From Allochromatium vinosum DSM 180 (lineage in GTDB: Bacteria; Pseudomonadota; Gammaproteobacteria; Chromatiales; Chromatiaceae): DNA of 64,000 nt. The notes beneath the pieces were generated by a model. That model did not search any database, was not told where the DNA came from, and saw nothing but the letters and a program-made list of their open reading frames with translations. Positions 1 through 64,000 of this stretch are shown piece after piece. A program made the translations under genes and the position numbers. Every line of letters begins with the position of its first letter. Within the stretch, counting starts at the first letter, position 1. The stretch is taken from contig NC_013851.1 in the NCBI RefSeq assembly GCF_000025485.1, forward strand, positions 2,972,001-3,036,000. Reading direction: 5' to 3'.

Positions 1-1
1 G

Positions 2-184
2 ATCCATCCCGAGATCTTCTCCGACCGCATGGACCGGATGCAGGCGCTGTGCGAGCGCATCAGCCGCGAGATCCAGACCGTCGCCGGCATCCGCGCCCAT
101 GTCGATCTGGTCGAGCCGCGCAGCATCGAGCGCTTCGTCGGCAAGGCCAAGCGCGTGCTCGACAAGCGCGGCCTCACGGATTGA
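2..184 (+). CDS. Phenylacetate-CoA ligase-like protein, C-terminal end (partial)
   Basis: The window opens inside a gene; the last 60 codons are visible, ending in TGA at 182-184. The visible end reads as a small alpha/beta domain (IHPEIFSDRMDRMQ near the start, then a segment around VGKAKRVLDKRG just before the stop). This matches the C-terminal lid domain of the phenylacetate-CoA ligase branch of adenylate-forming enzymes, where a Lys near the end takes part in adenylation. The family makes aryl-CoA thioesters from aryl acids, CoA and ATP in the cytoplasm. The substrate cannot be told because the N-terminal domain lies outside the window. It sits 39 bases before the next gene, also on the plus strand, so the two may be cotranscribed. 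Confidence 0.7.
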   Translation: MHPEIFSDRMDRMQALCERISREIQTVAGIRAHVDLVEPRSIERFVGKAKRVLDKRGLTD

Positions 185-223
185 ATCGCCCGACCCTTTT
201 CACCCCACCATGAGAAACCACCG

Positions 224-1021
224 ATGAAGCATCCTGTCCTGCGTTCAGCCCGATTCGTCTCGCTCGGCCTGACGGCGCTCCTGGCGAGTGCCCTGTGTTC
301 ATCCATCGCCCTGGCCGAGGAGGACGGCGTCTTCATCGAAACGGTGAATCGCAGTTCGGGACTGACCGGCGAGGCGCCGACCGAGGAAGTCAGCCAAACC
401 TTCGTCGCTCACGGCAAGATGAAGGTCGCGAGCGCCGACCCGAACGGAACCGACATGATCCTCGATCCGGCCACGGGTGAGATGACCTTCATGAATCACG
501 GCGTCAAGGAGTTCTACAAGATCAACGCCAAAAGCATGATGGAAGGGCTGTCCAAGCCGGGTATGGATCAGATGCGCGCCATGATGGAGCAGACCAAGGT
601 CACGGTCGAACCGACCGACGAGACGCGCGAGATCAACGGCTGGAACTGCCGCAAGTATCGCGTGGCCAAGACCGGCATGATGGAGATCGAGCAGGAGATC
701 TGGGCCACCGAGGACGTGGATCTGGACCTGGATCGTTACACCGATCTGATGAGCCTGTCCGGCCCCGATGGTCTGCTAGGTGATTCCGAGGCCGGACGCG
801 CGCAACGCGCCGAGATGGAGAAGATCAAGGGCTATCCGATCCTGACCAAGTCCAAGATGCAGCTCATGGGCACCAACATGGAGAGCGAGACCGAGGTGCG
901 CGTCATCCGCCGCGAGCCGATGGCGGCCAGCCTGTTCGAGGTGCCGGCCGATTACAAGGAACGTGAGATGAACATGCCGGGCGCGCCGAGTGCGCATGGT
1001 GCGCCGGCCGGGCATCCCTGA
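224..1021 (+). CDS. Secreted DUF4412-like protein
   Basis: A 265-residue exported protein. The N-terminus is a clear Sec signal peptide (Arg-containing start, hydrophobic core LGLTALLASALCSSIALA, cut before EEDG). The mature part alternates short beta-like segments and has a Met-rich middle (around MMEGLSKPGMDQMRAMMEQ), a conserved-looking INGWNCRKYRV segment at about residues 137-147, and a His/Pro/Gly-rich tail. The overall pattern (IDPATGEMTFMNH, then a WNCRKY segment) fits the DUF4412 family of periplasmic proteins of unknown function. The Met- and His-rich stretches could bind metal, but this is a guess. It may be cotranscribed with the ligase-like gene upstream. A hairpin 15 bases after the stop probably ends the transcript. 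Confidence 0.75.
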   Translation: MKHPVLRSARFVSLGLTALLASALCSSIALAEEDGVFIETVNRSSGLTGEAPTEEVSQTFVAHGKMKVASADPNGTDMILDPATGEMTFMNHGVKEFYKINAKSMMEGLSKPGMDQMRAMMEQTKVTVEPTDETREINGWNCRKYRVAKTGMMEIEQEIWATEDVDLDLDRYTDLMSLSGPDGLLGDSEAGRAQRAEMEKIKGYPILTKSKMQLMGTNMESETEVRVIRREPMAASLFEVPADYKEREMNMPGAPSAHGAPAGHP

Positions 1022-1035
1022 GTGTGATCGCGGCT

Positions 1036-1058
1036 TGCTCGGGCCATGCGCCCGAGCA
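1036..1058 (+). terminator. Hairpin after the DUF4412-like gene
   Basis: A perfect 9-bp inverted repeat (TGCTCGGGC / GCCCGAGCA) encloses a 5-base loop and starts 15 bases after the stop codon. It lacks a T-run, so it is a terminator-like or transcript-stabilising hairpin rather than a textbook intrinsic terminator. Confidence 0.5.
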
Positions 1059-1366
1059 TAGCGTCGAGCAGCGTGACTCCCTGCATCGTCCTCGATCGTT
1101 CTGGCCCGTGACAGGGCTGGGCTGTAGCCACCATGCCGACGCGGGTGTCGGAGTTTTCGATGATCTTTTTCAGCGGGGGCATGGATTAGGTTTCAGGTTG
1201 GGGCATTGGCAGCCGCTGGGTCGGCGCCTGGAGGCAAAGACACCCCATCGATTTGCCACCGAGTAAACTGTTCGGGGACTTGACAGCGAACCCGTCGAGC
1301 AGGATTGGCGGCCAGGTCGAATCGGTCGGCGGCGTGGCGTTGGGGGCCGTCATGACGCTCTCCCGG
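1059..1366. other. Spacer between convergent genes, no intact gene
   Basis: About 308 bases between the DUF4412-like gene and the convergent TerD-nuclease gene. No convincing intact coding frame is present. On the minus strand, starting at ATG 1182, a short stretch reading MPPLKKIIENSDTRVG looks like the cytoplasmic start of a voltage-gated-channel-like protein but then loses coding character, so at most it is a decayed gene start. Confidence 0.4.
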
Positions 1367-2659
1367 TCATGGATGAATCAGTGTGTCTTCCACGACCTGC
1401 TGGATGACCTCGTTGTCGAAGCTGCATCCGGTGTCACGCTTGATGACGAGGCGGATCTTGTTGATGACGTCCTCGGTCAGGAGGGCACGGATGAGGCTTT
1501 CGCGTGTCAGGGCGCTGACCTCGTTCCAGTGTTTCTCCAGCATCCCCTTGCGCGTCATCCCAAAGCGCGAGATCAACAACAGGCGTTCGCAGTCCTCCAG
1601 ACTGACATCAGGCAGCAGGTCAACCGAGAAGACCAGATTGGCCGTGACCATGTCATGCGTAGCGATATGGTAGACGCGCCAGGTGGCGAGATTGGTCAGC
1701 AGTGCCCAGCGGATGCCGGAATAGGCACCGTAGGAGGTGGACTGGAAGACATGCTTGTCGCGCAAAGTGAGTCCTGCACGCTTACTCTCGCCGACGATGA
1801 GATCCTGATCACCGACAGCCAGCACATAGTCGGCCTTGCGCCCCTGAACCTTCTGCTCGGCCTTGATCTCGTCCATTGAATACCCGAGCACGTCCATCAG
1901 GATCTTGTCGAGGATCATGCGGGTATTGCTCTCGTTGAGCTGATTGTCGACGGCGGCCCGGATTTGCGGCAGGAAGCGGCGCAACGCCTTCTGCAGGGCT
2001 TCGGCCTTTTCAGCGCGCACCTGCTTGGGTGAGCGACGGCGACTGAGGGTGACGGGTGGATTGTTCCTGTCGTCTTCGGAGGCTTCAGTTTCCTCGGCCG
2101 TCGACGACTGGAGGTTGACGCCAAGTGCTGTGGCCAGGGTGTCGAGTCCACCGTTGTACCCCTGCCCCACGGCACGGAACTTCCAGGTTCCCTGGTGGCG
2201 GTAGAGATCACCAAGCATCAAGGCGCGTTCCCGTCCGGCAGGCTTGAGATCGAAGCGAATCAATTCGTCTTCGCCGGCCAGATCCGTGAGACGAATGTAG
2301 AGTTGGTCGAGCAACCCGCAATGAGGGCAGCCTTCGACATCGGGTTCAGTCGCCAGGGTGACGGTGAAGATGATCTTGGTGACATCTTCGGGGACACGAT
2401 CCAAAAAGGCGCGGAAACGGCGCTGGTCGTCGTCTGGCTCGCTCTCCAGAATGAGCGAGCCGCACGGTGTTTCGGCCTGGTTGTAGAAGACGAAGTCCTG
2501 ATCGTGTCGTACCTGGCCTGTCGAACCGATCAGAAACGCACAGGCGTCGATGTCCCAGGACACCCCGGCATCCCACCCGATACCGACGAGGATACGGTTT
2601 TGAACCAGCGGCGCATTGGCCCCCTGTTGCAACTCCAGCCCCATGATCTCATCCCTCAA
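1367..2659 (-). CDS. TerD domain fused to a PD-(D/E)XK nuclease-like domain
   Basis: A 430-residue two-domain protein. Residues 6-182 are a TerD domain: DIDACAFLIG at 37-46, DFVFYNQ at 55-61, and the block GTWKFRAVGQGYNGGL at 157-172 are typical. The acidic loop that in TerD carries the Ca-binding GDGDDE-type motif is shortened to a DDD run at 76-78, so metal binding may differ. After a charged linker (183-215), residues 216-430 resemble the N-terminal nuclease region of type I restriction HsdR subunits: D277 (in RKADYVL), then E291-S-K293 (in IVGESK) form a PD-(D/E)XK site. TerD proteins act in stress and tellurite/phage response; the fused nuclease suggests a DNA- or RNA-cutting effector, which is inference. 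The start may instead be Met6, which gives the usual TerD N-terminus MGLELQ; both have a purine-rich site upstream. No terB/terC neighbours are present. Confidence 0.8.
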   Translation of the reverse strand: MRDEIMGLELQQGANAPLVQNRILVGIGWDAGVSWDIDACAFLIGSTGQVRHDQDFVFYNQAETPCGSLILESEPDDDQRRFRAFLDRVPEDVTKIIFTVTLATEPDVEGCPHCGLLDQLYIRLTDLAGEDELIRFDLKPAGRERALMLGDLYRHQGTWKFRAVGQGYNGGLDTLATALGVNLQSSTAEETEASEDDRNNPPVTLSRRRSPKQVRAEKAEALQKALRRFLPQIRAAVDNQLNESNTRMILDKILMDVLGYSMDEIKAEQKVQGRKADYVLAVGDQDLIVGESKRAGLTLRDKHVFQSTSYGAYSGIRWALLTNLATWRVYHIATHDMVTANLVFSVDLLPDVSLEDCERLLLISRFGMTRKGMLEKHWNEVSALTRESLIRALLTEDVINKIRLVIKRDTGCSFDNEVIQQVVEDTLIHP

Positions 2660-2679
2660 CCTTGAACCATGACAGGATG

Positions 2680-2692
2680 ATTGTAGCTACAA
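2680..2692 (-). promoter_or_regulatory. Putative -10 box overlapped by a 12-bp palindrome, upstream of the TerD-nuclease gene
   Basis: The sequence TTGTAGCTACAA at 2681-2692 is a perfect palindrome. Read on the minus strand its second half runs into TACAAT (2685 to 2680), a good -10 hexamer located 21 bases upstream of the start codon. An operator overlapping the -10 would suit a repressed stress gene. No clear -35 is seen. Confidence 0.4.
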
Positions 2693-2753
2693 GCGTACTT
2701 GAACACACACCGATCGAACCGAGATCCGTCTCAACAAGCCCTGTCCTGACGTT

Positions 2754-4277
2754 TCAACAACCAGACGACTGAACCAAGGCCGCAATTCGGGCGCGGTCGT
2801 ATTTGCCTGAATCGAGCAGCGGCAGCCACTCCAGTCTGAGAAAAGCGCGCGGACACTCGGGGCCGCTCAGATGGCTTTGGCACCAGTCGGCCAATTCGGT
2901 CTCATCACGTGTGCCGGCATAGACCGCCGTCAATCGATGCCCCCAAACGGGGTCCAGGCCGGCGACGATCTGCACCTCGCTCACGCCAGGCGCCTCCTGC
3001 ACGACTTGGGCGACCTTGGTCAGTGACACATTCGTTCCGCCGATCACCCGCCTATCGTCGGTGCGTCCCAATATCCGCAACTGCTCCGTATCAGTCAGAC
3101 AGCCGAGATCGGCCGGCGCGAACCAGCCCCCCTCCTCCAGTCCCTGCCCTGGCCGACGTTCAGGATTGGCGTAGCCGAGCATCAGCATGGGTCCACGGAT
3201 GCGCAGACGTTCGGGCGATGCGTCACACCCCGGCGCCTCGACGTCGACATCGGGCAGGAGCGTACCGACGAGGCTGGTATCCAGCTCGCCATCATCCACC
3301 GCGAGCGGTCCACTGGTAGCGATCTGCGACCCGGTCTCGGTCATGCCATAGGTGAGCCGGATCGGCCAGCCGGCCGCCAGCGCGCGTTCGGCCAGCGGAC
3401 GGCTCAGAGCCTGTCCGCCGACCAGCACCACGCGCAGACTCGGCGGCGCCCGCCCCCCCAGATCCAGCAGACGTGCGAGCATGGGCGGAACGAGCGAGAC
3501 ATGGGTCACACCATGCGCCTCCAGCTCGCGCCGCACGGTCGGCGCATCGAAGCCATCATGCAGCCGCAGACGCGCGCCCGCGCGCGCCGCGCGATAGAGA
3601 ATGGCCGCGCCGCCGATATGACTGAGCCGCAGACAACAGAGCCAGGTCGACTCGGCCGTGACGCCGAGCCGCGCATTGACGCGACTGGCCGAGGCCCGCA
3701 GTCCGGCGTAGCCGTGCATGACGATCTGGGGATGACCGCTGCTGCCGCTGGTCTTGATCAGGAGCGCGGCGCGTGATTCGGGTGAGACGTGTGTGGTTTG
3801 GGTCGCGTCCGAGAGCGGGACCAAGCCGGTCGAATCAGGATTCCACAGCCATTCGACCCCAGCCAGCTTCGCCAGCGCCAGACGCTCGGTCGGGTCGAGG
3901 CCAGAACGATAGGGAAAGAGCCCGGCACCGATCCGGCCGAGCGCGAGCATCGTCAGGGTCAGATCGAGGGCAGGCGAGTCGGGCGCCATCACGACCTGTC
4001 CGGGTCTCAGGCCGCACTCCATGAACGCAACGGCACGCTCAGCGACCTGATGCGCAAACGCATCCGCCTCGAGCCGGTCCCCATCGGTGATGAGCACCAG
4101 CCCCGGATCGTTCAACCAGTAGGAATCGTGCGGAAGCGAGCGACGCGCTATGACCAGCGCCCCTCGAACAGGCAGCTTGGATCGCCCATGGCCTGACAGG
4201 CGGTCTCGGTGAAGACGGTATCCGGATGCACCAGCACCCGGAACAACCGCTCGAAGGTGCCGGCATAGAAGTCGCAC
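2754..4277 (-). CDS. AMP-dependent acyl-CoA synthetase/ligase family protein
   Basis: An adenylate-forming enzyme of the menE/acyl-CoA ligase type. Motifs seen in order: the P-loop segment TSGSSGHPQ (the usual lysine after HP is Gln), the A5 motif TYGMTETG, the A7 region ADLGCLTDTEQLRILGR, and near the end DSGKYDR, which carries the A10 lysine. The family activates an acid as an acyl-adenylate and moves it to CoA or another acceptor; the substrate is unknown. The longest frame begins at ATG 4277, inside bchJ, but homology-like sequence starts only near codon 50, after the bchJ stop at 4148. No ATG exists there, so the true start may be TTG 4115, GTG 4097 or a rarer codon. It is the last gene of the bch array, overlapping or abutting bchJ, so it is probably cotranscribed with pigment genes. 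A link to pigment or lipid modification is inference only. Confidence 0.75.
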   Translation of the reverse strand: MRLLCRHLRAVVPGAGASGYRLHRDRLSGHGRSKLPVRGALVIARRSLPHDSYWLNDPGLVLITDGDRLEADAFAHQVAERAVAFMECGLRPGQVVMAPDSPALDLTLTMLALGRIGAGLFPYRSGLDPTERLALAKLAGVEWLWNPDSTGLVPLSDATQTTHVSPESRAALLIKTSGSSGHPQIVMHGYAGLRASASRVNARLGVTAESTWLCCLRLSHIGGAAILYRAARAGARLRLHDGFDAPTVRRELEAHGVTHVSLVPPMLARLLDLGGRAPPSLRVVLVGGQALSRPLAERALAAGWPIRLTYGMTETGSQIATSGPLAVDDGELDTSLVGTLLPDVDVEAPGCDASPERLRIRGPMLMLGYANPERRPGQGLEEGGWFAPADLGCLTDTEQLRILGRTDDRRVIGGTNVSLTKVAQVVQEAPGVSEVQIVAGLDPVWGHRLTAVYAGTRDETELADWCQSHLSGPECPRAFLRLEWLPLLDSGKYDRARIAALVQSSGC

Positions 4278-4768
4278 AGCGGCTCATCGGCCATGGTCCC
4301 GCGACAGAGCGGCGAATGCGTGATCTCGATCCGTGGCGGACTCTCGGACGTGACGGCGAAATGCCCGGTCCCGACGAAGGTCCAGGCATTGCCCGAGATC
4401 GCCTTGAGCAGGGTGCGACTGGCCAACTTCGCCGGCAGGATCTTGAGCAGCGCCTGAGCCGGACGCGGAATGCGCCGCGCGAGCAGATAGTCGCCGGTCC
4501 GCCGCCCGGCATCGCGCGCGATCTCACGCGCCTCGGCGATCCCGAGTTCATCGCGCAACGCCTGTTGCAGCGCGATGACCTCTTCCTCCGGCACCATGGC
4601 CTCGGGGAGCGCATCGAGATAGCCGCCCAGGCCGGCCCGCTGGAACACCGCCTCGGCGACCGTGCGCCCGCGCTGTTCGTTCAGCGCCTCGAAGACGCGG
4701 ATGATGGCATTGGGGCCGATACGGCCATGATTGTCTGTTTGACTCACGAGGACATCCTGAAACGCCAC
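4148..4768 (-). CDS. bchJ: BchJ, bacteriochlorophyll 4-vinyl-reduction accessory protein (V4R domain)
   Basis: A 206-residue protein matching BchJ in length and layout. It has an N-terminal helical part (IGPNAIIRVFEAL, then a helix-rich stretch to about residue 110) and a C-terminal V4R (4-vinyl reductase) domain with its characteristic ending, LCDFYAGTFERLFRVLV followed by a Cys-containing EtACQAMGDPSCLFEG segment. BchJ was first reported as the 8-vinyl reductase; later work on other reductases (BciA/BciB) makes an accessory or substrate-handling role more likely. The start overlaps the end of hemN by 25 bases, so the two genes are translationally coupled. The V4R domain is also found in small-molecule-binding regulators, so binding of a porphyrin-like ligand fits both the family and the location. 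Confidence 0.88.
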   Translation of the reverse strand: MAFQDVLVSQTDNHGRIGPNAIIRVFEALNEQRGRTVAEAVFQRAGLGGYLDALPEAMVPEEEVIALQQALRDELGIAEAREIARDAGRRTGDYLLARRIPRPAQALLKILPAKLASRTLLKAISGNAWTFVGTGHFAVTSESPPRIEITHSPLCRGTMADEPLCDFYAGTFERLFRVLVHPDTVFTETACQAMGDPSCLFEGRWS

Positions 4769-6114
4769 TGACTACTACTGCAATCGATCAGATCGTCCTG
4801 ATCGGAACAGAGACCATGCAGGATGTAACGCCCCTGGGGCGTGACCCGAATGCCCTCCTCCGAGATCTCGACCAGACCCTGCTCGGCCTTGCGGCAGAGC
4901 TGTTCGTACTCGTGATCGAGATCGGCCGCCGAACTGGCCGGAAGCTGAAGATTGCACATGAGATGGAGCAGAGCCTGACGCCGACGCCGGTCGGCTTCGT
5001 CGAGACGCCGGCCCCAGGCCACGGGGAACTGACCATTGTTCAACCGCATCTGCCAGACACGCAGATCGCTTTCGTTGCGGATCAGCGCATCGGCCAGTTC
5101 GGCCGTGCCGCTCGGCCCGAACGCCAGTACCTGACGGTCTGCGCTGGTGGTGTAGCCGAGCGAGTTGCGATAGAGCCGCCCGTCGACCTGCGCCTCATAG
5201 AGCTCGTCGTCTTCGAGCACGAACAGATCCAGTCCGACCCAGCGATAACCGGCCTCGGTGAAGGTGCGCACGGCGCGATGGAAGAGCGCGAGTTTTTCGG
5301 CGGGGGTCGGGAGATGGGCGGTGTTGATGGCGTGCTGGTGGGGGCGGCGGGCGGGATCATGGGCATAGCTGAAACAGGCGACCCGATCCGGCCCCAGATC
5401 CAGCACCTGGTCCAGAGTCGCCTGGAAGCCGCGCGGAGTCTGGAACGGCAACCCATAGACCAGATCCAGATTGATGCTCTCGAACCCGGTCTGGCGTGCG
5501 GTCAGGAAGACATCGCGCACCATGTTGAGCGACTGTACCCGCCCGATGGCGCGCTGCACGTCGAGATTGAGATCCTGGACGCCAAAGCTGATACGCTCGA
5601 AGCCTAGGCCATGGATGAGTTCGAGCTGACCGACCGAGGCACGACGCGGGTTGCACTCGATGGAGGCGCAGGACTCGGGAGCCAGTTCGAAATGGCTCTC
5701 GACGATCTCCATCAATCGTGCCAGTTGCGGTTCGTTGAGATGGTTCGGGGTGCCGCCGCCGACATGGAGCTGCTGAATCGGACGACGCCGACCGATGCGC
5801 TCCGTCACCATGTCCATCTCGCGCTCGAGTGCGTCGAGATACTGGTCGACTTTCTCCAGACTATGCGTCACCGTCGTGTCACAGGCGCAGTAGAGACAGC
5901 GCACATGACAGAAGGGCACATGGATGTAGAGCGCTAGATTACCATCAGGTGCCTGACGAAGTGTGTCCAGGACGTCCAGATACTGCGTCTGTGTGAAAGG
6001 CTTGTCCCCGGCCGACCCCAGGGAGGACATCGGACAACCAGGCGCCGCGAGGTCGTGCCGTTCGAGGAATTCCAATGGAAGGCTCGTAGGGAGAGGAGGC
6101 GCCATGTCTGTCAC
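4744..6114 (-). CDS. hemN: HemN-type oxygen-independent coproporphyrinogen III oxidase
   Basis: A 456-residue radical-SAM enzyme. The cluster motif C69-x3-C73-x2-C76-x-C78 (in VPFCHVRCLYCAC) is the HemN signature, with the fourth Cys characteristic of true coproporphyrinogen oxidases. It is followed by the glycine-rich SAM site VGGGTP and the ISFGVQD and LVYGLPFQT blocks. Length matches the E. coli HemN class. It decarboxylates two propionates of coproporphyrinogen III to vinyls without O2 in the cytoplasm, supplying protoporphyrinogen for both heme and bacteriochlorophyll. It lies between puhE and bchJ on the minus strand, so anaerobic porphyrin supply is wired into the photosynthesis operon. 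A 354-base gap upstream suggests it also has its own promoter. Confidence 0.93.
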   Translation of the reverse strand: MTDMAPPLPTSLPLEFLERHDLAAPGCPMSSLGSAGDKPFTQTQYLDVLDTLRQAPDGNLALYIHVPFCHVRCLYCACDTTVTHSLEKVDQYLDALEREMDMVTERIGRRRPIQQLHVGGGTPNHLNEPQLARLMEIVESHFELAPESCASIECNPRRASVGQLELIHGLGFERISFGVQDLNLDVQRAIGRVQSLNMVRDVFLTARQTGFESINLDLVYGLPFQTPRGFQATLDQVLDLGPDRVACFSYAHDPARRPHQHAINTAHLPTPAEKLALFHRAVRTFTEAGYRWVGLDLFVLEDDELYEAQVDGRLYRNSLGYTTSADRQVLAFGPSGTAELADALIRNESDLRVWQMRLNNGQFPVAWGRRLDEADRRRRQALLHLMCNLQLPASSAADLDHEYEQLCRKAEQGLVEISEEGIRVTPQGRYILHGLCSDQDDLIDCSSSQWRFRMSS

Positions 6115-6468
6115 CCACCGAATCGGTTTGAGTCGTTGTCATTCTAGTCCTCACAGCGGGAACCCGCACGATCGCCTGACCCCGACGCAAGCTCCTGAAC
6201 ACGCCTCACGCCGTCCACGCAGCGACTGTCATATCGGCGCGATTCGATCGCGCATCGCCAGCGATCACTCGACCGGACACGGGCGTTCAGATTGGATTGA
6301 CTCGGGATGCACCGCAAGCGCTGGAGTGCGACGGTCCCCAAACGTCGAGCGGGGAGTATAGCGAGACTCGCCCCCAAGCTCCAGTGTATCGCCTAAAACT
6401 GAAAAAGTTCCCAAGCCATGGGGCGCCCAACGGGACTCACCGCGCGGCCGCTTCAGACCATGGTGCCG
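6115..6468 (-). promoter_or_regulatory. Spacer upstream of hemN with a possible promoter
   Basis: A 354-base stretch without a gene between puhE and hemN. On the minus strand TATACT (6360 to 6355) is a good -10 hexamer; the matching -35 position (TGGAGC, 17-base spacing) agrees at only three of six bases. It would give a leader of roughly 230 bases for hemN. No FNR-type TTGAT-N4-ATCAA and no TGT-N12-ACA palindrome was found by eye. Confidence 0.35.
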
Positions 6469-7299
6469 TCAGGGTGAGGCAACCACACGCTGGTGCGTCA
6501 TCGCATCGTTTTCGGTCGTGCTCGGATGCTCAGTCTGGTCCTGGTGAGGCGGTAGCGCCCAGGCCCAGAGCGCCTCATCAGGCAACGGCAGCACCAGGAG
6601 CCAGTGCTCCAGGATCGCGAGTCCCAACAGACTGGCCACCAGGATCAGCCCCACGGCGTCGGCACCCGTGACTTCGGGCGAGAGCGCCTCCAGCACGATC
6701 AGCACATCGACGATGGTGGCCAGGGTGACGGAGACCGGAAACAGCAGATTCATCGCGCGCTTGACCATGTAGGTCTTGAGATAACGCAGCGGCTCAGGCA
6801 GCCAGTCCTCGTTGAGGTTGGGCACGCCCAGGAACAGATTGAGCTTGGCACTCCAGCGCATGATCCAGAGCACGATGAAGGTCCAGGTACCGACCTTGTT
6901 CGGCTCGCCCCAGGTGGCCAGCACCATGAACAGCACGGTGCCGAGGATCAGGAGTTCATGATAGAGACTGGTGAGGATCGCCAGTCCGAAGCGCCTCCAC
7001 TTCGAGCAGCCCGGCGGGCAGGCCGTCTTGCGCGGCCCGGTGATCAGGCCGGTGAAGTAGCTCATCTCGATCACGCCCCAGATCACCACGCCCGCCGTAA
7101 AGGCGACATAGGCACCGGCCACGCTGGTCGAGGCACTACTCACGATCAGGACAAAAATAGCGATGGCCAGGACGACCGAACCGCCCATCAGCGTCCAGCG
7201 GAAAGTGCGTCCGGGCAGATTGTCGAGATAGAGCACGACCCCCGTACTGAACCACCAGAGTCCGAGCGCGAACAGGAGTGGGAAACCGTAATCAGCCAT
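6469..7299 (-). CDS. puhE: PuhE, photosynthetic complex assembly membrane protein (DUF3623)
   Basis: A 276-residue multi-spanning membrane protein. The opening MADYGFPLLFALGLWWFSTGV, the EMSYFTGLITGPRK segment at about residues 87-100, and the block FIVLWIMRWSAKLNLFLGVPN (about 140-160) are typical of PuhE. About seven hydrophobic segments can be picked out. PuhE is needed for normal reaction-centre and light-harvesting assembly and affects bacteriochlorophyll flow; its biochemistry is unknown. It lies downstream of puhC in the same direction, but a 128-base gap with a strong hairpin separates them, so expression may be set lower than puhABC. The C-terminal 30 residues are polar and family-variable. 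Confidence 0.9.
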   Translation of the reverse strand: MADYGFPLLFALGLWWFSTGVVLYLDNLPGRTFRWTLMGGSVVLAIAIFVLIVSSASTSVAGAYVAFTAGVVIWGVIEMSYFTGLITGPRKTACPPGCSKWRRFGLAILTSLYHELLILGTVLFMVLATWGEPNKVGTWTFIVLWIMRWSAKLNLFLGVPNLNEDWLPEPLRYLKTYMVKRAMNLLFPVSVTLATIVDVLIVLEALSPEVTGADAVGLILVASLLGLAILEHWLLVLPLPDEALWAWALPPHQDQTEHPSTTENDAMTHQRVVASP

Positions 7300-7344
7300 G
7301 CGTGAACTGCGTCTCGGAGGTAGTCGGCGTGGAGGATAGCGGAG

Positions 7345-7366
7345 AACGGCCCGATGACGGGCCGTT
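7345..7366 (-). terminator. Strong hairpin between puhC and puhE
   Basis: A perfect 9-bp inverted repeat (AACGGCCCG / CGGGCCGTT) with a 4-base loop lies 61 bases after the puhC stop. There is no T-run, so it may act as a partial terminator or as a 3-prime stabiliser of the puhABC transcript, setting a lower dose of puhE. Confidence 0.5.
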
Positions 7367-7427
7367 TGTGATCAGAGCCGACACGCGCACGCCCGCTTGC
7401 GGACGCACCCGTGTTCGGCCCTCCATC

Positions 7428-7886
7428 TCAGCGCTGCACGGGCGCCGAGGGCAGGAACACCGCGAACGACGCCTCGTTGTCCACACCATAGGCACGCAGG
7501 TCGAGCCGGATCCCCGTGATCGGGTCTTCGAGCGTCAACATGCCATCCTCGCGCCGCGCTAGATGGAAGGGTTCGCTGATGTCGGCCTTGAACCCCTTGC
7601 GCTGGCGTTCCATGCTCCGCAGCATGCCGCGCACGAATCCCTCTCCGCCGGGCGGCAGGGTCTGGATGAGCTCGCCCGAGGCCCCGTCACGCACGGCCAT
7701 GGAGCCGTCCGTCTGCTCGACGAAGCGGATGTCGCGCGACTCGACCTCGGCCAGGAAGGGAGCCTGGGGCATCATGTAGCCGGTCAGACGCGCAAAGGCG
7801 ATCATGACGATGGTGAAGCCCAGCAGGGCGCCGACAGCGATCAGGACGCCCTTGGGAAAGGTGCGCCCCTCGAATGCATCACTCAC
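7428..7886 (-). CDS. puhC: PuhC, photosynthetic complex assembly protein
   Basis: A 152-residue protein with one N-terminal membrane anchor (GVLIAVGALLGFTIVMIAFA, about residues 13-32) and a periplasmic domain. The IRFVEQTDGSMAVRDGASGE stretch and the FVRGMLRSMERQRKG segment are typical PuhC landmarks; the domain ends with a predicted beta-rich ITGIRLDLRAYG. PuhC assists reaction-centre and core-antenna organisation in the inner membrane. The start is GTG, 7 bases after a GAGG ribosome site, and the gene follows puhB by 12 bases, so puhABC is one unit. Confidence 0.9.
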   Translation of the reverse strand: MSDAFEGRTFPKGVLIAVGALLGFTIVMIAFARLTGYMMPQAPFLAEVESRDIRFVEQTDGSMAVRDGASGELIQTLPPGGEGFVRGMLRSMERQRKGFKADISEPFHLARREDGMLTLEDPITGIRLDLRAYGVDNEASFAVFLPSAPVQR

Positions 7887-7898
7887 TCACTGACCTCA

Positions 7899-8558
7899 TC
7901 AGGATAGGGTTTCGGTCGCGGATGCCAGGGCCGCGTCGTCCATCGCCTCGGTGCCGGATACCCGCGCCGTCGCTTCCGACTCCAGATAGTCCTGGAGCGC
8001 TTCGGCCAGGATGCCGGCGACCTTGGCTGCATCCGGTATGGTGCGCAGCATCGGCTGGACCGGGGCGAAGTGCCAGGGCCGCACATGCGGCCAGAAGATC
8101 ATGTAGGACGGCTTGGCGGATTGATCCAGGAGCAGTGGAATGTCCCCGGTGCCGTCCTCGTAGACACGCAGATCCGCTGAACGTACCTGCTTGAACGGCA
8201 GGTTCATCATCATCGGCAGGGCTGCGCCGATACGCATGACCACACGCCTGTTGGTGATGGTGTAGAGACTGGAGCGCGCCATCGACCACCCCAACCAGGT
8301 CAGGGCGCCGATGGAGACGGCCGCCAGCAGCAGGATCCAGGTCAGTCCCTGGACCAGGCTGGCCAGGGTCAGACCGTCCGAGGCATCCACCAGCACGGCC
8401 AGGACCGCCAGCACGCCGAAATAGATCGCCACCTCACGGACATGAAAGGCTCGCCGAGCCAGGGATTTCCAGCTCGGCGAACCCTGCCAGAGCACCTCCT
8501 CCCCAGGAGGCAGGCGCTCGGGCAAGCCCGGAATGGGCTCGACGTCGTATTCCCTCAC
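7899..8558 (-). CDS. puhB: PuhB, reaction-centre assembly protein
   Basis: A 219-residue inner-membrane protein with about three hydrophobic segments: one near residues 42-60, a second near 68-92 and a weaker one after. A PH-like (bPH2-type) region follows, [18 protein letters not shown] at about 98-115, which is the hallmark of PuhB. The opening [20 protein letters not shown] is also typical. PuhB acts as a dimeric assembly factor for the reaction centre with PuhA. The GTG start overlaps the puhA stop (GTGA), showing tight coupling. The Ala/Thr-rich tail is variable in the family. Confidence 0.92.
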
Positions 8559-9334
8559 AGCAGAGGACCGGCACGCTCAGCTGTGGCGTAGAGCTTGCCG
8601 CCCGCGTAGTAGGCGCAGACCTTGTCTTCCTCGTAGAGGGTGATCTGGTCCGGCTTGGCCAGCGTCGGGACGTTGGCGAAGTGCGCAGCCTTGATTGCGG
8701 CGACCTTGACCTTACGTGCCTTCTTGTCGAAGCGGCTGAAGCCGATCGGCAGCAGGACGTTCTTGCCGCCGGCGGCGACCTTGACTTCCAGATAACGGAT
8801 CTGCGGCTCGGAGCGGTCGACCCAGACGTCAGAGACAGTACCAGCGACCTCGCCGTCGAGACCGACGACGGTCATGCCGCGCGGATCGGGATCACGCTCG
8901 GCGATGGAGAAATCAGTGGCGACACGCAGCGGCACGATCTTGGGCAGACCCTCGAAGGTCAGATCGCAATGCTTGGCGCGATCGGGCGAAGCGGACGGAC
9001 CGAAGCCGGAGAGCATGGGATCGCCGTTGGGCTCGAAGGGTGCGCCCGGGAAGGGAGCGACCGGCGTAGCGTTGATCGAGGTCGGAGCCTCGACGCGCGG
9101 AGCCATGACGGTGCCGGCATTGTGCGGCAGGACGAAGGTCTTGGGCTCAGCCAGATCGGGGAAGCCGACAACCTTGACGCGACCGCCTGAGCGCTCGGTG
9201 CGATCGGAGTCGAGCGGATAGCCTTCGCGCTTGTCTTCGCGACGCAGATAGATGATGAGACCGGCGAAGAAGAACCAGAAAGCCCAGATGGTGAGCTGGG
9301 CGACGTCCATATATTCAGTGATGGCAGCAGACAT
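8555..9334 (-). CDS. puhA: PuhA, photosynthetic reaction centre H subunit
   Basis: A 259-residue H subunit of the type-II reaction centre. One N-terminal transmembrane helix (about residues 10-30, [21 protein letters not shown]) is followed by the cytoplasmic PRC-barrel domain, seen in [24 protein letters not shown] and in the [20 protein letters not shown] block. H caps the L/M core and controls proton uptake to QB. The start is fixed by an almost perfect Shine-Dalgarno (GGAGGTTAA) 7 bases upstream, the strongest in the array, as expected for an abundant structural subunit. It is followed by puhB with a 4-base overlap. Confidence 0.97.
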
Positions 9335-9568
9335 GAGTTAACCTCCGTAGGAGTAAATAGCTAGCCAGGACAACAGCTAGACCGATGCGTGGCGACCGCC
9401 GTGGACCGAATCCATTCGCCAGGCGCACGGACGGACCCAGGACGACCAGCGTAGCGAAACACAGATCTCGATTCCAACCGCCTTGGGTCTGCCGGAACAG
9501 CACGCCAAGGCCCCACACCCAACCGCCGCGATGGACAGCCCCCATCGCGAGCGTCTTACCGCAACGTC
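9335..9568 (-). other. Non-coding spacer between bchM and puhA
   Basis: These 234 bases occupy the slot where lhaA lies in many purple-bacterial clusters. No coding frame with family likeness is seen. Only the puhA ribosome site near 9340-9350 and small AT-rich palindromic motifs (CTAGC/GCTAG) close to it can be recognised. No TGT-N12-ACA site is present; the plus strand here contains no TGT triplet at all. Confidence 0.5.
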
Positions 9569-10269
9569 TCAGCGCGGGAGCAGCTCCAGCCCCTGAGACA
9601 TATAGAACCCGACGGCGATGCGCCGTGTCCTCTCGGGCCGCCAACCGCTCAGCCCGGATTCCGCGCCGATCAACCCACGCAGTTTCGCCTCACTCACCGG
9701 CTCGATGGCCGGCGAGCGATCACTGCGCGGGAAGAGCTGACCGACCGCATGCATGATGGTCAGCGGAATCGTCCTCGGCGCGAAGGTGAAGACGATCGAA
9801 CCGCTGGTACGCGCGGCCAGCCCCGCCAGGACTTTCACCACGTCCTCGGGACGATAGTGGATGAGCGAGTCCATGGCGACCACATGATCGAACCGACCAT
9901 GGGCCGGATCGAGCATGTCGCCGGCCTGAAAATCGACCGAACCCGCCCCCAGATCGGACGGCAACCGCTCGCGGGCGATCTCGATCAGGGTTGGGGCGAC
10001 ATCGATGGCGACCACCTCGGCCCCGCGCCGCGCGGCCTCGACCGCCAGCATCCCGGTGCCGCAGCCGGCATCGAGCAGACGCTTGCCGGTCAGATCCTGC
10101 GGCAGCCAGCTCAGGAGCGTCTGACGCATGTCGTCGCGCCCGGCGCGCACCGTCTCGCGGATGCGGCTGACCTTGGCGTCCGAGGTCAGCTTGGACCAGG
10201 CGTCAGCAGCCGTGCGATCGAAATAGGTTTCGATCTTGCCGCGTCGTTCTTGATAGGAGGCGTCTGACA

Positions 10270-10270
<1 letters not shown>
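9569..10270 (-). CDS. bchM: BchM, Mg-protoporphyrin IX O-methyltransferase
   Basis: A 233-residue SAM-dependent methyltransferase. The N-terminus YQERRGKIETYFDRTAADAW is typical of BchM/ChlM; motif I is LLDAGCGTGML at about residues 65-75, followed by an acidic motif II (VVAIDVAP) and FDHVVAMDSLIHYRPED. It methylates the C13 propionate of Mg-protoporphyrin IX, made by the chelatase including BchH. The start ATG at 10270 shares its A with the bchL stop (TGATG), so the genes are coupled. The same frame stays open upstream through bchL, but that extension has no family likeness. Confidence 0.95.
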
Positions 10271-14886
<4,616 letters not shown>

Positions 14887-14912
<26 letters not shown>

Positions 14913-16467
14913 CGTAGAGCGTCTCCACAGTGATGGTCTGGATCCCGCGTTCTTCGGCGAAGCGCTCGGTGTTGCGCTTGGCTTTGCCACGCACGAAGAA
15001 CGGGATCTTTTTCAGTTCCTGCTCGGCGTCCGGTGCCCACACCATAACCCCATCGGCGGCGACGGCAGTCTCCGTCGGCTCCGACTGAACTTCTGGCGCC
15101 AGCTGGCCCATGCGCGCGGTCGTTGGCCCCAGGTGTGAGGGTGTCGCGCCATCGTGAAACTCGAAATCCTCCCGGAACATGGTCACGAGGTGTTCCTCGA
15201 GTCCCATCATCAGCGGGTGGACCCAGGTGTCGAAGATGACGTTGGCGCCCTCGAAGCCCATCTGCGGCGCATACCGGGACGGGAAGTCCTGGATATGCAC
15301 CGGCGCCGAGATCACCGCGCAGGGAACCCCCAGACGCTTGGCGATGTGGCGCTCCATCTGGGTGCCGAGCACCAGTTCCGGGTGCAGTTCGGCAACCTTG
15401 GCTTCCACCTCGAGGTAGTCGTCCGTGATCAGCGGCTCGACGCCGTAGCGCTTGGCCGCCTCGCGGACCTCGCGGGCGAACTCGCGGGCATAGGTGCCCA
15501 GGCCCACGACCGTGAAACCGAGCTCTTCGGCCGCGATCCGCGCCGCGGCCACCGCGTGCGTCGCATCACCGAAGATGAAGACCCGCTTGCCCGTCAGATA
15601 GGTCGAGTCGACGGACCGCGAGTACCAGGGCATTCTAGACGAGATTGGCTCGTGCGTCGTGTCGACTTCGAGCCCGGCGGCGCGCGCGGCTTCCTGGAGG
15701 AACTCACGGGTGGCGCCGATGCCGATCGGGACGGTCTTGACCACCGGCTGACCGAAGCTGCGGCGCAGCCAGTCGCAGGCTTGGTCGGCGACCTCGGGAT
15801 AGAGACAGACGTTGAAGTCGGCCTCGGGGATGCGCAGCAGATCGGCGGGCGTGGCCCCGAGCGGGGCGACCAGATTGACGTCGATGCCGATCGAGTCGAG
15901 CAGGCGCGTCACTTCCAGAATATCGTCGCGGCAGCGATAGCCGAGCGAGGTCGGACCGAGCAGATTGGCCTTGGGCCGTGCGCCCTGAGCACGCAGTTCG
16001 CGCTCGGTGCCGGGTGCCGGGACACGGCTCTTGAGCAGACCGCGAACCATCTGATAGAAGGTCTCGTTCGCGCCCCAGTTCTCCTTGCGCGTATAGGCCG
16101 GCAGTTCCAGCGGCAGTACGGGCACCGGCAGCCCCATGCCCTGAGCCAGCGCGCCCGGCTGATCCTGGATCAGCTCGGCGGTGCAGGACTCGCCGATCAG
16201 GATCAGCTCCGGCTTGAAGCGCTCGTAGGCGGCCTCGACCGTGGTCTTGAACAGCTCAGCGGTGTCGCGTCCCAGATCGCGCGCCTGGAAGCTGGTATAG
16301 CTCACGGGCGGGCGCGAGGCACGGCGCTCGATCATCGTGAACAGCAGATCGGCATAGGTGTCGCCCTGCGGAGCATGCAGGATCAGGTGCACGCCCTTCA
16401 TCGAGGCGGCGATGCGCATGGCGCCCACATGGGGTGGCCCTTCGTAGGACCAGAGTGTCAACTGCAT
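14887..16467 (-). CDS. bchB: BchB, dark-operative protochlorophyllide reductase subunit B
   Basis: A 526-residue nitrogenase-like subunit. D36 (in [11 protein letters not shown]) is at exactly the position of the unusual Asp ligand to the NB 4Fe-4S cluster. The [18 protein letters not shown] block carries the active-region Cys, and the C-terminal light-independent reductase extension ends in [14 protein letters not shown]. With BchN it forms the heterotetramer that binds protochlorophyllide. The start ATG 16467 is 4 bases after the bchN stop, so bchNB are one translational unit. Confidence 0.97.
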
Positions 16468-16471
16468 GTCG

Positions 16472-18231
<1,760 letters not shown>

Positions 18232-18674
18232 CTGCTGTGCTTGGGCCGAAATGCGATTGAAAGATCCCCTAGATCTTCACTGAATCGTTAGCGGAAATCT
18301 AGTCCGCTTTCCCCGAGGCGTCAACCAAACTTTACGTAAACCTGACTTGACAACCCGGAACAAGCCACCAAAATAGGGGTCAAGCCCCGGATTGGGAGCC
18401 GCTCGACTCTGGCGTTTGCCCGATCCCCTACTCCTTAATAGGGAATAAAGATCTGCTTCCGTTCCAGTCCAGTGAGCCGGCCCGAACCGAGGATGAGAGC
18501 CTTGACGCGCCTGGGTATCGAGCCGAGCCGAATGAACACGAAAACTGGAGGTGACTGTCCATCGCGGCGGAAGATGCGTCCGATGGCCGCCGGGGAATCC
18601 ATCGCGCCACTGGCCGTGGAGACTCCGCGCGCCTGTAGAGTCCTGGGTATGCCCATGTGGCTGTGGAGGGTCTG
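18232..18674. promoter_or_regulatory. Divergent regulatory spacer between bchF and ppsR
   Basis: About 443 bases without a gene. Features seen are an inverted repeat AAGATC-N5-GATCTT at 18261-18277, 30 bases upstream of bchF; a 10-bp palindrome TTTACGTAAA at 18331-18340; and TTGACA near 18347 on the plus strand, a -35-like box without a convincing -10. The first 150 bases are AT-richer than their surroundings, as expected for a promoter. No TGT-N12-ACA PpsR/CrtJ palindrome was found by eye. Confidence 0.45.
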
Positions 18675-20114
18675 GTGGCCGTGAGTCCGTTCAGAGCTCC
18701 GACTGAAAGTCTCGGCACCCTCGATGCCGCAACGGCGGCAGCCTTGATCGAGGGACTGGCTGACGTCGCCGTTGTGCTCGACACGGCCGGGATAGTCCAG
18801 GACGTTTCCTTCGGCAGCGAGGATCTGCGCACCGATGTCGATGCCGACTGGATCGGTCAGCCGTGGCTGGCGACCGTTTCGCTCGACACCCGCCCCAATC
18901 TCGAAGCCCTGCTCGACGAGGTGCAGCGTGTCACGGTCACGCGTTGGCGCCAGGTCACCCATCTCGGCGCGCGCGGCACGGAGATTCCGGTCCAGTATCG
19001 CGCCCTGCGGCTCAAGGGCGACGACGGCCCGATCATCGCGGTCGGCCGCAACCTTCAGGGCATGGCGGCGCTCCAGCAGCAGCTCATCGACGCCCAGCAG
19101 GCCCTGGAGCGCGACTACTGGCGTTTCCGTCAGGTCGAGACCCGCTACCGGCTGCTGTTCCGCATGGTCTCGGAGGCCATCCTCATCATCGACGCGCCGA
19201 CCCAGCGCGTGGTCGAGGCCAATCCGGCCGCCGGCCAGCTCTTGGGCGAAGCACCGGCGCGCATCATCGGTCGCCCCTTCCCCGAGGGCTTCGACACCGA
19301 AGGCACCCAGGCCATCAACGGCCTGCTGGCGGGCGTGCGCGCGGCCGGGCGTGCCGACGACGTGCGCGCGCGCTTGATCGACGGCACGGAAGAGTTCCTG
19401 GTCGCCGCCTCGCTGCTGCGTCAGGAAAACGCCTCCTTCCTGCTGGTGCGGCTGTCGCCAGTCCTGGCCGAATCGGCCTCCAGCGCGCCGCCTGACGCCA
19501 AGGCGCGCTATCTGCGCGTGCTGGAGGACGCCCCGGATGGCGTGGTCATCACGGATGCCGACGGGCGCATCCTGAGCGCCAACGCCACCTTCCTGAGCCT
19601 GGCCGAGCTCCCCACCGAGCAGCAGGCACGCGGTGAGTCGCTCGACCGCTGGCTCGGACGCCCCGGAGTCGATCTCAGCGTGCTCATGGCCAATCTGCGT
19701 CAGTACACCACGGTGCGGCTGTTCGCGACCCTGCTGCGCGGCGAATATGGCACCACCACGGATGTGGAGATCTCGGCGGCAGCCGTGCGCAATGGCGAAC
19801 GGCCCTATTTCGGCTTTTTCATCCGCGACGTCGGGCGCCGGCTGCACAGCGAGCCGCCGGCCAGCCCCGAGCAGACACGCTGGCTGGATCAGCTCACCGA
19901 GCGCGTCGGGCGCGTGCCGCTCAAGGAACTGGTGCGCGAGTCGACCGACACCATCGAACGGCTGTGCATCGAGGCGGCGCTCAAGCTCACCGGTGACAAC
20001 CGCGCCTCGGCCGCCGAACTCCTAGGCTTGAGTCGGCAAAGTCTGTACGTCAAAATCGACCGCTATGGCATCGTCGCGGATCATGCCGCACAGGCGCCTG
20101 CCGAAGAACCATAA
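18675..20114 (+). CDS. ppsR: PpsR/CrtJ-type transcriptional repressor of photosynthesis genes
   Basis: A 479-residue regulator. An N-terminal PAS-like region is followed by a Q-linker helix rich in QQQLIDAQQALERDYWRF, then PAS1 (TRYRLLFRMVSEAILII, about 160-270) and PAS2 (YLRVLEDAPDGVVITDADGR, about 280-400), and a Fis-type helix-turn-helix at the end (ASAAELLGLSRQSLYVKIDR). This is the PpsR/CrtJ plan. Such proteins repress bch, crt and puc genes aerobically by binding TGT-N12-ACA pairs. Only one Cys is present, C434 in RLCIEAALKLT, at the edge of the DNA-binding domain. I place the start at GTG 18675, 5 bases after GGAGG; GTG 18681 is possible, and the frame is open from GTG 18657. It lies divergent from bchF and upstream of bchG, consistent with local control. 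Confidence 0.9.
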   Translation: MAVSPFRAPTESLGTLDAATAAALIEGLADVAVVLDTAGIVQDVSFGSEDLRTDVDADWIGQPWLATVSLDTRPNLEALLDEVQRVTVTRWRQVTHLGARGTEIPVQYRALRLKGDDGPIIAVGRNLQGMAALQQQLIDAQQALERDYWRFRQVETRYRLLFRMVSEAILIIDAPTQRVVEANPAAGQLLGEAPARIIGRPFPEGFDTEGTQAINGLLAGVRAAGRADDVRARLIDGTEEFLVAASLLRQENASFLLVRLSPVLAESASSAPPDAKARYLRVLEDAPDGVVITDADGRILSANATFLSLAELPTEQQARGESLDRWLGRPGVDLSVLMANLRQYTTVRLFATLLRGEYGTTTDVEISAAAVRNGERPYFGFFIRDVGRRLHSEPPASPEQTRWLDQLTERVGRVPLKELVRESTDTIERLCIEAALKLTGDNRASAAELLGLSRQSLYVKIDRYGIVADHAAQAPAEEP

Positions 20115-20264
20115 AACCGTTTTGCCACGCCCGATACGCCTCACCATCGCGCCTGAATCCAACGACCTGTTTGCAGGTTCGGGGGTTCGCGCCTCGCGAT
20201 GTCCAGGCGCCTCGGAGTCGGGCGATGCATGGATCAAACCGCACCCAAGACAGGTTTCCCCCGC

Positions 20265-21179
20265 ATGAATCAGACCACGGTCATCGCGACCCGGACCTAT
20301 CCCGAGCCCAAGGCCATTCTCGAAGTCCTGCATCCCATCACCTGGTTCCCGCCGATGTGGGCCTTCACCTGTGGTGTGGTCTCTTCAGGCGCACCGATCC
20401 TGGAGCAATGGTGGCTGCTGATCGCCGGGATCATCCTGGCCGGGCCGCTGATGTGCGCCACCAGTCAGGTCGTCAACGACTGGTACGACCGTGATGTCGA
20501 CGCCATCAACGAGCCGGATCGCCCCATCCCCTCCGGGCGCATCCCCGGTCGCTGGGGTTTCTATCTGTCGCTGATCTGGACGGTGGTCTCGCTGGCGCTC
20601 GCCTATGCGCTCGGTCCCTGGGTGTTCGGCATGGCCCTGATCGGCATGGCCATCTCCTGGGGTTACAGCGCCCCGCCCTTCCGCTTCAAGGGCAACGGCT
20701 GGTGGGGCAATCTGGCCGCCGGCATCTCCTACGAAGGTCTGGCCTGGGTCACGGGCGCGGCGGTCATGATCGGCGGCGCCCTGCCCGGCTGGGAGATCCT
20801 GGTGCTGGCGCTGCTCTACAGCCTCGGCGCGCACGGCATCATGACGCTTAACGACTTCAAGGCCATCGAGGGCGACATCCAGATGGGCGTGCGCTCACTG
20901 CCGGTCCAGCTCGGCGTCGAGAAGGCGGCCTGGTGGGCCTGTGGCGTCATGGGTCTGCCGCAGGCCGTCGTGGTCGCGCTGCTGTTCTCCTGGGACAAGC
21001 CGGCCCATGCCATCGCCGTCGGCGTGGTGCTGCTGATCCAGGTCGCCCTGATGGTCCGTTTCCTGGCCCGTCCGGTCGAACGCGCCGTCTGGTTCAGCGG
21101 ACTGGGCGTCACCGTGTATGTCACCGGCATGATGATCAGCGCCTTCGCCGTGCGCGGGCTGATGACGGCGGCCGGCTGA
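20265..21179 (+). CDS. bchG: BchG, bacteriochlorophyll synthase (prenyl transferase)
   Basis: A 304-residue UbiA-family membrane enzyme with about eight hydrophobic segments. The first Asp-rich motif is QVVNDWYDRDVDAINEPDRP and the second is LNDFKAIEGD, together binding Mg-diphosphate. The N-terminal ILEVLHPITWFPPMWAF is typical of BchG. It attaches geranylgeranyl or phytyl diphosphate to bacteriochlorophyllide a. Family alignment favours ATG 20265 as start; ATG 20229 and GTG-type starts upstream keep the frame open. It lies 150 bases downstream of ppsR. Confidence 0.95.
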   Translation: MNQTTVIATRTYPEPKAILEVLHPITWFPPMWAFTCGVVSSGAPILEQWWLLIAGIILAGPLMCATSQVVNDWYDRDVDAINEPDRPIPSGRIPGRWGFYLSLIWTVVSLALAYALGPWVFGMALIGMAISWGYSAPPFRFKGNGWWGNLAAGISYEGLAWVTGAAVMIGGALPGWEILVLALLYSLGAHGIMTLNDFKAIEGDIQMGVRSLPVQLGVEKAAWWACGVMGLPQAVVVALLFSWDKPAHAIAVGVVLLIQVALMVRFLARPVERAVWFSGLGVTVYVTGMMISAFAVRGLMTAAG

Positions 21180-21277
21180 ACCTCGCGGATGCGGGGCGGC
21201 GCTGGATGTTCAGCGAAGCGCGCGCCCTCCATCCTCCCTGTCAATCCTGAACGAACGCTCCAGCAACGAGATTCCCC

Positions 21278-22468
21278 ATGTCCAACCTCGAAACCTTCGA
21301 CGTCGTCGTGATCGGCGGCGGACCGGCCGGCGCGACCGCCGCCAATGATCTGGCCAAGGCGGGCCGCTCGGTGTGCCTGCTCGACCGTGCCGGGCGCATC
21401 AAGCCCTGCGGCGGCGCCATTCCGCCTCAGGCCATGCGTGACTTCGATCTGCCCGAATCGGTCCTGGCCAACCGCGTCAGCTCGGCGCGCATGATCTCGC
21501 CTTCGGACCGCAAGGTGGACATGCCGATCCAGAACGGCTATGTGGGTCTGGTCGACCGCGAGCACTTCGACGAGTGGCTGCGCGCGCGTGCCGCCGAGTC
21601 CGGCGCGACCCGTCGTACCGGCACCTTCGAGAAGATCGAGCGCGATACGGACGGCACGGCGATCGTCGTCTACCGTCCCGGTCAGGGGCGCAACGATTCG
21701 CCGAGCGAACAGATCCGGGCGCGCGCCGTCATCGGCGCCGACGGGGCCAACTCCTTCGTCGGCAAGCACTATGTTCCGGGCTATGAGACGGTCAAATACG
21801 TCTCGGCCTATCACGAGATCCTGCGCACCCCGCCCGGTTTCGACGGCAGCCGCTGCGATGTCTACTACCAGGGCGACATCTCGCCGGACTTCTACGGCTG
21901 GGTCTTCCCGCACGGCGATACCATCAGCGTCGGCGTGGGCACGGCCGTTCCCGGTTTCTCGCTGCGCGCGGCCTGTACCGAACTGAGCCGGCGCGCCGGA
22001 CTGGGCGATGCCGAGATTCTGCGTCGCGAGGGCGCGCCGATTCCGCTCGAACCGCTCAAGTGCTGGGACAACGGGCGCGACATCCTGCTGGCGGGCGATG
22101 CGGCGGGCGTGGTCGCTCCAGCCTCGGGCGAGGGCATCTATTACGCCATGATGGGCGGGCGGCTGGCGGCGCAGGCCGTCGACGAGTTCTGTCGCACCGG
22201 CGATCCCAAGGCGCTCAAGCAGGCGCGCAAGCGCTTCATGAAGGATCACGGCAAGGTGTTCTGGGTGCTGGGCATCATGCAGCGCTTCTGGTATTCCAGC
22301 GACAAGCGCCGCGAGCGCTTCGTGAGCCTCTGCGCCGACCCGGACATCCAGTATCTGACCTGGGAAGCCTACATGAACAAGCGTCTGGTCAAGGCGCGTC
22401 CGGGCGCCCATCTGCGGATCTTCTTCAAGGACATGGCCCATCTGCTGGGTCTGGTGTCGCCGCGTTGA
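21278..22468 (+). CDS. bchP: BchP, geranylgeranyl diphosphate/bacteriochlorophyll reductase
   Basis: A 396-residue FAD enzyme. The dinucleotide-binding site is DVVVIGGGPAGATAANDLA at about residues 8-26, followed by the substrate-region motif KPCGGAIPP, the GADGANSFVG block and the second FAD motif ILLAGDAAGVVAPASGEGI. This is the GGR family that reduces three double bonds of the geranylgeranyl tail to phytyl. It sits 98 bases after bchG. No LHC-assembly (bch2/pucC-like) gene lies between, unlike in many purple bacteria. Confidence 0.96.
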   Translation: MSNLETFDVVVIGGGPAGATAANDLAKAGRSVCLLDRAGRIKPCGGAIPPQAMRDFDLPESVLANRVSSARMISPSDRKVDMPIQNGYVGLVDREHFDEWLRARAAESGATRRTGTFEKIERDTDGTAIVVYRPGQGRNDSPSEQIRARAVIGADGANSFVGKHYVPGYETVKYVSAYHEILRTPPGFDGSRCDVYYQGDISPDFYGWVFPHGDTISVGVGTAVPGFSLRAACTELSRRAGLGDAEILRREGAPIPLEPLKCWDNGRDILLAGDAAGVVAPASGEGIYYAMMGGRLAAQAVDEFCRTGDPKALKQARKRFMKDHGKVFWVLGIMQRFWYSSDKRRERFVSLCADPDIQYLTWEAYMNKRLVKARPGAHLRIFFKDMAHLLGLVSPR

Positions 22469-22752
22469 GTGACCTGTTCGCCAGCGGTCGGATCATCGAT
22501 CTGATCCTGGTGCTGATCGTGGTCGAGGGCCTGGTATTGGCCCTCGTGCACCGGCGCACCGGGCGCGGGCTTCCGCCCTCGGATCTGATCGGCTTTCTGC
22601 TGTCGGGGTTCCTGCTGATGCTGGCGTTGCGGGCGGCGTTGGTGGGAGCCTGGTGGGGCTGGATCAGTCTGGCCCTGACCGGATCGCTCATCACCCATCT
22701 GGCCGATCTGCTCTGGCGCTGGCGGCGGGCGGGTCGGCGTCCGCCCGGCTGA
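22465..22752 (+). CDS. Small membrane protein coupled to bchP
   Basis: A 95-residue protein with about three hydrophobic segments (IIDLILVLIVVEGLVLALVH, SDLIGFLLSGFLLMLALRAALVG and WGWISLALTGSLITHLADLL) and an Arg-rich, cytoplasm-like tail. The likely start is TTG 22465, overlapping the bchP stop (TTGA), so translation would be coupled. No named family is recognised. The tight link to bchP suggests a role in the membrane-bound last steps of pigment synthesis or delivery, which is inference. A hairpin follows 3 bases after the stop. Confidence 0.6.
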   Translation: MSDLFASGRIIDLILVLIVVEGLVLALVHRRTGRGLPPSDLIGFLLSGFLLMLALRAALVGAWWGWISLALTGSLITHLADLLWRWRRAGRRPPG

Positions 22753-22755
22753 CTC

Positions 22756-22785
22756 AGGCGGGCGGCATGGCCCGGATGCCCGCCT
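22756..22785 (+). terminator. Hairpin ending the ppsR-bchG-bchP unit
   Basis: An 8-bp perfect inverted repeat (AGGCGGGC / GCCCGCCT) with a 14-base loop starts 3 bases after the small membrane protein gene and lies just before the tRNA promoter. It has only a short T pair after it, so terminator strength is uncertain. Confidence 0.5.
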
Positions 22786-22811
22786 TGCGCTAGAATGACC
22801 TCACTGTCAAA

Positions 22812-22888
22812 GCCCTCGTAGCTCAGTTGGATAGAGCAATCGCCTCCTAAGCGATAGGTCGCAGGTTCAAATCCTGCCGTGGGCACCA
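22812..22888 (+). tRNA. tRNA-Arg (anticodon CCT)
   Basis: A 77-base cloverleaf with CCA encoded. The anticodon stem ATCGC/GCGAT encloses loop CTCCTAA, giving anticodon CCT at 22846-22848, which reads the rare Arg codon AGG. The T arm is GCAGG-TTCAAAT-CCTGC. The acceptor stem pairs at six of seven positions with a T:T mismatch at pair 5:68. A TAGAAT -10-like box at 22791-22796 lies just upstream. tRNA-Arg(CCT) genes are common integration sites, and accessory genes follow here. Confidence 0.95.
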
Positions 22889-23247
22889 AATCCCCCTGCC
22901 GGCCTGAAAGCACTCCTTCTCATCGGCGCCTTACGGGTAGTGGGCAGCGCCATCGTCACCCCGACTCGAAAGCTCACGCCAGATCGGCCCCGCGCTCCGC
23001 GTATTTCGCTCTTCGCCCAACGGCTAGCGGCCCTCACGAACGGCTCGACTCCGGCCCCGTGAATACGACTCGGCGCGCAGAATCCATCTGTATGGTGCCA
23101 GATGCCGCATCATTCTGTCGCATTTGAACTCAGAGCGCGCACAACATACCAGCCTCGTTCTCGGCACTGAATTCGTCTCCGAAAACCTGGAAGCCTGACT
23201 ATAATCTGACTGGCTTCTCGGTTCGTGAACAAGCTTGGGGACACATC
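22889..23247 (+). promoter_or_regulatory. Spacer with a consensus -10 box upstream of the envelope-module operon
   Basis: A 359-base stretch without a gene. A perfect TATAAT lies at 23200-23205, 42 bases before the first start codon; no good -35 is seen at 16-18 bases, so an activator may be needed. GGGG at about 23235 serves as ribosome site. No copy of the tRNA 3-prime end was noticed in this stretch. Confidence 0.5.
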
Positions 23248-25413
23248 ATGCCTTGGAAGACAGAACACAGAGAAAGATCCTTCGCTCACACGTTCGCTTT
23301 CGGTAGCCTCCTGGCGGCAAGCTGCGTCTTATGGATGCCGGCGGCGCAGGCCGATCTGTCCGAACTGGAAGGCGATCACGGCCATCCGTCCCAGACCACC
23401 GGGACACCCTCGACACCACCCGCACAGCCGATCGACGACGGCCTCTCCTGTCCGGGCGATTCGCCCTGTATCGAGACCGCGACCCAACTGACGCTGCGGG
23501 TGTTGCCTCGCCCCTTCTCGAACATTTACCAGGAGCCGGTCGCCGATGGGGGCGCGATCGTCCAGGCCAATCCGCCGGCCTTCCGTCCGCTCTACGCCTT
23601 CGAGCGCCGTGACATCGATCTGCGCGAGGGCGCCGAACCGCGCGGCTGGTATCGCGTCGGGCGGACACGCACCCAGGCCGACGGCTGGATGCAGGCCAAG
23701 GATGTCTTCGAGTGGCGTCAGGCGCTGCTGGTCTCCTTCACCCATCCGGGCGATCCGATCGAGGGGCGTCACCCGGTGCTCATGTTCAAGGATCGCGAGA
23801 CGCTGCAAGCCATCGTCGACGACATGGACATGGCCGCCAGCGCTCAGGCGCTCTACGATGAGATCGATCGCGGCGGAACGCCCGAGGCCGTCATCAGTCT
23901 GGAGCCGAAACGCTTCGTCGACATCACGACCCACTTCTACATGCTGCCGATCCTGCAATGGTCGCAGACCCAGATCGATGGCGACGATGTCCGCCTGCTG
24001 CAACTGGCCTCGGCCGTTCCGGGCGCGCGCGGCGCCGATACCCTGCAAACGCCTGAGTATCGCGAGCAGGCCCAGACCGGACGCGACACCGCCGATCAGG
24101 GCATCGAGGACATCGCCGTCGATATCGTCTTCGTCATCGACACCACGCGCAGCATGCAGCCCTTCATCGATATGACCCGCGACGCGGTGGCCAGGATGGC
24201 GCGCAATTTCAGCGAACGCACCCAGGATCGCTTCCGCTTCGGTCTCGTGACCTATCGTGATTCGCTCGAAGCCGTGCCCGCGCTCGACTATCTCACCCGC
24301 AATCACACGCCGACCCTGGTCACGGCCGAACGCCTGGCCGAGATCCTGGACACCGACGCCAAGGCGACGCGCGTCGGCAGTCTGGGGTACGACGAGGACG
24401 TCTTCGCCGGTGTGGATGCGGCCTTGCGTCAATCCCCCTGGCGCGAGAAGTCGATCAAGTTCGTCATCCTGATCGGTGATGCCAGTTCGCACCTCAAGGG
24501 CGATGCGCACAATTCGACCCGCAAGGACGAGACCGATCTACGGCGCGAATACGACGACGCCAACGTCCATCTGCTGGCGATCCATCTCCAGAACCCCAAG
24601 GCGGCCGAGGATTTTCCGCGCACCCTGCAGCAGTTCGGCACCCTGGCGCGCATCCGCGGCAACCCATCGGAACAGGCGCTGGAACAGGTCGACACGGCTC
24701 AGGAGGACGCCTATCGGCGGCTGGTCGACCGCGTGACCGCCGGCATCAATACCGAACTCGAACGCACGCTGGCGGCCAAGGCTCCGGTCGCGCCGACCTC
24801 TCCGGGTTCAGCGACGTCCCCAACCGTGCCGGGCACGCCTCCAGCCGAGACGCCCGAAGTCTTGAGTTCGGTCTCAGGCATCTGGCAGGCGGCCCTGATC
24901 GAGTACATCGGCCAGTCGGCCAACCCGCCCAAGGACATCGTCGCCTGGTCGCTCGACCGTGACCTGATCAATCCGGCCGACCGCGCCCTGGAAGTCCGGG
25001 TGCTGGTCACACGCGAGCAGTTGAGTTCGCTCGCCCAGGCGCTCGACAGCGTGATGCAGGCACTGATGCGTGCCGAGGTGACGCAGGCGCAGTTCCTCGA
25101 ATCGCTGCAAAGCGTCTCGGGGCAGGCGATGAAGCGCCCGGACGATCTGGCACAGGCCCAGCGTCTGGCCGATACCGGACTGCTGCCGGCCTTCATCCAG
25201 TCCCTGCCCTATCGCAGCGACGTGCTGGCCCTGACCGACGAGATGTTCGCGAGCATGACCGCCGAGCAGCGCGCTCAGTTGGAATGGAGCATCCTGGCCA
25301 AGCTCGAACAGTATCGCGCCATCAACGATCAGGTCGACGCCTGGTTCAGGCTCAACGATACGGATGCCGACAGCGACATGGTCTATCCGCTGCACATCGA
25401 CTATCTGCCCTGA
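23248..25413 (+). CDS. Exported von Willebrand A protein resembling the periplasmic part of PpkA
   Basis: A 721-residue protein with a Sec signal peptide (hydrophobic FGSLLAASCVLWMPAAQA, cut before DLSE). Residues about 65-150 look SH3-like (LRVLPRPFSNIYQEP ... WYRVGRTRTQADGWMQ). A von Willebrand A domain runs from about 290 to 510 with a MIDAS of the form D298-T-T-R-S302, then a Pro/Thr-rich linker and a helical C-terminal domain. The SH3-like plus vWA plan matches the periplasmic half of the type VI secretion kinase PpkA, but the kinase domain and membrane anchor are replaced by a signal peptide. It heads a run of overlapping genes with TagT-, TagS- and TagR-like products, the same order as around ppkA in Pseudomonas aeruginosa. 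The likely role is an envelope sensor or adaptor binding the TagR-like protein, which is inference. MIDAS metal binding is likely since the first Asp and the last Ser are intact. Confidence 0.8.
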   Translation: MPWKTEHRERSFAHTFAFGSLLAASCVLWMPAAQADLSELEGDHGHPSQTTGTPSTPPAQPIDDGLSCPGDSPCIETATQLTLRVLPRPFSNIYQEPVADGGAIVQANPPAFRPLYAFERRDIDLREGAEPRGWYRVGRTRTQADGWMQAKDVFEWRQALLVSFTHPGDPIEGRHPVLMFKDRETLQAIVDDMDMAASAQALYDEIDRGGTPEAVISLEPKRFVDITTHFYMLPILQWSQTQIDGDDVRLLQLASAVPGARGADTLQTPEYREQAQTGRDTADQGIEDIAVDIVFVIDTTRSMQPFIDMTRDAVARMARNFSERTQDRFRFGLVTYRDSLEAVPALDYLTRNHTPTLVTAERLAEILDTDAKATRVGSLGYDEDVFAGVDAALRQSPWREKSIKFVILIGDASSHLKGDAHNSTRKDETDLRREYDDANVHLLAIHLQNPKAAEDFPRTLQQFGTLARIRGNPSEQALEQVDTAQEDAYRRLVDRVTAGINTELERTLAAKAPVAPTSPGSATSPTVPGTPPAETPEVLSSVSGIWQAALIEYIGQSANPPKDIVAWSLDRDLINPADRALEVRVLVTREQLSSLAQALDSVMQALMRAEVTQAQFLESLQSVSGQAMKRPDDLAQAQRLADTGLLPAFIQSLPYRSDVLALTDEMFASMTAEQRAQLEWSILAKLEQYRAINDQVDAWFRLNDTDADSDMVYPLHIDYLP

Positions 25414-25426
25414 GCGGTCGCTGAAG

Positions 25427-26194
25427 ATGGGCGACGGACAGGCACCCATGGTCCGGATGGAGTCGATTGTCAAGCGGCGCGGTCAGGCCGACAGCGGGTT
25501 CGAACTGCGGGTGCCCGAGTTGCGGGTCGACACCGGCGAGGTGGTAGCCCTGATCGGCGAGAGCGGCTGCGGCAAGAGCACGCTGCTGGATCTGATCGCG
25601 CTCATCCTCGGGCCCACCTCGGCGGGGCGGTTCTCGCTGCACCTCGCCGGGGAGGGCGCCGGGCAGGATCTGGCGGCGCTCTGGGCTCGGGGTGACGAAG
25701 GCGCGCTGGCTGCGCTGCGGCGCGAGGCGCTCGGCTATATCCCGCAAACGGGCGGACTGCTCTCGTTTCTGAGCGTGCGCGAGAACATCCGTCTGCCCTG
25801 CCGCATCAAAGGCGTCAGTCTCGCGGATCGCGAACTGGAGACCCTGGCCAAGCGCCTCGGCGTGGCCGAGTGTCTGGATCGCAAGCCGCATGCGCTCTCG
25901 ATCGGACAGCGCCAGCGGGTCGCGATCCTGCGTGCCATCGCCCATGGTCCGCGTCTGCTGCTGGCCGACGAACCCACGGCCGCGCTCGACAAGCCGCGCG
26001 CGCGCGCCGTCCTGGCCGACATGAACGCGCTGGCGCGCCAGCAGCATCTGGCCGTGGTGGTCGTCACCCATGATCTGGATCTGCTGGCCGAGCATGTCGA
26101 CCGGGCCTATACCTTCGATCTCGAACGCCTCTCGGAATCCGAGACGCGCTCGACCTGCCGCGCCCTGGATGACGCGAAGCGAGTCCCGGCATGA
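25427..26194 (+). CDS. tagT: TagT-like ABC transporter ATPase
   Basis: A 255-residue ABC ATPase of the LolD/MacB type. Walker A is G44ESGCGKST, the signature is L157SIGQ (Ile for the usual Gly), Walker B is LLLADEPTAALD, and the switch His is in VVVTHDLDLL. It is paired with the FtsX-like permease that follows with a 4-base overlap. In the type VI regulatory pathway TagT and TagS form an inner-membrane mechanotransmission-type complex that is needed for PpkA activation. I chose ATG 25427, 13 bases after the preceding stop; ATG 25448 is an alternative, and the upstream open frame lies inside the vWA gene. Confidence 0.85.
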   Translation: MGDGQAPMVRMESIVKRRGQADSGFELRVPELRVDTGEVVALIGESGCGKSTLLDLIALILGPTSAGRFSLHLAGEGAGQDLAALWARGDEGALAALRREALGYIPQTGGLLSFLSVRENIRLPCRIKGVSLADRELETLAKRLGVAECLDRKPHALSIGQRQRVAILRAIAHGPRLLLADEPTAALDKPRARAVLADMNALARQQHLAVVVVTHDLDLLAEHVDRAYTFDLERLSESETRSTCRALDDAKRVPA

Positions 26195-28086
26195 AGACAC
26201 ATCGCCCAGGGCGTGCGCGCCTGGTGCCGGCCCTGGCGGCGGCGCATCTGCGTCACGACTGGATCCTCACGCTCTGTCTGGTCATCGCCCTGACCGCCGT
26301 CATCGCACCACTCCTGGTGTTGCTCGGACTCAAGCACGGCACCATCGAGACCCTGCGCGAGCGGCTGGTCGAGGATCCGGTCTATCGCGAACTGCGTCCG
26401 ACCCAGACCCATCCCTATTCCGAGAACTGGTTCGCGCAGGTCGCGGCCTGGCCGGGCGTGGCCTTTCTGACGCCGACCATTCTGCCGCTGTCCTCGGTGG
26501 TGCAGGTGGTGCGGGCTGATGAGACGACGAGCCTGTTCGATCTGATCCCGACGGCGGCCGGCGATCCCTTCTTGCTCGAAAACGGCGTGCCTGTGCCGGG
26601 TGAAGACGAGGTGGTTCTCACTGCCGAGGCGGCGCGTCTCAGCGGAGCGACGGTCGGCGACCGGCTCAACGTCCGGGTCAGCCGCACCCGTGGCGGACGC
26701 TCAGAGAACGTCCAGGCGGAGTTGAAGGTGGTCGGCATCCTGCCGATCGGTGCCGGCACCCTGACCCGGCTCTATGCGCCATTGGCGTTCGTGCTCGACG
26801 TCGAGTCTTATAAGGAAGGCTATGCCACCGCGCGGCGCGGCTGGCCGGGCGATACGCCCGACCCCTATCCCAGTTTCGACGGCGTGGTGCTGCTGCTCGA
26901 CGAGCCGCTCTCGCCGATCGTGCGCACCGGGGCCATCATCCAGACCGGGTTCGCGCGTATCGGGGAAATCACGCGCGATCAGGCCGAGACGCTGCTGGGT
27001 CTGCCGATTCCGCAGCGGCTCCATGCCTACGACCTGAGCACGCCCAACACGCCGATCACCCAATCCAACATCCGCGCCATCCAGACCAAGCTGCGCGGTC
27101 GCGAACCACTACTGCTGCCCTATGTCCGCGACCTCGAACTCATCGGTGCTGATGGTCGGCCGTGGCGTCCGGCCGGGCTTTCAGTGGACGCTGCACAGGC
27201 CGCGCGGCTCGATCTGCCGCCCGTGCCCTGGGGCGGTTTCCAGGCACGCCGTGAGCGGGCCGAGGAACTGACGTCTGTGCTTTGGCCGACAGACGCAGAG
27301 GCAGACACCGGCTCGGACATGGATTCGGACTCCAGCCCGGACGCCGCTCCCCGTCAGGAGACGGATGACGACCTCGCGGTCACGAGTCCGGGACGCGCGG
27401 AGCTGTCCTTCATCCTCCGGTCCCTGGGGCCGAGCCCCCTGTCCGAGCCGCTGGCGCCGATCGAACTGCTCGGCATCCTGCGCACGGCTCGGGATCGGGC
27501 CGTGACCTATGTCGCATCGGGCGGACGCTTCGAGATGCAGCGTGCCGGCTATCGGGGATTCCGGCTCTATGCCGCCGGCCTCGACGATGTGCCGCGACTC
27601 TATCGGCGTCTGCGCGAGCAGGGTCTGGAAGTCGATGCCGCGATCGAAGCCATCGAACGCATCCAGGTGCTCGACGGCGGAGCGACGCGCCTGTTCTGGC
27701 TGATCGCCCTGCTCGGGCTGTGCGGCGGAACGGCGGTGCTGGTCGCCAGTCTCTATGCCGCCGTCGATCGCCTGCGCGCCGAACTCGGCATCATCCGGCT
27801 GCTCGGGCTGTCGCGCGCGCATGTGGCCTTCTTCCCGATCGTCGAGGGACTCATGATCGCGGCCCTGAGTCTGGCGGTCAGCTTCGGCGCCTATGGCGCG
27901 CTCGCCGCCGTCATCAATCGCAGCTTCGCCAACGAGCTGGCGCCGGACGAGCGCTTCTGCGCCCTGCCCGCCTCACTGATTGCGCCCATCGTGCTGACCA
28001 CACTGCTGCTGGCCTGTCTGGCCGCGCTGGTCGCGGCCTGGCGCTCAACCAACATCGATCCGTCGGAGGTCGTCCGTGCCGATTGA
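26191..28086 (+). CDS. tagS: TagS-like FtsX/MacB-type ABC permease
   Basis: A 631-residue inner-membrane permease. One membrane helix near residues 24-46, a large periplasmic domain (about 50-490), then three helices (about 500-520, 552-575 and 596-618) reproduce the MacB/LolE-type four-helix plan. The C-terminal FtsX segment includes ELGIIRLLGLSRAHVAFFPI. The periplasmic part contains an unusual acidic insert rich in Asp/Ser near 370-395. The start overlaps the ATPase gene and the end overlaps the tagR-like gene by 11 bases, so the three are translated together. Such transporters transmit force across the periplasm rather than move small substrates. Confidence 0.85.
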   Translation: MKTHRPGRARLVPALAAAHLRHDWILTLCLVIALTAVIAPLLVLLGLKHGTIETLRERLVEDPVYRELRPTQTHPYSENWFAQVAAWPGVAFLTPTILPLSSVVQVVRADETTSLFDLIPTAAGDPFLLENGVPVPGEDEVVLTAEAARLSGATVGDRLNVRVSRTRGGRSENVQAELKVVGILPIGAGTLTRLYAPLAFVLDVESYKEGYATARRGWPGDTPDPYPSFDGVVLLLDEPLSPIVRTGAIIQTGFARIGEITRDQAETLLGLPIPQRLHAYDLSTPNTPITQSNIRAIQTKLRGREPLLLPYVRDLELIGADGRPWRPAGLSVDAAQAARLDLPPVPWGGFQARRERAEELTSVLWPTDAEADTGSDMDSDSSPDAAPRQETDDDLAVTSPGRAELSFILRSLGPSPLSEPLAPIELLGILRTARDRAVTYVASGGRFEMQRAGYRGFRLYAAGLDDVPRLYRRLREQGLEVDAAIEAIERIQVLDGGATRLFWLIALLGLCGGTAVLVASLYAAVDRLRAELGIIRLLGLSRAHVAFFPIVEGLMIAALSLAVSFGAYGALAAVINRSFANELAPDERFCALPASLIAPIVLTTLLLACLAALVAAWRSTNIDPSEVVRAD

Positions 28087-29776
28087 ACGCCGTTCGATCC
28101 AGGGTTTGCGTCCGCTATTCGGACGGCTCGGGTTCTGTCTCTGCCTGTGCCTGATCGCCGTCCCTGTGCTCGCCGAACCGCCGCCGCGCACACCCGACAA
28201 CCCCAAGCCGGCCGAGGGCGATGTCGTCATCGACCTGCCCAACGCATCCCAACTCGTCTTCCGGCGTCTGGCGGTGCCCGGTCCCGGCTTTTGGGGCGAT
28301 CAGCAGCGCGTCATCCAGATCGGCGATGCCACAGGCGGGATCTTCGAGGGACTGCAACGCACCCAGATCAGCGGTTCTTTCCCAAACGCCGACGGCACCG
28401 GCTGGGAGATCCTGCTGGCCAAATACGAGCTGACGCGCGGTCAATACATCGCCGTCATGGGTCTGGAGCGTCTGCTCGCGGTCAGCGCCGATCCCGAGGA
28501 TCAGAAGATCCCGACCCTGGACGGACGCGCCAAGCGCGAGGCCCTGATGCGTCCCCTGGCCTCGGTCAGCCATCAGGACATCCAGGACTTCATCCGCACG
28601 CTCAATCAGTGGCTGTTCGACCCCGCGCATCCGGAGCACGCCGCCAAGCTGCCGAAATATGACGGTGTCCCCGGCTTCATCCGTCTGCCGACCGAAGAAG
28701 AACTGGAATACGCCACGCGCGGCGGTCAACCGGCCCTCGAAGCCGGCACCTTCGATGATCGCCTGCCCTTCGATGCCGCTCGTATCGACGAGTACGCCTG
28801 GCATCTGGGCAATGCCAAGCATCAGTTGCGCCCGATCGGTCTGCGCCAACCCAATGATCTGGGCCTCTACGATCTCATCGGCAACGCGCAGGAGATGACC
28901 ACGGGCGTCTTTCGTCCCGAGATCTGGCAGGGCAAGCCGGGCGGCGTAGCGGTACGCGGCGGGAGCGTCTCGACACCGCCTGCCGATCTGCGCAGTTCCT
29001 TACGCGCCGAACTCGACGTCTATGCCTGGAAACCCGACGAGGGCCGGATCGAGGAACGGCGCTCCTACAACACGGGCGTGCGTCTGGCGATCGGCTCGAA
29101 CGTGGTTCTGACGACCGCGCAGCGCAAGGCGCTGGAGGATGAATATCTCGCCTACCGTAACGAGACGCGACGCGCCATGCCGGTCGGCCGCACGCTCGAC
29201 AACCTGGTCGCCCAGGCCAGTGTGCAGCTCGGCACCGTCGATCCCATCATCGAACGGCTGATGGCCGAGAACCCGTCACTGCGCGAGCCGCTGCAAACGG
29301 TCCAGGTCTACATGGACCGGGCGCGCGACCGACTCGAACTGGCCCAGCGCGAGAGCGCCCGCAGTCTCGCCCAGGACGCGGCGCGCAACGGCGTCAATCT
29401 CAGCGTCTATCTCTCGCGCCTGGAACGTCTGGCCGCCACCCTGGAATCGGCCCGGAAGCTCGCCGAACTCTCGACCCGCTATCAGGACCAGGTCGAGGCC
29501 GTCGAACGTTCGATCCGGGAGATCGAGACCGCCGCGCGCGAACAGTTGCAGGGCTATCGCGACAAGATCGCCAAGCTCGGCGAGTACGAGCCGGACTATA
29601 TCGCCCACGCCTTCGCGGCACTGGGCGAACGCGAGCTTCCGGTGCGCGAACGCGCGGTGATGGAACTGCTCGCCGTCCATGTCGAGGAGTTCGCCGAACA
29701 GCGCCGGGCCGACCCCGAACGCTGGATGGAGGAGTTCCGTGCACGTTTCAAGGACTTTCAGGACCAGAGCCACTGA
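28076..29776 (+). CDS. tagR: TagR-like exported FGE-sulfatase (SUMF1) domain protein
   Basis: A 566-residue protein with a signal peptide (LGFCLCLCLIAVPVLA, cut before EPPP). A formylglycine-generating-enzyme-like domain spans about residues 50-340: ILLAKYELTRGQYIAVMG, FIRLPTEEELEYATRGG, LGLYDLIGNAQEMTTG and VAVRGGSVSTPPADLRSS are its landmarks. The C-terminal third is a charged coiled coil. The catalytic Cys pair of true FGE enzymes is not seen, so it is a binding rather than oxidising member, as is known for TagR, the periplasmic activator of PpkA. The GTG start overlaps the permease gene by 11 bases. Confidence 0.85.
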   Translation: MPIERRSIQGLRPLFGRLGFCLCLCLIAVPVLAEPPPRTPDNPKPAEGDVVIDLPNASQLVFRRLAVPGPGFWGDQQRVIQIGDATGGIFEGLQRTQISGSFPNADGTGWEILLAKYELTRGQYIAVMGLERLLAVSADPEDQKIPTLDGRAKREALMRPLASVSHQDIQDFIRTLNQWLFDPAHPEHAAKLPKYDGVPGFIRLPTEEELEYATRGGQPALEAGTFDDRLPFDAARIDEYAWHLGNAKHQLRPIGLRQPNDLGLYDLIGNAQEMTTGVFRPEIWQGKPGGVAVRGGSVSTPPADLRSSLRAELDVYAWKPDEGRIEERRSYNTGVRLAIGSNVVLTTAQRKALEDEYLAYRNETRRAMPVGRTLDNLVAQASVQLGTVDPIIERLMAENPSLREPLQTVQVYMDRARDRLELAQRESARSLAQDAARNGVNLSVYLSRLERLAATLESARKLAELSTRYQDQVEAVERSIREIETAAREQLQGYRDKIAKLGEYEPDYIAHAFAALGERELPVRERAVMELLAVHVEEFAEQRRADPERWMEEFRARFKDFQDQSH

Positions 29777-29807
29777 ATCCCGCCCCAAACACCCGAGGAC
29801 ATCGACC

Positions 29808-30467
29808 ATGACCCAATCGACGCCCAGCTCGACCCGCATCCTGCCCTGGCTGCTGAGCGCAGCACTCGTCACGGGGTGCGCCAATATCCAGGACGACCAG
29901 AAACGCACCCAGGCCGAGGGAGCGGCGGCCGGCGCCGTGCTCGGCGCGCTCGTCGGCTATGCCATCGACAGGGAACGCGGCGCGGCCATCGGCGCCCTGA
30001 TCGGCGGCGGCGCCGGTTTCGTCGTCGGCAACGAGATCGCCAAGCGCAAGAAGGCCTATGCCAATACCGAGGATTTTCTGAATGCGCAGATCGCCCGCGT
30101 GGCCGAGTTCAACCGCACCACACTCGCCTACAACGACAAACTGCACCGCGAGATCGCCAGTCTCGATCGTGAATCCAAACGCTTGCAGGCCCAGTACAAA
30201 TCCGGTGCGGTGAAGAAACAGACGCTGGTCAGCAAGCGCAATGCCCTGAATGAGAAGATCGCCGGCAGCAAGAAGCTCGAACAGACCCTGGTCCAGGAAC
30301 AGCAGGTTCAGTCGCAGATCCTGGCCGATGAGCGCAAGACACGCCCGGCGAACGATCCCTATATCCGCAAGCTCGAACACGAGGTCAAGACGCTGCAAGG
30401 CAACATCGATACGCTGCGCAGCAACAACACCCAGTTGGCCCAGATCGATCCGAGGTTGTCGGTATGA
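29808..30467 (+). CDS. Outer-membrane lipoprotein with glycine-zipper and coiled coil (TagQ position)
   Basis: A 219-residue lipoprotein. The lipobox is VTGC with Cys24, and Ala at +2 predicts outer-membrane sorting. Residues about 35-75 form a glycine-zipper segment (GAAAGAVLGALVGYAID ... GAAIGALIGGGAGFVVG), followed by a long Lys/Glu/Gln-rich coiled coil to the end. The start ATG 29808 has GAGGA 8 bases upstream. Its place directly after tagR is that of tagQ, the outer-membrane lipoprotein that anchors TagR in P. aeruginosa; whether it is a true TagQ homologue or a replacement cannot be told by eye. It overlaps the next gene by 4 bases. Confidence 0.75.
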   Translation: MTQSTPSSTRILPWLLSAALVTGCANIQDDQKRTQAEGAAAGAVLGALVGYAIDRERGAAIGALIGGGAGFVVGNEIAKRKKAYANTEDFLNAQIARVAEFNRTTLAYNDKLHREIASLDRESKRLQAQYKSGAVKKQTLVSKRNALNEKIAGSKKLEQTLVQEQQVQSQILADERKTRPANDPYIRKLEHEVKTLQGNIDTLRSNNTQLAQIDPRLSV

Positions 30468-31009
30468 AGCCGTCCATTGGCTGGTCGATGGCACTCATCG
30501 CACTCTGGCTCAGCGGCTGCGCCTCGGTGTCCACCGATCCGCGCGAAGGCGGACTGGCGGGAGGTATCAAGGGTCTGAGCACGGGCGCCTATGACGCGCG
30601 CATCCAGGAGCGCGAGGATCGTCTGGCGGTTCTGCGTCAGGTTCAGGGCGAGCTGGAGACAGAGCGCAATGATCTCGAGTACACCAAGGCCCAGCGTCAA
30701 CGCAAGGTTGCCGCCGAGCGTGCGCGCGTGCGCCGGATGAACCGCGACATCGCCGCTCTGAACCAGCGGGTCGACAGCCTCTCGGCTTCCGCGAACCGCA
30801 ACGATCAGCGGGTCCGGACACTGCGCACGCGGGTTCCGCAGATCCAGAGCCAGTCGGCACGGCTGCAATCGGATCTGGATGCGCTGGAGGGCAGCGGTCT
30901 CGGAGACTCGGAGGCCGATCTGCGGCGCGCCCAGCTCGAACAGCAGCGGGCGTCATTGCAGGCTGAGTACGACCTGCTCAACCAGATGTCGCTGGATCTG
31001 GCCCGGTGA
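30464..31009 (+). CDS. Second coiled-coil outer-membrane lipoprotein
   Basis: A 181-residue lipoprotein with lipobox LSGC (Cys19) and Ala at +2, predicting the outer membrane. The mature protein is almost entirely charged heptad-like coiled coil (for example RIQEREDRLAVLRQVQGELE, then RVDSLSASANRNDQRVRTLR). It lacks the glycine zipper of its neighbour but could form a hetero-coiled-coil with it, as both have long C-terminal helices. It overlaps the preceding gene (ATGA) and the following protease gene (GTGA), placing it firmly in the operon. No named family is recognised. Confidence 0.75.
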   Translation: MKPSIGWSMALIALWLSGCASVSTDPREGGLAGGIKGLSTGAYDARIQEREDRLAVLRQVQGELETERNDLEYTKAQRQRKVAAERARVRRMNRDIAALNQRVDSLSASANRNDQRVRTLRTRVPQIQSQSARLQSDLDALEGSGLGDSEADLRRAQLEQQRASLQAEYDLLNQMSLDLAR

Positions 31010-32130
31010 CAAGGCACCGGACGCGCGCAGTCCGCACACTGGCGTTTCTGGCCGCTTGCGCGTTCGCGCTCACGGCCGGAGGCGCCGGGGTTCCGCTCGA
31101 CGAGATCCGCCAGGTGTTGCGCGAGCAGGCACTGACGGCACCGGCAGAGTCGCGCTTGCGCGACCTGGACGCGACGAATCTCGCCATCGGGTTGCAGGCC
31201 ATCGACCCGGCGGCGCGCTATTTTCCGCGCGCGCTCTATCGCTCGCCGAATCAGGGCCGCGACGCCATGAGCGGCATCGGCGCCGAACTCCTGCCGAGCG
31301 GTGACGATCTCTGGCTGCTGCCGTTCCAGGGTGGCGCGGCGGCGACGGCCGGTCTGACCGATCGCGCGCGACTGCGGACGATCGATGGTCGACCCATCGC
31401 GGGCTTGAGTCGGGATGAGATCGCCCAGCGACTGCGGGGGGCGGAGGGCTCGCAGGTCGTGGTCGGCGTCGAGGAGGCGGATGGTGGCGAGCGGCGTCTG
31501 ACGATCGAACGCCGGTCGTTCCGCCCGCTGGATGTCGAGCTGGTGCAGCCGGGCGCGCATCGCATCCTGCGCGTGCGTGAGTTCGTCGCCGGACTCACCC
31601 GCCCCGCCCTGCTGGCCACGGTGGACTTCATCGAGAACACCGCCACTCACCAACCCGAGCACGCACCGCTCATCCTCGATCTGCGCGACGCGACAGGCGG
31701 CGATCTGTTCGAGGCTCTGGATATCGCCGCGCTCTTTCTGCCCGAGGGCGCGCATCTGGCGACCCTGGTGGCGCGCGGCGGGGTGACGAAGACGCTCCGC
31801 GCTCCTGCGGGTACGGATCTGGAACAGCCGTTGATCCTGCTGATCGGGCCGGGCACGGCCAGCGCCGCCGAGATCCTGGCCGGCATCCTGCGCGACCACG
31901 GGCGCGCCCGGCTCGTCGGCCAAACGACCTACGGCAAGTGCGACTCGCAAACCGACGTGCGTCTGTCCGACGGTTCGGTGCTGCGCTTCACCAACCGGGC
32001 GGTGCGCCTGCCGAGTGGCGAACACTGCTCCGGCGTCGGGGTCGCGCCCGATCTCTCAGTCGATACGGCCACGCTGAATGATCTGTCACGACTGGTCCCG
32101 AGGGCCATTGGAGCTGCTCATGTGCGCTAG
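31006..32130 (+). CDS. Exported S41-family (C-terminal processing type) serine protease
   Basis: A 374-residue protein with an N-terminal signal sequence (LAFLAACAFALTAGGAG). A PDZ-like region lies at about residues 85-165 (LRTIDGRPIAGLSRDEIAQRL), followed by the S41 catalytic fold. The nucleophile is S286 in GTASAAEIL and the general base is K311 in TYGKCDS, 25 residues apart as in tail-specific proteases. The region APLILDLRDATGGDLFEALD matches the strand before the oxyanion site. It probably trims periplasmic or lipoprotein partners of this operon, which is inference. The GTG start overlaps the lipoprotein gene. Confidence 0.85.
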   Translation: MTRHRTRAVRTLAFLAACAFALTAGGAGVPLDEIRQVLREQALTAPAESRLRDLDATNLAIGLQAIDPAARYFPRALYRSPNQGRDAMSGIGAELLPSGDDLWLLPFQGGAAATAGLTDRARLRTIDGRPIAGLSRDEIAQRLRGAEGSQVVVGVEEADGGERRLTIERRSFRPLDVELVQPGAHRILRVREFVAGLTRPALLATVDFIENTATHQPEHAPLILDLRDATGGDLFEALDIAALFLPEGAHLATLVARGGVTKTLRAPAGTDLEQPLILLIGPGTASAAEILAGILRDHGRARLVGQTTYGKCDSQTDVRLSDGSVLRFTNRAVRLPSGEHCSGVGVAPDLSVDTATLNDLSRLVPRAIGAAHVR

Positions 32131-35100
32131 CCGGCACCCATCCCTGTTTTGGCACCTGGTACTGTCAGCGTTCGCTCTGCTGGTGACACTGGCCGTGCCG
32201 GCCCCGGCCTGGTCGGACGATCCGGAAGCCGAGTTTCATGCGCTCGACTACAGGATGCGCGAGTGGGAAAGAATTCGCCAAAGTACCCAACGCATCGTCA
32301 TTCCGCAACACTTCGAGCGGGATCTGGCGCGCTGGGAGCAGTTGTCCGGTCAGCTCGGTTTGAAAAAAGCCAAACAGGCCGGTGATATCGCCGAAGCCGA
32401 GGCGGCCAAGAATGCCCTGTTCGAAGTCATCAAAAGCGAAAAGACCGTCGAACTCGCTCTCAAGAGTGTCGACTTGGCCATCGAATCCGCTCAGCGCGAG
32501 CATGATTTCTATGCCGAGTGGGAGCGCAGCGCCTCCATCGATACGGGCGTCGCGATCACTGGAAACGATGCGGCAAGCGAGCGTGAAAAGCGGCGATTGA
32601 AATTCCAGCAGCTCAAGGACGAAGCCGTTGCGCGACAGCGTGAACTCCGTCAGCACATGGCGCGACTGGAGCAGCAGAAAAGTCACCTGACGCACTTCAA
32701 GTCGAGCGCCAAAGCGCTACTGACGGCCAAGGATATCAGCAGCGATGTCGAGCAGGGCAATTTCTTCGAGGCGGCTGAAAAAGCGATCGATCAGGGCAGC
32801 GCACTGGCCGAGACCTATTATTCCAAAGAAACCTTCGATGCCGTCTCCGAACGGCTGGAGGTCGGCAAGGGTTTTCTCGGCACGGCACAAAAGCTCAAGG
32901 ATGGAAACTATCTCGACGGATCGATCTCGGCACTGGATACGGTCGACAAGCTCCTGACCGACCACTCGTCAAAGCTCAAAAAGGAAACCGAGACACTGCG
33001 ACTGTTCATGGAGTCGGATTTCACGGATCAAGCCCTGAAGAAGCAAGCCTTACAGGTCATCTCCATCGCGAACGACCGCAAGAACCAGATGGAAGCCGCC
33101 ATGGCTTTCAAGAACAAGGTGAAGTTTTCCTCCAAGGCGCTGCGTGAATTCAGGGAGGTCGTCAACGCCGTTCGTCTGATCGATGCCGAGATCCAGCATT
33201 ACCAATCCCTGGCCGCTGTTCCAGGGCGCTCGGAGACGACGACCAAACTCATCTATGGCATGGAAGTCCTGGGCGGCGCCTTCGATCGACTGGCCGACAA
33301 ACTGCCGCCCGGTTTGAAGGAAACGGTTGGAGAATTCCTGCATTTTTATGCCGATGCGCTGCGTCTTGGCAACAGCATCGATCAACTGGTCAGAGATTAT
33401 TTCAAGAACAAGGGCTACTGCGACAACGATCAGGGCGATCATGCTTGGTCGGTTGCAACCAAGCATATTTTGAAAACCTGGCCGAGGGGCGAGCTGTGCC
33501 TCAATTTCGCGCCTGAGTTCGCCCAATCCGGACTGGCCGTCTATGAAAACACGGGAGAAGGAGCCGTAGATCCAATCTATTTCTTCATCCCGAACTGGGG
33601 TGACATTCCGGTCGACCTGACGCGCAGTCAATATGCCCGACTCGTCAAGATCGCGTCAGACTATACGGCCTACGCGCATTATGTCGAATCGAGTTATCGG
33701 CTGACAGCGAGCGATCTCGGGCAGATCATTGCGGCCATCAAGTCCGGGAGCAAGCACTTTACGCTCAATGACGGCTATCTCAGCGACACCACGATCGACA
33801 TCGATGATCTGGCGCGCGATGTCGACGCGCTGATGCATCTCCGATCCGCACTGGGCGAGGAATTGAACGCCGGCAATCATCGCGCCATGATCGATGCCTG
33901 GCTGAAGTATTCACAAGACATCGAATTCTACGATCGACTCTACAGATCCACCTGTGAATTCGATCTGATTCCAGACAACAGCGTCCGGCACCGGCTGTTC
34001 GTCATCTGGCTCAAAGACAACGCCCAATACCGGCGTTTCATCGAACGTCAGCGTTATGCGAATCCCGCGTCCAAGTGCCGAGAATCCGTCGCCGACGACC
34101 CGGATGTTCCGGAGCAAAAGCCGGGGGAAAAGGATGAGGACGATTCGATCATCACGCCCCCTGAACCGGCGGCCAGTTGTTCCTACACCTACTCAGACTG
34201 GGGCGACTGCAACCGCACCACCAAGACCCAGACGCGAACGGTCACAGCCCGCGAGCCGGCCGGCTGCGCGGAGCGCCGGACGCCAACCCTCGAACAGTCC
34301 TGCACTCCCCCGCCGACTGAGGAGGAACTGCGCCACCGCTATTTCAACTGCCTCTGTCGCTGCTCCAGCGGCTGGGCGGGACACATCGGCGTCTGGTACG
34401 ACCCCGAGGGCAAATCCGTTCCCGAATGCGAGAGTTCCGGACCCTGCTTCGGCGGCGCCGGCGCCTTCGGCTGCACCCGCCGGCATTTCTTCGCCGGGCC
34501 GAGCGACTGCGCCAAGGGCTGTTGGGAAGGCTCCTGGGGCAAGGGCACCTATGACCCGGCCAAGGCCGATGCGTTGCGCAAAGGCGAGAACCGCCAATAC
34601 AAGAAACCCCTGAGCGTCCAGATCGAGGCGTCCAAGAACCCGGCCGATTTCGGCGACATCGTCGACCTGACCGCCAAGACCTCGGAAGGCTCGGGCGGCT
34701 ACAGCTGGAGCTGGAGCGGCTGTGCCGAAGACGCCGCAAAAGACCGAGCCAAGGTGCCCTTCACCCAATCATGCCGACCCTGCACGGCCAATGTCACGGT
34801 CACGGATCAGGACGGCGATACGGCCTCCGACTCGCTGCCGGTGCAATGTACCGCGCTCAGCGTCAAGCTGACCAAGGAGCGTCCGGCCGAAAACACCATC
34901 CCGGTCGGCGACAAGGCGGCGCTGCTCGCCGAGGTGTTCTCGGGCGATCAGCCGGCCGGCGGTCGCTTCGCCTATTACTGGGAGCCGAACCCCGACGTCC
35001 AGTACGGCGGTGATCCGAAGAACCCGAGCTACGAGACCAGCGGCGGCGCGCAATCGCGCAACACGGCGCTGTTCCGTCAGACCGGCGCCACCCCGGTCTG

Positions 35101-36850
35101 GGTCACGGTGCTCAAGCAGGTCGGCGAGACCAAGGTCACAGTGGGCGAGTCCGAACAGATCCTGATCGACGTGATCAGCCCGCAACTCAGCCTCAAGGCC
35201 GACAAGACCAGCCCGCTGATCGGCGAGACGGTGGTACTCACCGTCGAGGAAACGCCGAAGATGAGCGACGATCTGGTCAGCTTCTGGTGGGAATACAGCG
35301 GCGAGGCCAGCAACCCAGGTGTCCACCCCAATACGCCCAACAGCCGCGCCTGGTCGTACAAGCCCAGGAACGACAAGCCCGTCACCATCACCGTGCATGC
35401 CAAATCGAAGGACAGCGGCGAGGAACTCGACAGCGCCTCTCTCACCCTCACCGCACGACGCATCCAGGTCAGCGTCAGCGGACCCAAGATCGCCGGTCCG
35501 GCGCCCATGATCTGGAAGCCGGGAGTCGGTCTGGTCGCCGCCGAACGTCAGGTCGCCGAGCAACAGCGGGTCGAGTTCGCCGCCACGCTCAACCCGTCCG
35601 TCGACAATCCGCGCTACCAGTGGCGGATCGAGCCGTCCGGCTGTTCGATCCATTCACCGAGCTCGCGCGACACCGGCGTCACCTGCGCCGGCACCGGCCG
35701 CTACAGTCTCAGCGTGACCGTAAAGAACGCCGACGGTGCCGAGCTGGGCATCGGCGCCGGTCAGCTCAGTGTCAGCGTCTCGCAGGCCTCCGTGGACTCC
35801 GGTCGGAAGACGGCCAAGGCGATCGAGGAAACACTCGCGCAGGCCCGCGAACAGGCCGGGCGCGGACGTCTGGACGAGGCGCTGTCGCTCGCCAAGCAGG
35901 CGCTCGCACTCGATCCCGCCTATGCGCCGACCAAGCAGTATGTCGCCAGTGTCGAGAAGGCCAAATCCAGTCTCGATCGCGACATCGCCGCCATCGAACA
36001 ACTCATCGGGCAGGGCAAGCTGGACGCGGCACGCTCACGGCTCGACACGCGCGCGAAGGCGTTCCCCGAATATCCCCCGCTCATTGAAACCCGGAAGCGA
36101 TTGGAACACGCGCTCGCGTCCTCCCGTAAGGAGGGTGGCAATACGGCGGCCAAGGGAGGCGACAAAACCTTCGACAACGGCAACATCTACGGTGTCCAGA
36201 ACGGACCGACCTCACCCACGACCTTCGAGCTGAAGCAACCGCGCATTCTGACACTGATCCAGAACTACCACTGGAACTCGGGTCGTGGCGCGACACCCGG
36301 CACCCTCGCCCTGCGCGACGCCCAGGGTCGCCAATACGGCCCCTGGCCGGCCGAGGGCAGTCCGGGGCAGGGCGGCGTGCCCAATGCCTACTGGACGGCG
36401 CGTCCCATGATCCGGTTGCCGGCCGGCGTCTACACGGTCATCGACTCAGATCCGGCGTCCTGGGCGCAGAACGTGCAATCGGACGGACGCGGCTTCACGC
36501 GCATCGAGACCCAGCCGCCCGATGCGACGACGAACGCCATGCCATCAGGATTCATCGGTGAATGGGACACCAACTGGGGACCAATGCGGCTGGAGCCTGA
36601 TCCGGACTCACCGAATGCCATCCGAGGAACCTACACGCATGACAGCGGGCGTATCTCCGGTCGACTCTCCGAGGATGGACGCCGCCTCACAGGCACATGG
36701 TCCGAGGCGCCCTCCTATGCGCCGCCCCGAGACGCCGGACGGCTGACTTTACAGCTTGCCGATGATCAGGGCTCCTTCACCGGAATCTGGGGCTATGGTG
36801 ACCAGGACATGACCGGCGAGTGGTCTGGAACACGCCGGCACGAACCATGA
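32120..36850 (+). CDS. Large mosaic exported protein: coiled coil, thrombospondin-1-like, Ig-like and TPR-like domains
   Basis: A 1576-residue exported protein. A signal peptide (LVLSAFALLVTLAVPAPAWS) is followed by a long charged helical region to about residue 440 and an alpha-rich domain to about 665. A thrombospondin type-1-like unit begins at C687 (YSDWGDCNRTTKTQTRTV ... C), then a Cys-rich segment to about 815. Three or more Ig/PKD-like beta domains cover about 830-1225, a TPR-like helical pair about 1229-1325 (GRLDEALSLAKQALALDP), a carbohydrate-binding-like beta domain about 1350-1460 (IYGVQNGPTSPTTFELKQP), and a C-terminal beta-barrel-like repeat (FIGEWDTNWGPMRLEPDP). Many Cys imply disulfides outside the cytoplasm. 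I chose ATG 32120, 8 bases after GGAG and overlapping the protease stop. No family covers the whole chain; it is probably a surface or periplasmic adhesin or scaffold, which is inference. Confidence 0.75.
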   Translation: MCASRHPSLFWHLVLSAFALLVTLAVPAPAWSDDPEAEFHALDYRMREWERIRQSTQRIVIPQHFERDLARWEQLSGQLGLKKAKQAGDIAEAEAAKNALFEVIKSEKTVELALKSVDLAIESAQREHDFYAEWERSASIDTGVAITGNDAASEREKRRLKFQQLKDEAVARQRELRQHMARLEQQKSHLTHFKSSAKALLTAKDISSDVEQGNFFEAAEKAIDQGSALAETYYSKETFDAVSERLEVGKGFLGTAQKLKDGNYLDGSISALDTVDKLLTDHSSKLKKETETLRLFMESDFTDQALKKQALQVISIANDRKNQMEAAMAFKNKVKFSSKALREFREVVNAVRLIDAEIQHYQSLAAVPGRSETTTKLIYGMEVLGGAFDRLADKLPPGLKETVGEFLHFYADALRLGNSIDQLVRDYFKNKGYCDNDQGDHAWSVATKHILKTWPRGELCLNFAPEFAQSGLAVYENTGEGAVDPIYFFIPNWGDIPVDLTRSQYARLVKIASDYTAYAHYVESSYRLTASDLGQIIAAIKSGSKHFTLNDGYLSDTTIDIDDLARDVDALMHLRSALGEELNAGNHRAMIDAWLKYSQDIEFYDRLYRSTCEFDLIPDNSVRHRLFVIWLKDNAQYRRFIERQRYANPASKCRESVADDPDVPEQKPGEKDEDDSIITPPEPAASCSYTYSDWGDCNRTTKTQTRTVTAREPAGCAERRTPTLEQSCTPPPTEEELRHRYFNCLCRCSSGWAGHIGVWYDPEGKSVPECESSGPCFGGAGAFGCTRRHFFAGPSDCAKGCWEGSWGKGTYDPAKADALRKGENRQYKKPLSVQIEASKNPADFGDIVDLTAKTSEGSGGYSWSWSGCAEDAAKDRAKVPFTQSCRPCTANVTVTDQDGDTASDSLPVQCTALSVKLTKERPAENTIPVGDKAALLAEVFSGDQPAGGRFAYYWEPNPDVQYGGDPKNPSYETSGGAQSRNTALFRQTGATPVWVTVLKQVGETKVTVGESEQILIDVISPQLSLKADKTSPLIGETVVLTVEETPKMSDDLVSFWWEYSGEASNPGVHPNTPNSRAWSYKPRNDKPVTITVHAKSKDSGEELDSASLTLTARRIQVSVSGPKIAGPAPMIWKPGVGLVAAERQVAEQQRVEFAATLNPSVDNPRYQWRIEPSGCSIHSPSSRDTGVTCAGTGRYSLSVTVKNADGAELGIGAGQLSVSVSQASVDSGRKTAKAIEETLAQAREQAGRGRLDEALSLAKQALALDPAYAPTKQYVASVEKAKSSLDRDIAAIEQLIGQGKLDAARSRLDTRAKAFPEYPPLIETRKRLEHALASSRKEGGNTAAKGGDKTFDNGNIYGVQNGPTSPTTFELKQPRILTLIQNYHWNSGRGATPGTLALRDAQGRQYGPWPAEGSPGQGGVPNAYWTARPMIRLPAGVYTVIDSDPASWAQNVQSDGRGFTRIETQPPDATTNAMPSGFIGEWDTNWGPMRLEPDPDSPNAIRGTYTHDSGRISGRLSEDGRRLTGTWSEAPSYAPPRDAGRLTLQLADDQGSFTGIWGYGDQDMTGEWSGTRRHEP

Positions 36851-36884
36851 CGACATCCATACACCAACCATAGAGGACAAGACG

Positions 36885-39800
36885 ATGCGCGATCGAAGAC
36901 ACAACGACTGGCGCTGGCTGTCCGCCGGACTGCTGCTCCTCCTGGCTCAGGGCGGCGTCTCGGCCCGCGAGACCTTCGAGGTCATGGAGGTCGAGGGCCG
37001 GGTCGAACAGGCGACGGGGCCGGCCGAATTGCAGCAGCTCGATGCCGAGAACCGGGTCACGGTCCGCGCCCTGATCGGATTCGGCCGTCTGCCCGAACCG
37101 CTCAGGAAACTGGTGCTCGAACTGCGGGGACTGGGTGTCGATGCCCTGGGCGCGGGTGCCAACGAGATCCGCGACTTCATCGCCCAGGCCGAAGCCGGGA
37201 CGCTGAAAGCGGACCCGCAACAGTTGCAGGCGCTGCTGGCCCTGCTCGAACACCGCGACTATCTTGACTGGACACCGCTGGCCCCAGGCGCCACGGTCGA
37301 ACTCGACGCGCGTGACTGGATTCGCGGCGATGGACGCGCCGTGCTGCAAGCGGCGTCCGGCCAGCGCCAGACGCTCGCGGCCGAGGAACGCCCGAGCCAG
37401 GCCGGCTCCACCGGCGCCGGCCCGGATCGGGAGCCGATCGCACCCGCGACCCCGATCGACGAAACAGTCGCTACCGTCCCGACCGAGCGGATCTGGACGA
37501 GCGACGGTCCGGGGATGCGTGTCTTCGACCATCGCCGCCCGGATCGCGGACTGTCGCTGGAGACGCTGGAAGCGGCCAGCCTCGCCGCCCTGCCCGATGG
37601 CGGCTATGTCGCGGCCGGCAGCGTCCAGGGGCCGGGGGGACGCGAGATTTGGGCCGCGCGCTTCGATGCCAATCAGGATCTGCTGTGGTCGCGCGCACTC
37701 GGCGGCGCCTTCGATCTGCACGTCACGGCCGCGACCGCGCTGGGCGACGAGGGTGTTCTGATCGGCGGCTCGCTCAACGAGAAACAGGCCGGGTTCCTGA
37801 TCGCCCTGGACGCTCAGGGCGAACCGCGCTGGACACAGGTGCTGGGCGGGTCGACAGACACCCCTGCCGAGGTGCCGCTGGCACTGGCCACCGATGCCGC
37901 CGGCAACGCGCTCATGGCCGGCGAGACCCTTGCCGCCGATCGTCCACCCCAGGGCTTCGCGGCGCTCATCGCCGCCGATGGTCAGCCGGGATGGCGCCTC
38001 GACCTGCCTGCGACCGCCGGTGTGCGATCCGTCATCCTCACCGACACCGGCTGGTCGATCGCCGGCGCATCGGCCGGCACGTCCGGCGCACCCTGGGCAG
38101 CCGGTCTCGACCCGACGGGACATCTGACCTGGGAACGGACTTATGCCGATCTCGCGGCGCGTGGCGAACCCGTCCTGGCCGGTCTGGACGATGGCGGAAT
38201 CGCGCTGGCGGTTCGAAGCGCCGAGGGCCATGGCGATCAGCTCTGGCTGCGCCGGCTTTCTCCCGACGGCGAGCCGCTGGAGACCCGGCGGCTGAGTCTG
38301 GCGTTCGGCGAGCAGGACGGTCTCGACACCCTGACGCGCCTGACGCGCGACGCCGAAGGTGCGTTGTGGCTCGCCGGCATGACCCAGGGACAGGACGCCT
38401 GGCTCGCGCGCCTGTCGAGCACGGGCGAGGTGCTCTGGAGCGGCCGCTATGGCCGCGCGGCCCTGGATCGCTTCACTGATCTGCATGTCCGGCCCGATGG
38501 TCTGATCGCCGTCGGCTACACCCAATCCGAGGACACCGACGCCCGTGGCCTGTGGGTCGTGACGCTCGACGCCACGGGTCAGCCGCGCCCCGCTCCCGAA
38601 TACTCACCGGCGGCGCGCGACCTGATCGCCCGTTTCGAGTCCAACCTTGCATCGCTGGACGATGACGTGCGCCTCGGCGGCGCACCGCTGATCAGCCAAC
38701 AGGCGGATGGCGGGTTGCGCTTCGCCCTGCCCTTCCTGCGCATCGACGATGGGCCATCCGACTCCAATGAATCGACCTCGCTGGATCTGAACTGGCTGCG
38801 TGTCGACTTGACCCCTGGGGCTGTTCCGAACACCTGGCAGGCCACCATCGACTGGCCCGAGACCCTGACACTGCGCAACGGCGACGGCAACGAGATCGGT
38901 ACGGTCCGCACCGCCGGACATCGCCTGGAACTGGACTGGCCGGCCCCCGATGCCCTGCCCACACGCCTGGATTTCACCCTCGAAGATCTCCAGGTGCACA
39001 TCGACGGTCAGGCCCGACTCCAGCCCATCCATCAGGCCCTCGGCCTCCCGCAGGGTCCGGACAGCCTGGGAAGCGATGACACCGACCTGGGGCTGATGAC
39101 ACTGGGTGCGCTGCATCTGGCGATCACCCCGGAATCGGCGCCTGAAGCCGCGCGCACGACAACCTCACAGTCCATGGAACTGGCCGATCTGCGCATCCAG
39201 AGCCGCTCGGGAACCGACACCGTGCAGCTCGGCGGTCTGCGCGTCAGCGCCGACTATCGTGACCTCGATCTGGCCGCGCTCACCACCGGCTATGGCTCAC
39301 TGCTCGAACTGATCGAGTCCGATACCGAGACACCGGACATCGAGACGCTGCGCCAGACGATCGAACGCCTGCTCCAGGCCAGCGGCCAGGTCGAGACCTC
39401 CGTCGTCATGACCGATTTCGCCGCGAATCTGCCCAGTGAGGACATCGACTACCGGATCGCTGAATTCAGCGTCTCGGCCCAGGGCGGCCCGGCCGACGCG
39501 GCCGGTCGGTTGTGGAATCTGCGGACCGGCTATGGGTTGCGCGGCCTGACGATGAAAGAGGACGGGCAGGACAACAGGATCGATGCCTTCAGTGTCGATC
39601 TCGCCATCGACCGGCTCGCGCTGGCCGCGATCCTGGATGTCGCGCTGGCTCAGGCGCTCGAGCAGCCGCCCGCCGAGGCCAGTCTGGCACAGGTGCTCGG
39701 GCAGCCGGTCGCGGGCGCGAAGCTGGGCTTCGCGATCGACGCCCTGCACATTGCCACACCGGATGAGCCGCCGGTGAATGTCGATGCCATGCACTTTGCG

Positions 39801-40373
39801 CTGGCCCTGAGCGACGCCAATGGCCCAAGGCCCCAACTGACACTGCGCTACGACCACGCCGGTATCGGACCGATTCCCGATCTGCCGCCCGAGCTCGTTC
39901 CGGGCAAGGTCGACCTGGGTCTGGTGCTGTCGGGGCTGGCGCCCAGCACCCTGGCGCCGGTCCTGCTCCAGGGCGAACCCGATCCGGCTCAGATCCTCGG
40001 GCTACTGGCGCAACAGGCCGCCCGGCTCGACATCGAGACGATCGACGTCGACATGCCTGGAACCGGGGTCCGGATCACGGGCGTGGCCAACGCCGAGGAG
40101 ACCGCCGCGCCGGATGATCCCGGCCTGATCCGCCTGGATCTCGACATCCAGGTGCGCGACTTCGATACCCTGATCGCGCGGATCGGCGAGACCCTGTCGC
40201 CCGACGAACAGCGCGACCTGAACGCCACGGCGGCCCTGATCAAGCTGATGGGCAACGAAGAGCCGCAGGCCGATGGTTCGACGCTGCACCGCTTCGAGGT
40301 GACAGGTGACAGCACCGGGGAGCTCAAGGTCAACGGCAAGGATCTCACGCCGATCCTCGAAGCGGTCCAGTAG
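36885..40373 (+). CDS. Exported beta-propeller-like protein with DUF945-like C-terminus
   Basis: An 1162-residue protein with a signal peptide (LSAGLLLLLAQGGVSA, cut before RETF). Residues about 20-170 are a helical/beta N-terminal domain. About 210-570 shows repeated blades of the type SLAALPDGGYVAAGS ... WAARFDANQDLLWSRALGG, AATALGDEGVLIGGS ... ALDAQGEPRWTQVLGG and LTRDAEGALWLAGMTQGQDAW, typical of a beta-propeller. The C-terminal half (about 600-1162) consists of alternating amphipathic segments resembling DUF945/YdgA-type envelope proteins. RBS AGAGGA lies before the start, 34 bases after the mosaic protein. It closes the operon and tail-overlaps the convergent phosphotransferase gene. 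The function is unknown. Confidence 0.7.
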   Translation: MRDRRHNDWRWLSAGLLLLLAQGGVSARETFEVMEVEGRVEQATGPAELQQLDAENRVTVRALIGFGRLPEPLRKLVLELRGLGVDALGAGANEIRDFIAQAEAGTLKADPQQLQALLALLEHRDYLDWTPLAPGATVELDARDWIRGDGRAVLQAASGQRQTLAAEERPSQAGSTGAGPDREPIAPATPIDETVATVPTERIWTSDGPGMRVFDHRRPDRGLSLETLEAASLAALPDGGYVAAGSVQGPGGREIWAARFDANQDLLWSRALGGAFDLHVTAATALGDEGVLIGGSLNEKQAGFLIALDAQGEPRWTQVLGGSTDTPAEVPLALATDAAGNALMAGETLAADRPPQGFAALIAADGQPGWRLDLPATAGVRSVILTDTGWSIAGASAGTSGAPWAAGLDPTGHLTWERTYADLAARGEPVLAGLDDGGIALAVRSAEGHGDQLWLRRLSPDGEPLETRRLSLAFGEQDGLDTLTRLTRDAEGALWLAGMTQGQDAWLARLSSTGEVLWSGRYGRAALDRFTDLHVRPDGLIAVGYTQSEDTDARGLWVVTLDATGQPRPAPEYSPAARDLIARFESNLASLDDDVRLGGAPLISQQADGGLRFALPFLRIDDGPSDSNESTSLDLNWLRVDLTPGAVPNTWQATIDWPETLTLRNGDGNEIGTVRTAGHRLELDWPAPDALPTRLDFTLEDLQVHIDGQARLQPIHQALGLPQGPDSLGSDDTDLGLMTLGALHLAITPESAPEAARTTTSQSMELADLRIQSRSGTDTVQLGGLRVSADYRDLDLAALTTGYGSLLELIESDTETPDIETLRQTIERLLQASGQVETSVVMTDFAANLPSEDIDYRIAEFSVSAQGGPADAAGRLWNLRTGYGLRGLTMKEDGQDNRIDAFSVDLAIDRLALAAILDVALAQALEQPPAEASLAQVLGQPVAGAKLGFAIDALHIATPDEPPVNVDAMHFALALSDANGPRPQLTLRYDHAGIGPIPDLPPELVPGKVDLGLVLSGLAPSTLAPVLLQGEPDPAQILGLLAQQAARLDIETIDVDMPGTGVRITGVANAEETAAPDDPGLIRLDLDIQVRDFDTLIARIGETLSPDEQRDLNATAALIKLMGNEEPQADGSTLHRFEVTGDSTGELKVNGKDLTPILEAVQ

Positions 40374-41469
40374 CCGATGGCCGGCCGGGAGCCGGATGAA
40401 ACGCAGCCTCGATCGCGGCCCGGATCGCCGACTCCCGGCGCTCGATATCGGCGACCAGGGCGAACTGGATGCGCGCCTTGATCAGATTGCGTCCCGGCCG
40501 GTCGACCTTGAAATAACGGTCGCCCTGGAGGTGATCGGTGAGGAAGCGTAGACCCAGCTCGAAGGGCATCACCCGGATGCCGTCGAACAGGCACGCGATG
40601 TCCCCATCGCTCAGCCAGCCGCGCGTCGCCTCGGCATAGCCGGCGAGGATCGCCTCGGCGAGCGCGAGATCGAACCGAACCTTCGAAGGATCGGTCTCGC
40701 CCTCGCCGAGAGCATTGCAGCAGGAACGCAGACAGTCGCCCAGATCGTGCTGGATCAGCCCCGGCTGCACGGTGTCCAGATCGATCAGCGCCAGCGCGCG
40801 CCGCCCGTCCAGGTCGAAGAGGATGTTGTCGAGCTTGGGGTCGCCGTGGGTCAGACGCGGCGCGATCCGGCCGGCCTGCACGGCACGATCCAGCGCTTCG
40901 GCCAGATCCAGCCGCGCCTCGATGAAGTCCAGGAGCGGGGCGCTCTCTGGCGCGGCAACTCCCGGATCGGACAACGCGCGCAGACGTTCGAGATAGCCCG
41001 CTGTGTCGTGATAGCCCGGCAGCGTAACCGCGAATTCCCGGCTTGGCAGCGCCGCCGCCCAGCGATGGAAGCGCCCGAGCACCCGGCCGACTTCGCGCGC
41101 CTGAGGCGCGCCCTGGAGCCGGGACAGAGTGCGGGTGTCGGGAACGAAATCCATCAGGCGCCAGACCGACCCCGCGTCATCGCGCACGAAGCTCGCGTCA
41201 TCGCGGGTCCGGATCAGGGCCGGCACATGCAGTCCGAGCGATGCGGGCGGCTCGGGATGGCGCGCCAGTCGCGCCAGATTGGCCATGATCCGCTCCGGCT
41301 CGGGAAAGACCCGGCCATTGATGCGCTGGAGCACATAACGGCGTCCGCCCGCGTCCAGCCGATAGGTATCGTTGATCAGACCACAGCCCAGCGGAGCGAT
41401 GGGGCCAAGGGGCGGATCGATCGCAAAGTGCTCGCACAGCGCGATCAGAGAACGGACATCGGCTGACAT
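40345..41469 (-). CDS. Aminoglycoside-phosphotransferase-family small-molecule kinase
   Basis: A 374-residue protein of the APH/choline-kinase fold. The nucleotide-binding N-lobe includes CGLINDTYRLDAGGRRYVLQRIN; the catalytic loop is LTHGDPKLDNILFD (the Asp after HG is the base) and the metal motif is ALIDLDTVQPG. Similar proteins include N-acetylhexosamine 1-kinase (NahK) and other sugar kinases; the NahK-like block LQRINGRVFPEPERIMANL suggests a sugar or amino-sugar substrate, but this is not certain. I chose ATG 41469 with GAGG 8 bases upstream. It follows relA by 35 bases, and its 3-prime end overlaps the convergent propeller gene by 29 bases. Confidence 0.8.
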   Translation of the reverse strand: MSADVRSLIALCEHFAIDPPLGPIAPLGCGLINDTYRLDAGGRRYVLQRINGRVFPEPERIMANLARLARHPEPPASLGLHVPALIRTRDDASFVRDDAGSVWRLMDFVPDTRTLSRLQGAPQAREVGRVLGRFHRWAAALPSREFAVTLPGYHDTAGYLERLRALSDPGVAAPESAPLLDFIEARLDLAEALDRAVQAGRIAPRLTHGDPKLDNILFDLDGRRALALIDLDTVQPGLIQHDLGDCLRSCCNALGEGETDPSKVRFDLALAEAILAGYAEATRGWLSDGDIACLFDGIRVMPFELGLRFLTDHLQGDRYFKVDRPGRNLIKARIQFALVADIERRESAIRAAIEAAFHPAPGRPSATGPLRGSA

Positions 41470-41504
41470 GACAAGCGCCTCACATGACGGCAGCGATCCG
41501 AGGA

Positions 41505-43736
41505 TCAATGGAACCGGCGAACCTGATGGACCTCGGGGAGCTGCTGGAGCTTGGTCATGAGTCGCTCCAGATGCGCGTTGTCCTCGACCTCGATGGTGAA
41601 GCGCATCGAGGCCGTGTCGGTGCTGCGCTCAGAATGCGTCTCGACCCCGATCACATCGACGTCGGCATCGGCGAAGATCGAACTGACGTCGCGCAGCAAC
41701 CCCTTGCGATCGGCGGCCACCACCAGCAGATCGACAGGATAGTGACTCGGCCCCGAGCGGTCGGCCCAATGCGCCTCAATCAGACGCTCGCGCTCCTCGG
41801 CGCCCAGATGACGGATGTTGCCGCAGTCGCGCCGATGGATGGTCACGCCGCGCCCACGGGTGACGAAGCCGATGATGGGATCATCGGGCACCGGCTTGCA
41901 GCAGGGCGCCATGTGGGTCATGAGATCGTCGACGCCCTCGATCACGACATCACTGCCCGCCCCCGGCTTGTGATGGCGCGGCGGACGCGGCTTGATCTCG
42001 GGTTCGCGCTCGCGTTCCTTGGCCTCCTCGGCCTTGGGTTCGCCGACCTGACGCGCCACCTGACCGACGGCCAGATCACCGCGTCCGATGGCGGCGAGCA
42101 CGTCGTCGCCGCGCTTGAAGTTGAAGCGCAGCGCGATCTCGTCGAGATGCGGCTTGTCCGCGATGCCGAGCCGCGCCAGCTCGCGCTCCAGCAGCCCACG
42201 TCCCTCGTGCAGATGCTTGTCGAAGTCCTGCTGCTTGAACCACTGGCGCACCCGGTTGCGCGCGCGCGCCGTGGTCAGATAGCCGTGATGCGGACTGAGC
42301 CAGTCACGGCTCGGGGCGGTGTTCTTCTGGGTCAGGATCTCGACCGTGTCGCCACTGTGGAGTGTGTGGTTGAGCGGGACGATGCGGTCGTTGACCTTGG
42401 CGCCCCGGCAGCGGTTGCCGATCTCGGAATGGATGGCATAGGCGAAGTCGAGCGGTGTGGCGCCCTTGGGCAGCTCGACCACCTTGGACTGGGGCGTGAG
42501 CACATAGATGTGCGCCGGCTCGAACTCGGCCTTGAAGCGCTCCAGACGCTCGCCGGCAGCCTCATCCTCGTTCTTGGTCTCCAGCCACTGGCGCATCCAG
42601 ACCACACGGCGCTGGAACTCGGCATCATGGCCCTTGGCCTCCTTGTAGGCCCAGTGCGCCGCCACGCCGAACTCAGCGTGCTGGTGCATGGCGTGGGTGC
42701 GGATCTGCACCTCCAGCGCCTTGGCCTCCGGTCCCTCGACCGCCGTGTGCAGCGACTGATAGAAGTTGCCCTTGGGGGTGGCGATGTAGTCGTCGAACTC
42801 CTTGGGGATATGGCGCCAGAGCCCATGCACCACGCCGAGCGCGGCATAGCAGTCGGCCACCGAGTCGACCAGGATGCGCACGGCGCGCAGGTCGAAGATG
42901 TCGGCGATGTCGACGTTCTTGCGCTGCATCTTCTTCCAGATGCTGTAGATGTGTTTGGGACGGCCGGTGATCTCGGCGCCGATGCCCAGCTCGTCGAACT
43001 TCTCGCGCAGGGTCGCCATGACCTCGGCGATATAGTGCTCGCGCTCCTCGCGCCGCTCGGCCAGCAGCTTGGCGATGCGCCGGTATTCCTCGGGCTGGAG
43101 ATAGCGCAGCGACAGGTCTTCCAGCTCCCACTTGATCTGCCAGATGCCGAGCCGGTTGGCCAGCGGGGCATAGACGCGCTGGGTGTCGCGCGCGATCTTG
43201 GTGCGCCGCTCGGGTTCCAGATCCTTGATCGCGCGCATCAGATGCACCCGCTCGGCCAGCACCACCAGCACCACGCGCACGTCCTCGGCGATGCCGAGCA
43301 GCAGGCGACGCAGGTTCTCCTCGTGCTGGGGCTGGTCCTTGGCGGTGATCACGGCCTCGACGTTGGCGAGCTGATCGATGCGCGCCAGATCGTCGACCAT
43401 GCGCGCGATGCCGGGACCGAACCCCTCCAGCAGCGCCGCTTCGGTCAGCTCGCCGCCGCTCCAGTCCAGACAGCCCTTGAGCAGGGCCGCGACCAGGGTC
43501 TCGTGATCCATGCGCAGGCGCGCCAGGATGTCGGCGGTGGAGAGTCCGTGGCGGATCGGAGTCTCGCCGGTATCGGGGCGCGGCTCGCCCCGGCAGCGCG
43601 CCAGCACCTCACAGGCACGGGCGAGACAGGCGCGCTCATCGACCGGATACTGCGTCTCCAGACTGTCGAGCCAGTGCCGGATCGCCTCGGCGTCGTCGGT
43701 GTGCGGCTCGGGGAGGTTGTAGAGTGGTTTGACCAT
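41505..43736 (-). CDS. relA: RelA, GTP pyrophosphokinase ((p)ppGpp synthetase)
   Basis: A 743-residue RSH protein. The N-terminal hydrolase-like domain is degenerate: the expected HD pair is missing and the ADRLHNMRT-type motif reads AERVHLMRAI, so hydrolysis is unlikely. The synthetase domain has RPKHIYSIWKKMQ and the acidic motif EFDD (ExDD), which is the RelA form, then NFYQSLHTAVEGP. The TGS domain (IYVLTPQSKVVELPKGATPLDFAYAIH), a zinc-finger/helical part with MAPCCKPVPDDPI, and a C-terminal ACT domain follow. It makes (p)ppGpp on stalled ribosomes. The start lies 3 bases after the DUF1015 gene stop, so the two are coupled. Confidence 0.93.
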   Translation of the reverse strand: MVKPLYNLPEPHTDDAEAIRHWLDSLETQYPVDERACLARACEVLARCRGEPRPDTGETPIRHGLSTADILARLRMDHETLVAALLKGCLDWSGGELTEAALLEGFGPGIARMVDDLARIDQLANVEAVITAKDQPQHEENLRRLLLGIAEDVRVVLVVLAERVHLMRAIKDLEPERRTKIARDTQRVYAPLANRLGIWQIKWELEDLSLRYLQPEEYRRIAKLLAERREEREHYIAEVMATLREKFDELGIGAEITGRPKHIYSIWKKMQRKNVDIADIFDLRAVRILVDSVADCYAALGVVHGLWRHIPKEFDDYIATPKGNFYQSLHTAVEGPEAKALEVQIRTHAMHQHAEFGVAAHWAYKEAKGHDAEFQRRVVWMRQWLETKNEDEAAGERLERFKAEFEPAHIYVLTPQSKVVELPKGATPLDFAYAIHSEIGNRCRGAKVNDRIVPLNHTLHSGDTVEILTQKNTAPSRDWLSPHHGYLTTARARNRVRQWFKQQDFDKHLHEGRGLLERELARLGIADKPHLDEIALRFNFKRGDDVLAAIGRGDLAVGQVARQVGEPKAEEAKEREREPEIKPRPPRHHKPGAGSDVVIEGVDDLMTHMAPCCKPVPDDPIIGFVTRGRGVTIHRRDCGNIRHLGAEERERLIEAHWADRSGPSHYPVDLLVVAADRKGLLRDVSSIFADADVDVIGVETHSERSTDTASMRFTIEVEDNAHLERLMTKLQQLPEVHQVRRFH

Positions 43737-43739
43737 CTT

Positions 43740-44981
43740 TTACAGAACGAGGCTGACCAGCCCATCGGCGAGCTTGGGTTCGAACCAGGTGGACTTGGGC
43801 GGCATGACGTCGCCCCGGTCGGCCACGGCCATCAACTCTTCCAGGCGGGTCGGATGCAGGGCGAAGGCCACGGCCATCTCGCCCGAGTCGACGCGCGCGG
43901 TCAGGCCGGCCAGTCCCCGGATGCCGCCGACGAAGTCGATGCGCTCGTCGCGGCGCGGATCCTGGATGCCGAGGATCGGGTCGAGCAGATGCTCCTGCAA
44001 CCGGCTCACGTCCAGGGCCGCGACCGGATCGGCGGCGGGCGGGATGGCATCGGAGAGCGTCAGCCGGTACCAGACACTCTGGAGATACATCCCGAAGACG
44101 CCTGGGCGCTCGGGTGAGACCGGCGTGTCGAACGGCTCGACGGTGAAGCGCTCGGCGACCCGTTCCTGGAAAGCCCCGGCGTCCAGGCCGTTGAGATCGC
44201 GCACCAGTCGGTTGTAATCGAGGATGCGCATCTGATCGTGCGGGAAGACGACGGCGAGGAAGCCCTGATGCACCTCGGCGGCCTCTCCATCCTGATCCCC
44301 GCACCGTCGCGAGGCGGCCACGCGCGAAGCGGCGGCCGAGCGATGATGTCCGTCGGCGATGTAGAGACTGTCGAGCCGATCGAACGCCTGAGTCAGATGC
44401 TCGATCACGCCGCGTCCGACGACCGGCCAGAGCTGATGGCGCACACCATCGGCAGCGGTGATGTCGACCTCGGGCGGCTGATCGGCGGCGACGGTGGCGA
44501 GTGTCCGGTCGATGTCGGGCGTGGCGCGATGGACCAGCAGCACCGGCCCGGTCTGGGCGTCGAGCGCCTGGATCTGGCGCACGCGGTCGTCCTCCTTGGA
44601 TGGGCGGGTGAACTCGTGCTTCTTGATGCGCCCGGCGTCATAGTCGGCGATCGAGGCCGAGACCACCAGCCCGGTCTGGACATGCTCGCCCCGGATCACC
44701 CGATAGACGTAGTAATACGGCTCAGGATCGCGGACCAGCACGCCTTCGGCCAGCATCCGCTCCAGGTTCTCATGGGCCTTGGCATAGACCTCGGACGCAT
44801 AGGGGTCCGTGTCCTCGGGCAGATCGACCTCGGCGCGCGAGATGTGCAGAAAGCTCCAGGGTCGCCCCTCGACCAGACGCCGCGCCTCGGCGGTGTTCAG
44901 CACGTCATAGGGCGGCGCGGCGACCTCGGCCGCACGACCGGGCGCCGGACGCAGACCGGCGAAGGGTTGGATCAGTGACAT
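43740..44981 (-). CDS. DUF1015 family protein
   Basis: A 413-residue cytoplasmic protein. The N-terminus IQPFAGLRPAPGRAAEVAAPPYDVLNTAEA and the blocks EPYYYVYRVIRGE, IKKHEFTRPSKEDDRVRQIQ and LYIADGHHRSAAASRVA are the standard DUF1015 landmarks; the ADGHHR motif looks like a ParB/Srx-type nucleotide-binding signature. The exact reaction is not established from sequence. I chose ATG 44981 with GGAG 9 bases upstream. It is upstream of relA in the same unit (3-base gap), a link between this family and stringent control worth noting. Confidence 0.85.
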   Translation of the reverse strand: MSLIQPFAGLRPAPGRAAEVAAPPYDVLNTAEARRLVEGRPWSFLHISRAEVDLPEDTDPYASEVYAKAHENLERMLAEGVLVRDPEPYYYVYRVIRGEHVQTGLVVSASIADYDAGRIKKHEFTRPSKEDDRVRQIQALDAQTGPVLLVHRATPDIDRTLATVAADQPPEVDITAADGVRHQLWPVVGRGVIEHLTQAFDRLDSLYIADGHHRSAAASRVAASRRCGDQDGEAAEVHQGFLAVVFPHDQMRILDYNRLVRDLNGLDAGAFQERVAERFTVEPFDTPVSPERPGVFGMYLQSVWYRLTLSDAIPPAADPVAALDVSRLQEHLLDPILGIQDPRRDERIDFVGGIRGLAGLTARVDSGEMAVAFALHPTRLEELMAVADRGDVMPPKSTWFEPKLADGLVSLVL

Positions 44982-45119
44982 GGCGCTCGCTCCCACACCA
45001 GTAGCCGTTGGAAAACCATCGAAGAGGCGATGGTATCAGGTCCGCTGGAAACGATGAAAACGGCCGTCGCCTCCAAAGCGCGGGCGAACGCCAGGCCGTC
45101 GCATGCCGTGCGACTGGGA

Positions 45120-46151
45120 TCAGGCCTCCTCCACGATCAGACAGTGGACGCTGAACAGGTCGTCGGCGTCGGTCCATACCTGCTCGGAGACGAAGCCCGC
45201 CGAGCGCGCCAGCCGCTGGAAGTCCTCGATGCCGTATTTGTAGGAGTTCTCGGTATGGATGGTCTCGCCGAGCCGGAAGTCGAACACCTGCCCGGCCACG
45301 CGCACACGCTGGTTGCTGCGGCTGACCAGATGCATCTCGATGCGGCCGGCTTCCTCGTTGAAGAAGGCGCGATGGCGGAAGGCATCGACCTCGAAATCGG
45401 CGCCCAGCTCGCGGTTGAGCCGGGTGAGCAGATTGAGATTGAAGGCCGCCGTCACGCCCTGGGCGTCGTTGTAGGCCGCGTCCAGCACCGCGCGCTCCTT
45501 CTTGAGATCCACCCCGATCAGCAGGCGTCCGCCCGGACCCAGCACGCGTGCCACCCGCTTGAGGAAGGCGCGCGCCTCGTCCGGATCGAAGTTGCCGATG
45601 CTCGATCCGGGGAAGAAAGCGGCCAGATCGCGCCAGTCCGATTCCAGCGGCAGCTCGAAGGGGCCGGAATAATCGGCGCAGGCGGCGCGGATCGACAGCT
45701 CCGGGAAGCGCTCGGCGAGCGCCTGGGCCGATTCGAGCAGATGGGCCTTGGAGATGTCGACCGGGATGTAGACCCTGGGCTGGAGCGCGGCGAGCAGGGT
45801 CTGGATCTTGAGACTGCTGCCGCTCCCGAGCTCGATCAGTACCGAGCCGCGCCCGAGCCGGTCGGCCATGGCCGCGCCATGCTCGCGCAGGATCTGGATC
45901 TCGGTGCGGGTCGGATAATACTCGGGCAGTTCGGTGATGGCGTCGAACAGCTGCGAGCCGTGCTGATCGTAGAACAGCTTGGGCGGCAGCCGTTTGCGCG
46001 GCCGGCTCAGACCCTCCAGCACCTCGGCGCGCACGTCGGCCGTGGTCGGATGGAAGTCGAAGAAGCGGATGCGCGACTCGGCGCGCTCGCCCGGTCCGGT
46101 GTGTCCCTGCGTCATCGGTGAAGTCTTCGCTGCGGCCGTGTCCAGTCTCAT
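45120..46151 (-). CDS. egtD: EgtD, L-histidine N-alpha-methyltransferase
   Basis: A 343-residue SAM-dependent enzyme. LPPKLFYDQHGSQLFDAITELPEYYPTRTE is the EgtD N-terminal hallmark; the SAM site is VLIELGSGSSLKIQ, followed by YIPVDISKAHL and FFPGSSIGNFDPDEA. EgtD trimethylates histidine to hercynine, the first step of ergothioneine synthesis. The start ATG 46151 overlaps the egtB stop by 4 bases; an upstream open frame to 46364 lies within egtB. No egtA, egtC or egtE is in the window. Confidence 0.93.
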   Translation of the reverse strand: MRLDTAAAKTSPMTQGHTGPGERAESRIRFFDFHPTTADVRAEVLEGLSRPRKRLPPKLFYDQHGSQLFDAITELPEYYPTRTEIQILREHGAAMADRLGRGSVLIELGSGSSLKIQTLLAALQPRVYIPVDISKAHLLESAQALAERFPELSIRAACADYSGPFELPLESDWRDLAAFFPGSSIGNFDPDEARAFLKRVARVLGPGGRLLIGVDLKKERAVLDAAYNDAQGVTAAFNLNLLTRLNRELGADFEVDAFRHRAFFNEEAGRIEMHLVSRSNQRVRVAGQVFDFRLGETIHTENSYKYGIEDFQRLARSAGFVSEQVWTDADDLFSVHCLIVEEA

Positions 46152-47440
46152 GCTCCCACCTCCGCCAGCCGGAAGCCCATGAACTGCCAGCGTTCGTGGG
46201 GATAGAAGAAGTTGCGATAGGTCGAGCGGACGTGATCGCGCGAGGTCGCGCAGGAGCCGCCGCGCAGCACCATCTGGTTGCACATGAACTTGCCGTTGTA
46301 CTCGCCGAGCGCGCCCGGCGCGGCTCGATAGCCCGGATAGGGCAGATAGGCCGAGCCGGTCCACTCCCAGACGTCGCCGAAGAGCTGCTTGAGGCCGGCG
46401 CCCGGTCGAGCCGGACGCGGATGCAGCACGCCGTCGTCGACGAAATTACCGGCGATCGGCTGGCCGTGCGCGGCGTGCTCCCACTCGAACTCGGTCGGCA
46501 GACGCTTGCCGGCCCAGGTCGCATAGGCGTCGGCCTCGTAATAGCTGACATGGCAGACCGGCTCGGCCGGGTCGAGCGGACGCATGCCGGAGAGCGTCAT
46601 CAGCGACCACTCGCCGTCGCGTTCCTCCCAGTAGAGCGGCGCGCGCCAGCCCTGCTGCTTGACCGTCGCCCAGCCGTCCGAGAGCCAGAGTCCGGTGTTT
46701 TGGTAGCCGCCGTCCTGGATGAATTCCAGGAATTCGCCGTTGGTCACGGGCCGGTCGGCGAGCGTGAAGGGGGCGACGAAGACGCGATGGCGCGGTGCTT
46801 CATTGTCGTAGTGGAAGCCTTCGCCCGTGGCGCCGACCTCGATCAGACCGCCTTCGAAGTCGAGCCACTGGAGCTGTGCGGGTGCGCTCGGCGCGGCGAC
46901 GGGTAGATCGGCGCGATAGGCTGGACGCAGCGGGTTGTGCGCGAAATGATGCTTGATGTCGGTGACGAGCAGTTCCTGATGCTGCTGTTCGTGGTTGAGT
47001 CCGATGCGCAGACGTTGCGCGACGGTCGACCAGTCGGCGGCCGGACACGCGGCGATCAGGCGCGTCATGGCCGCGTCGACATGCCGCCGGTAGTCATAGA
47101 CCTCGGCCACCGTCGGGCGTGCGAGCAGACCGCGTTCGTGACGCGGCCAGAAGCCGGTGCCGGTCTGCTCGTAATAGCTGTTGAACAGATACTCGAAGCG
47201 CGGATGGAAGACCTGGTAGCCCGGCAGGAAGGGGCGCAGCAGAAAGGTCTCGTAGAACCAGGAGACATGAGCCAGATGCCATTTGGGCGGGCTGGCCTCG
47301 ACCACGGTCTGCAAGCCATAGTCCTCGATCTCCAGCGGCTCGCAGAGTCGCTCCGAGAAACGGCGCACCCTGGGGTACTGCTCGGCGAGTGCCGCGCGCA
47401 TGGCGTCGATCCGGTCCTGAGTGGCTGATGTATCCGACAT
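46148..47440 (-). CDS. egtB: EgtB, ergothioneine-biosynthesis sulfoxide synthase
   Basis: A 430-residue non-heme iron enzyme. The N-terminal DinB-like domain supplies the three-His iron site: H55 (in PPKWHLAH), H150 and H154 (in NHEQQHQE). The C-terminal FGE-sulfatase-like domain includes FTLADRPVTNGEFLEFIQDGG, HVSYYEADAYATWAGKRLPTE and QLFGDVWEWTGSAYL, ending in RSTYRNFFYPHERWQFMGFRLA. It joins hercynine to gamma-Glu-Cys or Cys with O2, giving a thiol protectant. O2 use in a largely anaerobic phototroph suggests protection during oxygen exposure. The start ATG 47440 has GAGG 6 bases upstream. Confidence 0.93.
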   Translation of the reverse strand: MSDTSATQDRIDAMRAALAEQYPRVRRFSERLCEPLEIEDYGLQTVVEASPPKWHLAHVSWFYETFLLRPFLPGYQVFHPRFEYLFNSYYEQTGTGFWPRHERGLLARPTVAEVYDYRRHVDAAMTRLIAACPAADWSTVAQRLRIGLNHEQQHQELLVTDIKHHFAHNPLRPAYRADLPVAAPSAPAQLQWLDFEGGLIEVGATGEGFHYDNEAPRHRVFVAPFTLADRPVTNGEFLEFIQDGGYQNTGLWLSDGWATVKQQGWRAPLYWEERDGEWSLMTLSGMRPLDPAEPVCHVSYYEADAYATWAGKRLPTEFEWEHAAHGQPIAGNFVDDGVLHPRPARPGAGLKQLFGDVWEWTGSAYLPYPGYRAAPGALGEYNGKFMCNQMVLRGGSCATSRDHVRSTYRNFFYPHERWQFMGFRLAEVGA

Positions 47441-47649
47441 GGGTTCCCTCGTGATCGATGGATGGCGCCCGCTTGGGGCCGTCGGTCGGGAAGGTGCGGT
47501 CGGACGCGGGGATTTCCAGGTTCGCCATGGTGAAAGGCTGGTGATTCGAGGGCGATGCCCCATTTCAGGACAGGTCAAGCGTGAAAAAGGATGTTTTCAC
47601 CTCTACCAGATTCAGGATTCATCGCGCGGTTCGACTGGAGCCTTCATTG

Positions 47650-48312
47650 ATGACTCGTACCCCGTTCTTCCCCAAGTTCTCCGACCTGCCGCCTGCCCTG
47701 CCGCTGTTTCCGCTGGCCGGGGCGGTGGTGATGCCGGGCGTGCAACTGCCGCTCAATATCTTCGAGCCGCGTTATCTGAGCCTGGTCGCCGATGTGCTGG
47801 CCTCGAACCATCTGATCGGCATGATCCAGCCGACCAGCGAGACCCTGATGGATGATGTGCCCGAGATCCATCGCGTCGGTTGCGCCGGGCGCATCACCTC
47901 GTATAGTGAGACGCCGGACGGGCGCATCATCCTGGTGCTCACCGGGGTATGCCGTTTCCAGGTGACGCGCGAGATCGAGGAGCACAACGGCTATCGGCGC
48001 GCGCGGGTGGATTGGGAGCGTTTCGCCGCCGACTATCATGGCGATGAGCAGCGCATCCCGGATCGCCCCGGCTTTCTCGGCTCGCTCAAGACCTATTGCC
48101 AACTGCATGGCGTCGAGATCCCCTGGGACGACATCGAGAAGCTGGCCGATCAGGAGCTGACCAATCTGCTGTGCGCCCACCTGCCGCTCAGTCCCGAGGA
48201 CAAGCAGGCGCTGATCGAAACCCTGCCAACGACCGAGCGCGCGGTCCTGATGCGCGGGCTGCTCGACATGGCCTCGGCCTCCAGTATGCGGGTGGCCGAG
48301 CATCGGCATTGA
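47650..48312 (+). CDS. Lon-substrate-binding-domain (LON N-terminal-like) protein
   Basis: A 220-residue protein. LPLFPLAGAVVMPGVQLPLNIFEPRY and IHRVGCAGRITSYSETPDGR are the landmarks of the standalone LON substrate-binding (peptidase S16 N-terminal) family. There is no protease domain; such proteins are thought to act in protein quality control or as adaptors, but the function is unknown. The start ATG 47650 has GGAG 9 bases upstream; an in-frame GTG at 47581 has weaker support. It lies divergent to egtB with a 209-base shared spacer. Confidence 0.85.
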   Translation: MTRTPFFPKFSDLPPALPLFPLAGAVVMPGVQLPLNIFEPRYLSLVADVLASNHLIGMIQPTSETLMDDVPEIHRVGCAGRITSYSETPDGRIILVLTGVCRFQVTREIEEHNGYRRARVDWERFAADYHGDEQRIPDRPGFLGSLKTYCQLHGVEIPWDDIEKLADQELTNLLCAHLPLSPEDKQALIETLPTTERAVLMRGLLDMASASSMRVAEHRH

Positions 48313-48321
48313 TGGCGTACA

Positions 48322-49464
48322 TCAGTCAGGAGAGATGTCCTCGTCCTCCCCCAGTCCGACGCTGACCAACTCCGCGCTGGTGAGCCGCCAACGCTGCCCG
48401 CTGCGTTCCAGATCACCACGGATCAGCACCGGCAGTTGTTGGTCATGGGCCTGAACGGCTTGGCTGTAGCCGGCCTCGTCGAGAGTCGTTTGGACGGACT
48501 GAATCTTGCCGTCGATCACGGCCCGAAGCGTCACCCGGCCTTCGGCTTCCTTGTGGTCGCGCTGGAGCTGGTAGACGGTTCCAAACAGCTCCATGTCCGG
48601 GCGCGAGTGCCGTTCGCGAAAATTTCGCGCCGCTTCGCTCAGAATCGCGCCCGTACTCGGTGAGAAGCGCACGCGCTGATGGGGCGTGGCTCCGGGGCGG
48701 GTGCGCGCCCAGGTGACACCGACCTCCAGACGATCGGCGTATTGGATGAGCTTGGCGACCGCCTCACACAGATTGGCGCTGACTCCGACGCCGACGGCCC
48801 GCTCGAAGGCGTCCATGCCTGCCGTCGTGGCTTGCTCGGCGGCTTGGTTACAGGCCGTCAACGCCTCCATCAGGCGCCGCGTCACCTTGCGCTCATAGGG
48901 TTCGTCGTCGAAGGGTAGCCAAGCCGGATCGAGCGACGCCTGCAACAGTGGCGGCACAGGCGCCAGGAGCTTGACTACGAAACTGCCGTGCTCGGTCTGA
49001 CCCAGGCGAACCCGCTGGACATACTCGTTGGCCTCGCGATTGGCGCCGGCGCGATACAGGGCGCGCGGATTGGAGACGGCACAGGCGGCGGCCAGCAGCA
49101 TCTCGCGGGTCTGCGTCACCAGTCCCTCGCCCGTGGTCAGGCTCACTGAGCCATCTTCGCTGTTCCCGGCGGCACGCACCCGGATCACGTCGTGATCGGC
49201 GCCGAGCAGGTCTCGATAGAGTGTGAGCGCATCCCGCTCGGTGGCCTCGGTCAGAATCGCGATCAGTTCCGCGACGACCGAGGCGTAGTCGGCGATGGCC
49301 TGGGTGCGTGGGATGATCAGCTCGGGCTGATGTGGATGAGCGTAGACATCGGCATGTTGACCATAGGATTCGAGACGCTCCCAACCCTCGCCGCGCACAT
49401 AGGCCGCAAGTGCGGCGGGCGTGATGGCGCGCAGAGCCTGGGCATCACGGATCTGGATCTTCAT
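48322..49464 (-). CDS. Conserved protein of unknown function, partner of the DUF4365 protein
   Basis: A 380-residue cytoplasmic-looking protein with no recognised family. The N-terminal half holds repeated short beta/alpha segments (DVYAHPHQPELIIPRTQAIADYASVVAELI), the middle a conserved-looking NPRALYRAGANREANEYVQRVRLGQTEHGSFVVKLLAPV, and the C-terminal part a beta-rich region ending with an acidic tail. It starts by ATGA overlap with the DUF4365-like nuclease gene upstream, so the two work together. Two-gene DUF4365 cassettes of this sort are often linked to genome defence or mobile elements; the assignment here is inference. Confidence 0.6.
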   Translation of the reverse strand: MKIQIRDAQALRAITPAALAAYVRGEGWERLESYGQHADVYAHPHQPELIIPRTQAIADYASVVAELIAILTEATERDALTLYRDLLGADHDVIRVRAAGNSEDGSVSLTTGEGLVTQTREMLLAAACAVSNPRALYRAGANREANEYVQRVRLGQTEHGSFVVKLLAPVPPLLQASLDPAWLPFDDEPYERKVTRRLMEALTACNQAAEQATTAGMDAFERAVGVGVSANLCEAVAKLIQYADRLEVGVTWARTRPGATPHQRVRFSPSTGAILSEAARNFRERHSRPDMELFGTVYQLQRDHKEAEGRVTLRAVIDGKIQSVQTTLDEAGYSQAVQAHDQQLPVLIRGDLERSGQRWRLTSAELVSVGLGEDEDISPD

Positions 49465-49964
49465 CGGATCGCTCCTCGTCTCGATTGCTCCATCAAATCG
49501 CGCAACGCATCGACATCGAAGCGCTGCTGGGCGGGCAGTGAGACCGTCACGGATGTGCGGTTGTCAGTTTCCGGAAGGTTGGTCAACGAGATCCAATAGG
49601 CGCAGCGGCGCAGAACCAATTCCTCGTCAGTGACCGTCAGCCACTCGGCCTCGTCCTGTGGCAGCGCGAGCACGACAAGCACCCGTGGGGTCTGGGTCGG
49701 CTCGCGCAGCAGGTCATAGTTGCGGCGTTTGAGGGCGTAGCGATAGTGTCCCTCGTGCGGTTCGCCGAGCTGGGTAGTGGCCTTGAGCTGGATCCCCAGC
49801 GCGGGACGCATCCGTCCACCGGCCTTGATGACGTAATCTATGCCGTCGCGATCGAAGTCCAGGCTAGCCACCACATAGCCGGCATCGGCGGCTACGGCTT
49901 GCACATAAGCGCGCGACAAGGCCTCTTCGCGGTCGGTCGAAGCGAGGAGTTGGTCCGAGGTCAT
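49461..49964 (-). CDS. DUF4365 (PD-(D/E)XK-like nuclease) domain protein
   Basis: A 167-residue protein. A restriction-endonuclease-like core is visible: a helix with E13/E14, then D43 (in DFDRDGIDYVI), and the Q59-L-K61 motif (in GIQLKATTQ), the Q variant of the PD-(D/E)XK site seen in DUF4365. The YRYALKRRNYDLLRE segment matches the family. It overlaps the partner gene by 4 bases. The upstream ribosome site is weak. An active or degenerate nuclease is plausible. Confidence 0.75.
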   Translation of the reverse strand: MTSDQLLASTDREEALSRAYVQAVAADAGYVVASLDFDRDGIDYVIKAGGRMRPALGIQLKATTQLGEPHEGHYRYALKRRNYDLLREPTQTPRVLVVLALPQDEAEWLTVTDEELVLRRCAYWISLTNLPETDNRTSVTVSLPAQQRFDVDALRDLMEQSRRGAIR

Positions 49965-50138
49965 GCGTTGGGTTCATCCGCTGCTTTACGTTTTGCGTCC
50001 GCGCGTTCAGATAACGCCAGACGCTGCTGTTCCGGCGTTGTTGTCGTGTCCTTGTTGTCGATGTCGCCGCTTCCAGCCGGTGGCATTCGGCTAGCCTAGC
50101 AACTTCAAGTTCCGCTGCCTACCGGACGAGCAGAGTGG

Positions 50139-50849
50139 CTATGGGCGTGGCTCGATCGTCGTGAGCCAAGCATCGAAGAACCGTCGGCCCTGTTGCTCCA
50201 GGGTCGGCGCCAGACGCGCACTCTCGGCGCGCAACTCCGGGATCGAGATCCCGGCGGCGGCCAGTTCACCGGCATGACCGATCAGCCAGCGCTCGAATTG
50301 GTCGGCGCGGACTTCCGGGTGACACTGGAGTGCGAGCACCGAACGCCCCCACGAGAAGGCTTGGTTGGGATACAGGTCGGTGGAGGCCAGTCGCGTGGCG
50401 CCACGTGGAAGATCGAAGGTGTCGCCATGCCAGTGCAGCATCGAGGTCAGGGCGCCATCGAGGGGCGCCAGCGGCGAGACCTGTCCCTCCGGCGACAGAC
50501 GCAGCGGCGTCCAGCCGATCTCTTTGCACGGCCCCGGATAGACACGCGCCCCGAGCGCCCGCGCCATGATCTGCGCGCCCAGACAGATCCCGAGCGTCGG
50601 GCGATCGGCCTGCAAGCGTCTTTCCAGCAGGCGTAGCGCGTCGCGGATGAACGGATAGCTTGCCTCCTCGTAGGCGCCGATCGGCCCGCCCAGCACGACC
50701 AGCAGATCCGGCTCAATGGGATCGATGTCGTCGAACCGGTCGACGCCGGCCTCCAGATAGCGCAAGGCCCAGCCGCGCTGGGTCAGCACCCCGGCGAAAG
50801 CCCCCAGGTCTTCGAATGCCACGTGTCGAATCGCGACCGCTGTTTTCAT
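50139..50849 (-). CDS. Class-I glutamine amidotransferase (GMP-synthase-like)
   Basis: A 236-residue protein with the amidotransferase triad: C89 in GICLGAQ, H177 and E179 in QCHPEV. LVVLGGPIGAYEEASYPFI is the usual oxyanion-hole block. No synthetase domain is attached, so it is a stand-alone amidotransferase of the GuaA-like type; its ammonia acceptor is not known. The start has GGAG 7 bases upstream and follows the hybrid-kinase gene by 24 bases, indicating an operon. Confidence 0.85.
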   Translation of the reverse strand: MKTAVAIRHVAFEDLGAFAGVLTQRGWALRYLEAGVDRFDDIDPIEPDLLVVLGGPIGAYEEASYPFIRDALRLLERRLQADRPTLGICLGAQIMARALGARVYPGPCKEIGWTPLRLSPEGQVSPLAPLDGALTSMLHWHGDTFDLPRGATRLASTDLYPNQAFSWGRSVLALQCHPEVRADQFERWLIGHAGELAAAGISIPELRAESARLAPTLEQQGRRFFDAWLTTIEPRP

Positions 50850-50873
50850 CCATTTGCTCCGTTGATCGATTCA

Positions 50874-53108
50874 TCACCCCAAGGACTCCAGGAGCGCGAG
50901 CAGCGCCTGTCGCCCGAGCGGCTTGACCAGATGCTCGTCGAAACCGGCGGCCAGCGAGCGTTCGCGGGCCTGCTCGTGGCCGAGCCCGGTCAGGGCGACC
51001 AGCTTCAGGCGTTTGGGATCCGGATACTGGGTGCGCAGGCGTCGCGCCAACTCCAGCCCGTCCATGCCGGGAATGCCGATGTCGAGCAGTGCCACACGCG
51101 GACACTGACGCTGCGCCAGCTCCAGGGCTTGCGGACCGGAACGCGCCACATCGACCGGATAGCCCAGGATCTCCAGCAGCATCGCCAGAGCATCGACCAC
51201 GTCCGGGTCGTCGTCCACCACCAGAACGCGCGGTTTCTCGCCCGCTGGCGACACGTTCGGACAGTCCGGAGGCTCGTTCAGGTTCGCCGAGCGCGCACAG
51301 GTGAAGATCGGCAGCCGCAGACAGAGTTCGGTGCCGCGTCCCAGTCCCTCGCTGCGCGCTTCCAGACAGCCGCCATGCAGGTCGGCGAGCCGGCGCGCGA
51401 TGGCCAGCCCCAGCCCCAGTCCGCCGCTGTCGGCATCGCCTGCATGCGGCCCGCGCGTGAAGAGTCCGAACAGCGAATCGAGCTGTTCGGCCGTCATGCC
51501 CTGCCCGTTGTCGCGCACCTGGATCAGCACCGAGTCGCCCTCGATGCGGGAGTCGATGCGGATCTCACCGCCGGGCGGGGTGTAGTTGGCGGCATTGACC
51601 AGGATGTTGAGCAGGATCTGCGACAACCGCACCGGATCGCCCAGGACACGCCAACCGGGCGCAGGCAGCCGACAGACGAATCGGTGCCGATGCTCCTCCA
51701 TGAGCGCGCGCACCCCATCGGCGGCCTGCTGGACCAGTTCGCGCACCCGCAGCTCGACCGGCTCCAGCTCGATGCGCCCCTGCACGATCCGCGAGACATC
51801 GAGCAGATCGTCGAGCAGCCGGCCCATGTGCGCGGTCTGGCGGTCGAGCACCTCGATCGCCCAGCGGATCCGGGGATCGCCATCGACACCGAGCGCGCGC
51901 AGAATCTCGACGGCATGGCGGATCGGCGCCATGGGGTTGCGCAGCTCGTGTCCGAGCACGGCCAGGAACTCGTCCTTGCGCCGGTCGGCCTCGCGCAGCG
52001 CCTGCTCGGCGGCCTTTTCGGTGCGGATGTCGCGCGTCACCGTGGCATAGTGCAGCGGACGCCCGGTGTTGGGATCGTCGATGCGCAGCGCGTCATAGAA
52101 GACGTCGATCGGCTCGCCGGTGACGAAATGGCGGAACCTGAACTCCCCGGCCCAGCGCCCGGCGGTCTCCATCGCCGGCAGGATGGACTGGCGCAGCTGC
52201 TCCAGATCCTCGGGCATGAAAAAATCCTCGATCCGGATCTCGGTGATGTCCTGTTCCGCATCGAGACCGACCAGCGAGCGCCCGGCCGGATTGATATAGA
52301 GTCCACGCCGGTCGAGTCCGGCGATACCGATGAAGTCCGACGAGGACTCGACCACGGCGGCCAGATCACGCGCCCGGGTCTCGGCTTCACGCCGGTCGGT
52401 GATATCGAAGATAGCGGCCACGGCGCGCACCGGATCGCCGTTCGCATCCCGGATGAAGGTCGCGTTCACCAGCGCCCAGACCACGGTGCCGTCCTTGCGT
52501 ACATAGCGTTTCTCGGTGAAATAATCGGTGTCCAGTTGCAACACCGCACGCCGGAAGCGCCGCCGGTCGTGCCAGCGGTCCTCCGGATGGGTGAGATCCT
52601 GGAACGACATCCCGAGCAGCTCCCCGGCCTCGTAGCCGAGGATCCGGCACAGGCGCTGGTTGACCCGCAGCACGCGGCGGGTGCTCGGCTCTATGACCGC
52701 CATGCCGACCGTCGCCAGATCGAACATGAGCCGGAACTGGGTCTCGCTCTCGCGCAGTGCCTGCTCGACGCGCAGCGTCTCGGTGAGATCGAGCACGCCG
52801 ACGAAGGCGCCGGCCGTCTCGCCCTGCGGGCCGAGCATGGGCGTCAGGATCAGATCGAGCCGGTGTGTGCAACCGGCCTCATCCAGGGCAAGGGTTTGGC
52901 GAACCGGCTGGCCGCTGGCCAGCACCTGACGCGCCAGCGGCATGAACTCGGCGCTGGTCGTCAGGCCCGGCAGCGGTGTCTTCGGATCAGTCGAGGTCTG
53001 GAGCCAATTCAGACAGAGTGCCGTATCCAGCACACCCAAGGCGACCGGAACCTGGATGGCACGCTCGGATGGAGCTGGCGAGGACGGAGCAAGCGAATCG
53101 GGGAGCAA
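50874..53108 (-). CDS. Hybrid PAS histidine kinase with receiver domain
   Basis: A 744-residue cytoplasmic sensor (no membrane segment). Three PAS/PAC units span about residues 20-390 ([60 protein letters not shown]). The HisKA motif is [11 protein letters not shown], the HATPase has [16 protein letters not shown] and [12 protein letters not shown], and the C-terminal receiver has [22 protein letters not shown] with the phospho-accepting Asp, and VKPLG. The start is TTG, as no ATG lies in frame near it. The signal is unknown. The glutamine amidotransferase gene follows; the sufA-like gene lies divergently upstream with a 139-base spacer. Confidence 0.88.
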
Positions 53109-53247
53109 GACGGGCCTGAGCAGTGAGAACGAGATCGATGGCGGGGACGATACTCGTTGCCCGAACAGGCTTCAACCTTGAAAAGGCTCTCTGCCGGATG
53201 CAGATTCAGCCCCATCGATGACATTGATTTTCAGCGAGGCGAAAACG

Positions 53248-53574
53248 ATGACGGTAACCCTGACCGAAGCGGCGGCCCGACACGTCGCCAGCCAGCTCGA
53301 ACGACGCGGGCATGGCCTGGGTCTGCGCGTCGCGACCAAAAAGAGCGGATGCAGCGGCTTCACCTATGCGGTCGACTATGCCGACGAGCTCGGCGCCGAC
53401 GACCGGGTGTTCGAAAGCCACGGCGTCAAGGTCGTGGTCGACGAGACGAACCTGAGCCGGCTCGACGGACTGGAGATCGACTTCGTCAAGACCAACCTGC
53501 TCAACCAGGGTTTCGAGTTCCACAATCCCAATGCCAAGGATCACTGCGGTTGCGGTGAGTCCTTCCGGGTCTAG
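53248..53574 (+). CDS. sufA: A-type Fe-S carrier (SufA/IscA/ErpA family)
   Basis: A 108-residue protein with the three conserved cysteines of A-type carriers: C35 (KKSGCSGFTY) and C100/C102 (DHCGCGESF). It delivers 2Fe-2S or 4Fe-4S clusters to apoproteins. ATG 53248 has GAGG 8 bases upstream; the in-frame extension to 53218 is not needed. It is followed by a SufE-like gene in an operon that lacks sufBCDS here. Confidence 0.88.
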   Translation: MTVTLTEAAARHVASQLERRGHGLGLRVATKKSGCSGFTYAVDYADELGADDRVFESHGVKVVVDETNLSRLDGLEIDFVKTNLLNQGFEFHNPNAKDHCGCGESFRV

Positions 53575-53592
53575 TCGCGCGTGGTTTCGGGC

Positions 53593-54012
53593 ATGAATGC
53601 AGACATCGGCGAGATCGTCGAGAACTTCGAGCTGCTGGGCGACTGGGAGTCGCGCTATCACTATCTGGTCGAACTCGGTGAGCGTCTGGCGCCGATGCCG
53701 GGCGCGCACAAGACCGACGCCAACCGCGTCGTCGAGTGCATGAGTCTGGTGCATGTGGCCGCCCATCCGCATCCGGAGCACGCCGGGCGACTGGCCTACT
53801 GGGGCGACTGCGACACAGCCATCATCAAGGGCGTGGTCGCCCTGCTGGTCGGGCTGTTCTCCGACAAGGCGCCGGATGAAATCGAAGCACTCGACGTCGA
53901 CGAGCTGTTCCAGGGACTGCAACTCGAAGAGCATCTGAGTCCCAACCGCCATGTCGGCGTCTATGCCATCGTCAATAAGATGAAGGCACAGGCGCGAGTG
54001 CTGGCGGTTTAG
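53593..54012 (+). CDS. sufE: SufE-like sulfur acceptor
   Basis: A 139-residue protein whose length and helix pattern match SufE, the enhancer of cysteine desulfurases. The acceptor Cys is C49 (in RVVECMSLVHV), close to the position of E. coli SufE C51; the expected GCQSQVW segment has diverged, so identity as a sulfur acceptor is probable but not certain. ATG 53593 or GTG 53581 can be used. It ends in a 4-base tail overlap with the convergent hydroxylase gene. Confidence 0.8.
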   Translation: MNADIGEIVENFELLGDWESRYHYLVELGERLAPMPGAHKTDANRVVECMSLVHVAAHPHPEHAGRLAYWGDCDTAIIKGVVALLVGLFSDKAPDEIEALDVDELFQGLQLEEHLSPNRHVGVYAIVNKMKAQARVLAV

Positions 54013-56141
54013 AGCCGGATCGGCAGCGTTCTGAACGGACGCCCGAGCAAGGCCAGAAGCGCATTGGCCACGGCCGGGGCCACCGCCGGCGTGGCGATGG
54101 TACTGACCCCGCCGGGCGGGGCGTCGCTGTCGATCAGGATCGACTCGATCTCGGGCATCTCGTCGAAGCGCAACAGCGGATAGTCGCCGAAGCCGGTCTG
54201 CTCGACCCGGCCATCGCTGAAGGTGATGACGCCCTTGAGGGTGGCGGTCAGCCCGAAGACGATCCCGCTCTCGATCTGCGCCCGCACGGCGTCCGGGTTG
54301 ACCACCTGCCCACAGTCCAGCACGGCGACGAAACGTCGCGCGCGCACCCGCCCCTCCTCGACCGCGACCTCGGCCATCAGGGCCAGCCGGCTGCCTGTGG
54401 CCTCAACCAGCGCCAGCCCTCGTCCCTGTCCATCGGGTACGGGCGCAGCCCAGTGTTCGGCGAGTCGGTCGAGCAGCGCCAGATGAGCCGGACTCTCGGC
54501 CAGCAGATTCCGGCGCAACGCCAGTGGATCGTGCCCGCCCGCGCGCGCCAGCTCGTCGAGAAAGCACTCGGTCGCAAAGGCATTGTGCGAATGACCATCG
54601 CCGCGCCACAGCCCGATCGGGACCGGCGTGTCGGCGCGCCTGTACTCCAGACGCCGATGCGCGAACCGATAGGGCAGACTCGCCGCGCCATCGATCATGA
54701 GCGGATCGATGCCATCGCGAATGCGACCCGGATCGCGCCGCGCGAGCACCGAAGGCCCGACCACGCGATGGAACCAGGCCACGGGTTCGCCGGCCGCGTC
54801 GAGCCCACCGCGCAGCCGGTGCAGCGTCATCGGCCGGTAGTAGTCGTGCTGAAGATCGTCGGCGCGCGTCCAGATGACCTGCACCGGCTGCCCGAGCCGG
54901 TGCGAGAGTTCGACGGCGTCATGCACGAAATCCAGCTCGCGCCGCCGCCCATGCCCACCGCCGAGAAAGGTGGTGTGCACCCGGATGCGCTCGGGCGGCA
55001 ACCCGGTGAGACGCTGAGCCAGTTCCTGTGTGGCCGCAGGCGACTGGGTGGGCACATGGATGTCACAGCCGTCCGGGCGCACGTCGGCAGTGCAGTTCAT
55101 CGGCTCCATGCAGGCATGGGCCTGGAAGGGCACCTCGTAGACCGACTCGATCTCCAGCGCGGCCTCAGCCAGGGCGCGGCTCACGTCGCCCTCCCTGAGC
55201 GCCACGGGCGCGCGTCCGTTCAGGCCGATGTGCAGACGCGAGCGCAGGCGCTCGGTCGCCACCGCCGTATTGACCCTGGGCCGACAGTCGATCTCCAGCC
55301 GCGCGTGCCCGGCCAGCGCCGCCCAGCTGGTCTCGGCCACGACCGCGATGCCATGGCGCACCGCGAACACGTCGATCACGCCCGGTACGGCGCGCGCGGC
55401 CTGTGCATTCCAGCCGCGGATTTCGGCGCCGATGACCGGACAGCGCGCGATCGTGGCATGGAGCATCCCCGGAAGCCGCACGTCGAGTCCGAAGCGCGCC
55501 GCGCCACGGACCTTGAGCGGCGTGTCGAGCCGGCGCTGACTGGTTCCGATCAGAGTCCAGTCGGACCTGTCCTTGAGCACGACCGAGGTCGGCACCGGCA
55601 GACTCGCCGCCATGGCCGCCAGCTCGCCATAGCCGAGATGGCTCGTTCCATCGGCATGGTGGACTCGGGCCCGACGCGCGCGACATTCGGATTCGGGCAC
55701 GCCCCAGGTCCGGGCGGCGGCCGCGATCATGAGCGTCCGCGCCAGGGCGCCGGCCTCGCGCAGCGTCTCCCAGCCGTCGCGGGTGGAGGTTCCACCGCCG
55801 GTCGCCTGCTCACCCAGCAGATGGTTGGTATAGACCGGATCGATCGGTGCCGGCTCGATCTGGATCTGATCGAGTCCCGCTTCCAGCTCCTCGGCCAGCA
55901 GCATGGTCAGCGAGGTCATGACCCCCTGCCCCATCTCCGCGCGCGCGAGCCTCAACTGGATACGGCCATCGGCATGCAGGCTGATCCAGGCATTGGGTTC
56001 GAACCGCCTCGGGGCCGGCGTCTCGTTCGTCTCGGCGCGCGCCGGCCAGACCCAGCCGAGCGCCAGACCACCACCGCTCAGGGCGATGATCTTGAGCAGA
56101 TCGCGTCGCGTGAAACCTGCCGCCGAGCCCGAATCAGCCAC
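54009..56141 (-). CDS. iorB: Molybdenum hydroxylase large subunit (isoquinoline 1-oxidoreductase beta/aldehyde dehydrogenase-like)
   Basis: A 710-residue Tat-exported protein: [20 protein letters not shown] near the N-terminus is a twin-arginine signal. Molybdopterin-binding blocks include [29 protein letters not shown] (usual F before G is H) and [15 protein letters not shown]. Family members end in GVGEP-type motifs whose Glu is the catalytic base; here the aligned stretch is [19 protein letters not shown], with Thr in that place. This may mean altered chemistry. The GTG start 56141 overlaps the small-subunit stop. It pairs with the 2Fe-2S subunit upstream; the substrate is unknown. Confidence 0.85.
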
Positions 56142-56598
56142 CCTGGACCTCTGGCGTGGCGGCCCGGTGGATGGCGCGACGAATGCGTGCGTAACTGCCG
56201 CAGCGGCACAATACCTCGGACATGGCGGCATCGATCTGGGCGTCCGTCGGCCGTGGATACCGGGCCAGAAGCGCCGCCGCCATCATGATCTGCCCCGACT
56301 GGCAGTAACCGCACTGCGGCACCTCTTCCAGCACCCAGGCCAGTTGCAGCGGATGGCGACCATCGGGCGACAGCCCCTCGATGGTCTGGACCGAGCGTCC
56401 CTCGACGGCCGATAACGGCGTGGAGCAGGATTTCACCGGCTCGCCGTCGAGCTGCACGATACAGGCGCCGCACGCGCCCTCGCCGCAGCCGTACTTGGTG
56501 CCTGTCAGTCCGAGATGATCGCGCAACACCCACAGCAGGGGTGTGGCCGGGTCGAGCGCGAGCGCCTGCGGCTCGCCATTGAGCGTGAAATGGATCAT
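56134..56598 (-). CDS. iorA: 2Fe-2S small subunit of the molybdenum hydroxylase
   Basis: A 154-residue protein with both typical 2Fe-2S sites: the plant-type [15 protein letters not shown] ... C near residues 38-58 and the alpha-helical CGYCQSGQ ... CRCGSY site toward the C-terminus. It passes electrons from the molybdenum centre. It overlaps the large-subunit gene by 8 bases. No cytochrome or FAD subunit is next to it, so the electron acceptor is unknown. An inverted repeat lies 44 bases upstream. Confidence 0.92.
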
Positions 56599-56641
56599 GG
56601 GTCCGAGACCGAGCGAACGAGAGACGCGCTAGCATTACAGA

Positions 56642-56659
56642 TTTCACGCTCGTGTGAAA
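56642..56659. repeat. Operator-like inverted repeat upstream of iorA
   Basis: TTTCAC-N6-GTGAAA forms a perfect 6-bp inverted repeat between nifA and iorA, 44 bases before the iorA start. The half sites have the look of a dimeric regulator's operator; as an RNA hairpin it would be weak. The regulator is unknown. Confidence 0.35.
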
Positions 56660-56720
56660 GAAAGGCGCCCGATTCCAGGCCGGTATGGACAGGAGTCGAG
56701 CCCATGACGGGCTCGACCGA

Positions 56721-58310
<1,590 letters not shown>

Positions 58311-58328
58311 GGATCGATCGGTCAAGGT

Positions 58329-59975
58329 TCAGTCGTCCGCCAGTACAGCGTTCAGGGACAGTCGAATCAAACAGCCACCAGTGAAATCGGGATCGACCTC
58401 GATCGATCCGCCATGGGCGTTGACGATCTCTTGAGCTAAAGCAAGTCCCATGCCGGACCGGCCACGTCGATCACGCCAACCGATGTGGAACGGCTCGAAG
58501 ACGCGATAGCGGTCCTCGGGCGTGATGCCGCGACCATTGTCCTGGATCTCGACCTCGACGCCCCGGTCGAGCGGGCGCGTGGTCAGGATCAGCTCACGAT
58601 TGGGCCGGCCGGATTCGCGCAGGGCCTGGATGGCGTTGTCGATCAGATGCTTGAACATGGCGCGCAACTGGTTCTTGTGGCCGTTCAGCTCGGGCAGCAG
58701 GGTCGCCGGGCGCCAGTCGACGACGATACCGCCAGCCAGCAGACGCTGAGTCTCCAGTTCGAGCACCTGGCGCAGGAGTGTGTTGACATTCACCCGCACC
58801 CCGGCCTCGCGCGGCTCCTCGGGCAGGGCCGCCGTCAGGGTCGCCAACGCCTTGATCCCGGATTCGTTGATCTGATCGAGCATGGTGGCCAGGATCTCGG
58901 GATTGCCGACGCCATCACGCAACATGCTGCCGGCGGCCTGGATGACGTTGAGCGGCACCTGGATCTGATAGACGGCGGCGGCCAGCGCTTCGCGCATGCC
59001 GTGCATGCGCTGCTGCTCGGCCAGACGCGCGCGCAGATTCTCCAGATGGGCGCGCTCGATCTCGCGACGGCGGCTGGTGATGTCGTTGGCCAGCAGCAGC
59101 AGACGGCGTTCGCCCTGCGCCGACTCGCCGAAATAGCTGCGCGCACTGGCGTCGGATTCGTCGACCGGGTTGAGCGAGCAGGCGAACCAGCGCGCGCCGG
59201 ACTGGCCGCGAATGTCGAGATTGACCTCGATGTTCTTGAAAGCACGCCCGTGCTCCAGACAGGCGGCGAAGGGATCGACGCCGAGCTGCTCGCCGATCGC
59301 TGCGCGCAACACCTCGGCCGGCTCGCGCCCCTTGAGTTCGGTGAACAGCCGCTTGTATTCCTGATTGTCCAGGATCACCCGTCCGGCGCTGTCGAGCAGC
59401 GCCACGATCACGGGCGCGGCATCGAGCACGGTTTCCAGGCGCGCCTTCTGTTGGTGCACGGCACCTTCCAGCTCGTGCACCTTTGTCACATCACGGTGCA
59501 TGCCGAGGAAGTACTTGAGATCGCCGTCGCGGTCGATGACCGGCGTGATGGTCAGTTCGGCCAGATAGTCCCCGCCCGACTTGGTGCGATTGACCAGGGT
59601 GCCGCTCCAGGTCTGACGCGCAAGGATGGTGCGCCAGAGCTGTTCATAGACGCTCTTGGGCGTGGCGTTGTTGGACAGGAGCGATTCGTTGCGACCCAGC
59701 AGCTCGTCGCGCGCATAGCCGGTCAGGGACTCGAAGGCACGGTTGACGTAGAGGATGGTCGCCCGTGCATCCGTGATCGAGATGGCGATCGGCGACTGCT
59801 CGACGGCTTCGAAGAACAGCAGCGGCGGCAGCGGATCGGCGCTGTCGCCGCCCATGCGGACCAGTGCCTCCACCACCTCGGGCGGGGTGCCGTCGGGCGG
59901 CGAGGCGATGAACTCGCCGAGCGTGTTGAGGATCTCGGTCGATGGGATGGGTTCCGGGGCGGATCGGGCCGGCAC
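58329..59975 (-). CDS. nifL: NifL, redox/nitrogen-sensing anti-activator of NifA
   Basis: A 548-residue PAS-kinase-like protein. PAS1 (about 55-165, with AISITDARATILYVNRAFES and GYARDELLGRN) is the FAD-binding redox sensor in the family; PAS2 follows at about 180-300. The H-like region reads AVYQIQVPLNVI, with no His at the phospho-acceptor place, consistent with NifL working by protein contact. The GHKL domain has HLIDNAIQAL, DNGRGI and GMGLALAQEIV and binds ADP. The GTG start 59975 is well set by AGGAG 7 bases upstream. It is the first gene of nifLA. Confidence 0.93.
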   Translation of the reverse strand: MPARSAPEPIPSTEILNTLGEFIASPPDGTPPEVVEALVRMGGDSADPLPPLLFFEAVEQSPIAISITDARATILYVNRAFESLTGYARDELLGRNESLLSNNATPKSVYEQLWRTILARQTWSGTLVNRTKSGGDYLAELTITPVIDRDGDLKYFLGMHRDVTKVHELEGAVHQQKARLETVLDAAPVIVALLDSAGRVILDNQEYKRLFTELKGREPAEVLRAAIGEQLGVDPFAACLEHGRAFKNIEVNLDIRGQSGARWFACSLNPVDESDASARSYFGESAQGERRLLLLANDITSRRREIERAHLENLRARLAEQQRMHGMREALAAAVYQIQVPLNVIQAAGSMLRDGVGNPEILATMLDQINESGIKALATLTAALPEEPREAGVRVNVNTLLRQVLELETQRLLAGGIVVDWRPATLLPELNGHKNQLRAMFKHLIDNAIQALRESGRPNRELILTTRPLDRGVEVEIQDNGRGITPEDRYRVFEPFHIGWRDRRGRSGMGLALAQEIVNAHGGSIEVDPDFTGGCLIRLSLNAVLADD

Positions 59976-60024
59976 GGGTAGCTCCTGGTGGACGGCGGAT
60001 GTGGTGATTCGGCTTTAATTAGAA

Positions 60025-60039
60025 GCAAAAGAAATGCCG
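60025..60039 (-). promoter_or_regulatory. Sigma-54 promoter of nifLA
   Basis: Read on the minus strand, CGGCAT-N5-TTGC has GG and GC exactly 10 bases apart and two mismatches to TGGCAC-N5-TTGC. It ends 50 bases upstream of the nifL start codon. Confidence 0.6.
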
Positions 60040-60074
60040 AATTCGCTGACGCAAGTGCCATGTGACATGGGGCT

Positions 60075-60090
60075 TGTGCGTTTTCCAACA
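60075..60090. promoter_or_regulatory. NifA upstream activator sequence
   Basis: TGT-N10-ACA (TGTGCGTTTTCCAACA) is a perfect match to the NifA binding site. It is the only such match seen in the spacer, 213 bases before the rnfA -24 box and 35 bases upstream of the nifL -24 box. Confidence 0.65.
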
Positions 60091-60206
60091 ATCCAAGGGT
60101 ACGCAACAAACACGAGCGTCGCTACAGCAACAGTCCGCTTCCACGACCGAAGCCGCTGTCCGACCTGTTGTCACCCGATCGTCCAGCCGGCTTCCCCAAG
60201 CAATAA

Positions 60207-60228
60207 ATCGATATCGATCAGTCGGTTA
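60207..60228. promoter_or_regulatory. AT-rich palindrome and possible IHF site
   Basis: ATCGATATCGAT (60207-60218) is a perfect 12-bp palindrome. It overlaps a partial IHF match at 60216-60228 (GATCAG-N4-TTA versus WATCAA-N4-TTR). It lies between the NifA site and the rnfA promoter, where DNA bending would be needed. Confidence 0.35.
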
Positions 60229-60303
60229 TTTCGAACCTTCGCCCCTCCGAACGCCGATGCACGCGGGCGCACAACCACGCATCCAACCGTGCATGATTCG
60301 AGC

Positions 60304-60318
60304 TGGCACTGGCTTTGC
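60304..60318 (+). promoter_or_regulatory. Sigma-54 promoter of rnfABCD
   Basis: TGGCAC-N5-TTGC at 60304-60318 is a perfect -24/-12 consensus, 41 bases before the rnfA start. Together with the upstream NifA site it ties rnf expression to nitrogen fixation. Confidence 0.8.
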
Positions 60319-60359
60319 AGAGGGCGATGCATCGATGACATGCAGGGGCTGTTGGTGCA

Positions 60360-60935
60360 ATGGGCGAGTATCTGCTACTGATCCTGGCCACCGCGTTGGT
60401 GAACAACGTGGTGCTGGTCAAGTTTCTCGGGCTGTGCCCCTTCATGGGGGTGTCGGGCAAGCTCGACTCGGCGCTCGGCATGGGGCTGGCGACCACCTTC
60501 GTCCTGACCCTGGCGGCGGTGGCCGGCTGGGTGCTGGAACACGCGCTACTCCAGCCGCTCGGCCTCGGCTTTCTGCGCATCCTCACCTTCATCCTGGTCA
60601 TCGCCGCCGTGGTGCAGTTCACCGAGCTGGCGATGCGCAAGATCTCGCCGGCGCTCTATCAGGTGCTTGGCATCTATCTGCCGCTGATCACGACCAACTG
60701 TGCGGTGCTGGGCGTGGCACTCCTGAACGTTCAGGAGGAGCACGGCTTCCTGGAGAGCGCACTCTACGGCCTGGGTTCGGCGCTCGGCTTCACGCTGGTG
60801 ATGGTCGTCTTCGCCGGGATGCGCGAGCGGCTGGCGCTGGCACAGGTGCCGGCGGCCTTCTCCGGCGCGCCGATCGCGTTCATTGCCGCCGGGCTGTTGT
60901 CGCTGGCGTTCATGGGTTTTGCCGGACTGGCCTAG
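60360..60935 (+). CDS. rnfA: RnfA, electron transport complex membrane subunit
   Basis: A 191-residue protein with six membrane segments. The [24 protein letters not shown] and [17 protein letters not shown] blocks are RnfA/NqrE hallmarks; the Cys in GLCPF and in TTNCAVLG are conserved and hold a 2Fe-2S cluster in the membrane core. RnfA and RnfE line the electron path. The ribosome site is weak (AGGGG about 14 bases upstream). The sigma-54 promoter lies just before it. Confidence 0.95.
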
Positions 60936-61034
60936 AGGCGCTGTGGGTTCGTCGTGTTCAGTCAGTACTGGGCGGCGGGCCGTCGCACCGCCGGATACCG
61001 AAGATTCTGCGTCCAACTCGGAGACCACTGAGCC

Positions 61035-61571
61035 ATGTTTGCCTCCATCGCCAGCCTCACCGCGCTCGGTCTCGCCCTCGGCGGTCTGCTCGGGCTCGCC
61101 GCGCGCTATCTGAAGGTCGAGGGCAACGCCCTGACCGAGCAGGTCGCCGCCCTGCTGCCGGGGTCACAATGCGGACAATGCGGCTATCCAGGCTGTGGCC
61201 CGGCAGCCGAGGCCATCGCCTCGGGTACCGCTTCCGTGACCATCTGCCCCCCCGGCGGACGCGCGCTGGCCGAGGAACTGGCCAACCTGCTCGGCGTCAG
61301 CGTCGATCTCTCGGGGGTCGCCGACAAACCACCGATGATCGCGCACGTCAACGAAGGGCTGTGCATCGGTTGCACCAAGTGTTTCAAACGCTGCCCGACC
61401 GACGCCATCATGGGGGCCAACAACATGATCCACGTCGTCTTCGCCGATGCCTGCATCGGCTGCGAACTCTGCTCCGAGATCTGTCCGACCGAGGGCATCG
61501 AGATGCGCCCGCTGGCTCCGACCCTTCAGAACTGGTACTGGCCCAAACCACAGGACGCGCTTCAGTCATGA
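61035..61571 (+). CDS. rnfB: RnfB, ferredoxin-type subunit
   Basis: A 178-residue protein with one N-terminal membrane helix (ASLTALGLALGGLLGLAARYL). A four-Cys motif C-x2-C-x4-C-x-C-type site (CGQCGYPGCGP ... ICPPGG) is followed by two ferredoxin 4Fe-4S motifs, CIGCTKCFKRCP and CIGCELCSEICP. It receives or donates electrons with ferredoxin at the cytoplasmic face. It follows rnfA by 99 bases and overlaps rnfC by 4 bases. Confidence 0.96.
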   Translation: MFASIASLTALGLALGGLLGLAARYLKVEGNALTEQVAALLPGSQCGQCGYPGCGPAAEAIASGTASVTICPPGGRALAEELANLLGVSVDLSGVADKPPMIAHVNEGLCIGCTKCFKRCPTDAIMGANNMIHVVFADACIGCELCSEICPTEGIEMRPLAPTLQNWYWPKPQDALQS

Positions 61572-63082
61572 AACTGTTCAAGATTCGCGGCGGCGTCCAT
61601 CCCGATGACCGCAAACGCCTGGCCTCCGAGCAGCCGATCGAGACGCTGCCCCTGCCGGATCTCTTGCACATCCCGCTGCAACAGCACATCGGCGCGCCGG
61701 CCAGTCCGGCCGTGCGGCGTGGTCAGCGCGTGGCCAAGGGTGAGCTGCTGGCCCATGGTCAGGGCGTGATCTCGGCGCCGGTCCATGCCCCGACCTCGGG
61801 ACGCATCATGGGCGTGGGTCAGTATCCGGCCCATCATGCGTCCGGACTCTCGGTGCCGACCATCACGCTCAAGCCCGATGGCGAGGATCGCTGGGCCGAT
61901 CACATCCAGGGCGTCGAGGATCCATTCGCGCTCGCGCCCGAGGAGATCGCCGCGCGCGTGGCCGCCGCCGGCATCGTCGGTCTGGGCGGCGCGACCTTTC
62001 CCTCCGCCGTCAAGCTCGATCTGCGCAAGCGCTATGCGGTCCACACGCTCGTCATCAATGGGGCCGAATGTGAACCCTATCTGACCTGTGACGATCGCCT
62101 GATGCGCGAACGGGCCGAGTCGGTGATCGACGGAATTCGCCTCATGGCCCGCGCCCTGGGCGTGAGCCGGATCGTCATCGGCATCGAGGACAACAAACCC
62201 GAGGCGCAGGCCGCAATGGCGGTGGCGGCCTCGATCGATCCCGACATCCGGATCGCGCGCCTGCCGACCCGCTATCCGATGGGGTCGGAAAAACATCTGG
62301 TCCAGACCCTGACCGGACGCGAGACCCCGGCACGCGGTCTGACGGCCGACATCGGTGTGGTGGTGCACAACCCTGCAACCGCCTTCGCCGTGCACGAGGC
62401 GCTGCGGCTGGGTCATCCGCTGGTCGCGCGCGTGGTCACCGTCAGCGGTGGAGCCATCGCCCGTCCGGCCAATGTGCGCGTGCCGCTCGGCACCCGGGTC
62501 CAGGATCTGATCGCTCATTGCGGCGGTTTCAAGGACGAACCGGCGCGGCTCATCAGCGGCGGTCCCATGATGGGCCAGCCCTTGCCGAGCACCCGTGTCC
62601 CCATGGTCAAGGGCAGCAATGGCGTGCTGGCACTCACCGCCGCCGAGATCAATGGCGGCACGCCCCGTCCCTGCATCCGCTGTGCCGGCTGCGTCCAGGC
62701 TTGCCCCTGCGGTCTGGTGCCGCTGGAGATGGTCGCGCACATCCGCGCCGGCGATCTGGAGGGCGCGGTCAAACGCGGTCTGATGGACTGCATCGGCTGT
62801 GGTTCCTGCGCCTATGTCTGTCCGGGACATATCCCCCTGGTCCAGTATCTCAACCATGCCAAGGGCGAGATGGCCGCGCGCGGACGCGCCAAGCAGAAAC
62901 AGACCGAGACCAAGCGGCTCGCCGAGCAGCGCACCGCGCGCATGGAAGCGATCAAACGCGCCAAGCGCGAACAGATGGAACAGCGCAAACGCGAGATGGC
63001 GGCGCGCAAGAAAGCCGAGGCCGCAGCCGCCGCGCAACAGGCGACTGCCGCCGAACCTGTCGCCGCCGAGACGGAGGCCTGA
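61568..63082 (+). CDS. rnfC: RnfC, NADH-interacting Fe-S flavoprotein subunit
   Basis: A 504-residue protein. GGVHPDDRK is the standard N-terminus; the NADH/FMN-binding region has GIVGLGGATFPSAVKL and INGAECEPYLTCDDRLM. Two 4Fe-4S motifs are CIRCAGCVQACP and CIGCGSCAYVCP. The C-terminal 80 residues are a Lys/Arg/Glu/Ala-rich helix of variable length in this family. The ATG overlaps the rnfB stop. A much longer open frame from 60062 covers rnfA and rnfB in another frame and is not a gene. Confidence 0.96.
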   Translation: MKLFKIRGGVHPDDRKRLASEQPIETLPLPDLLHIPLQQHIGAPASPAVRRGQRVAKGELLAHGQGVISAPVHAPTSGRIMGVGQYPAHHASGLSVPTITLKPDGEDRWADHIQGVEDPFALAPEEIAARVAAAGIVGLGGATFPSAVKLDLRKRYAVHTLVINGAECEPYLTCDDRLMRERAESVIDGIRLMARALGVSRIVIGIEDNKPEAQAAMAVAASIDPDIRIARLPTRYPMGSEKHLVQTLTGRETPARGLTADIGVVVHNPATAFAVHEALRLGHPLVARVVTVSGGAIARPANVRVPLGTRVQDLIAHCGGFKDEPARLISGGPMMGQPLPSTRVPMVKGSNGVLALTAAEINGGTPRPCIRCAGCVQACPCGLVPLEMVAHIRAGDLEGAVKRGLMDCIGCGSCAYVCPGHIPLVQYLNHAKGEMAARGRAKQKQTETKRLAEQRTARMEAIKRAKREQMEQRKREMAARKKAEAAAAAQQATAAEPVAAETEA

Positions 63083-63083
63083 G

Positions 63084-64000
63084 ATGCCGATCGAGACACC
63101 CGCCGCCCAGTGCGGCCCCTTCGCCCACGACACCGTCGGCATCCCACGCACCATGGGGCTGGTGATGCTGGCCCTGGTTCCGGCCACCCTGTTCGGACTC
63201 TGGCAGTTCGGCTGGCCGGCGATCTGGCTCTTTCTGGCCACACTGGCCGGTGCCCTGCTCGCTGAGATCCTGAGTCTGTGGTTCGCCGGCAAACCGATCC
63301 GGCCCGATCTGAGCGACGGCACGGCACTCCTGACCGGCTGGCTGCTGGCCATGACTCTGCCGCCCTGGGCGCCCTGGTGGATCGGCGTGGTCGGTGCGCT
63401 GCTGGCGATCGTGGTCGCCAAACAGGTGTTCGGCGGTGTCGGCCAGAATCTGTTCAACCCGGCGATGGTCGCGCGCGTGGCGCTCCTGATCGCCTTTCCG
63501 CTGGAGATGACGAGTTTCGTCGCGCCCACGCCGCTGTTCTCCGCCGAAGCGCCGGGGCTGGTCGAGAGTCTCGCCATCACCTTCGGCGGTCAGGGCTTCG
63601 ACGCCTTCAGCGGGGCCACGGTACTTGGTCAGGTGCGCACCGAACTGGGTCAGGGCGAGACGCTGGCGACCATCCTGCCCGATCTCTATGCACCGCTCTC
63701 GGGCGCGGTCGGCACCGTCGCCGGCAGCCTGGGCGAGACCTCGGCGCTGCTGCTCCTGCTCGGCGGGCTGTTCCTGCTCTACAAGCGTGTCATCACCTGG
63801 CACATCCCGGTGGCGCTGCTCGGCACCATCGCCGTTCTGGCCGCGCTCATGCACCTGATCGATCCCGAACACTATGCCGGTCCGCTCTATCACCTAGTCT
63901 CGGGCGCGACCCTGCTCGGCGCCTTCTTCATCGCGACCGATCCGGTGACATCGCCCGTCTCGGCGCGCGGCCAGCTCCTCTTCGGCGCCGGTTGCGGACT
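63084..64000 (+). CDS. rnfD: RnfD, FMN-carrying membrane subunit (cut by window end)
   Basis: The first 305 codons are visible and run off the window. Membrane helices alternate from about residue 24. The flavinylation motif SGAT (in FDAFSGATVLGQ) carries the Thr that takes covalent FMN. VFGGVGQNLFNPAMVARV and a late FFIATDPVTSPVS block are RnfD/NqrB hallmarks. The start is one base after the rnfC stop. rnfG and rnfE are expected downstream. Confidence 0.95.
   Translation, partial: MPIETPAAQCGPFAHDTVGIPRTMGLVMLALVPATLFGLWQFGWPAIWLFLATLAGALLAEILSLWFAGKPIRPDLSDGTALLTGWLLAMTLPPWAPWWIGVVGALLAIVVAKQVFGGVGQNLFNPAMVARVALLIAFPLEMTSFVAPTPLFSAEAPGLVESLAITFGGQGFDAFSGATVLGQVRTELGQGETLATILPDLYAPLSGAVGTVAGSLGETSALLLLLGGLFLLYKRVITWHIPVALLGTIAVLAALMHLIDPEHYAGPLYHLVSGATLLGAFFIATDPVTSPVSARGQLLFGAGCG

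Follow-up and report, generated by a model that had tools for sequence, protein, structure and literature searches.

A kinase-less relative of the PpkA-TagQRST envelope module beside an S41 protease gene in Allochromatium vinosum DSM 180

Gene content of the locus

The window, a stretch of 64,000 nucleotides of the genome sequence of the purple sulfur bacterium Allochromatium vinosum DSM 180 (NC_013851.1, positions 2,972,001 to 3,036,000), contains five contiguous genes on one strand between positions 23248 and 30467. They encode a vWA protein, a TagT-like ATPase, a TagS-like permease, a TagR-like protein and a glycine-zipper lipoprotein. The first-pass annotation had read this as the order ppkA-tagT-tagS-tagR-tagQ, and all five genes are indeed present in that order. 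The same order was called in five of six PpkA loci (L101-L106); in the sixth, L102, the gene caller gave neither TagT nor TagQ. The PpkA-locus HMMs were built from these six loci only, with six rows for vWA, TagS and TagR and five for TagT and TagQ.

Although the genes stand as annotated, some boundaries were revised. The start of the glycine-zipper lipoprotein was set to about 29808 rather than 29679, which makes its lipobox (VTGC) N-terminal, and that of TagT to about 25427-25457. The end of the operon at 30467 is probably too early, since the starts of a second lipoprotein gene and of an S41 protease gene overlap the stops of the genes preceding them; the operon probably continues into both. 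The features are:

23248..25413, + strand: exported kinase-less vWA protein, 721 aa (Pfam, PpkA-locus HMM, alignment, structure model)
25427..26194, + strand: TagT-like ABC ATPase, start at about 25427-25457 (Pfam, motifs, PpkA-locus HMM)
26191..28086, + strand: TagS-like permease, 631 aa, with an insert of ~220 aa (Pfam, hydropathy, model, PpkA-locus HMM)
28076..29776, + strand: TagR-like FGE-family protein (Pfam, PpkA-locus HMM, Cys positions)
29808..30467, + strand: glycine-zipper/coiled-coil lipoprotein at the TagQ position (Pfam, lipobox, weak TagQ similarity)
30464..31009, + strand: second coiled-coil lipoprotein, CC family (lipobox LSGC)
31006..32130, + strand: S41 C-terminal processing protease (Ser and Lys present, weak PDZ match)
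32183..36850, + strand: large Cys-rich protein with an N-terminal hydrophobic segment and weak PKD and TPR matches, a variable neighbour
36885..40373, + strand: 1162-aa protein with an N-terminal domain (residues 41-155) that we name VRAL in this analysis and that recurs beside close relatives of the module

The first protein contains a Pfam VWA domain at residues 292-450 (29 bits; cut-off 23.8). Residues D298, S302 and D411, which we take to be of the MIDAS type, are invariant in 54 aligned rows, and the C-terminal P721 is also invariant in the aligned rows. The PpkA-locus HMM matches it with 243 bits over profile positions 23-624 of 628. Against the periplasmic part of three PpkA proteins it aligns end to end (27-29% identity over 665-691 aa), the alignment beginning past the PpkA TM segment. 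The reading of the locus as a module of this kind turned on that match to the PpkA periplasmic domains, and it has held. No Pkinase family of Pfam matches the 721-aa protein at E<=1, which rules out a fused kinase, and phosphorylation by it, as the output of the module, as had been claimed. A hydropathy scan (KD19 >=1.6) found no TM-like segment; for comparison, the PpkA of L101 has a KD19 peak of 2.39 at residue 325. The signal peptide was called by eye. The vWA half of the description 'SH3-like/vWA' is confirmed, but the SH3-like half comes down to beta strands at residues 84-164 of the AlphaFold model, with no Pfam SH3 match in the protein. All 50 Foldseek matches listed for this model, integrin I-like domains among them, are to the vWA domain and not to the N- or C-terminal parts. 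A PDB sequence search with the protein gave no match.

The homology of the ABC pair to TagT and TagS is supported. The ATPase (Pfam ABC_tran, 93 bits) has the Walker A sequence GESGCGKS and an LSIGQ signature, and scores 196 bits against the PpkA-locus TagT HMM. The permease (Pfam FtsX, 28.8 bits; cut-off 25.5) matches the TagS HMM with 222 bits, in two pieces either side of an insert at about residues 230-453 that none of the T6SS TagS proteins used for comparison has. TM segments lie at about residues 25-43, 501-519, 545-563 and 596-614, with a large predicted periplasmic domain between the first two; a borderline fifth hydrophobic stretch at 89-107 is a strand and loop in the model. The best fold matches of this model (pLDDT 88) are LolC/E and MacB. 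With four TM segments, a large domain between TM1 and TM2 and a predicted MacB/LolC fold, TagS has the features of a type VII ABC permease. A PDB sequence search with TagS gave weak matches (best E 0.0097).

The TagR assignment is likewise borne out (97 bits against the PpkA-locus TagR HMM; Pfam FGE-sulfatase, 72 bits), with weak matches in a PDB sequence search (best E 1.9e-5). Its signal peptide was called by eye, and we infer a periplasmic location. Cysteines occur only at residues 21, 23 and 25, so the FGE catalytic cysteines are missing. Elsewhere among the long-TagS loci described below, mature TagR carries 0-4 Cys. The glycine-zipper lipoprotein (Pfam Gly-zipper_Omp, 34.6 bits) stands at the TagQ position and has a lipobox and a glycine zipper. 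Its similarity to TagQ itself is weak: the PpkA-locus TagQ HMM gives 17 bits, over the glycine zipper and a stretch of the coiled coil, and NCBIfam VI_TagQ gives 10.9 bits (cut-off 300). VI_TagQ was also tried as a marker of T6SS loci and was dropped, as one genome among 369 exceeded the cut-off, its contig beginning at TagR. The S41 protein has the Ser-Lys dyad, and its PDZ_6 match (26.1 bits) falls just below the cut-off of 27.

Distribution and relationships of the module

Neither TssB nor TssC was matched in the window genome, an E. coli control being positive for both; these are the two T6SS families on which the annotated lack of a T6SS now stands. TssB was matched in none of the eight genomes of the genus. 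The window genome has a single vWA-module match and three Pkinase matches, none of which coincides with it. That the module duplicates part of a complete ppkA locus at another place in the genome was rejected on the same single vWA match and the lack of TssB/TssC. Across the order, 51 genomes have vWA and TssB, 68 vWA only, 29 TssB only and 56 neither (Fisher p 0.25), so that presence of the module does not track TssB. We are nearly certain that the module is independent of the T6SS and of a fused kinase.

Did a signal peptide here take the place of the kinase and anchor of a PpkA, as had been proposed? The protein does lack both, but a swap from PpkA is not upheld, because many of the proteins sampled lack a kinase and the T6SS fusion makes up a single clade elsewhere in the tree. 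Nine of 15 full-length matches in a phylum sample are kinase-less, and 107 of 115 deduplicated loci, a sample biased by locus choice, have neither a fused kinase nor a fused AAA. On these counts, lack of the kinase is a frequent state among the loci sampled and nothing special to the window genome. In the unrooted tree the T6SS PpkA proteins form one clade, sister to srf-linked operons with the kinase as a separate gene, and this fused form lies in the opposite half of the tree from the window. Forcing the window lineage and T6SS PpkA together was rejected (p-AU 1e-64). This suggests that modules without the kinase are the usual form, with the T6SS trigger as an offshoot.

By sequence comparison, the window belongs to a separate lineage, marked by the TagS insert. 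The 33 deduplicated loci with this long TagS have TagT in 33, TagR in 32, a TagQ-like protein in 33, the CC lipoprotein in 31 and a linked S41 in 21. In the 71 deduplicated short-TagS loci the CC lipoprotein is found in 13 and a linked S41 in none. The S41 gene begins within 60 nt of the CC gene in 15 of 21 cases, and alignment, used in place of a regular expression that found the Ser in 6/21, places the catalytic Ser and Lys in all 21 linked proteins. This linkage and conservation back the earlier suggestion of S41 as a candidate output. The protease is not obligatory, because no S41 was within reach of the other 12 long-TagS loci; of these L123 and L124 lie near contig ends and the others do not. 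Seven genomes without a linked S41 have only the S41 kinds common to all 14 genomes compared (26-32% identity, or 33-36% over about 100 residues). Between the linked S41 of G117 and that of the window, identity is only 26%, and a 'module-specific S41 subfamily' was withdrawn, the linked proteins not all being close to each other. The long-TagS form is present in four of the eight genomes of the genus and is thus dispensable.

Proposed function and alternatives

The best explanation of the locus, which we favour with modest confidence, is a kinase-independent, ATP-driven trans-envelope module of the same broad family as the T6SS trigger PpkA-TagQRST. TagT would hydrolyse ATP, and TagS, a LolC/MacB/FtsX-type permease, would relay a conformational change to the periplasmic side. 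TagR, with its FGE fold, may there form a complex with the MIDAS-bearing vWA protein, bridging towards the two outer-membrane lipoproteins, so that the state of the envelope would be coupled to a periplasmic effector. In the long-TagS lineage the likeliest effector would be the S41 protease, worked like LbcA-CtpA, a lipoprotein-activated protease that serves as a precedent for such pairing. That S41 is an output of the window module we advance tentatively, as less likely than not; it is kept at this level because the linked proteins are not one close subfamily. The ABC pair may be accessory, since in P. aeruginosa T6SS baseplate assembly was only lowered when tagS or tagT was deleted, but abolished by deletion of tagQ or tagR (PMC6657622).

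The alternatives are not mutually exclusive. TagST could be a true LolCDE/MacB-like transporter of lipoproteins or of a large exported neighbour, with vWA and TagR as chaperones or adaptors. The predicted fold and the two lipoproteins and large exported proteins encoded alongside are consistent with this. However, P. aeruginosa TagST acts in T6SS activation (PMC6657622), the fold also serves signalling in the ABC system FtsEX, and none of eight genes scanned matched the MacA, TolC or LolA families. Transport is unlikely in our view, and signalling or mechanotransmission the likely role.

The module might instead signal in trans to an unlinked Ser/Thr kinase bound by the soluble vWA protein. 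Separate kinase genes located immediately before a kinase-less vWA gene at L055, L058, L075, L169 and L183 give this some substance (the locus label 'kinase_next' proved too wide, as L077 matched in a Sel1-like part only and the kinase of L154 is not a direct neighbour), and the window genome has its three Pkinase matches. Yet these lie away from the vWA match, C6-type anchors are found in 0/33 long-TagS loci, and the L005 kinase shares just 25-27% identity with those of PpkA and L169. This comparison uses identities instead of the 14-row kinase-domain tree, whose resolution was poor and whose branches were very long, and in which L169 and L183 did not group. We think a kinase partner in trans improbable.

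Equally improbable is a role in assembly of a surface or extracellular matrix, in which the large Cys-rich/PKD-like proteins and those with a VRAL domain would be bound by vWA and processed by S41. Large neighbours occur in the window, L038, L040, L126, L128 and L146, the VRAL domain is confined to long-TagS loci among the proteins searched, and the vWA model resembles integrin I-like domains; but such neighbours are not conserved in most loci, and a VRAL gene is retained in G103, which has no vWA match. The view of the module as a decaying relic left by a T6SS locus, suggested by the lack of TssB/TssC and the patchy presence in the genus, is rejected as most improbable given the separate lineage, the intact reading frames and conserved motifs of the window and the retention of kinase-less operons in many species.

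Returning to the kinase-independent module, a broader and more doubtful scenario may be drawn. Kinase-less vWA-TagTSR would be an older, general ATP-driven trans-envelope switch ('older' being our reading of trees that carry no root), acting here over a periplasmic S41. The T6SS would have gained its trigger late, when the vWA gene became fused to a kinase-TM gene next to it, such as those at the srf-linked loci L169 and L183. One envelope sensor would in that case serve different outputs in different lineages, whether kinase, AAA ATPase, Srf proteins or protease.

Comparison with known systems

TagQRST is treated as a T6SS trigger in nearly all the literature consulted on the topic. The trees point to this trigger as a single clade within a large family in which most other sampled members have no fused kinase, and if so the core function must be explained without PpkA, Fha or the T6SS. 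For the long-TagS lineage, regulated proteolysis is a testable alternative output. With PpkA-TagQRST, the threonine-phosphorylation trigger of the Pseudomonas H1-type T6SS, the window shares the gene order, the periplasmic vWA module and the homology of TagT, TagS and TagR. It differs in having no fused kinase or TM segment and no TssB/TssC in its genome, in its long TagS, CC lipoprotein and S41, and in a TagQ that is weakly alike.

The srfB/srfC-linked operons (SrfB PF07520, Virul_Fac PF10139) have the kinase-less vWA-TagT-TagS-TagR core in common with the window. Two earlier reports already note tagQRST/ppkA genes beside srfB/srfC, in genomes mostly without a T6SS (PMC3608642) and in Xenorhabdus (PMC6950479). 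Those loci with a separate kinase gene are a plausible intermediate in the origin of PpkA. The window locus instead has the long TagS and S41 and no C6 anchor, and its membership in the srf operons was rejected on a search of its genome for Virul_Fac (SrfC), which gave no match.

The type VII ABC systems FtsEX-EnvC, MacAB, LolCDE and YbbAP likewise combine an ATPase with a permease whose large periplasmic domain follows TM1 and precedes the last three TM segments. To our knowledge the partner set of TagR, vWA, two lipoproteins and S41 is not part of any of them, and we know of no ABC or vWA part in LbcA-CtpA. In that system an S41 protease works with an outer-membrane lipoprotein, and the window encodes putative proteins of both kinds.

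Extent of the locus

The genome of Allochromatium vinosum DSM 180 has 3,669,074 bases in three contigs, and the window lies at 2972001–3036000 of the 3,526,903 bp contig. The first-pass annotation placed five genes, for a vWA protein, TagT, TagS, TagR and a TagQ-like lipoprotein, at 23248–30467. Gene calls agree with these positions, and the Pfam domains of the five are VWA, ABC_tran, FtsX, FGE-sulfatase and glycine zipper. Stop and start codons overlap by 4 nt at three junctions, TagT/TagS, lipoprotein/CC (a second coiled-coil lipoprotein family) and CC/S41 protease, which makes translational coupling reaching as far as the S41 gene plausible. The unit needing explanation is therefore about 23248–32130, seven genes.

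Features in and near the locus
18657–22468: upstream genes that by eye resemble photosynthesis genes (ppsR, bchG, bchP)
23248–30467: vWA protein, TagT, TagS, TagR, TagQ-like lipoprotein
30464–31009: CC lipoprotein
31006–32130: S41 protease
32183–36850, + strand: protein of 1555 aa, Cys-rich in one stretch, that matches PKD and TPR weakly; local GC is lower (0.567 at 32001–34000)
36885–40373, + strand: 1162-aa protein with an N-terminal domain of about 115 aa, here named VRAL; no Pfam family at E<=0.01
45120–47440, - strand: gene pair that by eye resembles EgtD/EgtB and explains the FGE-family matches at 3018163–3018867 of the contig

The top fold matches of the TagS model (pLDDT 88) are LolC/E and MacB, and the vWA model (pLDDT 81) matches integrin I-like domains.

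Homology to PpkA and TagQRST

A 29-row vWA profile, run on a phylum sample of 398 genomes, matched 49, 15 at full length and 34 in the vWA domain only. Six full-length matches lie in frames of 1017–1189 aa, every one from a single family (f160); the other nine, the window included, lie in frames of 661–761 aa, and one of these (G370) is also from f160. The 14 full-length loci besides the window were fetched. By Pfam and gene order, L101 contains IcmF/TssM, TagF, PP2C, a 992-aa kinase-vWA protein, TagT, TagS, TagR and TagQ, and it is therefore a T6SS ppkA locus. Five other PpkA loci (L102–L106) were assigned from gene order and similarity of the kinase part to L101; neither TagT nor TagQ is among the called genes of L102. 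The window vWA protein is 27–29% identical to PpkA of L101–L103 across 665–691 residues, in an alignment that begins past the PpkA TM segment and reaches the final PpkA residue. Against the same loci, identity is 44% for TagT (match in two of the three), 35–38% for TagS (two aligned pieces on either side of unmatched window residues about 230–453) and 27–28% for TagR. The TagQ resemblance is weak, with no BLAST match and a profile score of 17 bits.

The module had been described in the first pass as free-standing, with a genome-wide search for T6SS genes as the check. Two T6SS families were searched: TssB (T6SS_VipA) and TssC (VipB) profiles found zero matches in the genome, E. coli among the controls being positive in both, and TssB was found in 0/8 genomes of the genus. 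Pkinase matches occur at three places in the genome, none coinciding with the sole vWA match. Across the order the vWA protein was matched in 136/210 genomes (119 at E<=1e-20), with open frames of >1000 aa at two matches, G053 and G159; the called vWA gene of G053 (L075) is 687 aa and is preceded by a separate kinase gene. TssB was matched in 80/204 genomes of the order (79 above the cut-off). Both were present in 51 genomes, vWA only in 68, TssB only in 29 and neither in 56 (Fisher p 0.25), in a table whose samples differ by at least 6 genomes, where unlisted genomes were scored absent and drafts can miss genes.

Lineages of the module and a proposed origin of fused PpkA

The stretches fetched were 40 chosen from the order, the 14 of the phylum search and 80 named loci. 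These last are the best 80 of 370 relatives obtained in a search by a mixed alignment in which relatives with long TagS weigh more. A called vWA gene is present in 72 of the 80. The nearest named homologue of the window vWA protein is in Allochromatium humboldtianum (96% identical). Deduplication gave 115 loci, the window among them. Six have a fused kinase and two a fused N-terminal AAA-type part: in L161:8840–11947, a Methylomonas MAG, the vWA module is fused to an AAA_22 ATPase and not to a kinase, and L167 was placed with it from length and position.

TagS was called in 104 loci and classed as long at 560 aa or more. The 33 long-TagS loci have TagT in 33, TagR in 32, TagQ-like in 33, CC in 31, S41 in 21 and C6 in 0, and the 71 short-TagS loci have TagT in 67, TagR in 37, TagQ-like in 25, CC in 13, C6 in 54 and S41 in 0. 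The counts are over related loci and do not stand for independent events, and some of the stretches stop early. C6, the product of a gene before vWA, has a single TM-like segment and is weakly Sel1-like. Cysteines of the window TagR are confined to residues <=25, and TagR of other long-TagS loci has 0–4. A lipobox pattern was matched in 23/33 TagQ-like and 23/31 CC proteins of long-TagS loci; some misses may be due to wrong start calls. SrfB- or SrfC-like genes occur in 20/115 loci, and a separate kinase gene lies immediately upstream of vWA in L055, L058, L075, L169 and L183. L055:14273–15919, from the window's genus (G105), carries, in place of the window's type, the short-TagS type with a separate gene for a Ser/Thr kinase next to it. 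L045 and L046 have a tandem vWA pair ahead of a single TagT-TagS-TagR set.

A quick vWA tree covered 89 of the 115 loci, omitting short fragments, near-duplicates and half of one group. It places the window in a 32-row branch (support 100) that takes in every one of the 26 long-TagS rows plus six more; in the opposite half, the six T6SS PpkA rows (100) and L169+L183 (100) are sister groups. A 79-row TagS tree joins the 26 long-TagS rows and L147 (100), and PpkA with L169+L183 (98). In a careful vWA tree of 52 rows, 37 of the 89 being dropped, PpkA+L169+L183 has support 100/100 above a long branch (0.8). Grouping PpkA with the long-TagS lineage was rejected on the careful tree (cost 679 log-likelihood units, p-AU 1e-64).

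In the trees, L169 and L183 thus stand closest to T6SS PpkA. The L101 PpkA kinase is 51–54% identical to their kinases and 27–38% to the remaining six non-PpkA kinases in the comparison. Both loci (L169:7996–9894, L183:2969–5008) are srf-linked operons with a kinase-TM-C6-like gene immediately before a kinase-less vWA gene, a candidate pre-fusion state, and we infer that fused PpkA derived from such an arrangement. The direction rests on parsimony because the trees are unrooted and PpkA comes from a single family.

Linked genes and comparison with known systems

The VRAL domain occurs in 11 proteins of nine fetched loci including the window, every one long-TagS, and in 5/204 genomes of the order, all of the window's genus. 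Four of these carry the long-TagS module; the fifth, G103, has the VRAL gene (partial domain match) and no vWA match. The gene therefore accompanies close relatives of the module, yet does not depend on it; possibly G103 lost the module. At L195:8828–11992 (G103) the stand-alone VRAL gene adjoins a gene that by eye resembles a TnpB-type transposon protein.

Catalytic serine and lysine are present in 21/21 linked S41 proteins. The genome has three S41 matches, and the module protein differs from the other two (31%, and 35% over about 100 residues). Among 14 genomes searched, the linked S41 far outscores other S41 proteins in G099 (92%), G002 (40%) and G084 (42%); that of G117 reaches only 26%, so the linked proteases do not form a single close subfamily. 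Seven long-TagS genomes with no linked S41 (G007, G017, G029, G074, G076, G109, G148) have S41 only of kinds common to all 14. Within the loci examined, S41 linkage is lineage-specific.

A 2005 paper reported the vWA domain of PpkA (PMC1262709). In host-associated Deltaproteobacteria, one of which carries genes of the T6SS machinery, srfB/srfC are adjoined by tagQ, by a gene that the paper names ppkA and calls a kinase, and mostly by tagR, tagS and tagT (PMC3608642); Xenorhabdus has similar genes near srfABC (PMC6950479). Constitutive use of PpkA is reported to be possible in species that lack TagQRST (PMC12607579). Among the papers listed in the literature searches, mainly non-subscription ones, none described the kinase-less form, relatives with a separate kinase or the lineage with linked S41.

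Beside the observed parts list, linkage and motifs we set a proposal: TagST would drive TagR and the soluble vWA protein, and these, tied to the two lipoproteins, would gate the S41 protease. The coupling is suggested by analogy with TagQRST, type VII ABC systems and LbcA-CtpA. TagR recruitment requires TagQ, and TagR switches on the phosphorylation pathway; loss of the ABC complex made up of TagS and TagT reduces, and does not abolish, baseplate assembly (PMC6657622). Type VII ABC systems turn ATP into periplasmic motion, and CtpA of P. aeruginosa has a lipoprotein, LbcA, as its activator.
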